NCBI GenBank assembly: GCA_030531085.1
Contig: JAUNOM010000026.1
Span: 1 to 36,006, forward strand
DNA length: 36,006 bases
From: Prevotellaceae bacterium
GTDB lineage: Bacteria > Bacteroidota > Bacteroidia > Bacteroidales > Bacteroidaceae
Direction: 5' to 3'
Positions 1 through 36,006 of this stretch are shown here, piece after piece. The notes beneath the pieces are model-generated. The model ran no database searches. It saw only the letters and a program-made list of their open reading frames with translations, and was not told the origin of the DNA. The translations under genes and the position numbers were made by a program. How positions within the stretch are numbered: the stretch's first letter is position 1; each line of letters begins with the position of its first letter.

Positions 1-805
1 GTACTGTAAGATAGCGTGTAAGCCATTTTGCCCAGCTGCTTTCCCATTTAGGCAAAAGAGAGAAAGCCCATTGGATAGGTCCGAATATCGTAAGCATACC
101 AAGGAGTATCTGCTGACAATAGATCGTAGCCCACCAGCCTATACGAAACACGATAAGTGCTATCAGCATCACTATCTTGTCGATGCCCACCACAGCTCCC
201 GCAGTCAGGGATGTGAACCATAGTTTGCTTGCGTCTTTCTCCATGCTGGTCACCTCATCCACTCCAGTCTGTTCCATCGTCGCCTCTATCAGGTTGGGAT
301 CAGATGTACCGCTATGCGCTATGTCTGCCTGGGCTTGGAGGTTTGTGTACATGGTATCCCTGACATAGACAAGCTGCTGCACCTCCTCAAACTTGTCTGC
401 AATCTGTGTGGCCTCCGCCTCGTATAGGTCATGGGTGTAGCTGCCGATACAGTTAGGTATATAGGAAAGAAAGTCCAGCACGCACCAGCTGCTGCCGCTG
501 TTGGTCATGCCTGTGTCAGCAGGAGGATACCACCAGCAGAGAATGATGCTTATCACAAGCGGCTTGAACAGTTTCATCACGTCCAGAGGCTCGTTCTTCA
601 CCATCATCTTATACGCCATGCTTGCAGCCACGACGATGGAGAAGAGTGCCGCCAGTGCCATGCACATCTGCAAGATCCACCAGAACGGTCCCTGTGCCCC
701 GGTGAACGTTGCATCGGTAAGGAACTCGTTGGTCTGAAAAATCACATCATCTATCTCCTCTTCGAGGATGTTGATGCCGAAATCACTTAGAATATTGTCT
801 GCCAT
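1..805 (-). CDS. traJ: Conjugative transfer protein TraJ (3' end cut by window edge)
   Basis: This is the N-terminal 268 residues of an inner-membrane protein of the Bacteroides conjugative-transposon TraJ family, which has VirB6/TrbL-like topology. The ATG at 803-805 gives a product starting MADNILSDFG. It has a hydrophobic segment around residues 38-58, a short second one near residues 75-88, a soluble acidic stretch, then strongly hydrophobic helices after about residue 205. Near the cut end is the motif FGPIQWAFSLLPKWESSW, with a spaced Trp/Pro pattern typical of TraJ. The gene follows the 254-residue gene directly and is the last visible gene of the transfer operon. It is partial only because of the window edge; no frameshift is seen. 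Confidence 0.85.
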   Translation of the reverse strand, partial: MADNILSDFGINILEEEIDDVIFQTNEFLTDATFTGAQGPFWWILQMCMALAALFSIVVAASMAYKMMVKNEPLDVMKLFKPLVISIILCWWYPPADTGMTNSGSSWCVLDFLSYIPNCIGSYTHDLYEAEATQIADKFEEVQQLVYVRDTMYTNLQAQADIAHSGTSDPNLIEATMEQTGVDEVTSMEKDASKLWFTSLTAGAVVGIDKIVMLIALIVFRIGWWATIYCQQILLGMLTIFGPIQWAFSLLPKWESSWAKWLTRYLTV

Positions 806-817
806 ATTTTCTATTTG

Positions 818-1582
818 TTATCTGTTTACGCTTTCTTCCCCATCGCCGCCGTTGGCGTCATCACTCTCAGAACCTGCAATACCTCGAACACCCTTCATGT
901 TCTCCTGCCACCGGCTCTTGGCATCGCTGATGATATTACCTTTATGCACCACGCGGTCATTGGTGGCAGCCAACAGGTTGGCGGTTTGGCTTTTGGTGTT
1001 GAGTTGCACAAGGTATTTGAGAAGTGTCTCGTTCTGCGCCGTCAGATCAGCATAGATACGGAGGTATTCCTTCTTACGCTGTGCATTGGGCATATAGGCA
1101 TCCTTGGTGGCTTTCACGGCACACCGGTACATATTGTACAGCTCCTCCCAGCGACGCTTGTCGTTAACCGTACCGCCTGTGGGGACGATATGGCCGATGC
1201 TTGCCTTCATCTTGTCCAACTGTCCGTTAATTTTTTCGCTCTCGGCAAGCCAGGCGAGGTCTATCTGACGGTCGGCGACATTCAGGGCCTCTATCTCCGC
1301 ACGCTTGGTAAGGGCAGAGTCTATCTTCTCCGCATCGTCCACCTGGTTATACAGATTGATGCCGGCAAGTGTGCGGAATCCCAGCTTGTTCTTTTCCGCC
1401 GCAGACTTCCTATAGCTGTTGTGCAGCATCCAATAATAGAACTCCGGAGTGAGGGAACCAGCGCCGGTCTCCATTACCGTTATCTGGTTCTGCTTCGACG
1501 AGTCGTGGTTGTAGGTCACGCTTTGCGCAAAGGATGTTGCGGTGGCCATTGCCGCCATACTGAGTATCATTATCTTCTTCAT
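818..1582 (-). CDS. Secreted conjugation-operon protein, DUF5045-like
   Basis: The product is a 254-residue predicted periplasmic protein with a signal peptide (MKKIMILSMAAMATATSFA, cleavage before the following Gln). The rest is mostly charged and helical, with an Asp/Gly/Glu-rich C-terminus. I chose the ATG at 1582 because AAGGA lies just upstream and the signal peptide then begins normally. An ATG at 1612 that overlaps the preceding stop as TGATG would add ten residues and is a possible coupled start. The size and position just before TraJ resemble the family I recall as DUF5045 in Bacteroidetes conjugative elements. A structural role in the mating channel is inferred from context only. 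Confidence 0.65.
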   Translation of the reverse strand: MKKIMILSMAAMATATSFAQSVTYNHDSSKQNQITVMETGAGSLTPEFYYWMLHNSYRKSAAEKNKLGFRTLAGINLYNQVDDAEKIDSALTKRAEIEALNVADRQIDLAWLAESEKINGQLDKMKASIGHIVPTGGTVNDKRRWEELYNMYRCAVKATKDAYMPNAQRKKEYLRIYADLTAQNETLLKYLVQLNTKSQTANLLAATNDRVVHKGNIISDAKSRWQENMKGVRGIAGSESDDANGGDGEESVNR

Positions 1583-1611
1583 ATCCTTTCTTCTTTTCAT
1601 TGCGAGTATCA

Positions 1612-2337
1612 TCAGTAATCAAGTTTCCCAGCCACTTTCCATCGGCTGAAGGCATCTTCCAATATCTCTTCCTTGGTCCTTGTACGATAGACTTTCTCTT
1701 TCCAATATCCCATGCGGAGCTGCACATACCTCCATGTCTGGAAATAGGCTTGGTTCAGATGCTTCTCTATCAGATCCAATGAGTTGTTGATATTGTCCAG
1801 TACCATCAGCAGGTCGGAGGTGGAACAGGCTGCCGCGCCTGTGGCATAGAGCACGAGGTCATTCACACTGTGATAGAGCTGCTGTCCCTCGTAGACGATG
1901 TGTTCTATGGCCTTTTTGTTGATTGAGACAAGCATCGTGTCCGCCAGCTCAATGTGTTTCCTTTTGATGACCTTCTCGTTGAAGTCCTCCATCAGGCTCT
2001 TGTAGTCACCGATACGGTCACTCACCGTCTGATATGTGCCTCTCACATTCAGCACGGTACGCAATGACTGGTACATCACGTCGATAACATCAAAGGCACG
2101 GGTGTACTTGTCCAAATCGACGTTAAGCTCCTTATACTTGCCCACCTCCTTGCTGCTGTATTCATGCAAAAGCTGGTTGCTGTACTCCAGCGTGCTGCGT
2201 GCCAGCAACAGGCTGCGCTGTTTCTTGTGGTCGTTGATATAGGCTTCCACAGACACCACGTCGAACCCGAACTGGGCCAGTGCCGATTTTGGACAGAGGT
2301 GTGCCAGCAGTATGGCGATTATTATCGTATGTCTCAT
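1612..2337 (-). CDS. Secreted helical conjugation protein, possibly TrbJ/VirB5-like
   Basis: The protein has 241 residues with a signal peptide (hydrophobic residues 5-20, cleavage likely after ALA near residue 21). The mature part looks mainly alpha-helical, with many heptad-like Leu/Ile positions and no recognised catalytic motif. The start overlaps the upstream stop in an ATGA arrangement, and its stop overlaps a downstream ATG, so translation is probably coupled. A helical exported protein next to TraJ/VirB6 is the expected position of a TraI (DUF4141) or TrbJ/VirB5-type protein, but I cannot confirm the family by eye. It could equally be an unrelated family found only in this element type. 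Confidence 0.6.
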   Translation of the reverse strand: MRHTIIIAILLAHLCPKSALAQFGFDVVSVEAYINDHKKQRSLLLARSTLEYSNQLLHEYSSKEVGKYKELNVDLDKYTRAFDVIDVMYQSLRTVLNVRGTYQTVSDRIGDYKSLMEDFNEKVIKRKHIELADTMLVSINKKAIEHIVYEGQQLYHSVNDLVLYATGAAACSTSDLLMVLDNINNSLDLIEKHLNQAYFQTWRYVQLRMGYWKEKVYRTRTKEEILEDAFSRWKVAGKLDY

Positions 2338-4877
2338 TCTTCTCCCTCCTCTCCGTTGTTGTTATCCTGTTTTTTAGGGTTTGCATTGCTCCTCCATCGC
2401 TCATAGCATCTCTCAATGAGTGTGCGGCGACGACCCTGATTGTCATCCAAGGTGGGCAGGACATCCTTCAGTACGTCAATGATACTGCGCTTGTAGTGCA
2501 TCATCTTCTCCAATGACACAAGGTCTGCATATATCTTTGTGATGCGGCTGTCCACCTCACGGGCTATCTCCAACCGGTCGCTTGACCAGAGCAGATGTAC
2601 CACATCGTCATTGTCGGCGGTCTGTGTCGCCTCGCTCCTGGCATACTCCGTGGTGATGCTGCACGACGGGAACTCCTGCGCTATCTCCGAGATTCGGTTG
2701 TTCACCAGTCTTGTCTTCTCCTCGTCGGAGGCATTCGGGTCGAGGGTCAGCACGTCCACCACCTGCGTGTCTGTGTATTCCGAGGTCAGTTCCCACGATA
2801 TTTGCAATATGGCACGGTGTATCTTGATGCCAAGGAAATACTTGGGCTTTCTCGCAATAGAGAGGGTTGCCTTGAAGGTAATGACACCGTTGATGTTTGG
2901 CATGGTGGCTGTGCGGACATATGTATAGCCGTTCCACGAGCCCGCGCCTTGCCAAGTGAGGTTATAGGCAGACTTCACATCCTGCATGATGGCAGGAATA
3001 CGGTAATAGTCATCAGTGGCAACGGCGTTGTCATTGGCTGCCTCGCTTTTGGCACTCTGTATGTCTGCCAGCTGTTGCTGCCAGTCGGCAAGTTCCTTCT
3101 TCAGGCTGTCTATCCGTGTCTTGTTCGCATTGTACTGCTGTCTCAGAGCCGGGGCATCCTCCACGGAAGCGTTGGCTATCTGGGCCAGCAGGCTTTTGTT
3201 CTCCTTTTCCAACTGGCTTATCTGTGCCTGAAGCGTGGTTATCTTAGAATTAGCCTCATGCTCCTTCTCGTTCAGTTCGGAGAGGTCAAGGTCATTCTCC
3301 GACACGGAGGTTCTCATGGCGCACTCCTTGCTGTGGGCATTGAGCGAGCCGCCGCACTGACGGCATTTGTACTGAGTGCTGCCCTGTCCGAGGGTGACAC
3401 CGTCGGAACAGGTGACGCTGATGGTTACGCTTTCCACACCCTTCAACTTAGCGGCATCGGTGGCCTGATAATATCTACGTGTGTCACTGCCGATATAATA
3501 GACATAGCCCTCCTCATTGTCGTTATACTCGGAGAGGCGTACCTGCAGCTGACGCTTGAAGGTGTTAAGGTCCATGCTGTAGGAATCGAAAACATCCTCA
3601 TAGACCTCCTCCACATTGTTCCAGCTCTTGGTGACATGTATCTCGTAGGCGTATGCCTTCTTGGTCTGCTTGTTCTTCCTGCTGATTATGTAGCTTGACA
3701 TCCAATAGCTGATGCTGTAGGTGAAGCCGTCATTCTGCGCATTGAGCTGCTGTACCCGGCTGCGTGACCATCCGGCATGGTTCTCCGAGTTGACAAGCAC
3801 CTGCTCCCGCTGTGCGCCGTTGGGATAGAAGTTTGCATCGGAAGTGTTGAAGCGTATCCAGTGGTCGCCGTTGATGATGCTGTTGTCGTCCGTCGGAGGA
3901 TAGTAGTCACAGAGACTGACGCTGCCCTGGTCACGCCGGGCGATATACCAGCGTTGGGTGTAGTAGCTGCCCTGCGTCCCGCTCAGATAGTCGGTCATCC
4001 ATGAGGTGATGTTGTAGTTGGAGAGATTGAATAGTCCGGCCACGTTGTCCTTGCCGCCCACTAAAGAAATGAGGGCATTGCCGATTCCGCTTTCCGCCTG
4101 TTCGTAGATGTTGTGGTAGTTGTCGTAGATGTCGATAATCTTACTCACCTTGCCGTTGAACAGTTCGTTGAAGGCACTTTTCTGCAGCAGGGCATCAGAG
4201 GCACTTCCAATACCGGCGGTAGCCAAGGATGCCCCCATGTTGTAAAGGGTGTTGATGTCGGCAGTGAGGTTCTCCACGGTGAAGTTGCCGGGGACGCTGG
4301 CGATGTCATCCAGGAGTTGCTGCCAGTCTACATTGCCAATCTCCGACAACTTGAGGATGGCGGCAATCTCCTGATTGATTTCCAGAAACTGTATGTCGGC
4401 AAAGGTCAGGCTGCTGTTGGTCACCACGCTCTCAAACTGCATGCACAGCGACTTGGTGTCTGCACAGACTTTCATCAGATAACTGCCCCAATAGAGTGCT
4501 GTCTGCGGACTTTTGAGCATCATGCCGGCCACAGTCCATATCTTGGGCATAATCTTGTTCGCCGCCATATTGTGGATGCGGCGGTAATAGTAGTTCTCCG
4601 TACTGCTGCTCCAGATACCGAGGTCTGTGTATGCCTTGCGTTCCAAGAATTTGGCGGCGAAGATGCCTGCGGTCGCCACCTCTGCGGCATTGTAGTGCTT
4701 CAAAACCGCTCCCACCTGCTCGTTATAATAGCTCTCTGCCATGGTTCCCGCACCGAATGCGGCAGCCATGGCGGCAACGGTCCGCTTGTCATAGTTCACG
4801 CTGTAATACTGAGCATGAACCTTTCCCGTGACAAGTGTCAGACACATACATATTATAATAAGGTGTAGCCGTCTCAT
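2334..4877 (-). CDS. Large secreted conjugation-operon protein with coiled coil and Cys cluster
   Basis: The protein has 847 residues and a signal peptide (residues 1-22, ending VHA). Residues about 30-300 are Ala- and Tyr-rich with helical repeats. Around residues 503-521 is a four-cysteine, zinc-ribbon-like cluster: CRQC, then CAM about fifteen residues on. Residues about 530-615 are strongly predicted as a coiled coil (Gln/Glu/Leu heptads). The C-terminal 230 residues are mixed and end in an acidic tail. It sits between the TraG ATPase and the TraJ-proximal genes and overlaps the next gene by four bases. I do not recognise the family. Secretion, size and position suggest a periplasmic or surface component of the mating apparatus. 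A cytoplasmic-type zinc ribbon in an exported protein is odd, so the cysteines may instead form disulfides. Confidence 0.65.
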   Translation of the reverse strand: MRRLHLIIICMCLTLVTGKVHAQYYSVNYDKRTVAAMAAAFGAGTMAESYYNEQVGAVLKHYNAAEVATAGIFAAKFLERKAYTDLGIWSSSTENYYYRRIHNMAANKIMPKIWTVAGMMLKSPQTALYWGSYLMKVCADTKSLCMQFESVVTNSSLTFADIQFLEINQEIAAILKLSEIGNVDWQQLLDDIASVPGNFTVENLTADINTLYNMGASLATAGIGSASDALLQKSAFNELFNGKVSKIIDIYDNYHNIYEQAESGIGNALISLVGGKDNVAGLFNLSNYNITSWMTDYLSGTQGSYYTQRWYIARRDQGSVSLCDYYPPTDDNSIINGDHWIRFNTSDANFYPNGAQREQVLVNSENHAGWSRSRVQQLNAQNDGFTYSISYWMSSYIISRKNKQTKKAYAYEIHVTKSWNNVEEVYEDVFDSYSMDLNTFKRQLQVRLSEYNDNEEGYVYYIGSDTRRYYQATDAAKLKGVESVTISVTCSDGVTLGQGSTQYKCRQCGGSLNAHSKECAMRTSVSENDLDLSELNEKEHEANSKITTLQAQISQLEKENKSLLAQIANASVEDAPALRQQYNANKTRIDSLKKELADWQQQLADIQSAKSEAANDNAVATDDYYRIPAIMQDVKSAYNLTWQGAGSWNGYTYVRTATMPNINGVITFKATLSIARKPKYFLGIKIHRAILQISWELTSEYTDTQVVDVLTLDPNASDEEKTRLVNNRISEIAQEFPSCSITTEYARSEATQTADNDDVVHLLWSSDRLEIAREVDSRITKIYADLVSLEKMMHYKRSIIDVLKDVLPTLDDNQGRRRTLIERCYERWRSNANPKKQDNNNGEEGEE

Positions 4878-4887
4878 TGTTCCACTG

Positions 4888-4933
4888 CTTTATCGTTCTG
4901 CTATTTTGAGTTCTTACTGTCTTGCTACTTTGA
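4888..4933 (-). repeat. Imperfect ~22-bp direct repeat after traG
   Basis: The gap between the traG stop and the next start holds two imperfect copies of one unit, at 4888-4909 and 4913-4933 (plus-strand pattern CTTTATCGTTCTGCTATTTTGA and CTTACTGTCTTGCTACTTTGA). About three quarters of positions agree. This may be a spacer duplication or a translational enhancer; no function is evident. Confidence 0.4.
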
Positions 4934-4940
4934 ATGTTTA

Positions 4941-7646
4941 CTATTTACCGGAGAGATTGAGCACATGCCCCGCCTCATTGACCTTCTGAGCGAAAGGAAG
5001 CGATTTACTGATACCACTGGCATCCCAGTCGCGGCAGTACCGTTCGATAGCCTCCTGATGACTGCACTTCAGCTCACGTTTGTAGAATTTCAGGGCTTCC
5101 TTTTCGGCTCGCTCAGTTGTGTAGGTCATATAGCACTCGTGCGGCTCCTCCACACCATACACTCCGCTCGTTGAGCCTCTGCGGATAAATACCTCACGGA
5201 AGAAGCTGCGCCCCTCCTTGTTCTCCAGTCGGTTGACAGTAAATATCTTCTTGCAGTCCACATCGGTCAGACCCAATATCGCTTTGATCTCATCAAACCG
5301 TTCACGGAACTTGCTCTGGTCGAGAAGCATAACCACGTCGGAATTGTTGATGATGGCCTCCTTGACGATAGGACTGCCGATGATGTCCTGGATCTCCTGT
5401 GTTACAACTCCCACAGATGCCCAGAACTTACGGGCTGTCTTGTAGAGGTACTTGATGTACTCTGCCATCAGTGGCGAGGCGATGGCTTTCCATGCCTCCT
5501 CGATAACTAGGCATTTGCGGTTCTTCTTCAGGCGCATCTTCTGCAGGAACACGTCCATGATGATGAGAGTCACAATGGGGAAAAGTTGCTTGTTCTCCTT
5601 GATGGCATCCACCTCGAACACTATGAAGGTCTCGTCGAACAGGGTGCTGTCGACATTCTCATTGAGAATCTTGTCGTACTTGCCGCCACGATAGAAGTTC
5701 TGGAGCATATAGGCGAAGTTGTCGCAGTCGATGGTGGTTATGTTGTTCTCAATGCAGATCTGGTCAAGACGCTCACAGGCAAACTCATAGAACGAGTCGA
5801 ACGAGAGAGTCTTCACTGCCAATGCCATACGACGTTCCTCCAGTCCTTTGATGAGTTTCTCCACCTTGTCGTGTATCTGTGCCAGCTCCGTGCCGCGACG
5901 TTTCTCCATTGTGGAGAGGTTTTTTCTTAAGGTCTCCTTCTGTGATGACGGGTAAGGCTGCACGCCATTGAAGTAAAAGTCGTAGTACTCTGTCACCAGC
6001 TGCTCCACCACACGGAACTCCAGTTCGGGAATCTGTGCCTCCGAGCCTTTCCATATCAGCAGGATAAGGTTCTTCAGGAAGTCTATCTTCTCAATATTCA
6101 ATTCACGCTTGCTGATGTTGAATGGGTTCATGGTGATGGGCTTGTCCTCCGTATAGGCGATGTACTTGCCGCCTACATACTCACAGAGTCCCTCATAAGA
6201 GTTACCCGTATCCACCATGACAATATCCGTGTTCTGCTCCCACAGCTGGCGCACTACGCTGTTCATGTGGAACGACTTGCCGCTGCCACTTGGTCCCAAA
6301 CAGAAAAAGTTGGAGTTGTCGGTGAGTTTCTCTTTTCCCTCCTTTCCCGTGATGTCAATGGCTACGGGTACTCCCTGACGGTCGGTGTAGTATATCTTCA
6401 GCGGAGTGTCCTCATTATGCACGATGCGCTCCTTATACATCAGACAGGTGGCGGCATCACCGAGGGTGAGGAAACGGTCGTAGTCGGCATTCATGCCGTA
6501 GCAGTTGCCGGGGAAGGAGTTGACAAACAGCTCCAGCTGGTTGTAAGCCCTCTTGCTGATATGGATGCCCATACGGGAAAAGGAGTTTTCCAGATGGTTG
6601 GTACACTTTTGTATGTCTGTATCTCCGCTCACCGCCACCACAAGGTTGTAGTGGGTATATACAAGCTGCTTGCTCTCTCTCGCTATCACCTCCTGCACAC
6701 GCTTGATGTCCTCCACAGCCATCAGGTTGCTGGGGTTGGGCATGGAGGCATGACGGTTCTTTTTCTTGTCGAGCAGTGCAAGCTCACGCTTCTGGTTGGG
6801 TACGAACACCATCTGGTTGAACACTACACAGTCAGCACCTGGAATGCTATCAACGATGCTCACAAGGTCAACGGGCATACTGGTGTTGTTCACCTCTATA
6901 TTGGCGTATGGACGTATCACAGACGGCAGGTTGGCACAATCCACATCCACGAGGCTATAGACCTTGCAGCGGCGGTCGCCCATGCCGATGGTCTCGTCAT
7001 CGACATTGAAGTTGGTCATGGAGACTACCTTGTCACGGAAGTTCATGGAGAAGAAACGGTCAACATACTCGCTGGCTTCCGCCTTGCCGAGAAAGTGTGA
7101 CTTCACTCCGGCATCCCTCAGCTGGTCCTGCACCTTGCGTATCTTCACCAGGAAGTCGCGCCATTTCTTGCTGTCGAAAGACATCAGGCGGCTCTTCTTA
7201 TTCTCCTGCGTGACGGTGAGGTAGCAGACGCTGTCTGTATAGGGCCTGCCGTTGAAATAGCGGAAGTAGCTCTCGCTGAGATATTCATGGTTGCCGCCGG
7301 TCTCTTCCCTGAACGCCTTTCTCACAAAAACGTCCTGCTTGTGCAGGGCATAGCCCTCACCCAAGGTCTGGGCAAGGGCGGTGAAAAGGTGGGTGAACTC
7401 ATAGTAAGCCTCGATGTTGGCGGAGTACTTCTGTACGGGATTCTCCATCTTCAGCACGGCGGAGTATTCGCCGGTCTTGGTATAGAGCACACCGATGCCG
7501 TCCACCTCCTCGACGGAGAAGTAGATGTCCTGGAAGATGCGCTTACGCTTGCCTCCGGTGCCGAATGCCCTGACGCTGATTGCCATGCCCACGCAGATGG
7601 CTGAGAATATGAGTATGATGTATAGGGTCATTGTTCTTTTAATCAT
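4941..7646 (-). CDS. traG: TraG-family conjugation ATPase (VirB4-like)
   Basis: This 901-residue protein is the ATP-hydrolysing motor of the type IV secretion apparatus, acting at the cytoplasmic face of the inner membrane. A hydrophobic helix at residues 6-25 is followed by the N-terminal TraG domain. The Walker A motif is GPSGSGKS at residues 451-458, and the Walker B region CLVIEEAW lies at 712-719 with the catalytic Glu pair. Length and order match the Bacteroides conjugative-transposon TraG family. The ATG at 7646 is preceded by a hairpin and T-run rather than a clear ribosome-binding site; a second ATG at residue 6 (7631) is an alternative. It follows DUF4133, as traG follows traF in CTnDOT-type elements. 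Confidence 0.93.
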   Translation of the reverse strand: MIKRTMTLYIILIFSAICVGMAISVRAFGTGGKRKRIFQDIYFSVEEVDGIGVLYTKTGEYSAVLKMENPVQKYSANIEAYYEFTHLFTALAQTLGEGYALHKQDVFVRKAFREETGGNHEYLSESYFRYFNGRPYTDSVCYLTVTQENKKSRLMSFDSKKWRDFLVKIRKVQDQLRDAGVKSHFLGKAEASEYVDRFFSMNFRDKVVSMTNFNVDDETIGMGDRRCKVYSLVDVDCANLPSVIRPYANIEVNNTSMPVDLVSIVDSIPGADCVVFNQMVFVPNQKRELALLDKKKNRHASMPNPSNLMAVEDIKRVQEVIARESKQLVYTHYNLVVAVSGDTDIQKCTNHLENSFSRMGIHISKRAYNQLELFVNSFPGNCYGMNADYDRFLTLGDAATCLMYKERIVHNEDTPLKIYYTDRQGVPVAIDITGKEGKEKLTDNSNFFCLGPSGSGKSFHMNSVVRQLWEQNTDIVMVDTGNSYEGLCEYVGGKYIAYTEDKPITMNPFNISKRELNIEKIDFLKNLILLIWKGSEAQIPELEFRVVEQLVTEYYDFYFNGVQPYPSSQKETLRKNLSTMEKRRGTELAQIHDKVEKLIKGLEERRMALAVKTLSFDSFYEFACERLDQICIENNITTIDCDNFAYMLQNFYRGGKYDKILNENVDSTLFDETFIVFEVDAIKENKQLFPIVTLIIMDVFLQKMRLKKNRKCLVIEEAWKAIASPLMAEYIKYLYKTARKFWASVGVVTQEIQDIIGSPIVKEAIINNSDVVMLLDQSKFRERFDEIKAILGLTDVDCKKIFTVNRLENKEGRSFFREVFIRRGSTSGVYGVEEPHECYMTYTTERAEKEALKFYKRELKCSHQEAIERYCRDWDASGISKSLPFAQKVNEAGHVLNLSGK

Positions 7647-7685
7647 AAAAAGGCAGGCGCACCCTCATGCGTGATGCACCTGCCT
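7647..7685 (-). terminator. Hairpin plus T-run immediately before traG (terminator or attenuator)
   Basis: Read on the minus strand, AGGCAGGTGCA (7685-7675) pairs with TGCGCCTGCCT (7661-7651) through a 13-base loop, giving an 11-bp stem with one G-U pair. Five T residues follow (7651-7647), and the traG ATG starts at the next base. This has the form of an intrinsic terminator, yet it sits inside the transfer operon. It could lower traG expression relative to the pilin-like genes or act as an attenuator. Confidence 0.65.
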
Positions 7686-7731
7686 CCGGTTCAACATTTA
7701 TACATTACACTTGGACATAATGGATTCTTTG

Positions 7732-8031
7732 TTACATTTTCTTGGAATAGGCATAGATGAATATGCCGTTGTCGCTCTTCTTGCTGTGCAGTCCCTTGCG
7801 TTGCTTCATGACAATGAGAACGCCACCGACAGCCACGGCGAGGACAAGCAGCACGAGTCCTGCCACGAAACCGAGGATGCAGTAACCGAGGATAAAGCCG
7901 GCAACGGCTCCTCCAGCGGTGGCTGCCGCCCAGTAGATGTAGCGTCCCTGCAGTCCGAAGAACTCCAACGGACGCTGGAGTCCCTTGAAAAGGGGATAAT
8001 CAGGGAATCGCTCTTGCTTTGTCTCTGCCAT
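7732..8031 (-). CDS. traF: DUF4133-family conjugation membrane protein (TraF-like)
   Basis: The 99-residue inner-membrane protein starts at the ATG at 8031 (MAETKQERFPDYPLFKGLQ). An in-frame TTG nine bases upstream is a weaker option. After a short cytoplasmic N-terminus containing the PLFKGLQRPLEFFGLQG stretch typical of DUF4133, there are two closely spaced transmembrane helices (about residues 32-75) rich in Gly and Ala, then a basic tail. The VirB3-like layout and its position between the DUF4134 genes and TraG match TraF of CTnDOT-type elements. It probably anchors the ATPase in the secretion channel. Confidence 0.85.
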   Translation of the reverse strand: MAETKQERFPDYPLFKGLQRPLEFFGLQGRYIYWAAATAGGAVAGFILGYCILGFVAGLVLLVLAVAVGGVLIVMKQRKGLHSKKSDNGIFIYAYSKKM

Positions 8032-8076
8032 GGCTGTCAATGTTTTTTCGTCCTACACACAAATCCTACGCTGCGC

Positions 8077-8442
8077 TTAGCCTCCGATGCCGAAGAACAG
8101 TGGCAGAGCCTGGGCTGCTGCGATAAGGAAGATACATGCGCCGACGACCATCATGATCTTCTTCTTCACGTCCTGCTCCTCGTTGTTCATGGCGATGTAA
8201 ACGCTGATCGCACCCACGATTGCTACGACACCTGCAATGGCGTAGCAGAGCTTCACCACGATAGGCACATATTTGGCAATTTCCTCCGTCACCGTGGTCA
8301 GCGCGGTCGTGCCTGCCGAGTAGTCACCGGCTGCGTTCTGTGCCATTGCTGCGGTGGTGCCGACAAGCAGCATCAGGGCGAGCGTCTTCATACGCTGTGA
8401 AGAGAAGAATCCCTTCATTTTCTTGTTAATCCTTTTAAACAT
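8077..8442 (-). CDS. traE: DUF4134-family pilin-like conjugation protein (TraE-like), copy 2
   Basis: The protein has 121 residues with a long, basic signal-type N-terminus ending AMAQ at about residue 35. Two transmembrane helices follow, separated by a short charged loop, around a core LCYAIAGVVAIVGAISVYIAM then KKKIMMVVGACIFLI. This is the DUF4134/TraE pattern, and the topology resembles VirB2 pilins. The next gene upstream in the operon encodes a clear paralogue that shares the same core. The ATG at 8442 is preceded by AAAGG-type purines. The likely role is a pilus or channel subunit in the inner membrane. Confidence 0.88.
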   Translation of the reverse strand: MFKRINKKMKGFFSSQRMKTLALMLLVGTTAAMAQNAAGDYSAGTTALTTVTEEIAKYVPIVVKLCYAIAGVVAIVGAISVYIAMNNEEQDVKKKIMMVVGACIFLIAAAQALPLFFGIGG

Positions 8443-8502
8443 TCTCTTTACCTTTTAATTTGTTAAACTTTGAGTTAATTGTATCTCGTATCACCTGTAT
8501 CT

Positions 8503-8832
8503 CTAAATCCGATAGCCGAAGAATGCCGGGAATGCGATGGTCGCTCCAATGAGGAAAAGGCAGGCTCCCACCAGCATCATGATGTTCTTCTTGATGCCGT
8601 CCTCACCCGTATTCATCTTTATGTATATCTGCAATGCGCTCACAATGACTACTATTCCGGCTATGGCATAGCACAGATAGACCACGTAGAGCATCATTGT
8701 CACGGCATAGTCATGTGCGCTTGCAAGTGCGTCCGCTCCCCAGCTGTAGTCAACATTGCCGCACTTGGCACGGACCAGAGCCGGGGTAAAAGCGGCATAT
8801 ATCATTAAAACTGCACTTCTTGTCTTTGTCAT
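8503..8832 (-). CDS. DUF4134-family pilin-like conjugation protein, copy 1
   Basis: The 109-residue protein is paralogous to the next gene in the operon. Both share LCYAIAG, a YI.MN segment, a KK.IMM.VGAC.FLI block and a final FFG motif. The start is the ATG at 8830-8832, which overlaps the upstream stop as TGATG; a GTG one codon earlier is less likely. It has a signal-like N-terminus, then two helices. A tandem pair of TraE/VirB2-like proteins suggests either a two-component pilus or one structural and one regulatory copy. That division of labour is inference. Confidence 0.85.
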   Translation of the reverse strand: MTKTRSAVLMIYAAFTPALVRAKCGNVDYSWGADALASAHDYAVTMMLYVVYLCYAIAGIVVIVSALQIYIKMNTGEDGIKKNIMMLVGACLFLIGATIAFPAFFGYRI

Positions 8833-9284
8833 CACAACTCATCTTTGAGAGTTTCCACCTTCACCTTCCTGCGACCGACGGGGCGCACGCCCCGTGCGAT
8901 GATGATGTTATTCAAGTCCTCTGCATACACAGGGGCAGAATAGGCAGGAGTCACTTCTTCCATCTTATTTTCCACAGCAGCGTTGATTTTTTCAAGCACA
9001 TCTGGCTTGTCGTCCTCATTGACGGTGCTGCCGTTTTCCTGTGCGCCGTCAATCTGCTTTTCCTCGTAGACTGTCTCATACCGGTTGTCGCCCACACTGA
9101 ACCCGCCGTCGCTCTCACTGACAGCTATGGACTCTTCCTCTTCTGCCATGTCGCTGACATCAAAGGATTCTGCCTGGGATTTCTCGTCCTTGGGTTTGCC
9201 GTACAGATCCTGCACGATGATGACCGTGTAGTAGATGACATAGATTACGGTCACGACAATGGCGAATATTACAAATGACTTCAT
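8832..9284 (-). CDS. Single-pass membrane protein at head of transfer operon
   Basis: The 150-residue protein starts at the ATG at 9284, which has GAAAG directly upstream. A single strong transmembrane helix at residues 3-24 is followed by a soluble domain rich in Glu, Asp and Ser, and then a basic C-terminal stretch containing RGVRPVGRRKVKVE. It is the first gene of the transfer operon and overlaps the first DUF4134 gene by one base. I do not recognise the family. A bitopic protein with an acidic low-complexity region could be an assembly or regulatory factor for the pilus, but nothing in the sequence shows its role. Confidence 0.7.
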   Translation of the reverse strand: MKSFVIFAIVVTVIYVIYYTVIIVQDLYGKPKDEKSQAESFDVSDMAEEEESIAVSESDGGFSVGDNRYETVYEEKQIDGAQENGSTVNEDDKPDVLEKINAAVENKMEEVTPAYSAPVYAEDLNNIIIARGVRPVGRRKVKVETLKDEL

Positions 9285-9326
9285 TCTTTCAAGTTTGATT
9301 TTTAATGATTGGGCTTGTTGCCGATG

Positions 9327-9334
9327 CAAAGGAA
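9327..9334 (-). promoter_or_regulatory. Probable -7 element of the transfer operon
   Basis: On the minus strand the sequence TTCCTTTG differs from the Bacteroidales -7 consensus TAnnTTTG at one position and lies 43 bases before the ATG at 9284. That spacing resembles the other promoter-like sites in this element. No good -33 TTTG is present, so activator-dependent transcription is possible. Confidence 0.4.
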
Positions 9335-9367
9335 CAGCCTTTTCTTCAATTGTGACTGAAAACGGTA

Positions 9368-9415
9368 TATGTCAGCGTCAAATCTTAACGCTAATTTTGA
9401 TTACACTTGCAATCA
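9368..9415. promoter_or_regulatory. Two adjacent dyads upstream of the transfer operon (candidate operator)
   Basis: The region holds TGATTACACTTGCAATCA at 9398-9415, an 18-base dyad with arms TGATTRC, and next to it inverted AGCGT/ACGCT arms around an A/T-rich centre. Both lie 35-85 bases upstream of the presumed transfer promoter, where a regulator would bind. There is no direct evidence of the cognate protein. Confidence 0.35.
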
Positions 9416-9443
9416 TACTCTAAAATCAAACTCAAAAGGCACG

Positions 9444-9472
9444 AAAAAAGCCCTTCCTGTGTGGAAGAGCTT
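9444..9472 (-). terminator. Intrinsic terminator after the phosphoesterase gene
   Basis: On the minus strand, AAGCTCTTCC (9472-9463) and GGAAGGGCTT (9457-9448) form a ten-base stem with one mismatch around loop ACACA, followed by six T residues (9449-9444). It lies about 30 bases past the phosphoesterase stop and separates the cargo operon from the transfer operon. Four T residues also lie just upstream of the stem, on the side facing the gene. Confidence 0.85.
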
Positions 9473-9503
9473 AAAACATGGTTATGTTAATATATACGAT
9501 GGG

Positions 9504-10265
9504 CTATATGGTCAGGTGTTTGCCGTGGGAGAAATCACTATGCTCGTTGGAGAAGACATATCCCAACTGATTGGACAGGCATTGTGTGTTTCCTATCTTT
9601 GCATCGATGTTGGTATGCGAATGACCGTAAATCCAATAGTCGATGCCGCTGGTGGAGATATAATCCTCCAGTTCTACGGTGAATGCTCCGTTTGCCTTGC
9701 TGCCTTGAAATTTGGGGTGGAGCATACGGAATGAGGGTACATGGTGGGTGACGACAATCTTGTTTTGTGTCTTTGACTGCGCCACAGCATTCTCGATAAA
9801 TGCCAGGCAACGTTCATGTTCGGCATTGAAGTCGGCAAAGGTCATCAGCTCACCTTTATATAATATACGGTGGAAATCACTGACAGCCTGTTCTGTATAA
9901 TATGCGTCCTCCAGCGGAATCCTCGACCAAAGAGTGGAGAGAATGATGTCCGTGTCGTCAAGTCGCACAACGCCGTTATAATGACTGAACACATTGGGGC
10001 GTATCTCCAGAACGTAGCCTTCGGGCAATGTCGCCACATCATAGTATTTGTAGAATTCATGGTTGCCCATGCAGCAATGCACCTCCCTGTAGTTTTCCGC
10101 CGCCCAATCCCAGAAGGGGTGTCTTGAATAGTTGTCATCGCCAAGATAGCCTATGTCGCCGGCAAGCAACAATATGTCTCCCGTCACTTCCAAGGGATGG
10201 GCTTTGAGATACCGCCAGTTGTCGGCAAACTCCAGATGCAAGTCGGATGCGAATTGTATCTTCAT
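9504..10265 (-). CDS. Calcineurin-like metallophosphoesterase
   Basis: The 253-residue cytoplasmic enzyme has the full two-metal phosphoesterase set: D8 and H10 in SDLHLE, D37 in LAGDIG, N68-H69 in GNHE, a THH pair near residue 172, and GHSH near residue 213. There is no signal peptide. It starts at the ATG at 10265, six bases after the nucleotidyltransferase stop, and ends in a strong terminator, so it is the third gene of the cargo operon. The family hydrolyses phosphomonoesters or phosphodiesters; the substrate cannot be read from the sequence. Its coupling to an AbiEii-like nucleotidyltransferase suggests a joint role, such as removing a nucleotidyl mark or acting on nucleic acid ends. 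That is inference. It could also be a passenger housekeeping-type enzyme. Confidence 0.9.
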   Translation of the reverse strand: MKIQFASDLHLEFADNWRYLKAHPLEVTGDILLLAGDIGYLGDDNYSRHPFWDWAAENYREVHCCMGNHEFYKYYDVATLPEGYVLEIRPNVFSHYNGVVRLDDTDIILSTLWSRIPLEDAYYTEQAVSDFHRILYKGELMTFADFNAEHERCLAFIENAVAQSKTQNKIVVTHHVPSFRMLHPKFQGSKANGAFTVELEDYISTSGIDYWIYGHSHTNIDAKIGNTQCLSNQLGYVFSNEHSDFSHGKHLTI

Positions 10266-10271
10266 CTATGT

Positions 10272-11057
10272 TTATTCTTTTATGAATGAATTGCGCAAGA
10301 TGTCCAAATAAACATGTATCTGTTCTTCCGTTCTCCCCAATGCATCTCTTAAAGACTTTGAACTGGTTGACAGTTCCTCTTCTATGCGCAGCACAAATGC
10401 TTGTATGGCATCCCAGACGGATGGAGCTACAGTCATTGTTTCAGAGAAATCAGCGCCGGCAATCAGTTTCAGTACGTCATTACGATGCTTCTTGATGTCT
10501 TTTGTATTAACCTGCCGTCCTGCCGCACGTTCTTCCAGCAGGTTAAGGTATGCCTTGGTCTTCAGACATACAAGAGCATAATGTGAAGCATAACGCAAGC
10601 CGTTTTCAACATAACTGTTGCTGACGGTCAATTCGTAATATTCCTCATCCATCATGATGGCGGACAGGCTTGACACATCCTCACCGGCAGGTATAGGCTC
10701 CAAATGGAATCCGGAAGGCTCTCCAAGCAAGTCAGAATGTCTTGACAGCAATTCTATCTTTACAGGAAATCCCTGTTTGCCTTCTTCAAAGCGGTACAGC
10801 TCGTATGCAGGAGTTTTGTCTTCTCCACGCTTGCGTTTCCCGTTCTTATATTGACCGTCCTTTATGAATTGCCAAAAAGCGTTTGCAAATTCAGGCGTCA
10901 TCTTCTCAACCACCAATATCATGTCAATATCTACCGTGGCGCGTGGCTCCACCAAGGTTTTGCTGAGTACCGCATCACAGGCGGTGCCTCCTATAATTAC
11001 ATAGTTGTCAGCAAAAGCACCGAATGCTTCCCTGAACTTTTCAATTCCCTTTACCAT
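10272..11057 (-). CDS. AbiEii/AbiGii-type nucleotidyltransferase (probable toxin)
   Basis: The 261-residue protein carries nucleotidyltransferase hallmarks: GG at residues 23-24 in IIGGTACDAVL, then D43 and D45 in TVDID, with a later acidic KIEL segment as a candidate third metal ligand. A conserved K.KAYLNLL helix and a DIKKHR.DVL.L segment fit the AbiEii toxin family. Toxins of this family transfer nucleotides to tRNA or other acceptors and arrest growth. The ATG at 11057 overlaps the last codons of the upstream regulator gene, the usual layout of AbiE pairs with the antitoxin first. The phosphoesterase follows after six bases. It is likely an anti-phage or element-maintenance module carried as cargo. 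Confidence 0.85.
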   Translation of the reverse strand: MVKGIEKFREAFGAFADNYVIIGGTACDAVLSKTLVEPRATVDIDMILVVEKMTPEFANAFWQFIKDGQYKNGKRKRGEDKTPAYELYRFEEGKQGFPVKIELLSRHSDLLGEPSGFHLEPIPAGEDVSSLSAIMMDEEYYELTVSNSYVENGLRYASHYALVCLKTKAYLNLLEERAAGRQVNTKDIKKHRNDVLKLIAGADFSETMTVAPSVWDAIQAFVLRIEEELSTSSKSLRDALGRTEEQIHVYLDILRNSFIKE

Positions 11058-12013
11058 AGTTTCTTAATCATTAGTTCAATTTCTTTTTCAACTCTCGGAT
11101 CTTTGTCCTCACGCAGGGAGAGGGCAAGGGAAAGGCGGTCAACGGTCTCTTGTCCCGGGTGGATGACGGGAGGATATTTCCACACCTCAATCCGTGTATA
11201 ACCCTCTATTCTGTTTAATTCAGGCAGTTCTCCAATATCCCTTGCCTTCCTGAAATCCGCATCATACATGACTTTTGTCTGTATTGTCTCCGGATTGAGG
11301 TCCGAATAGTATGACAAGGCATTGATACCGCCGGTCAAACCTTGCGGTACTTCCTCATCCGCATACCACACCATTTTGACGGGATTTTGCATAAGCGGCT
11401 CAGCCTCTTCCCATAAAGCTTTGCCTTCTTTGTGGAAGTAGATGCTTTTTGTGCCGTTGGAACTGACACTTACATCCGCCAGCATCGTAGCTTCAAGCTG
11501 ACGTACAGCACGGCTTATTGCCAGATAACTGTAAGGCAACAGTTTCTCCAAATCGGCAAGTGTATTGCCATTCAGATTCTTTTTTTGCAGATGGCACATC
11601 AGGATATACTGTGCGGCTGGCTGCAACCGTTCTTTATTTACAGGCGCACTGTCCCGTGCGTTGATAAGCAGAAACGGCAGATATACATATTTGCCGCTAA
11701 CGACAAAATACACGCCATGCTCAATATATCTGTTGCGTTCGTAGGAGGCAAGTTGCCCAAACATCATTACGCATGGCTTGCCAAGGACATCAGACAGGTT
11801 TTCCGTCAGTTTCTTGCATTGGACAGGCGTGAGACGGCTGGAGGTTTTACTCTCCAGCAGTACGAAATGATTTTCCATATATTCCACTGCATAGAACGAG
11901 AATGTAAGGAGTGCATCAGTAAACACACCCTTCAGTTCATTCCGTTCCATCATCCGCAACGCCAGTACCTTGCCTGCAATTGTGACTGTCTTGTTAGTAT
12001 TATCTTTTACCAT
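11051..12013 (-). CDS. AbiEi-like winged-helix regulator (probable antitoxin)
   Basis: The 320-residue protein starts at the ATG at 12013; the open frame extends further but only through weak start codons and the promoter. The N-terminal ~140 residues look alpha/beta. A winged-helix-like segment follows at roughly residues 150-205 (LADLEKLLPYSYLAISRAV as the helix-turn-helix core, then a hairpin). The C-terminal part contains WYADEEVP and a YTRIEVWKYPP stretch. No catalytic motif is seen. It lies directly upstream of, and overlapping, the AbiEii-like nucleotidyltransferase, which is the antitoxin position in type IV AbiE systems. It probably represses the operon promoter and neutralises the toxin. 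Family assignment rests on context and the winged helix. Confidence 0.7.
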   Translation of the reverse strand: MVKDNTNKTVTIAGKVLALRMMERNELKGVFTDALLTFSFYAVEYMENHFVLLESKTSSRLTPVQCKKLTENLSDVLGKPCVMMFGQLASYERNRYIEHGVYFVVSGKYVYLPFLLINARDSAPVNKERLQPAAQYILMCHLQKKNLNGNTLADLEKLLPYSYLAISRAVRQLEATMLADVSVSSNGTKSIYFHKEGKALWEEAEPLMQNPVKMVWYADEEVPQGLTGGINALSYYSDLNPETIQTKVMYDADFRKARDIGELPELNRIEGYTRIEVWKYPPVIHPGQETVDRLSLALSLREDKDPRVEKEIELMIKKLW

Positions 12014-12044
12014 TGCTCTATTATCAATGCTAATGAAAACAGTG

Positions 12045-12074
12045 CAAAGGTAATGATAATAATTGAGAATCAAG
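12045..12074 (-). promoter_or_regulatory. Promoter of the AbiE-like cargo operon
   Basis: On the minus strand, TACCTTTG (12052-12045) matches the Bacteroidales -7 consensus TAnnTTTG exactly. A -33-like CTTG sits at 12074-12071 with an 18-base spacer. The start codon is 32 bases downstream of the -7 element. Confidence 0.65.
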
Positions 12075-12176
12075 CGGTTTTTGTTGAAAAAGTGACTTTA
12101 AGCCATTTTTTTCACATTCAAGAGCTATTTTTGCCTGCTTTTTCCGCCATTTTAGTCTCATTCCAATGCATATATT

Positions 12177-13076
12177 CTACATTCGCTTGTCCATCAGGTA
12201 ATCGTTTATATCCTTATACTCCGCATATCGAAATGATTCATCGGTAACTCGATATTCATACAATCCCATAATAGTCTCAACTGTTTTTCGCCCGGCATGG
12301 TCATTGTCGAGGAAGCAATGGATGTGAGTGTAGCGTTCAAGATACCGCAATGCCCTTTTGAGATTGGCGACGGTGTTAAGTATCATATAGTCACAAGGAC
12401 GCCCGATAACGAACCGTCCGTCTTTCCGTTTTACCAGCGTCAGATATGACAGGAAGTCCATAAAGCCCTCAAAGACCAGGCAGCCGTCCTGCCACTGATT
12501 GAACGTGTAGGCTATCAGGGTGACGTCCTTATGCCCGATGCAGCCCTTGAAATAAGGATTGCGCACCTCGTAACCGTCAGACAGATTGCCAAACGCAATG
12601 CCATAGTAGTGCTTCTGCTCAATCTTATAATGTATCTCACGGCAGTACATCTTCCCGATAGCGGTATCCACACGCCGGGTACTGAAATAGGACAGCAGGG
12701 CATGGCTTCTCAATGGGAATATTCTGACATCATTCATCTTGATGACCGTGTATTCCTTCGCGGTGATTGCGGATTCCGTTGCCTTGCCGACAGGGGTAAT
12801 TCCCTTGGACGCAATAACAGCAAGTGCATCTGAGACGGACGGCTTGTTATACATGCGTTTCACCAGTTCCACGAGGTCGCCACCTTCCTGTATGCCATAG
12901 TCATACCACAGGTTGTCTTTCCTGCTGACCTTGAACGAGGGTGTACGCTCATTCCTGAAAGGCGACAGGTACCAGCAGGCATCGCCTCTGGTCTTTGACG
13001 GCTTTATACCTTCCTTGTCAAGAAAGTCTATAATGCTCAGTTTCTTTGTTTGATCAATATTCATATTCTTCTTCAT
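12177..13076 (-). CDS. Primase-like protein (degenerate CHC2-type zinc-finger region and Toprim)
   Basis: The 299-residue protein has an N-terminal region (residues 14-75) matching the DnaG zinc-finger fold: CWYLSPFRNERTPSFKV, then WYDYGIQEGGD. Most metal-binding cysteines are missing, as is common in proteins from mobile elements of this group. A Toprim domain follows with E203 in VFEGFMD and D257/D259 in FLDNDHAGR, the metal-binding acidic residues. It probably makes primers for plasmid-like or post-transfer replication of the element. It lies downstream of the RepA-like ATPase and is preceded by a repeat-rich leader. The start at 13076 was chosen as the first ATG; an ATG four codons in is possible. 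Confidence 0.85.
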   Translation of the reverse strand: MKKNMNIDQTKKLSIIDFLDKEGIKPSKTRGDACWYLSPFRNERTPSFKVSRKDNLWYDYGIQEGGDLVELVKRMYNKPSVSDALAVIASKGITPVGKATESAITAKEYTVIKMNDVRIFPLRSHALLSYFSTRRVDTAIGKMYCREIHYKIEQKHYYGIAFGNLSDGYEVRNPYFKGCIGHKDVTLIAYTFNQWQDGCLVFEGFMDFLSYLTLVKRKDGRFVIGRPCDYMILNTVANLKRALRYLERYTHIHCFLDNDHAGRKTVETIMGLYEYRVTDESFRYAEYKDINDYLMDKRM

Positions 13077-13093
13077 TTGTATGTCCGGAAAAC

Positions 13094-13251
13094 AGTTTAC
13101 TTTACCCTTTCTTCTATATAGGCACGGACGTAAACTAAACCATTTGCTAAACTATCTTTTTGTTCCTTGATCCAAGTCTCAATTATAGTTTACTTTAGCC
13201 TTATTTCTTATATATAGGCACGGGGGTAAACTAAACTGCTTTCCTAAACCC
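13094..13251. repeat. Two ~62-bp direct repeats in the primase leader, each with inverted arms
   Basis: Copy one spans about 13094-13156 and copy two about 13187-13251, offset by 93 bases. Both begin AGTTTACTTTA, share TATATAGGCACGG and continue to GTAAACTAAAC followed by CTAAAC. Within each copy AGTTTAC and GTAAACT form an inverted pair. They fill the gap between the ATPase and primase genes. They could be replication-initiator binding sites (iterons) or RNA leader hairpins. Confidence 0.75.
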
Positions 13252-13255
13252 TTTT

Positions 13256-14359
13256 TTAATCCTTTTCGTGAAACAGGTCTATCTCTGTCGGGCTATAGCC
13301 GAAATAGTAGAGGGTGTCACGCTTGATGATGAGTTTTTTGTCATCAATAAGATACTTCAGCATCTTGACTATGATGCTCCTGCCACGCTTAAAGCCAATG
13401 TCGGCGTATGCCTGCATAAGCTCTTCCACGACCTTGTTGAACCCTCTTATGGGCTTGTCCTTGAATGCGGCTGTCAGTGCCTCGTTGTGTTGCTCGGAGG
13501 TCAGGTCCTGGAAGGTAAACCGTGAGGGTTGCCTGTCGTCCGTTTCCGGCCTTGGCGCGTTCTCCACTATTTCCGGCAGCCCGTCCCCGTTAACTGTAAA
13601 GGCAAACGGCTTGAACTCCTTTTCACGGATGTGCATCGCCTTCACCTCGCTGATGTCCGGGGCGGTCGTACTTTTAGTGATGACCAGGACTGTCTCTGCC
13701 TTGTTGTTCATCTCCGTTCCAATATGGCCGCGCACGTTGTTGTCTCCCTTGTTCTGGTGCAAGACACAATGTATATGAAGGTCGTACTTGGATGACCATT
13801 CCATCATCTTGTTGATGACCTCCACCGACTCGCCAGCATTGTTGATGTCCAGCAACAGGTCACGTATGCCGTCGATAATCACCAGACCATACCCTTTGTC
13901 TTGGGCAAGTGCATAGTCTATGACCTCTATCCTGACGGACGGCGTGTACTCTCGAAGACAGATGAAGTCAAGGTTATCGTTGTCGATGCTCGTGGGCAGG
14001 CCTGCGAGCTTCAGAATGCGCTCCAGCACGTTATGGCAGTGATAGCGGCTCTGTTCGGTATCTACATACAGGATCTTGCGCTTTCCCTCCGGCAGGCTGG
14101 CACGGTAATTCAGCACCTTGCCGTTGGCGAGGGAAGCAGCCACTAATGCTGACACGTTGAATGTCTTCTTCGCCTTGGCCTTGCCTGTAGATGCGCTGAA
14201 GTTGCCCAACGTGGCAATTGTGGAGTTGTCAACCCAGATAATCTGCGGCGGTGTCTTGTATGTGTCCGTCGCCTTTATAAGCGACTCACTGAGGATATGG
14301 GAAATGCGTTCCTTCTCCTCCTTGTTTCTGCTGTCAGAGATTGCTCTTTTTCCTTCCAT
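13256..14359 (-). CDS. RepA/AAA_25-like ATPase
   Basis: The 367-residue protein has a RecA-like fold similar to the RepA hexameric helicase/ATPase group (AAA_25). A P-loop-like GKAKAKKT lies at about residues 59-66 and is slightly degenerate at its glycines. Further on are an ILYVDTEQ strand, a Walker B-like GLVIIDGIRDLL and a VLHQNKG segment with the sensor-type Gln/Asn. The C-terminal ~100 residues contain a winged-helix-like region. I use the ATG at 14359, which overlaps the end of the upstream helix-turn-helix gene by 26 bases; a TTG five codons earlier is less likely. Pairing with the primase gene suggests replication or mobilisation of the excised element. Confidence 0.8.
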   Translation of the reverse strand: MEGKRAISDSRNKEEKERISHILSESLIKATDTYKTPPQIIWVDNSTIATLGNFSASTGKAKAKKTFNVSALVAASLANGKVLNYRASLPEGKRKILYVDTEQSRYHCHNVLERILKLAGLPTSIDNDNLDFICLREYTPSVRIEVIDYALAQDKGYGLVIIDGIRDLLLDINNAGESVEVINKMMEWSSKYDLHIHCVLHQNKGDNNVRGHIGTEMNNKAETVLVITKSTTAPDISEVKAMHIREKEFKPFAFTVNGDGLPEIVENAPRPETDDRQPSRFTFQDLTSEQHNEALTAAFKDKPIRGFNKVVEELMQAYADIGFKRGRSIIVKMLKYLIDDKKLIIKRDTLYYFGYSPTEIDLFHEKD

Positions 14360-14762
14360 AGCGTTTCTGTCCAAAATACGGTTTCACTTCTTCTTTCCCG
14401 TCTGTCTCCACCTTCGTCACCGCCCCGATAGTCGGGACGTTGTTCTGCAGGAGCCACTGGTCAAGCTCTTCCTTGTTGAAGTAGAGCATCTTGCCGCGCG
14501 GCTTGTAGTGAGGAACCTCACGGGCTGAGGTCAGCTTGTAGAGAAGGCTCTCCGAGACACCCATGTACAGGCAGGCCTCGCAGAAGGTCAGCACCTTCTT
14601 TGTCGTGTAGATGTTGTTTTCCAACATCGCAAGCCGTTCAAGGAGTTCCTCGACCGGCTCCATCTTTTTCAGGACGTTCTCAACGGAGCTTACACGCTCG
14701 TTGATTCTTTCCATAAATGTTGTTCTGTTTTGCATGATCATATGCTTTTTATCGTTTGACAT
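14334..14762 (-). CDS. Helix-turn-helix protein, excisionase/MerR-like (HTH_17 type)
   Basis: The 142-residue protein has an N-terminal coiled-coil-like segment (residues 15-50) followed by a DNA-binding domain at about residues 55-108. The domain shows LTFCEACLYMGVSESLLYKL, then the wing VPHYKPRGKMLYFNKEELDQWL, the pattern of excisionase/HTH_17 proteins. The C-terminus is basic. Such proteins in Bacteroidales elements regulate excision and replication genes. The ATG at 14762 is followed by others at codons 8 and 10. A perfect -7 element lies 39 bases upstream, so this gene probably starts a transcript that continues into the ATPase and primase genes. Confidence 0.85.
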   Translation of the reverse strand: MSNDKKHMIMQNRTTFMERINERVSSVENVLKKMEPVEELLERLAMLENNIYTTKKVLTFCEACLYMGVSESLLYKLTSAREVPHYKPRGKMLYFNKEELDQWLLQNNVPTIGAVTKVETDGKEEVKPYFGQKRYGRKKSNL

Positions 14763-14800
14763 AGGAGGCGTCCCTCCGTCAGCACGGTGCTTTCGGAGTG

Positions 14801-14808
14801 CAAAGTTA
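14801..14808 (-). promoter_or_regulatory. -7 promoter element of the helix-turn-helix/ATPase operon
   Basis: The minus-strand sequence TAACTTTG matches TAnnTTTG exactly and lies 39 bases before the ATG at 14762. No convincing -33 box is present. The repeats at 14840-14876 sit just upstream and may supply a regulator site. Confidence 0.55.
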
Positions 14809-14831
14809 CAGTCAGGGGATTGCTTCCGGAT

Positions 14832-14876
14832 AAAAAGCTGGGTGATAGTAGGGAAGTATCACCCCTATTATCACCC
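14832..14876 (-). terminator. Hairpin and TATCACCC repeats between hypothetical gene and HTH gene
   Basis: On the minus strand, GGGTGATA (14864-14857) pairs with TATCACCC (14847-14840) around a nine-base loop, followed by AGC and a T-run ending near 14831. This fits a terminator for the gene that ends at 14898. A further direct copy of the octamer lies at 14876-14869. Three copies upstream of a DNA-binding protein gene could equally be an operator. Confidence 0.6.
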
Positions 14877-14897
14877 TTTTTCTCTTTTCTTTGTGGA

Positions 14898-15647
14898 TTA
14901 TATGTCTGTTCTATGCTCTTTTTGCATATTTCTTATCGCTTTCCGTATGCCGGATTGTAGTGCCGTCCGTGAGGTTCTCGTCCTGCTCAGTGCGGAAGAG
15001 AACGTAGATGCCGTTATTGGCAGGCCGGATTTAGGAGACAGGAGGAAGTGTCCGTTCTCAATAACCGACTGCCAGTTGTAACAGACGAGGTCGTGTTCAA
15101 GCAGCTCGTCAAAGAACACAGCCGCATTGCGGATGTTTCTTACCCTGACTGTGAATCCATGCTTGCATTGCATGAGAGCCGTGACTGCAGTATTGATATT
15201 CATGCCTTCGGGCAGAACGAACAACTGATAGGCGCGTGCTATCTCTGAAAGGCTGGCAATTTGCTTTTCTGTAAGATTGCCTCCGAGCGTTATTGGGAAA
15301 CTGATCTTCGGTTTGTGTCCGGTTTCGGTTGTCTGGTAACGGTGGAGAAGTTCAGAAAAGTCTTTCTTGGTAAACGAGTCCTTGTACAGATACTCGTCAA
15401 GCAATTTATTCACCCGTGTGCACAGATTGCGTACAATGCCCATATTCATGCGATGGGCATTACGGCAACAGGCTTTTGTGCAGTCAATAAAGTGATGGCT
15501 GTCACAGAACATTTCAAAGAAGCGCTCCGGTCTCATACCGTTGTCTAACACTTTCTCTGCATATTGTTTTCTCATTGAGGACAACAAACCGAACAGTTCT
15601 TCTGATACGTCCTCATTGCACCGCACATGTCTATGCGTGCAACACAT
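14898..15647 (-). CDS. Hypothetical Cys/His-rich protein of the integrative element
   Basis: The 249-residue protein is predicted to be soluble. The N-terminal 75 residues are rich in Cys and His (CC near the start, CDSHH, CTKACC), which suggests a metal-binding module. The rest is helical and basic, ending in a run of Arg/Ser/Thr and KEHRTD. The start is the ATG at 15647. It stands between two terminators and so may be its own transcription unit, next to the integrase. I do not recognise the family. Its place between integrase and excisionase-like gene fits a small element-specific regulator or recombination accessory protein, but nothing in the sequence proves this. Confidence 0.6.
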   Translation of the reverse strand: MCCTHRHVRCNEDVSEELFGLLSSMRKQYAEKVLDNGMRPERFFEMFCDSHHFIDCTKACCRNAHRMNMGIVRNLCTRVNKLLDEYLYKDSFTKKDFSELLHRYQTTETGHKPKISFPITLGGNLTEKQIASLSEIARAYQLFVLPEGMNINTAVTALMQCKHGFTVRVRNIRNAAVFFDELLEHDLVCYNWQSVIENGHFLLSPKSGLPITASTFSSALSRTRTSRTALQSGIRKAIRNMQKEHRTDI

Positions 15648-15720
15648 CTCCCCAAAAAGAGAGATGGCCTTTGGTGGCTTTTTGTTTCATTTTGTCTTAT
15701 TGTTGATTGTATATTATACG

Positions 15721-15752
15721 AAAAAACTCCGGCCACTTACGCAACCAGAGTT
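15721..15752 (-). terminator. Intrinsic terminator after the integrase gene
   Basis: On the minus strand, AACTCTGG (15752-15745) pairs with CCGGAGTT (15732-15725, one G-U pair) around a 12-base loop. T residues follow down to 15721, about 47 bases past the integrase stop. Confidence 0.75.
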
Positions 15753-15798
15753 GAGTTATACGATTATATGTATTCGGCGGAGTTCGGCTACAAGCATT

Positions 15799-16944
15799 TC
15801 AGTCAAAGAGTCCGTTAACAAGATTTACCGCCTCGTCTTTCTTTCTGTTGACAATCTTTGCATACACTTGCGTCATGCGCACATCTGTATGCCCGAGCAG
15901 TTTACTCGTGGTGTACAGGTCTGCTCCCAATGTCAGCATCATGGTGGCGAAGGTGTGGCGGGCCGTATGGAACGTAAAGTGCTTGTTGATGCCGGCGGCC
16001 TTTGCCCACGGCTTGATGAGTACATTGACGGCAGCGGTGGACGGCAGGTCAAAGACATTATCCTGCGGCTTTTTTGCACCTCGTTCAGGCATCCACCTCA
16101 AAGCCTCCGGCGAGAGAGGCAGATAAATGGGTGCCTTGGTTTTTTGCATCACCACTTCAAGTCTTGTCTGCTCTCCGTCCTGGTAAACATTCTCCCATTT
16201 AAGAGCGACAATGTCGCTGATGCGTAAACCACAGAAACAGGAGAATAAATATGCCGCCTTAACAGTCTCGTTTTGCATGGGGGTAGAAATCAGTTTTCTC
16301 ACCTCATCAACCGTCATGTACTCACGCTTGCTTTCCGGCTTCTTGATTTTGTCCGCACTGCTGATTCTGTTGAACGGATTCACTTTTATCAAATCCTCAC
16401 GTATTGCCGCATTTAGAGCACCGTTCAGTGCACGGTAATAATTGTGGGCGGTATTTGCGGCGAGATGCTCCACATGTCTAGGGCGGTAATCCGTCCTGAG
16501 ATAGTCAATATACCCTTGGCAGAATGTCTTGTCAACTTGATCAAGGGTAATTTTTTCTCCTGCCCATTCCTTTATAATTCTCATAGCAACAGAAATCTGT
16601 CGCCAGTCTTTCTTGCCACGTTTCTTTTGATTGTCCATATAGACGCTCATCCAGTCAAGTAAAAGGACCTTTGGTTCATCTTTGTTCTGTTTTATACCAG
16701 CCTCGCCATTTGTCAGCTCAATGATTCTGTCGGCTTTGATCTTATTGGCGGCAACCAATGTGGTTTGGTTCTGCCTGCGAGAGTTCTCGTCCGTTTCCGG
16801 GACGATATACATTTTGAGATATTCATAGGAACGTTTGCCATTCCTGTAGATATCCAAGTACAAACTTTTGTTTCCGTTGCTCAGGTCTTTCATCCTAAGA
16901 CGGATTGGCTCTTTCGCCTTTGTCGTTTTCTTGTTTCTTGCCAT
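15799..16944 (-). CDS. int: Tyrosine recombinase (integrase)
   Basis: The 381-residue site-specific recombinase catalyses integration and excision of the element. The N-terminal arm-binding region spans about 1-85 and a SAM-like core-binding domain about 90-185. The catalytic domain has R241 (CGLRISDI), K268, H326-x-x-R329 (HTARH), H352 (LLGHTDVRM) and nucleophile Y361, so all catalytic residues are present. The length is usual for Bacteroidales element integrases. It is the outermost gene of the element and is transcribed inward. An exact -7 element lies 32 bases upstream, next to repeats that may be arm-type binding sites. The ATG at 16944 gives a normal N-terminus. Confidence 0.95.
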   Translation of the reverse strand: MARNKKTTKAKEPIRLRMKDLSNGNKSLYLDIYRNGKRSYEYLKMYIVPETDENSRRQNQTTLVAANKIKADRIIELTNGEAGIKQNKDEPKVLLLDWMSVYMDNQKKRGKKDWRQISVAMRIIKEWAGEKITLDQVDKTFCQGYIDYLRTDYRPRHVEHLAANTAHNYYRALNGALNAAIREDLIKVNPFNRISSADKIKKPESKREYMTVDEVRKLISTPMQNETVKAAYLFSCFCGLRISDIVALKWENVYQDGEQTRLEVVMQKTKAPIYLPLSPEALRWMPERGAKKPQDNVFDLPSTAAVNVLIKPWAKAAGINKHFTFHTARHTFATMMLTLGADLYTTSKLLGHTDVRMTQVYAKIVNRKKDEAVNLVNGLFD

Positions 16945-16975
16945 GGCTATTCTGTTTCATGTCCTAAACTGGGTG

Positions 16976-16983
16976 CAAAGATA
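16976..16983 (-). promoter_or_regulatory. -7 promoter element of the integrase gene
   Basis: The minus-strand sequence TATCTTTG matches TAnnTTTG exactly and lies 32 bases before the integrase ATG. A -33-like CTTG at 17004-17001 overlaps the first AAGAAACAAA repeat, so integrase binding there could repress its own promoter. Confidence 0.6.
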
Positions 16984-17001
16984 CGAAAAATAAACGAAAC
17001 C

Positions 17002-17068
17002 AAGAAACAAATAAGAAACAAAAATACTGAAAACAACAGAAATAATGTGATAAGTCAAGAAACAAATA
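17002..17068. repeat. Three AAGAAACAAA repeats near the element end (candidate integrase arm sites)
   Basis: The decamer AAGAAACAAA occurs at 17002-17011, 17013-17022 and 17057-17066. The first and third copies extend to AAGAAACAAATA. Short direct repeats of this kind between an integrase gene and the element end are typical of arm-type binding sites. No core site could be defined. Confidence 0.5.
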
Positions 17069-17328
17069 CAAAATCATTGTTCTGCAAAAAGTATTATATA
17101 TCAGTAGTTTTATTTGTAGTTATTTGAAATTTGCTTTCATATACCACCTTTACTTTATGAATTTCGCAACTTTCTTGAATCAGTCAGACTAACGGCAACT
17201 GTAAATGTCCTCGGGATGTGTCTTATGCACATCCCCTATATGCGTTTGCTCCCTTCTTCTGTATTTATTGCTGCAGAGAGTGGGATGTTATAGTGTATGG
17301 TGGGGGATTGTGTATTTCATATCGGCGT

Positions 17329-17395
17329 GGGCTTTGCGTTGCTTCATTCTACTGATTCGGGCAATGCGAAGGCCCCCAAGGGTGGAATGAGCAAC
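17329..17395 (+). promoter_or_regulatory. Mutually exclusive hairpins upstream of the WG-repeat operon
   Basis: GGGCTTTGCGTTGC (17329-17342) can pair with GCAATGCGAAGGCCC (17361-17375), with two G-U pairs and one extra base. The overlapping GTTGCTTCATTC (17338-17349) can instead pair with GAATGAGCAAC (17385-17395), with a one-base bulge. Such competing stems occur in leader attenuators and riboswitches. No known riboswitch consensus was recognised. Confidence 0.35.
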
Positions 17396-17483
17396 GGTGA
17401 TAGTTCCACGCTGTTTCTTTTTACCGTTTATTGAAGAAAAAAAATAAAGGCCGAATCTGGAACTATAGGCATATAGTATCATT

Positions 17484-19229
17484 ATGAAGACAAGAGTCTT
17501 TTTATGCCTGTCGGCCATTCTACTAACCATAGGGCTGCACGCGCAGGATCTTACCATCCTTGTAAACAAGAAGGGCAAGGTGGGCTTTGCCGACAAGAGC
17601 GGCGCAGAGGTGATAAAATGTGAGTATGAGAGCGCACAACCATTCAATGAAGGCATATCCATCGTCACCAAGTCTGGCAGAATGGGATTCATAGATACCA
17701 CGGGCAAGGAGCTGCTACCACCGAGGTTCATTGAGGTGAAGCTATGGAGCGAGGGGATATACTACGTCAAGAGCGAAAAGAAAATGGGACTGGTGGACCG
17801 CAGCGGAACATTCGTACTGCCAGAGGAGTATTCGCATATCTCTATGCTCAACTGCCACGGCAGGGCCCTCATAGCATCTGGCGGCACACCAACCACAGAA
17901 GAGAAGATGACATATATGTCTGGCGCCAAGTACGGCGTAATAGACTCACAAGGCAAAATACTCATTGAGGCCAGACACAAGGGACTGTACGAGTTCTCCG
18001 TTGACTGCAAGGACGAGAAGGCCATGCACGAGGGCATACGCCTGCAGTTCACCCATCACTACACTGCCGACACACTGGTGACAGACTGCTCGTACATGGG
18101 ATTCAGCGATGATGCCCTCAGCATAGAGAATGCGGGCATCATGGACGGCAATGGCACGGAGTTGCTTCAGACAGGACTGTACAATATTGTAATGAAGCCA
18201 CAGGAAGGCATGGCTCGCTACTACAACAAGTCCAACGGACAGACGGAGTGCGGATACTTTGACATGACCGCAGGCAGTGGGTTCATAGCCATGACGGTGG
18301 AGAAGACCCTCGACAAGATAGACAGCTGGACACACGGCGACTTCCGGGGAATCATGGCACCAGTGAACATAGACGGCAAATGGGCTTTCGTGGAGAAGTC
18401 TGGAAAAACACTGCGCAGCGGATACACAGATGTAAAGAACGGCCCTGGCCACAAGCTGTGGGCAGCCAAGAAAGAAGATGGCAAGTGGGTGACATTCACC
18501 AACTCAAACAAGGACGTTGCGGCCCTGTCGGGATACAGCGACATCAACTTCCCTGCAGATGTGAACGACAAGGAGATATATAGCGTGAAGAAGAACGGCA
18601 AATACGGGTGCATCAACGCCTCAGGCAAGACGGTGCTTCCATTCATATACGACTATGCCTACGGCAATACATTCGACATGGTGCCTGTAAAGAAAAACGG
18701 TAAGATGGGCATCATGTCACCAGAAAACACCTGCATACTGCCGACAGAGTACATCAGCATAATGCTACCGACGGAGCGTGGGACGAAACATCTGTGGGTA
18801 AAGAAAAGTGATGCCATGTATTACCACCTCAATGTAGCAACCAAAAAGCTATCAACCAAGGGATACAAGACGGTAAGAAACTTCAACAACGGCATAGCAT
18901 ACGTTGTACCACCAACTATGCAGGTGGATAACACTTTGGTGAACAGGGCACAGATGTACAAGCCGAACACGCCGAGTGAAAAGATAAAAGATCTGGACAC
19001 TTCCACGGCCAGCAAATACTTCGGTTACCTGCTGTCAACAGATGACGAGATGCTGATGGATCTGCCTGTCTCCACACTATACAAGAACGCAGTACTCAAG
19101 GAACTTGAGAAATTAAAGGGACGCGTGCCAACAATGACAGAGAAGAAGGCCATAATGCTCAAAGTGACACGAGAGAACCGCTCCTATTCTATGTTCTACA
19201 GAATAAAAGAGGAAGAATGGGATTACTAA
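17484..19229 (+). CDS. Secreted WG-repeat protein
   Basis: The 581-residue protein has a signal peptide (residues 1-20, ending LHAQ). At least seven WG-type repeats of about 30-45 residues follow, recognisable as G(K/R)(V/M/W/Y)GF.D.SG followed by a VLP..Y segment, for example near residues 32, 66, 99, 146, 300, 371 and 405. The C-terminal ~130 residues lack repeats and are charged. WG repeats form beta-rich, propeller-like folds thought to bind partners or polymers. It is the first of seven closely spaced genes, all encoding exported proteins, so it is probably a periplasmic or surface scaffold. No catalytic motif is visible. Confidence 0.85.
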   Translation: MKTRVFLCLSAILLTIGLHAQDLTILVNKKGKVGFADKSGAEVIKCEYESAQPFNEGISIVTKSGRMGFIDTTGKELLPPRFIEVKLWSEGIYYVKSEKKMGLVDRSGTFVLPEEYSHISMLNCHGRALIASGGTPTTEEKMTYMSGAKYGVIDSQGKILIEARHKGLYEFSVDCKDEKAMHEGIRLQFTHHYTADTLVTDCSYMGFSDDALSIENAGIMDGNGTELLQTGLYNIVMKPQEGMARYYNKSNGQTECGYFDMTAGSGFIAMTVEKTLDKIDSWTHGDFRGIMAPVNIDGKWAFVEKSGKTLRSGYTDVKNGPGHKLWAAKKEDGKWVTFTNSNKDVAALSGYSDINFPADVNDKEIYSVKKNGKYGCINASGKTVLPFIYDYAYGNTFDMVPVKKNGKMGIMSPENTCILPTEYISIMLPTERGTKHLWVKKSDAMYYHLNVATKKLSTKGYKTVRNFNNGIAYVVPPTMQVDNTLVNRAQMYKPNTPSEKIKDLDTSTASKYFGYLLSTDDEMLMDLPVSTLYKNAVLKELEKLKGRVPTMTEKKAIMLKVTRENRSYSMFYRIKEEEWDY

Positions 19230-19248
19230 CCAACAATAACAACATACT

Positions 19249-20511
19249 ATGAGACTAAGAGATACAGTTATCGCCATCACAGCACTGGTGTCACTGGGAG
19301 CCAAAGCCCAGAATGAAGATAAAGAAACAGAATACAGACGCAGTTCCATATACTCCGTCATGATCAACCATACGGACCAGAAGTTCGCACATGAGATAAA
19401 GGAGGCATTCCTCCAGATACCTGTCCCTGACAAATTCAACGACCATAACCTCAGCGTCAAGGTACTCAACAAGAACACAAAGCTGTCCAAAGCCAACAGC
19501 AGCAAGGAGAACACCGAGGTATCCGAGTTCCTGACAGACAACAAGGTGGCCAGCCGTCTCGTGGGACGATGGTTCAACCGCGACTCATACACTGGCGTGT
19601 GCAACATGGACCTGGTCAAGGAGCGCGGACTGTACAACGCCACGGAGTTTGACAAGCAGCTGGCAATGCGCTCGGCACGCGGCATGGCAATGTTGCAAGA
19701 CGCTGGAGAGGAGCTGATAGGCAACACGTTCGTACTGGTCAACGACATACGCTATGTGGACAAGAACCAGAAGGCTAAGATCTTTGGCAACATAATAAAG
19801 GGGATAGGAACCTTTGCAGGAGCGGCGGCAAACATAAGTAACATATCATCCGGAGGAACATATAGCAACTCTACAAGTAATATATACAACACCTTAGGCG
19901 ACATGGTGGAGACGATAAAGGGCTTCTCGGTGAAGATAAACACCTTCCTGTACAAGCTGGAGTGGACAGACGAGCAAGCAGCGATATTCTACAAGGAACA
20001 ATACGCCACCACACCAGACAACACGAAGCGCGAGAACTTCGACAAAGCACGCGGCAACTACAAGCTGCGCTATGTTGGCAAGGTGGAGAGTAAGGGAGGC
20101 ACCACATCCTTCCTCGGGATAAACGAGGAGGAGCCTGTACTGATGGTGCGCAAGGCATGCCAGAGAGCCATAGACGAGAACGTCATAGACCTGCAGCGCA
20201 GCTATGAGGAATTCCGTATCAAGACTCCTCTGGTGACAGTGGAGCCACTTACGGCATACATAGGCAAGAAAGAAGGCGTGGCACCCGGCATAAAGTACGA
20301 GGTACTGGAAGTGGTAGAGATGGAGAACGGTAAGCGTAAGTATAACCGCGTAGGAGTGATAACACCTGTGTCCAACCTGATATGGGACAACCGTTTCATG
20401 GCAGAGGAGGAGGGAGCCGTAGGGGCCACCCTCGGATGCACCACATTCCGGGCAGTCAGCGGCAAGGACTTCTCAAGGGGAATGCTGATACGCGAGATGT
20501 CAAAAAAATAA
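19249..20511 (+). CDS. Exported hypothetical protein, 420 residues
   Basis: The protein has a signal peptide (residues 1-21, ending AKAQ). The first half is charged and alpha/beta. A Gly/Ala/Ser-rich hydrophobic segment lies at about residues 178-205 (FGNIIKGIGTFAGAAANIS). The second half ends in a small domain containing GVITPVSNLIWDNRF and ATLGCTTFRAV that reads like a beta-rich fold. I do not recognise the family. It lies 19 bases after the WG-repeat gene and 18 bases before the next gene, so it is co-transcribed. The Gly-rich segment could insert in or lie against a membrane, which is inference. No enzyme motif was found. Confidence 0.65.
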   Translation: MRLRDTVIAITALVSLGAKAQNEDKETEYRRSSIYSVMINHTDQKFAHEIKEAFLQIPVPDKFNDHNLSVKVLNKNTKLSKANSSKENTEVSEFLTDNKVASRLVGRWFNRDSYTGVCNMDLVKERGLYNATEFDKQLAMRSARGMAMLQDAGEELIGNTFVLVNDIRYVDKNQKAKIFGNIIKGIGTFAGAAANISNISSGGTYSNSTSNIYNTLGDMVETIKGFSVKINTFLYKLEWTDEQAAIFYKEQYATTPDNTKRENFDKARGNYKLRYVGKVESKGGTTSFLGINEEEPVLMVRKACQRAIDENVIDLQRSYEEFRIKTPLVTVEPLTAYIGKKEGVAPGIKYEVLEVVEMENGKRKYNRVGVITPVSNLIWDNRFMAEEEGAVGATLGCTTFRAVSGKDFSRGMLIREMSKK

Positions 20512-20529
20512 CATAAAAGTATTATAATC

Positions 20530-20997
20530 ATGAAAAAGTTTCTAAGCATCATTATCATGCTCGTCGCATTCATGGCAGGAGCGGCGGCAAAAGGCGACAA
20601 GATGCCTCAGTATGACATTACCGGCGCAGGCTCAGGTACGGAGGGTACCGTCCTTGTAAAGGTCTATGTATACGCAAAAAGCGCCAAGGATGAGGAGTTG
20701 AAGCGGGCTGCCGTGCATGGCGTGGTGTTCCGCGGCTGTACAGGTAATGCCAGTGGTGCGCGCCAGCCGGCAATGGCCTCACCGGCGGCAGAGGCTGACA
20801 ACGCCGCCTTCTGCGAGGCTTTCTTCGCAGCAGACGGACAGTGCCAGAACTATGCGTCAGTGGTAGCGGGCTCATACGACCGCGTCAAGACAAAGAAAGG
20901 CTACAAAGTCGGGGCCATTCTGCAGGTGGACAAGACATCATTGCGCAAGGAACTGGAGAAGGCCGGCGTGGTACGCTCGCTGTCATCCGGGTTTTAA
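20530..20997 (+). CDS. Small exported protein, paralogue A
   Basis: The 155-residue protein has a signal peptide (about residues 1-20, ending GAAAK). Its single small domain has the pattern VLVKVYVYAKSAKDEELKRA followed by VHGVVFRG, a FFAADGQCQNYAS segment, and a C-terminal YKVGAILQVDKTSLRKELEKA. The 156-residue protein two genes downstream has the same architecture and is a clear paralogue. The layout of a strand, a helix rich in Ala/Lys, then AV..V.F resembles LPP20/FlgT-like small domains of envelope proteins; this is a fold guess. The two paralogues flank a predicted outer-membrane barrel gene. Confidence 0.65.
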   Translation: MKKFLSIIIMLVAFMAGAAAKGDKMPQYDITGAGSGTEGTVLVKVYVYAKSAKDEELKRAAVHGVVFRGCTGNASGARQPAMASPAAEADNAAFCEAFFAADGQCQNYASVVAGSYDRVKTKKGYKVGAILQVDKTSLRKELEKAGVVRSLSSGF

Positions 20998-21023
20998 ACA
21001 ACTAAATAATGGAGGATAATGAC

Positions 21024-21596
21024 ATGAGGAAAGCCATCATCACACTTCTGGCCATGGCCTCCGCCATGACAGGCTATGCACAGTACCGCGACGTAAAGCT
21101 GCCGGAGAAGCCTGCACAGAGAGAGTACAGGGACTACAGCAGCCGTGACAAGGGCTTCTGGTGTGCCGTGGAGGCCGAGGGAGGCAGCAGTATAATGAGC
21201 GACCTGCCTAATATGCAGCACGTGACACTGACGTTTACGGGAGGATACCGCATCAGCGAGTACCTGCGTCTGGGTGTGGGCGCCGGAGGACGCGTGTATG
21301 TCAACAATGCAGACGTGCGCAATACGGACAACCGCTTCGGCGTGCCTGTCTTCGCCAATGCGCGCGGCAACTTCATATCCGCCTACGACCGCGACGGCGT
21401 ACCTTTCTGGTCCTTTAACATAGGCGGCGTGACCAATGACGGGTTCTTTGCAAGTCCGGCCATAGGATACAGCTTCGGGGGGCTGCGTGACAACTTCCAG
21501 ATAGGGCTGACATACACCATAGCGGCCTTCAAGGACTGCACACAGACCAGTCGCGCATACAGTTACTTCGGCCTGAAGTTAGGATATGAGTTTTAA
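21024..21596 (+). CDS. Predicted outer-membrane beta-barrel protein
   Basis: The 190-residue protein has a signal peptide (residues 1-20, ending GYAQ). The start at 21024 is preferred because GGAGG lies seven bases upstream and the signal peptide begins there; an in-frame ATG five codons earlier is possible. The mature part shows alternating aromatic/hydrophobic strands (LTFTGGYRISEYLRLGVGAGGRVYV, cut here by Gly turns, and similar) and ends in LGYEF, a terminal Phe typical of outer-membrane barrels. About eight strands are plausible. It sits between two paralogous exported proteins in the operon and may be the membrane anchor of the complex. Confidence 0.75.
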   Translation: MRKAIITLLAMASAMTGYAQYRDVKLPEKPAQREYRDYSSRDKGFWCAVEAEGGSSIMSDLPNMQHVTLTFTGGYRISEYLRLGVGAGGRVYVNNADVRNTDNRFGVPVFANARGNFISAYDRDGVPFWSFNIGGVTNDGFFASPAIGYSFGGLRDNFQIGLTYTIAAFKDCTQTSRAYSYFGLKLGYEF

Positions 21597-21619
21597 ACAA
21601 GACAAGCAATTCCAAGAGT

Positions 21620-22090
21620 ATGAAACAGATTTTAGTGGCAATAGTCGCCATGCTCGCATCATTCACAAGCGGCATGGCACAGACAAAGGCAGTGTACGCC
21701 CGCAGTTCGGTGCGCTGTCTGGGCGTGGAGCTTGACGGCTCGCAGACACTGCGCGTGCAGGGATATGGCAGAAACCGCGCCGATGCGAAGGAACAGGCAA
21801 AGAAGAACGCCGTATGGGCTGTCATCTTCGACGGCATAAGGGACGGAGCCGAGGGGTGCAACACACGTCCGCTCGTCACAGAGGTGAACGCCAGGGAGCG
21901 TTATGAGGACTACTTCAACATCTTCTTCGCTGACAACGGAGAGTACACCAAGTACGTCTCAATGCGCGACACGAAGAAACGCTCCGGCGGAAAGGTTAAG
22001 GACAAGACGGGATACGCATACGATCTGACTGTCCGTGTGCTGCGCGCGGAACTGAAGGCACGCCTGAAGGCAGACAACGTAATAGAATAA
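21620..22090 (+). CDS. Small exported protein, paralogue B
   Basis: The 156-residue protein has a signal peptide (residues 1-20, ending GMAQ). It is a paralogue of the 155-residue protein at 20530: both share the central helix followed by AV..V.F.G, an acidic linker with N/T.R..., a FFAD.G.Y/N segment before the final strand, and a C-terminal helix with L+ELKA or L+KELEKA. Identity is low but the order and spacing of motifs agree. It contains a single Cys pair (one near residue 33 and one near 79). The role is unknown; partnership with the barrel protein between the copies is inferred from gene order. Confidence 0.65.
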   Translation: MKQILVAIVAMLASFTSGMAQTKAVYARSSVRCLGVELDGSQTLRVQGYGRNRADAKEQAKKNAVWAVIFDGIRDGAEGCNTRPLVTEVNARERYEDYFNIFFADNGEYTKYVSMRDTKKRSGGKVKDKTGYAYDLTVRVLRAELKARLKADNVIE

Positions 22091-22110
22091 ACAAAAAAGT
22101 AACAGAGACT

Positions 22111-23067
22111 ATGAAGAGTATACACAGACTATTTGCGGCCGTACTGCTGGCCGTGGTGTCACTGACGGCAATGGGACAGGCCAAGAAGCCGACGCTGATG
22201 GTGGTGCCAAGTGACGCATGGTGCAAGGAACATGGATATGAGCAGACCTTTGACAACCAGGGAACCAAGGAACAGATACCCGACTATAAGGCGGCGGTGG
22301 CGGCGGACAAGCAGCTCAATGCCGTCATATCCAAGATAAACATACTGATGGCCGACCGCGGATTTCCGCTGAAAGACCTGCAGCAGAGCATTAAGAGCAT
22401 AGGCAACCTGTCCGCAGAGGACAGGCTGATAAGGAGCAAAAGCCGCGGAGCGGCCATCACCGAGAGTCCGCTTGACCGTCTGCGCCGCACCGCGAAGGCT
22501 GACATACTGCTGGAGATAGACTGGACGGTGAACACCGTAGGGCCGAAAAACAGCATTACATACAACCTACGGGCACTTGACGCCTACTCCAACAAGCAGG
22601 TGGCAGGAGCCGAGGGCACCGGCAAAGGCTCATTCTCGGCAGAGCTGCCCGTTCTTCTTGAAGAGGCCGTGCAGGACCACATGGACGCATTCACAGCCCA
22701 GTTGCAGAGCCATTTTGACGACCTGCTGGCCAATGGCAGGGAGGTTGTACTCGACATACGCGTCTTTGACGGCGTAAACATAGACCTTGAGAAGGAGTAT
22801 GGCGGCTACGAGCTGAATGAGGTGATAGACAACTGGCTGGCGGACAACTGCGTGAACCACAGGTTCAGCAAGTCTGACGCCACAGAGACAATGGCACTCT
22901 ACGAGCAGGTGCGCATACCTCTGTACAAGGCCAACGGCATGGCGCAGGACACGTATGGCTTCGCGCGTGACCTTGCAAGGTATCTCGGCGCCGCCCCATA
23001 CAGCATACCTGTAAAGACGCTGAACCGGGGACTGGGCCGCTGCCTGTTGATATTAGGTGAAAAATAA
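22111..23067 (+). CDS. Exported protein, DUF6175-like
   Basis: The 318-residue protein has a signal peptide (about residues 1-24, ending GQA). The mature N-terminus KPTLMVVPSDAWCKEHGYEQ, and a later INILMADRGFPLKDLQQS motif, match an uncharacterised Bacteroidales family that I recall as DUF6175. A second domain begins near residue 195. The overall pattern of strands and helices resembles CsgG/LpoB-type periplasmic proteins, with a nucleotide-independent assembly role possible. It lies 20 bases after paralogue B and 12 bases before the next gene. No catalytic residues are evident. Confidence 0.7.
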   Translation: MKSIHRLFAAVLLAVVSLTAMGQAKKPTLMVVPSDAWCKEHGYEQTFDNQGTKEQIPDYKAAVAADKQLNAVISKINILMADRGFPLKDLQQSIKSIGNLSAEDRLIRSKSRGAAITESPLDRLRRTAKADILLEIDWTVNTVGPKNSITYNLRALDAYSNKQVAGAEGTGKGSFSAELPVLLEEAVQDHMDAFTAQLQSHFDDLLANGREVVLDIRVFDGVNIDLEKEYGGYELNEVIDNWLADNCVNHRFSKSDATETMALYEQVRIPLYKANGMAQDTYGFARDLARYLGAAPYSIPVKTLNRGLGRCLLILGEK

Positions 23068-23079
23068 ATTAAGGATATT

Positions 23080-24015
23080 ATGAGTACAAGAAAGATATTT
23101 GCTATGGCCGCACTGATGTTCGCGACCATAGGGACTATGGCGCAGGAGTGCGTTATCCCTGTAGCCGTACAGCTTGATGATGACTTCAGCAATGTGCCCG
23201 CAGCGGCCAACAGCGCACTGTATCAGTCCCTGTCACGCATAGCGACACAGAACGGTCTTACAACAGATTCCCCTACAACACCGTTCGTGCTGACAGTACA
23301 CTGTGACGTGCTGGACAAGAGCAACCTGCCCGGCCCGCCAATACAGACCGTCTACAACCTTGGACTGACATTCTACATGGCTGACACTTATACAAAGAAG
23401 AAGTTCGCCACAGAATATATCACCCTTGACGGTGTGGGAACAGGCGAGACAAAAAGCTACATCAACGCCTTCAGCCGCCTCAATGCCAACCGTGCCGAGA
23501 TAGCACGACTCGTGGAAACGGGAAAGAAGAAGATGCTAAGCTATTACGATACGCAATACCCCAACATCATAAAGGAGGCGAAAAGGCTGGCGTCGCTGAA
23601 GAATTACGAGGAGGCTCTCGCCATGGTACTGTCCATACCCGTATGTTCCAAGGGTGGCGACCAGGCCGCAAAGTATGGTCTGGAACTGTACACGCAGAAC
23701 CTTAACCGCGTAAACCTGTTCCTGTTGAACAGCGCCAAGGCACTGTGGGCCGCAGGTCAGGACCAGAATACAGCATACGATGTATGTGCCATGCTGTCAC
23801 AGGTGGATCCTGACGCCGCGTGCTACGCCGAGGCCTCAAAGCTTATGAAGGAAGTGAAGGCACAGGTGCGCAGTGATATAGACCTGGAGATGCGCCAGAA
23901 GTACAACGACCAGATAAAGCTGGAGAGTGACCGCATAGCGGCCGCACGCGCAGTGGGTGTGGCCTTTGGCAACGGACAGAAGCCTACAACCACAAACCTG
24001 ATGTGGCAGAAATGA
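23080..24015 (+). CDS. Exported hypothetical protein, last gene of the envelope operon
   Basis: The 311-residue protein has a signal peptide (residues 1-21, ending TMAQ). Residues about 25-150 form an alpha/beta domain with CVIPVAVQLDDDF and TPFVLTVHCDVLDK strands, similar in style to LpoB/TolB N-terminal or CsgG-like domains. From about 155 to 290 the sequence is helical with a TPR-like character (KRLASLKNYEEALAMVLSI). The final ~20 residues are Gly/Thr/Asn-rich. I do not recognise the family. It ends the seven-gene operon; a hairpin lies about 85 bases downstream. Confidence 0.65.
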   Translation: MSTRKIFAMAALMFATIGTMAQECVIPVAVQLDDDFSNVPAAANSALYQSLSRIATQNGLTTDSPTTPFVLTVHCDVLDKSNLPGPPIQTVYNLGLTFYMADTYTKKKFATEYITLDGVGTGETKSYINAFSRLNANRAEIARLVETGKKKMLSYYDTQYPNIIKEAKRLASLKNYEEALAMVLSIPVCSKGGDQAAKYGLELYTQNLNRVNLFLLNSAKALWAAGQDQNTAYDVCAMLSQVDPDAACYAEASKLMKEVKAQVRSDIDLEMRQKYNDQIKLESDRIAAARAVGVAFGNGQKPTTTNLMWQK

Positions 24016-24100
24016 AGAAGCAGGCAGAAACTCTAACTTTTATGTTAACCTTGGATATATGTTCTAAGTATGGACAAACGTCCGTATAGCACTATTTGAG

Positions 24101-24148
24101 GGTGTGTCAGAAGTCTATGACATCTAATCAAGTGACTTTTGGCACACC
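24101..24148. terminator. Long hairpin after the envelope operon
   Basis: GGTGTGTCAGAAGTC (24101-24115) pairs fully with GACTTTTGGCACACC (24134-24148), with two G-U pairs, around an 18-base loop. Only TTCATTC follows, so it is a weak classical terminator. The arms also resemble insertion-sequence ends, but no transposase is nearby. Confidence 0.5.
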
Positions 24149-24298
24149 TTCATTCAAAGTATACATGACATCATTTCCTGCCCGTAACGACACAGCAAAG
24201 GTACGAATAAAATAGAAATATTCTGATTATGAGTATTGTATACAATAAAAGCGACATTGCAGCGTTATCTTTATTATGAAGAAAAGAAGGGGGAGGCA

Positions 24299-24340
24299 AT
24301 GACATATCATCATGAAACTGCCAGACCTCTAAACAACTAA
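24299..24340 (+). CDS. Possible 13-codon leader frame upstream of GH95
   Basis: The frame reads MTYHHETARPLNN and is preceded by GGGGGAGGCA, a stronger ribosome-binding site than the GH95 gene itself has. An eight-codon frame (24276-24302) ends across its ATG as ATGA. If translated, it could couple or modulate translation of the GH95 gene 19 bases later. It is too short to call on sequence alone. Confidence 0.2.
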   Translation: MTYHHETARPLNN

Positions 24341-24359
24341 ACCACAAAACAACTAATCA

Positions 24360-26810
24360 ATGAACAGACGAACACTAACCACCATCATCACACTGCTGCT
24401 GCTCGGAGCTACTGCCGCCACGGCGCAGAAGCTGTGGTACAGCAGGCCGGCATCGTGCTGGCTCGAGGCGCTGCCGTTAGGCAACTCACACCTTGGGGCC
24501 ATGGACTTCGGCGGCACGGAGACCGCGGAGCTGCAACTTAACGAGGAGACCTTCTGGTCCGGCAGCCCGTACAGCAACAACTCCAAGACCTCACTGCAAC
24601 ATCTGAACGAGGTCCGGCAGCTGATATTCAGCGGCAAGGAGAAGCAGGCGGCCGACATCATAAACAAGGAATTCATACCAGGCCCGCACGGAATGCGCTT
24701 CCTCACCGTTGGCAGCATGATGCTGAAGTTCCCCGGCCACGCCGCGGCCACGGACTATTACCGTGAGCTTGACCTCGGCACCGCCACCGCCACCACGCGG
24801 TATACCGTTGACGGCGTGAAGTACACACGCACCACCTTCGCCTCAATGACCGACGGCATCATCGTGATGCGCATAGAATCCGACAAGGCCGGCGCGCTGA
24901 ACATGGAGGTGGGCTATGCCTGTCCGCTGGAGAACAGCGTGACCGCAAAGAAGAATGTCCTCACCGCCACTGTGAAGAACGTGGAACAGGAGGGCATCAA
25001 GGCCGGACTGACGGCGCAGTGTGTCATGCAGGTCATGGCCGACGGCAAGACCGCAGGCCATGACAGCACCGTGAGCGTGACGGGAGCCACCACGGTCACG
25101 GTGTACATCAGCTGCGCCACGAACTTTGTTAACTACAAGGACATCAGCGGCAATGCGCTGAAGAGGGCCAACGCCTATCTGAAGGCGGTGTCCAGGAAGT
25201 CTTACGCCGACCTGTATGCCAGCCACACCGGGGCGTACAAGAGGCAGTATGACCGTGTGAGGCTTACACTGCCCGAGGGGCGCAACGCCAAACTGGAGAC
25301 GGACAAGCGTGTGGAGCTGTTTGCCAAGGACGGCAAGGACCAGTCACTGGTGGCGCTGATGTTCCAGTACGGCCGCTATCTGCTCATATCCTCATCACAG
25401 CCCGGCGGCCAGCCGGCCAACCTGCAGGGTGTGTGGAACAACAAGATGAAGGCGCCGTGGGACAGTAAGTACACCATCAACATCAACACGGAGATGAACT
25501 ACTGGCCCGCTGACGTCTGCAACCTTGCGGAGACCGCCGAGCCGCTGTACTCCATGGTGCGCGACCTCTCCGTCACCGGTGCAAGGACAGCCCGTGAGAT
25601 GTACAACTGCGGCGGATGGGTGGCCCATCACAATACGGACCTGTGGCGCATAGCCGGTCCTGTGGACGGAGCGTCATGGGGTATGTTCCCCAACGGCGGC
25701 TCATGGCTCTCCACCCACATCTGGCAGCACTATATGTACAGCGGTGACAAGGAGTTCCTCAAGTCATACTATCCCGTACTGGCCGGTGCGGCACGCTTCT
25801 ATCTGGACTATATGCAGCGCAATCCGCGCAATGGATGGCTCGTGGCCGTGCCCTCCGTATCGCCCGAACACGGCCCTGCCGGAACGGGCACGCCTGTCAC
25901 CGCGGGCTGCACCATGGACAACCAGATAATCTTCGACGTGCTTAACAACGCCCTCAGCGCCGCCGCCGTGGCCGACCCGCAGAACACCGCCTTCGCCGAC
26001 AGCCTGCGCGCGGCCATCAGCCAGCTGCCCCCGATGCACATAGGACAGTACAACCAGCTACAGGAGTGGCTGCAGGACGCTGACAACCCGAGGGATGAGC
26101 ACCGCCACATATCCCACCTCTACGGACTGTTCCCAAGCAACCAGGTGTCGCCATACTCCAATCCGCAGCTCTTCCAGGCCGCACGCAACACGCTGTTGCA
26201 GCGTGGCGACATGGCTACAGGATGGAGTCTGGGATGGAAGACGTGCTTCTGGGCGAGGATGCTGGACGGCAACCACGCGCACAGGATTATATCCAATATG
26301 CTGCACCTGCTGCCTAACGAGGGCATGGAGAAGCAGTACCCCGACGGAAGGACGTTCCCTAATCTCTTCGACGCGCATCCGCCATTCCAGATAGACGGCA
26401 ACTTCGGCGTCACGGCCGGCATAGCCGAGATGCTGGTGCAGAGCCATGACGGCGCGCTGCACCTGCTGCCCGCACTGCCCGACGCATGGCAGAAGGGCGA
26501 GGTGTCCGGACTGATGGCGCGCGGCGGCTTCGTCATCGACAACATGACATGGAACGGGCAGCAGCTGGACAAGGTGACGGTGACGTCAAGGCTTGGAGGC
26601 AACCTGCGACTGCGCTCATACGTGCAGCTGAAGGGCGAGGGTCTGAAGCCGGCAAAGGGTGCTAACGCCAACCCGTTCTATCCCGTGGCCGACATAAAGG
26701 CGCCCGTGGTGAGCGGCAAAATCAATCCACAGCAGCCCATGTTGTACAAGGTATACGAGTATGACATCGAGACGCAGTCCGGAAAGCAGTACACCTTCAC
26801 ACGGTTATAG
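24360..26810 (+). CDS. GH95-family glycoside hydrolase (alpha-L-fucosidase or alpha-L-galactosidase)
   Basis: The 816-residue exported enzyme has a signal peptide (residues 1-22, ending ATAQ). An N-terminal beta domain has the family pattern W..ALPLGNSHLGAM, then LQLNEETFWSG. An (alpha/alpha)6 barrel follows with N374-x-N376 in NINTEMNYW, E503 in SVSPEHGPAG and D679 in FQIDGNFG. By comparison with the Bifidobacterium AfcA enzyme these should be the Asn pair, the acid and the base. It would remove terminal alpha-1,2-linked L-fucose (or L-galactose) from mucin-type or plant glycans in the periplasm. It is a single gene without SusC/D neighbours in the window and is GC-rich compared with the operon on its right. 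Confidence 0.93.
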   Translation: MNRRTLTTIITLLLLGATAATAQKLWYSRPASCWLEALPLGNSHLGAMDFGGTETAELQLNEETFWSGSPYSNNSKTSLQHLNEVRQLIFSGKEKQAADIINKEFIPGPHGMRFLTVGSMMLKFPGHAAATDYYRELDLGTATATTRYTVDGVKYTRTTFASMTDGIIVMRIESDKAGALNMEVGYACPLENSVTAKKNVLTATVKNVEQEGIKAGLTAQCVMQVMADGKTAGHDSTVSVTGATTVTVYISCATNFVNYKDISGNALKRANAYLKAVSRKSYADLYASHTGAYKRQYDRVRLTLPEGRNAKLETDKRVELFAKDGKDQSLVALMFQYGRYLLISSSQPGGQPANLQGVWNNKMKAPWDSKYTININTEMNYWPADVCNLAETAEPLYSMVRDLSVTGARTAREMYNCGGWVAHHNTDLWRIAGPVDGASWGMFPNGGSWLSTHIWQHYMYSGDKEFLKSYYPVLAGAARFYLDYMQRNPRNGWLVAVPSVSPEHGPAGTGTPVTAGCTMDNQIIFDVLNNALSAAAVADPQNTAFADSLRAAISQLPPMHIGQYNQLQEWLQDADNPRDEHRHISHLYGLFPSNQVSPYSNPQLFQAARNTLLQRGDMATGWSLGWKTCFWARMLDGNHAHRIISNMLHLLPNEGMEKQYPDGRTFPNLFDAHPPFQIDGNFGVTAGIAEMLVQSHDGALHLLPALPDAWQKGEVSGLMARGGFVIDNMTWNGQQLDKVTVTSRLGGNLRLRSYVQLKGEGLKPAKGANANPFYPVADIKAPVVSGKINPQQPMLYKVYEYDIETQSGKQYTFTRL

Positions 26811-26817
26811 GTTTTAG

Positions 26818-26897
26818 GTTGTTTAGTGGTTTGGTTGATAGTTCTTTTGGTTATGAGTAATGGATTTGTAGGCTATCGACCAAACCACTAAAACAAC
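26818..26897. terminator. Long bidirectional hairpin between GH95 gene and the peptide operon
   Basis: The arms at 26818-26841 and 26873-26897 pair over about 24 bases (core AGTGGTTTGGT/ACCAAACCACT) with one bulged A and a G-U pair, around a 31-base loop. Convergent genes end at 26810 and 26917, so the hairpin can stop transcription from both sides. Confidence 0.75.
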
Positions 26898-26916
26898 AAA
26901 TTTTGCCAGTCCCACT

Positions 26917-27672
26917 TTATATAAAATCCGCAATTTCCAGATTTTTTATGGGATGGTAGAAGGTGTTAGGTTGCAGTTCATTTATATATTTATATTCATA
27001 CACTTCAGCAGATCCCCATGATACTATAAAGCGATAGCCATAGTTTTCAAATTGGCGTATATTTAGCATTTTGTTGTATGCAAGGGTAGGTAATAGAAAT
27101 TCATAATAAAAAGAATCGTTATCTTGCATAAACAGTTCCAGCTCATCCAAAAAGCTCTTACTGAGGTATGCCAATTGACTCCAAGCAAAATACAGACGGT
27201 CAAATGGATTATTGTTTATGTACTTTATAGGCCAGTGATGTTGCGGACCACCTTCCACATCAGTGGCGATATGAATATAGTCCACATCACTATCAGAGTC
27301 CATTAGTTTTAGAAAACTACGGAATTCACCATTTAAAATGATATCATTCTCCATTAGCATATAATGACTGTATCTTTTCCCTTTGGCATATTTCAACAGA
27401 GCTACAAGGGGATTGGGCAGCAAATGATCCTGTTTATGAAAGAACCCCTGAAGTTTTGTGGAGTCAAACGTGTAAAAGTTAGTGCCGTAGCAATTATCTG
27501 TATCCATCTTAGACGTGGCTGTGTCATACAGGACTACCAAGTCCATGATACCTTCTGCCGCAGTCTTCAGGAATTTCAGATACCGCATTATATCATTATC
27601 CATCCTATGTGTGACGAATACTAAACAATTTCTTCTGTTTGAATTCTGATCCTGTGTATTATTGTTACTCAT
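26917..27672 (-). CDS. Glycosyltransferase-like protein
   Basis: The 251-residue cytoplasmic protein has a GT-A-like alternation of strands and helices: CLVFVTHR at residue 16, DLVVLYD at 44, then YSHYMLMENDIILNG with E108-N-D110 in the place of the DxD metal/nucleotide-sugar motif. Later segments include DYIHIATD and FAWSQLAYLSKSFLDEL, a pattern seen in small Bacteroidales glycosyltransferases. No signal peptide or membrane helix is present. It is the last gene of the operon, six bases after glf. It probably uses a nucleotide sugar, possibly UDP-galactofuranose given its neighbour; the acceptor is unknown. Confidence 0.65.
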   Translation of the reverse strand: MSNNNTQDQNSNRRNCLVFVTHRMDNDIMRYLKFLKTAAEGIMDLVVLYDTATSKMDTDNCYGTNFYTFDSTKLQGFFHKQDHLLPNPLVALLKYAKGKRYSHYMLMENDIILNGEFRSFLKLMDSDSDVDYIHIATDVEGGPQHHWPIKYINNNPFDRLYFAWSQLAYLSKSFLDELELFMQDNDSFYYEFLLPTLAYNKMLNIRQFENYGYRFIVSWGSAEVYEYKYINELQPNTFYHPIKNLEIADFI

Positions 27673-27678
27673 TTCTTT

Positions 27679-28788
27679 CTATTTTTCTTTTTTCCAAGAA
27701 TCCAATGCACTTTTTATAACTTCATCCATATTGTAATATTTATATTCAGCCAATCGTCCACCAAATATAACATCTCTCATATTCTCTGCTAGTAATTTGT
27801 ATTTTTCGTACAGAGCGTTATTAACTTTGTCATTGACAGTATAATAAGCCTCAGTGTAATTTTGGCATTCATGTGGATATTCACGTGTTATAACAGTCCG
27901 TCCGTTGTTATACACATCGTTACCGAACATTTCGAAATGCTTGTGTTCTATGATACGCGTATAAGGCGTTTCCCTGTCAGTAAAGTTCATAATTGCCATT
28001 CCCTGATAATTCGGAATGTCCAAGATCTCATGCTCAAATTTAAGAGAGCGGTATTGTAGTCTTCCATATTGGCATTTGAAGAAATCATCAATCTTTCCTG
28101 TATACACTAATTTGTGAGCGATCTTTTTCCACTCCTTGTCAAGTCCATTAAAGAAATCTGTGTCAGTTCTTATATCACTCCCCTTAAGCAAATTCTCTAT
28201 CAAAGGATTATAGCCATTAACAGGAATACCTTGGTAAGTGTCATTAAAGTAATTGTTATCATAACTCATTCTCACAGGTAGTCTCTGTATTATGAAAGGA
28301 GGAAGCTCTCTGCATGGCTTTCCCCATTGTTTTTCTGTATATCCCTCTATCAGTTTCTTGTAAATGCTGTGTCCTACGAGTGACAAAGCCTGCTCCTCGA
28401 GGCTGTGTACTGCGCCTTTGTACCGTTGTGACTCAAGTTCTTTCTTTGCCGCGGTAGGAGTCTCCGTTCCCCACATCTCGTAGAATGTGTTCATGTTAAA
28501 AGGAAGGCTGTATAGTTTGCCGTTATAGTTTGCCTTTGTGTTCAGTACGAAGCGGTTAAACTTAACAAAGCGATTTACGAAATCCCAAACCTCTGACATA
28601 GAAGTATGAAATATGTGCGGGCCATATTCATGGACGTTTATACCATGAATATTTTTACAATATACATTTCCTCCCACATGTTTTCGCTTGTCTATTACTA
28701 TACATGATTTGCCTGCTTGTTGTGCACACCATGTAAAAGTGGCACCGAATAGTCCTGAACCTACTATGAGATAATCATATTTCCGCAT
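27679..28788 (-). CDS. glf: UDP-galactopyranose mutase
   Basis: The 369-residue flavoenzyme converts UDP-galactopyranose to UDP-galactofuranose. The N-terminal FAD site is YLIVGSGLFGA (G10-S-G12-x-x-G15), then KHVGGNVY and HEYGPHIFHTS. Substrate and flavin residues are recognisable in FNRFVLNTKANYNGKLYSLPFN (split by variable positions), YTEKQWG, RLPVRMSYDNNYF and the C-terminal FGGRLAEYKYYNMD. I chose the ATG at 28788, ten bases after the upstream stop; an overlapping ATG at 28821 would add eleven residues before the conserved start. It lies between two glycosyltransferase-like genes, so galactofuranose is the likely sugar used in this operon. Confidence 0.95.
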   Translation of the reverse strand: MRKYDYLIVGSGLFGATFTWCAQQAGKSCIVIDKRKHVGGNVYCKNIHGINVHEYGPHIFHTSMSEVWDFVNRFVKFNRFVLNTKANYNGKLYSLPFNMNTFYEMWGTETPTAAKKELESQRYKGAVHSLEEQALSLVGHSIYKKLIEGYTEKQWGKPCRELPPFIIQRLPVRMSYDNNYFNDTYQGIPVNGYNPLIENLLKGSDIRTDTDFFNGLDKEWKKIAHKLVYTGKIDDFFKCQYGRLQYRSLKFEHEILDIPNYQGMAIMNFTDRETPYTRIIEHKHFEMFGNDVYNNGRTVITREYPHECQNYTEAYYTVNDKVNNALYEKYKLLAENMRDVIFGGRLAEYKYYNMDEVIKSALDSWKKEK

Positions 28789-28798
28789 ATTATAGTCT

Positions 28799-29857
28799 TT
28801 ATTTCCAATCCAGCATTTCAACCAGCATCATCACACTGTATACATCCGCATCTTCATGTAGTGATAAATTTGACACACTTTCCTGAACCATCCTCATACG
28901 CAGTATGTCCCTTGTCGTTCTGTATAAGCAGAAACTTTGGTATAACTCATTTATGGGTGTGATAGAGGCAGGCATTTCATCTCGCTTAGTCTCGGACAGT
29001 TTCTGTTTTTTTTGTATATCCATAGCCATATCCTCGTATCTCTTAGCCTCGCTGATCTTACTGAACAACTTGAGAATATAGGACATACCATAGAGATTGT
29101 TGCTTTTACCAATATCATGTATGCTGATCCATTTTCTAATCTGTGCTTTTAGCCTTCTAAAGTCATCCCTATTGCAACAGAACCTGTCATTATCATCATT
29201 GGGAATATAATCATAAACGAACACCTGTGTGGCAAGGTCATATTTCTCCAGATACGCAGTCAGATTCCTATTGTGTATCATCTGGCCAGATTGTATTGGT
29301 TTAGTATGTATTACCGTAACAGCATCTATTATCGCCATATCCCTTAGTGTGGCGTTGATCAGTATGGGCCAGTGTAACTCTGCGCCCCATCCTGTCTCGT
29401 TCTCATTAAATGTAAACAACACCTTCTCCAACGCTTCTTTATCGAAGCATGGAACCATCATTTCTACAAAGTTGGTGTATCTTAGCTTACAATAGCGGTC
29501 ATGTAGAGTGTGCTCCCATGAATAGTATGACATAGTGAGTGCAGGCTGTGCTATTTTCAGATTGTATTCACGCATGACTTGGAATATAGCGTTAATGGCG
29601 TCAGTATCCATTTGTATGTCATCATCCGGAAAGAAGAAGTAATCATATTTCTCCATCATTTCAGGGTTGGCCTGTATATACTTATATATTACCCGCAGCT
29701 TATATCCCCTTATACTACATATATTCACCATTTCCTCACGGTGCATTTCTATGGAGTCATCATACACTATAAGGTGAGTGTCAAAATCGCATTCTCCACT
29801 TATCCATGACTTGTGGAGACTTGCTCTTCCTACAGCGGAAATCAGACAGTTTTTCAT
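28799..29857 (-). CDS. Glycosyltransferase-like protein, DUF707-like, with C-terminal extension
   Basis: The 352-residue protein begins MKNCLISAVGRASLHKSW and carries D78-D79-D80 in YFFFPDDDIQM, the expected metal/nucleotide-sugar motif. Residues through about 205 (QPALTMSYYSW, GWGAELHWP, VTVIHTKP) match DUF707-type glycosyltransferases. Residues about 230-352 form a helical extension not usual for a minimal enzyme of this type. No signal peptide or membrane segment is seen. It lies 27 bases after the HlyD-like gene and 10 before glf. It could attach the first sugar to the peptide or to another acceptor. The extra domain may recognise that acceptor, which is inference. Confidence 0.75.
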   Translation of the reverse strand: MKNCLISAVGRASLHKSWISGECDFDTHLIVYDDSIEMHREEMVNICSIRGYKLRVIYKYIQANPEMMEKYDYFFFPDDDIQMDTDAINAIFQVMREYNLKIAQPALTMSYYSWEHTLHDRYCKLRYTNFVEMMVPCFDKEALEKVLFTFNENETGWGAELHWPILINATLRDMAIIDAVTVIHTKPIQSGQMIHNRNLTAYLEKYDLATQVFVYDYIPNDDNDRFCCNRDDFRRLKAQIRKWISIHDIGKSNNLYGMSYILKLFSKISEAKRYEDMAMDIQKKQKLSETKRDEMPASITPINELYQSFCLYRTTRDILRMRMVQESVSNLSLHEDADVYSVMMLVEMLDWK

Positions 29858-29884
29858 ATTATGTTATATTTATAGTGTAGGCAC

Positions 29885-30268
29885 CTATCGTAGTTGCCTC
29901 GCCAGTTTTGCGTATAGACTTGTTGTGCCGCAATAAATGTAGCCATTTAGCAGAGTGTTGCAATTTACATGTGTTATCCCAGCTGTATGTATCGGGGTTA
30001 CATATAATCGTGAATAAACCTCTTCCTGTACCAGACTGTCTATCTTTACAGAAAAACTACCGTTGGCGGTCTGTTCCATTTGTATGGTATCCCCGATACA
30101 ATGATGATTGTCCTGTTTCGGACAGTACACAACGCACAGTTCGTCTAATTGTATCATTGTGACAGGTATTTTTATGTGTACCTTGAAAGTTATGAATAAT
30201 ATTACCATACCCGTAAGCATTACCATGCATACGAGTGGCATTCCGAATTTGAATAATATAGAATTCAT
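29885..30268 (-). CDS. Short HlyD-like membrane protein of the exporter
   Basis: The 127-residue protein has one transmembrane helix at about residues 8-28 (KFGMPLVCMVMLTGMVILF). A small beta-rich periplasmic domain follows with VKIDSLVQEE and GITHVNCNTLLNGYIYCG, then a basic SLYAKLARQLR end. The N-terminal anchor and the C-terminal GY.YCG...L..KL..QLR pattern resemble the two ends of HlyD-type adaptor proteins, but the hairpin and lipoyl regions are missing. It overlaps the ABC exporter gene by four bases (ATGA), so it is probably made with it and acts as a reduced adaptor. It may instead be a distinct accessory family. Confidence 0.6.
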   Translation of the reverse strand: MNSILFKFGMPLVCMVMLTGMVILFITFKVHIKIPVTMIQLDELCVVYCPKQDNHHCIGDTIQMEQTANGSFSVKIDSLVQEEVYSRLYVTPIHTAGITHVNCNTLLNGYIYCGTTSLYAKLARQLR

Positions 30269-32445
30269 TTGTCAGCCAGTTCCAATTGGTTTTTAATCAG
30301 TTTATAATAATAGCCATGCTGTTCCACCAGTTGCCGGTGACAGCCTTGTTCCACTATTCTGCCCTTACGTAGGACTATTATATTGTCCGCCTCGCGTACA
30401 GTGCTTAATCTGTGTGCAATGACAATTCTTGTATGTCCCTTGAATTGATACTTTATATTGTCCGTTATTTTCCGTTCATTTTCTGCATCAAGCGAGCTGG
30501 TCGCCTCATCCATAAACAGGTATAATGGTGATTTATAGACAGCACGTGCTATCATTATGCGCTGTCGCTCTCCGCCGCTTACTCCTATACCCTCGCTGCC
30601 TATCTTCGTCTTGGTCCCTAAAGGCAGAGACTTTATGTATTCATTTAGGCAGGCCGTGTCAATGGCTTCATTCAGACGAGCGTCATCATATTTTTCTCCT
30701 AATATAATATTACGGCAGATGGTGTCAGAGAATATGAAATTCTCCTGCATGACAATTCCCGATGCCGTGCGTATACTCCTGGCCGTTAGTTGTGTCAGAC
30801 TGTCCTCTCCAAAATAAATATGCCCCGATGTCGGTTCGTAGAATTTCAGCAGCAGTTTCAGTAATGTCGTCTTTCCGCTTCCGCTTTCACCTACTATTGC
30901 GGTCATCCTGCCGGCAGGTATCACGAACGATACATTCTTAAGGACATCCATCCCATCCGTGCCGGTATATGAGAAAGAGAGGTTCTCAATCCTTATGTCC
31001 AGTGGTTTGTCATGTCGTATGCACATATTGTGACAGTTGTCCTCATCGGGACACAGATGTACCTCCTCCGAACGCTCGAGTGATATTTTCGCATCTTGAA
31101 ACTGCTGCATAAACCCTAACAACTGAGACAGGGGGCCGTCCACCTGTCCCATAACACTGCTTATACTCATCATCATGCCTAACGTCAAATTGTCATTGAC
31201 CACCTCAGCTGCAATCCAGCAGGTTATGATGATGTTGCGCAATTGCCCGAACAACATATATCCAGTGCCCTGTATCTGACCTATTCTCAATACACGCTTG
31301 CTCATCTGGTATTGCCGTTCCTGTACGTCCTTCCATTCGTCGATCTTGAATTTCTCGTATGTATTCAGTTTTATATCTGTTATTCCTGACATAATCTCGT
31401 AGCGCTGGTTCTGTATCATACAGTTCAGCCTGAACTGCTCGTAGTCTATAGCCTTGCGCTTGTTGAAGAAATGCCACATCCATAGTATATTCAATACCGT
31501 TATGAACAGGTACGCACCTAAAATCATGGGACTGTACCACCCTATAACAGTAAGCAGGATAGGAACGGATACCAGTGAGAAGAAGGTAGAGATGGCACTA
31601 CCTGTAATGAAATCCTGTAGTCGTCCGTGATCGCCCATACGCTGCTGGTAGTCTCCCACGCTTTTTGTCTCAAAAAAAGTCATAGGCAGTCTCAGTAGTT
31701 TTGTGAGATAGTCAGACAGTATGTCTATACTGATGCGTGTGCTCATGTACAGGCTAACCCAGTTCCCTATCATTCCCATTGAGAACGAACCGAGGAAAAA
31801 GAATATCTGTGACATCAAAATGGTGACGATGAAGCTCATATCCTTTAGGCCTATACCGTCATCCACCATCACTTGTGTGAGGAATGGCGTTACCAATGAC
31901 ATGATTATTCCAGCAAGCATACCTATGGATGATTGCGTGATTTCCCATTTGTAAGGCCAGGCATAACGTTTGGCAAAACGGATGAAACTGTGTTTCTCTT
32001 TGACAGGCTGTTTCTTGTAAAAGGATTCATTGGGCTCAAGAGCTATGACTATCCCCTTTTCTCCATTCCTCCAGTATTCCTCAAAAGATTTTTCAGAGAA
32101 TACATGCCGTCCGTATGCTGGATTAGCTACATAGTATCGCCATTCCTTATACAGCCAGCTGTATTTTATCTTCTCCAGCACCACGAAATGGTTCTGTTCC
32201 CAATGCAGAATGGCGGGCAGGGGACAGTCCTCCCGCAAGGCACTGACAGTCATTTCAAATGTGGCGCTGTCCATGCCTATCTGTTTCAGTGCATCGCGTA
32301 TACCCGCTATGCTTACCCCCTCGCGTGTGAGGTGGGAGAGGCTGCGCAGATAACTCAGCGGATACAGTTTCCCGTATGCCGATGCCACCATGCGTATGCA
32401 TGCCGGCCCACAGTCCATGTTGTCAAACTGGCGTGTGAATACCAT
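30265..32445 (-). CDS. C39-peptidase-containing ABC exporter of the precursor peptide
   Basis: The 726-residue inner-membrane protein cleaves double-glycine leaders and exports the product. The N-terminal C39 domain has Q6, C12 (MDCGPAC) and H86 (WEQNHFVVL), but the usual Asp of the triad is N108 (VANPAYG). Six transmembrane helices span about residues 165-460. The ATPase domain has Walker A GESGSGKT at 519-526, signature VSGGERQR at 622-629, Walker B D646-E647 and H-loop H678. It matches the GG motif in the upstream precursor gene. The start at 32445 lies six bases after the outer-membrane gene, and it overlaps the HlyD-like gene by four bases. Confidence 0.93.
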   Translation of the reverse strand: MVFTRQFDNMDCGPACIRMVASAYGKLYPLSYLRSLSHLTREGVSIAGIRDALKQIGMDSATFEMTVSALREDCPLPAILHWEQNHFVVLEKIKYSWLYKEWRYYVANPAYGRHVFSEKSFEEYWRNGEKGIVIALEPNESFYKKQPVKEKHSFIRFAKRYAWPYKWEITQSSIGMLAGIIMSLVTPFLTQVMVDDGIGLKDMSFIVTILMSQIFFFLGSFSMGMIGNWVSLYMSTRISIDILSDYLTKLLRLPMTFFETKSVGDYQQRMGDHGRLQDFITGSAISTFFSLVSVPILLTVIGWYSPMILGAYLFITVLNILWMWHFFNKRKAIDYEQFRLNCMIQNQRYEIMSGITDIKLNTYEKFKIDEWKDVQERQYQMSKRVLRIGQIQGTGYMLFGQLRNIIITCWIAAEVVNDNLTLGMMMSISSVMGQVDGPLSQLLGFMQQFQDAKISLERSEEVHLCPDEDNCHNMCIRHDKPLDIRIENLSFSYTGTDGMDVLKNVSFVIPAGRMTAIVGESGSGKTTLLKLLLKFYEPTSGHIYFGEDSLTQLTARSIRTASGIVMQENFIFSDTICRNIILGEKYDDARLNEAIDTACLNEYIKSLPLGTKTKIGSEGIGVSGGERQRIMIARAVYKSPLYLFMDEATSSLDAENERKITDNIKYQFKGHTRIVIAHRLSTVREADNIIVLRKGRIVEQGCHRQLVEQHGYYYKLIKNQLELADK

Positions 32446-32451
32446 ATACTT

Positions 32452-35325
32452 CTATTTCTTCTTAGGTGTGAAGTTCAGTCGGTATATCGTGTGCAGCATC
32501 ACATAGTTAGGCAGCGAGTTTCTCCATGTCTCTGTCTGTCCCTGCGCGTTCACCGTGTGCTGCACATCGCTAAGCTGGTTCAGTATGTCAACTGCGTTGA
32601 CCTTGAGCACGAGGTTCCCCTTCAGCATCGTCTTTGATAGCGATGCGTTCCACACGCACGTTGTGGTGTTGAGGTTAGAGTCCGTGTATCCCGTTCGTGC
32701 CAGCACGTTCATGTCCGTTGCTATCTGCCAGTTGTGCGGCAGGTTCAGTGTCGCGTCCACTCCTCCGTTTATGTTTATCGCGTCAAATCCCTCGAATCCC
32801 TCTCTCTTCGATCTGCTGTTATGCCATGTCAGTCCTCCCTGCACTCCCACAGAGTGCTTGCCGAGCTTGCATGTCAGTGACAGCTTCTCCGTCAGTGTCA
32901 GGTTGTCCACCTTGCTTAGTGCCAGCTTCTCCGTATCGGTGGCATAGTCCACTGAGTGCACGAAGTCTCCAAAGGTGTTGGCGCTGGCCAGAAACATATT
33001 GCCGCGTCCGAATGATATGGTTGAGTATATGTGCGTGTATGCGTTCCAGTTACCGTCCACATTCTCCGCGCGCCATGTGTTGGTACCTGTGGCGCGGTCA
33101 TAATATTTCGCCTTTGCTATGGCGTCGTCCGTCTGTTTGTAACCCATCAGTATTGCGAATCTGCTCTCGGTCTTCTTATGAAATATATTCAGTAAGATGT
33201 TTGTCTCATGTGTCCTTGAGTTGTGCAGGTTTGGGTTCTTCACATAGATGTTCACAGGGTCATGGTCGTTTATTATATTCAGACGTTCGTAGATACTGGG
33301 CAGCCCGGTATAGTACTTGTAGTCCAGTGTCATGTTTTTGTACCATATCTCTGTTTCATATTTATATTCCATTTTTAGCTTTGGTGATATGCTGTGCCTG
33401 AAGCGTGTCACCGTCGTGTCCATTCCTGCTTTGCTGTACTGCATCCGCTCGTTACTCATGTTGTCCTCCATAGCCAGCATAAACTGGTACTGGTCCTTAA
33501 TACTCTGCGCGTCAGGTATGTGTCCCAGATATATCTCAACCCCTGGCTTGTATCTGTCAGTGATGTGCCTGGAGTCATGGCTGTTGTTCATGTCTATGTC
33601 CAGCATTTCCGGTGATATGGACGATGGCGGCAGCAGCCCCGCTGTGGCACCGTCAGTGAATGTCCACGAGTTCTGTCTCAATATTTCCGGACCGCTTATG
33701 TGGCTGCGTCTGTATTCTATTTTTGGCACTATCACCCAGTATGTCATCTCTTTTATCTTGTATGGCCAGTAGTATCGCTGATATTCCGCGGTGGCGTATA
33801 CTTCCCTGTTCCTGTTTATGTAGTTGGAGTGTTGCAGAATGTCCTCGCCGTCCCCCTTACTGTTTACCACGCGGTTGTATGCCACTCTCTGCTCATCGTC
33901 GTAATGATTGTATTTCCATCCGGCGGACAACTCCACATTGTCCGGTGTACCCTTGATCTTTATTGTGGACTTAGCGTCGGCCTGCAGTATCATTCTGTCG
34001 TACACTCCAAGTTTATTGCGTCCCAGACGGTTCTGCATGATGCTTCTGTATCGTGATGACTGCCATGACGGTGCGAAGAGCGAGTCCAGCGCCTGCATAC
34101 GGTACTCCTCCTCCGGTGCCGCTGTCATCTCCACGCTGTTAGTCAGTCGGCTGTAGCTGTTGTGCATATAGTCTATCTGTGGTGTTACCTCCACGTACAC
34201 ATTGTCTCCAGAGTACTGCATACTGTGCTTTGACATCAGGTGCCGCTTTGTGTCCCTGTACTCATCCATCCGTCGTCCGTATATGTCTCCCGCGTCATAG
34301 AAACTGACGCTGCTCGTCTTCTCATTCACCACCGGCTTCTCCTCTGTCAGTGTCAGGTCTCCCAGCCACTTGTATTTCCCCTTTACAGCCAGATAGTCCA
34401 GTCCGCCCATTATCAGGTTCATCCGTCCGGCCTGTGCCCATCCGCTGTTCCAGTTTCCATCCGCCTTGCCCATCTGTGTGTTTCTGATGTTGTTCGCGTT
34501 AAAGAATAGCGCCAGCCTTGACTTTCCGTAGTGTCCTATGCCGAATCCCCTTGCCATATATCTGTCGTCAGGCAGTCCGTAGGCAGCCTCGAGGTTGCTT
34601 ATTATTCCCTTTGAGTATATCTTCTTCAGCGTCACGTCCATGGTGATATGCTCCCTGCCCATGGACAGAATCTTCCTCTTGTCCTTCAGGTACTCGTCTC
34701 GGTCTGCGCGGTCATACACCTTGATGTTCTTTACCGTGTACGCCGGCAGGTTCTGCAGTGCAATCTGCGGGTTGCCAGAGAAGAAGTCCTCACCGTTTAC
34801 CAGCAGGCTCTCTATCAGTTGTCCGTTCACTCTGATTTCCCCGTCATTAATCTCCGCTCCCGGCAGTTGCTTTACGAGGTCGTTGAGCATGGAACCCTCC
34901 GCAAGGTTGAAGGCATCCGCATTGTACACCACAGTGTCCCCTTTGTGCACCATCTTTATGAGGGTGCCGCGCACGGTCACCTCGTCCAGGCTCATCTCGC
35001 GCATCTTCCGCATCCTCAGATCATCCAGCATTATGAAGCGGTTGCGCCATGTCGAGATGTTAAATGACATCTGTTCTGTATCATATCCGTCCTTCTTTAC
35101 TATGATGGTATATTTGCCCGGGCGGTAGTCAAATTCCAATATATAGTTATTGCTTGTAACCCTTGATTCCACGGTCAGAGAGTCATTCCATATAACCTTA
35201 AACCCAACACTGTCGAGGCACTCCTCTGTGAAGTTGTCTAATACACGCAGACACGTGGCGATTTTATGTTGGGCGGCTATAGTTTGTGAGATGCAAAGAA
35301 GGATTAGGAATAATGTGTATTTCAT
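32452..35325 (-). CDS. TonB-dependent-receptor-like outer-membrane protein
   Basis: The 957-residue protein has a signal peptide (MKYTLFLILLCISQTIAAQ). A carboxypeptidase-regulatory-like beta domain spans about residues 20-115, then a plug-type region: DTVVYNADAFNLAEGS, LVKQLPGAEI, and LVNGEDFFSGNP. A long C-terminal barrel is rich in Tyr, Asn and alternating strands and ends near IYRLNFTPKKK. I chose the ATG at 35325; the open frame before it crosses the C8 tract and hairpin. Large outer-membrane receptors of this type accompany Bacteroidales peptide exporters and may form the outer-membrane exit or a receptor for the product. It is followed after six bases by the ABC exporter gene. Confidence 0.85.
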   Translation of the reverse strand: MKYTLFLILLCISQTIAAQHKIATCLRVLDNFTEECLDSVGFKVIWNDSLTVESRVTSNNYILEFDYRPGKYTIIVKKDGYDTEQMSFNISTWRNRFIMLDDLRMRKMREMSLDEVTVRGTLIKMVHKGDTVVYNADAFNLAEGSMLNDLVKQLPGAEINDGEIRVNGQLIESLLVNGEDFFSGNPQIALQNLPAYTVKNIKVYDRADRDEYLKDKRKILSMGREHITMDVTLKKIYSKGIISNLEAAYGLPDDRYMARGFGIGHYGKSRLALFFNANNIRNTQMGKADGNWNSGWAQAGRMNLIMGGLDYLAVKGKYKWLGDLTLTEEKPVVNEKTSSVSFYDAGDIYGRRMDEYRDTKRHLMSKHSMQYSGDNVYVEVTPQIDYMHNSYSRLTNSVEMTAAPEEEYRMQALDSLFAPSWQSSRYRSIMQNRLGRNKLGVYDRMILQADAKSTIKIKGTPDNVELSAGWKYNHYDDEQRVAYNRVVNSKGDGEDILQHSNYINRNREVYATAEYQRYYWPYKIKEMTYWVIVPKIEYRRSHISGPEILRQNSWTFTDGATAGLLPPSSISPEMLDIDMNNSHDSRHITDRYKPGVEIYLGHIPDAQSIKDQYQFMLAMEDNMSNERMQYSKAGMDTTVTRFRHSISPKLKMEYKYETEIWYKNMTLDYKYYTGLPSIYERLNIINDHDPVNIYVKNPNLHNSRTHETNILLNIFHKKTESRFAILMGYKQTDDAIAKAKYYDRATGTNTWRAENVDGNWNAYTHIYSTISFGRGNMFLASANTFGDFVHSVDYATDTEKLALSKVDNLTLTEKLSLTCKLGKHSVGVQGGLTWHNSRSKREGFEGFDAININGGVDATLNLPHNWQIATDMNVLARTGYTDSNLNTTTCVWNASLSKTMLKGNLVLKVNAVDILNQLSDVQHTVNAQGQTETWRNSLPNYVMLHTIYRLNFTPKKK

Positions 35326-35331
35326 ATCTAT

Positions 35332-35375
35332 GGGGGGGGTGATGGCCAATGGCATCTTTAATAATGCCATTGGCC
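35332..35375 (-). promoter_or_regulatory. Perfect 12-bp hairpin and C8 tract between precursor and export genes
   Basis: On the minus strand, GGCCAATGGCAT (35375-35364) pairs perfectly with ATGCCATTGGCC (35355-35344) around an eight-base loop. Four bases later a run of eight C (35339-35332) precedes the outer-membrane protein ATG by six bases. There is no T-run, so this looks more like an RNA-stabilising or partial-termination element than a full terminator. The C tract occupies the ribosome-binding region. Confidence 0.65.
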
Positions 35376-35402
35376 TGATAAAGTTAAATATTAATGATTA
35401 TA

Positions 35403-35621
35403 TTAGGAATTAGATTGTGGAGTTGCTGACGGACTCGTTGTTGGAGTACAAGTATTGCATACTTTATTGCAAGAGCAATTAGGTACATTTATTGTCAGAC
35501 TTTCCGCTTGTATATATACATCTACGGAGCCAAAGCCACCTCTCAATTGTCCTTCTTGATCTGTTCTCAAAGGTACGTAGTCCGAATGGACAAGCTGTAC
35601 TAAATCTTTCTTTAGTTTCAT
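35403..35621 (-). CDS. RiPP precursor peptide with double-glycine leader
   Basis: The 72-residue peptide has a leader of about 29 residues (starting MKLKKDLVQLV, with DQEG before LRGG) that ends at G28-G29, the expected C39 cleavage point, as in GG-type Bacteroidales precursors. The 43-residue core starts FGSVDVYIQAES and carries four cysteines at 49, 51, 55 and 58 (C-S-C-N-K-V-C-N-T-C). It ends in a Thr/Ser/Pro/Asn-rich tail from residue 59 to 72. The maturase gene ends 18 bases upstream and the outer-membrane gene follows. The cysteines are the likely radical-SAM targets and the Ser/Thr tail could accept sugars; both are inference. Confidence 0.8.
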   Translation of the reverse strand: MKLKKDLVQLVHSDYVPLRTDQEGQLRGGFGSVDVYIQAESLTINVPNCSCNKVCNTCTPTTSPSATPQSNS

Positions 35622-35639
35622 TTTTGTTTTTTTTAATGG

Positions 35640-36006
35640 TTAATAATTATGTGATTGCAGCTGCTTGCTCCTCTTTATGATTTGTTTCACCTTTTCTTCC
35701 AGTACTGTTTGTTTCATCCTTTCTGTTTGTCCGGCTAAACATCCTACAGGACGATAGTTCTCAAACTTATGTTGACTGCACATCCCATGGCAAATAGGAT
35801 ATATGATACACTGGAAGCAGGTCTCGTTTCCCCATTTCGTGGCATTTCTTCTTGTGTTCTTGTCGTTGAATAATGTATCCCCGTCCTCATTAATGACGCC
35901 TTCCGCATTTTCTGAAGAGAAGTCGCGTGCAGTGCAGCGAAACAGGTCGCCATTATAATTAGGGTCTGCTGAATTAATTTCCGGCCACAGACAGAGAGTA
36001 GCAGAT
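35640..36006 (-). CDS. Radical-SAM peptide maturase, C-terminal SPASM part (cut by window edge)
   Basis: The last 121 residues of a larger protein are visible; its start is beyond the window. They contain an upstream Cys (LFRC), then C-x2-C-x5-C-x3-C (ETCFQCIIYPICHGMC) and a further Cys 13 residues later (YRPVGC), the pattern of SPASM domains that bind auxiliary iron-sulfur clusters. A basic helical tail ends QSHNY. The radical-SAM core is not in view, so the name rests on the SPASM motif and on the precursor gene directly downstream. Such enzymes make thioether, carbon-carbon or epimerised residues in peptides. Confidence 0.8.
   Translation of the reverse strand, partial: SATLCLWPEINSADPNYNGDLFRCTARDFSSENAEGVINEDGDTLFNDKNTRRNATKWGNETCFQCIIYPICHGMCSQHKFENYRPVGCLAGQTERMKQTVLEEKVKQIIKRSKQLQSHNY

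Follow-up and report, generated by a model that had tools for sequence, protein, structure and literature searches.

Gene content at the contig end

The window analysed here is a stretch of 36,006 nucleotides from a Prevotellaceae bacterium (GCA_030531085.1, contig JAUNOM010000026.1). Its end carries, in the 5' to 3' order of the minus strand, a SPASM piece, a precursor, a barrel, a C39 exporter, a short membrane protein, a DUF707-like protein, glf and GTX (Table 1). A preliminary description had placed the precursor, SPASM end, exporter, glf and two glycosyltransferase-like genes on one strand with gaps of at most about 80 bases. All of them were found as described, and the gaps are tighter (−4 to 32 bases, with 28797 taken as the 5' end of glf), although the small membrane gene had gone unmentioned. 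Open, full-length frames remain for the precursor, the barrel, the exporter, the DUF707-like protein, glf and GTX. Past the end of GTX, a terminator and promoter scan returned no terminator-like sites and three promoter-like sites against 1.1 expected.

Table 1. Features of the minus-strand run and the adjoining contig end (window positions).
Feature	Position	Strand	Basis
GTX, probable glycosyltransferase, 251 aa	26917..27672	-	GT2L paralogy
glf, UDP-galactopyranose mutase	27679..28788 (first ATG) or ..28821 (TTG)	-	TIGR00031 363.2 bits (cut-off 303.75)
DUF707-like protein, probable GT-A glycosyltransferase with shortened C-terminal part	28799..29857	-	PF05212 44.1 bits (cut-off 24.1)
Short membrane protein, 127 aa	29885..30268	-	position of an adaptor (membrane-fusion) protein
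C39 peptidase-ABC exporter, 726 aa	30265..32445	-	PF03412 96.7 bits (cut-off 22); PF00664 and PF00005 above cut-offs
Large outer-membrane barrel-like protein, 972 aa	32452..35370	-	similar barrels in relatives at the same place
GG-leader precursor, 72 aa	35403..35621	-	GG at residues 28-29
C-terminal piece of radical-SAM/SPASM maturase	35640..35961	-	TIGR04085 32.7 bits (cut-off 27)
End of mobile-element-like repeat, terminating the contig	35962..36006	.	same bases end other contigs

A mobile element divides the operon between two contigs

The terminal 45 bases of the window recur at the ends of contigs C3, C22, C59 and C61 of the same genome, and each time the repeat is followed by TANNTA and then by unrelated sequence. 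Among 120 genomes of the genus this pattern is present in the source genome alone, and the element did not occur in the 119 others or in viral contigs. No transposase gene was recovered with it. Since these bases are repeat and not maturase, the open frame at the window end starts with ~15 foreign codons; the maturase end noted earlier is real for its C-terminal ~106 codons only.

The 5' part of the operon lies not at the contig end of the window but at the end of contig C7, which terminates in TAATTA, the same six bases that come after the element in the window. With a profile from an 11-row maturase alignment, positions 2–333 were found on C7 and 333–429 in the window, the only two matches in the source genome at E ≤ 0.01; the rest of the maturase, whose recovery had been proposed as a check, is thereby located. 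A mobile element splits the maturase gene in the source genome. Ahead of the C7 maturase piece are a double-GT2/LanC-like protein and a frameshifted UDP-xylose synthase gene (UXS).

Maturase, precursor and export proteins

The C7 maturase piece matches PF04055 (47.6 bits) and contains CNMRCWYC, a CX3CX2C motif. With its Radical_SAM domain on C7 and its SPASM domain in the window, the interrupted gene belongs to the radical-SAM/SPASM maturases. TIGR04148 was not reached by the C7 piece (50.4 bits, cut-off 300), nor was it among the seven families listed for the window piece or the best 25 families of the whole maturase of a related locus (L134); scanning the two pieces apart lowers their scores. 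The maturase tree did not separate sugar-bearing from sugar-free loci, and it groups the C7 piece in a set of seven rows (97/95) to which the sugar-free L065, L069 and L074 also belong.

The precursor consists of a 29-residue GG leader and a 43-residue core with four Cys residues and an S/T/P-rich tail. It resembles the precursors of L134, L140 and L141 (in each case 0 of 2000 shuffles scored as high). There was no Pfam match and no NCBIfam family at E ≤ 1, and hence no match to TIGR04149, the GG-Bacteroidales precursor family (PMC4573289). The core of the L134a precursor has no Ser or Thr and that of L140 has one, so O-glycosylation cannot hold for all precursors.

The protein previously called an outer-membrane receptor is large and barrel-like and reaches no Pfam or NCBIfam model at cut-off; comparable barrels occupy the same place in L029, L035–L038 and L134. 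The exporter has C39, membrane and ATPase domains and is 65% identical to the L132 exporter. It carries the motifs MDCGPAC (Cys) and HFVVL (His) and, as third residue, Asn (NPA), the counterpart of Asp (DPA) in L045; these three positions we take to be catalytic. In the C39 tree it stands beside eight glyco-type exporters (99/96), on a long branch whose placement is flagged as unsure. The short membrane protein has no Pfam or NCBIfam family match, and in our reading it is placed like the short or longer adaptor-like proteins of L132, L038 and L045.

Sugar-nucleotide and transferase genes

The window Glf aligns over its full length with the solved mutases 4mo2 (9e-130, residues 7–369) and 1i8t (7e-123, residues 7–366) and, with its equivalog match (Table 1), is a UDP-galactopyranose mutase. 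A second glf copy of the source genome is found on C14. The UXS gene on C7 is in two frames, and it was assigned through the 58% and 64% identity of its pieces to a UXS-like protein of L041. The PDB comparison was made with the UXS of a Paraprevotella-type genome (G087), whose best match is the solved UDP-glucuronate decarboxylase UXS1 (4gll; 3.1e-112 vs 7.5e-39 for the next other epimerase), identifying that gene as a UXS.

The DUF707-like protein and GTX have no credible PDB sequence match, and GTX reaches no family at cut-off. The DUF707 rows share a conserved DDD, and relatives are fused to, or adjoin, other transferases. GTX is a paralogue of GT2L (21–27% identity) with E-x-D conserved across the GTX/GT2L rows, and its relatives adjoin glf or DUF707 in L029, L035–L039 and L045. 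Judged by these motifs and fusions and by weak structural models (pLDDT 63 for the DUF707-like protein, mean 76 for GTX), both are probably glycosyltransferases. A shared origin of the two was considered and dropped, as profile comparison gave a probability of only 1.2%. The DUF707 count within the genus was 1 of 398 at E ≤ 1e-15; a divergent copy in G033 lies beyond that limit (1.3e-13), so that only "rare" is a safe description.

Related operons

In G087 a related operon runs uninterrupted from uxs to glf, in the order UXS, GT2/GT2/LanC-like, radical SAM, two GG precursors, two barrels, GT14, C39, short adaptor, GT2/GT4, a 270-aa protein and glf. Identities to the present genes are 67% for UXS, 41% for GT2/GT2, 36% and 46% for the radical-SAM pieces, 30% and 40% for the barrels, 65% for C39 and 50% for glf, and by sequence the C7 and window halves are both syntenic with this operon. 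A radical-SAM gene, GG precursor, UXS and glf also occur together in G029 (L123) and G053 (L150) and, with damaged genes, in G048, and in G188 and G216 the 5' portion of the operon is present together with radical SAM and precursor. As a control, 17 other radical-SAM loci of the genus were compared with UXS, Glf, DUF707, GTX, GT2L, GT14, GT2/GT2 and TIGR04157 queries, and none matched at E ≤ 1e-5.

Do the sugar genes belong to the peptide operon?

The sugar genes might instead contribute to a surface polysaccharide, to LPS or to general O-glycosylation of proteins, and lie behind a peptide operon by chance. A surface-polysaccharide locus in relatives without the peptide genes would, according to the preliminary description, be fatal to its proposal. 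A first Glf tree of 7 peptide and 28 background rows (the 27 best-scoring loci and the C14 copy) split the two labels cleanly, a split lost when 40 lower-scoring loci were added: the rebuilt 75-row tree has four label changes, and none of 200 bootstrap trees had only one. In it the window Glf falls in a 9-row clade (90/89), with L123 (99/83) and then with L029 and L037 (100/99), and seven of its nine rows carry a GG precursor or a C39 exporter in their stretch. Three of the nine (L143, L147, L150) had been labelled background until their neighbours were inspected, and peptide or GT14 genes were found there. L132, the Glf of G087, is a long-branch row outside the clade; the truncated glf of L142, a remnant in L045 and further Glf search matches were kept out of the tree.

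Of the 65 remaining background rows, 44 were inspected over as much as 19 kb each, in some cases shortened by contig ends (43 by search, C14 by reading frames), and the other 21 with ~1.5 kb per side. Most Glf copies beyond the clade, the C14 copy included, showed no peptide genes nearby, which fits the polysaccharide setting. Some background rows have weak matches to ABC transporters (24–42%; L107, L122, L127, L128, L168, L169, L172), UXS (25–26%; L152, L155, L182), TIGR04157 and GT2 (21–37%) or a barrel (25%; L144).

DUF707 points partly the same way. It is present in LOS outer-core loci of A. baumannii, for which the gene tables of PMC4172580 and PMC10327509 also give Glf, and in the proteobacterial L033 and L034, which have no exporter match. 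DUF707 was accordingly discarded as a peptide-only marker. Among DUF707 loci of other Bacteroidota, 3 of 13 have no C39 in the stretch. Against the polysaccharide reading, UXS, glf and transferases sit inside uninterrupted operons between radical SAM, precursor and exporter, and no flippase, polymerase or priming-transferase family was found at cut-off among the eight window and four C7 proteins scanned. With the peptide genes in its clade, we reject it for the window Glf clade; as the leading alternative for the locus as a whole it is unlikely. The earlier claim that sugar and peptide genes belong together is borne out by the G087, G029 and G053 operons and by the clade.

The operon could also be a leftover that once worked and is now dead in the source genome, its genes drifting. 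The element within the maturase gene and the UXS in two frames suggest as much, as do an eroded cassette in the same genus (L045) and the damaged UXS (frameshifted) and glf (truncated) of L142. The intact window frames speak against such drift, and in a fragmented, 81%-complete assembly the element could be missing from part of the population. We consider general decay somewhat less probable still. A lanthipeptide-like system with LanC-like domains closing lanthionine rings is very improbable: LANC_like scores (cut-off 23.2) of 22.7 for the C7 protein, 23.4 for L134 and 25.7 for the L029 DUF707 protein hint at it, but the CHG motif is present in 0 of 13 LanC-like stretches (some LanC-like only in our reading), no dehydratase family appeared among the window and C7 proteins scanned, and Bacteroidales clusters without LanB have LanC-like proteins without zinc motifs in the main text of PMC10352776.

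Proposed pathway

Our preferred reading, at roughly two chances in three for the whole, is that the window holds the 3' portion of a RiPP operon formed by genes of both contigs, whose product is radical-modified and glycosylated from UDP-galactofuranose and UDP-xylose. The gene content and order, the families of maturase, exporter, Glf and UXS, and the recurrence of the Glf clade with peptide genes are read directly from the DNA; the transferase function of the DUF707-like protein and GTX, the peptide as their acceptor, the step order, sites and linkages, and a bacteriocin-like or signal role are what we infer from them. The radical-SAM/SPASM enzyme would modify the GG-leader precursor, probably forming thioether links, or other links centred on Cys, within CSCNKVCNTC. 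The double-GT2 protein of C7, the DUF707-like protein and GTX may then glycosylate the precursor in the cytoplasm, with Glf predicted to supply UDP-galactofuranose and the UXS-type gene UDP-xylose. Finally, the C39 exporter would cut the leader at Gly-Gly and, together with the short adaptor and the outer-membrane barrel, carry the product out of the cell. Given the interrupted maturase and frameshifted UXS, the copy in the source genome is probably inactive. The radical-modified, glycosylated peptide proposed earlier thus keeps its gene association, though this strain may not make it, and galactofuranose is apparently not the only sugar supplied.

Relation to known systems

GG-Bacteroidales systems (TIGR04148 maturase, TIGR04150 pseudo-radical-SAM protein, TIGR04157 glycosyltransferase) likewise have a GG precursor, radical SAM/SPASM, C39 and nearby glycosyltransferases, and the relative L123 passes TIGR04148 (452.5 bits, cut-off 300). 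In contrast, the window precursor and both maturase pieces fall short of every curated cut-off of these systems, TIGR04157 is unmatched in the window and L088, and L029 (TIGR04157, 360 of 400) and L038 (TIGR04150, 235.5 of 250) stay below theirs. To our knowledge, a dedicated glf and UXS are not in the definitions of these systems.

BGC1–9 (Fernandez-Cantos et al., 2023; PMC10352776) share GG precursors, C39 exporters, outer-membrane proteins, radical SAM and zinc-motif-less LanC-like proteins, with glycosyltransferases in BGC3 and BGC9 and some clusters without adaptor. The main text of that paper, however, contains none of the words DUF707, mutase and glf and describes no sugar-nucleotide genes. 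Glycosyltransferases in Bacteroidales GG-peptide systems are thus already on record, in TIGR04157 by name and in that main text. Glycocins (SunS-type, S-glycosylated) also have a GT2 transferase adjoining a GG-type peptide and peptidase exporter, and the first GT2 domain of L134 weakly matches TIGR04195 (40.9 bits, cut-off 350). This model is absent among the C7 protein families at E ≤ 0.001, and the window and sister operons differ in adding a maturase and sugar-nucleotide synthesis.

The sister operons also recall animal XT1, a GT14 enzyme. The GT14 proteins of L132 and L142 have XT1 as best PDB match, at weak similarity (2e-8 and 2.2e-5), and L142 combines a UXS with a precursor core of eight GSG repeats preceded by acidic residues, resembling XT1 acceptor sites (PMC5992326). 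The L142 UXS is frameshifted, however, and neither the window nor the C7 stretch yielded a GT14. We offer only tentatively, as a doubtful generalisation, that Prevotella- and Paraprevotella-type RiPPs may combine radical-SAM modification with galactofuranose and xylose glycans on the peptide, made through the operons' own Glf subfamily and UXS; that the sister-operon GT14, a relative of the animal peptide O-xylosyltransferase, may start the glycan at acidic-Gly-Ser-Gly as a bacterial counterpart of proteoglycan initiation; and that the zinc-less LanC-like domains may be substrate-handling parts of glycosyltransferases, not lanthionine cyclases.

If true, peptides of gut Bacteroidales would bring together furanose and pentose sugars and radical-SAM chemistry, with the genes for the sugar nucleotides lying in the operon. 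DUF707, GTX/GT2L and the zinc-less LanC-like domains would gain a testable role, "rSAM + LanC" clusters without a dehydratase would be explained, and the form with GT14, UXS and GSG repeats would represent bacterial peptide O-xylosylation. Operons of this compact size suit laboratory hosts, which makes the question directly testable.

Organization of the operon

The source genome (61 contigs, 81% complete) is probably Prevotella-like and belongs to a large genus group, from which 398 genomes were drawn; the window is all of its contig C41. From 5′ to 3′, the run encodes the C-terminal piece of a radical-SAM/SPASM maturase (rSAM), a precursor with a GG leader, a large outer-membrane barrel-like protein (barrel), a C39 exporter, a short membrane protein, a DUF707-like protein, the UDP-galactopyranose mutase Glf and the probable glycosyltransferase GTX. 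All genes lie on the minus strand with intergenic gaps of -4 to 32 bases, which bears out the preliminary description of a one-strand run with gaps of at most about 80 bases. The operon ends at 26917, opposite a convergent gene.

By reading, positions 1–17000 of the window contain conjugation-type genes, among them one for a TraG-like ATPase, and a tyrosine-recombinase-like gene, so that an integrative element possibly lies near the peptide operon.

The 5′ part of the operon lies on contig C7

The final 45 bases of the window are also found at the ends of contigs C3, C22, C59 and C61. At all five contig ends the repeat is followed by TANNTA and then by unrelated sequence, a pattern seen in one of 120 genus genomes, namely the source genome itself. 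A profile built from 11 related maturases gave two matches in the source genome at E ≤ 0.01, covering profile positions 333–429 in the window and 2–333 on C7. The rest of the maturase, the recovery of which the preliminary description had called for, is thus located. The terminal bases of C7 are TAATTA, identical to the six bases next to the element in the window. The simplest reading is that an element, known here from its repeated end, inserted into the maturase gene and duplicated 6 bp of its target. The product is probably not made in the source genome.

Upstream of the maturase piece, C7 encodes a protein of 801 aa that matches GT2 twice and is LanC-like at its end (PF05147, 22.7 bits, slightly below the cut-off of 23.2), preceded by a UDP-xylose synthase (UXS)-like gene in two frames, the pieces of which are 58% and 64% identical to the protein of locus L041. 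A divergent gene further upstream was read as a PAS/LuxR-type regulator; homologs at 30–34% identity are present in L134 and L133 and in two rSAM loci, L064 and L074.

Related operons in other genomes

The Paraprevotella-type genome G087, which shares genus group g22 with G202, carries counterparts of the C7 and the window genes in one uninterrupted operon, and this ties both halves of the window locus to each other. Identities to these counterparts are 67% for UXS, 41% for the GT2/GT2/LanC-like protein, 65% for C39 and 50% for Glf, while the rSAM is 36% identical to the C7 piece and 46% to the window piece. The two GG precursors of G087 are 65 and 123 aa long. A search of 18 genomes of the G087 genus for its rSAM found it in four, G087 itself, G216, G188 and, at 28% identity, G048 (L142). 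The rSAM of L123 passes TIGR04148. All frames are open in L150. Within the genus of the source genome, L045 is an eroded cassette, the glf remnant of which spans 26 residues (81% identity).

Coordinates and gene content of the features and loci discussed (listed in gene order for L134/L132, L140, L141, L142, L123 and L150)
Feature	Location	Strand	Description
GTX	window, 26917-27672	minus	251 aa
DUF707-like	window, 28799-29857	minus	probable GT-A glycosyltransferase
C39 exporter	window, 30265-32445	minus	NPA
Convergent gene	window, 24360-26810	plus	
TraG-like ATPase	window, 4941-7646	minus	by reading
Tyrosine-recombinase-like	window, 15799-16944	minus	by reading
Protein with C-terminal LanC-like domain	L088 (C7), 10615-13020		on glycosyltransferase protein, no CHG
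Protein with C-terminal LanC-like domain	L134, 10277-12691		on glycosyltransferase protein, no CHG
Protein with C-terminal LanC-like domain	L029, 9992-11431		on glycosyltransferase protein, no CHG
Exporter	L132, 3886-6165		NPA
GG precursor	L142 (G048:C1:144501-164500), 13404-13691		67-residue core, 8 GSG
L134/L132	G087, overlapping stretches		UXS, GT2/GT2/LanC-like, rSAM, two GG precursors, two barrels, GT14, C39, short adaptor, GT2/GT4, 270-aa protein, glf
L140	G216, short contig		UXS, rSAM, precursor, barrel
L141	G188		GT2/GT2/LanC-like, rSAM, precursor, barrel, start of C39
L142	G048		UXS in two frames, rSAM, barrel, precursor, C39, adaptor, GT14, truncated glf, GTX piece
L123	G029		glf, UXS, one further gene, GG precursor, rSAM
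L150	G053		UXS, glf, rSAM, barrel, GG precursor, C39, adaptor, GT14
L045	G033:C8:1-18500		UXS fragment, exporter in two frames, GTX, GTX paralogue GT2L, DUF707 fragment, glf remnant, second GTX fragment

The motif NPA listed for two exporters lies in their C39 domain and reads DPA in L045, possibly an Asp-to-Asn change in the catalytic triad.

Control loci and phylogeny

Of 299 genus genomes, 17 gave window-like SPASM pieces, the source genome among them, and the 16 others provided 17 control loci. These were matched by the SPASM query (17/17), the rSAM N-terminal query (13/17) and the C39 query (14/17); queries for UXS, Glf, DUF707, GTX, GT2L, GT14, GT2/GT2 and TIGR04157 matched none of the 17 at E ≤ 1e-5. 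In the exporter tree, which leaves out L132, L142 and L150, the window groups with eight glyco-type exporters (99/96); its branch is long, and the program flagged it as unsure. Sugar-bearing and sugar-free loci are intermixed in the maturase tree, and the modules therefore seem to be exchanged.

Sugar-nucleotide supply

The window Glf passes its family cut-off and aligns with solved mutases; no peptide genes neighbor a second glf of the source genome, on C14. The UXS of G087 matches UDP-glucuronate decarboxylase structures at 3e-112, the next other epimerase following at 7e-39. In a 75-row Glf tree the window pairs with L123 (99/83), then joins L029 and L037 (100/99), inside a nine-row clade (90/89); the G087 Glf is a long-branch row outside it. 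The clade rows L143, L147 and L150 were labelled as background until their neighboring genes were inspected. As to the co-occurrence of glf with GG-type precursors that the preliminary description proposed to check, seven of the nine clade rows have a GG precursor or a C39 exporter in the stretch. The other 65 rows gave no sign of a peptide cassette, 44 of them being checked widely and 21 with flanks of about 1.5 kb. The two remaining clade rows, L043 and L143, have GT14, and L043 also DUF707; neither GG precursor nor C39 was recognized in them.

Probable glycosyltransferases and LanC-like domains

Counting the source genome, the DUF707-like gene occurs in 8 of 301 family genomes and GTX in 2 of 393 order genomes. 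A scan of named genomes gave eight DUF707-like loci, four shared with the family-genome set; Prevotella sp. P3-122 and Segatella copri are among the named genomes with relatives. In Bacteroidota other than the source genome, 13 loci with DUF707 were mapped (L029, L032, L035–L045). A C39 exporter lies in the stretch of 10 of them, being absent from the stretches of L041, L043 and L044, and none was found in those of the proteobacterial loci L033 and L034. Plant DUF707 proteins have been proposed to be GT-A enzymes with a DxD motif (PMC3522684).

A single protein of Paraprevotella clara (1337 aa) combines GT2L and DUF707 with a LanC-like stretch and a match to GT2; its GT4-like end was seen by eye. 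Pfam backs the LanC-like domain on the GT2 protein of L134 and the DUF707 protein of L029, the C7 GT2 protein falling slightly below the cut-off. Such domains were assigned to TIGR04157 and GT14 proteins by reading; a Pfam scan of the L132 GT14 found none. The CHG motif is present in 0 of 13 LanC-like stretches, which agrees with the LanC-like proteins missing zinc motifs reported in PMC10352776. Cluster surveys may miscount these ends of glycosyltransferases as lanthionine cyclases.

Proposed pathway and precursors

The leader would guide radical-SAM modification of the Cys-rich part of the precursor, and the operon transferases would glycosylate the peptide, drawing on UDP-galactofuranose, UDP-xylose and possibly further donors. 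After modification, C39 would cleave at GG and the product would be exported. The order of steps, the sites and the linkages are those that we infer. GG precursors, rSAM maturases, C39 exporters and glycosyltransferases are already known in Bacteroidales (NCBIfam names; PMC10352776; PMC4573289). Among the matches listed from the open-access literature, no Glf clade linked to peptides and accompanied by UXS, DUF707/GTX and GT14 modules was found.

The window precursor aligns with those of L134, L140 and L141 with scores of 72–101, which none of 2000 shuffles reached in any case; with the sugar-free L065, L069 and L074 the scores are 43–48, and 1, 0 and 1 of 2000 shuffles were as high. Its core of 43 residues has 13 Ser/Thr and 4 Cys. 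The core of L134a, one of the L134 precursors, has no Ser/Thr, and that of L140 has one. The L142 core consists of consecutive acidic-Ala/Val-Gly-Ser-Gly-Cys repeats, and the precursor stands beside GT14 and the two-frame UXS. The best PDB match of the L132 and L142 GT14 proteins is human xylosyltransferase 1 (2e-8 and 2.2e-5, respectively). This enzyme requires Gly or Ala after the acceptor serine, and positions -4 to -2 of its sites are often acidic (PMC5992326).

In L143, L044 and L043, glf and/or GT14 genes have larger proteins encoded beside them, whose long N-terminal part ends in WxGGYVE or WPGG; these proteins are possibly large substrates that the same machinery recognizes by a GG leader.
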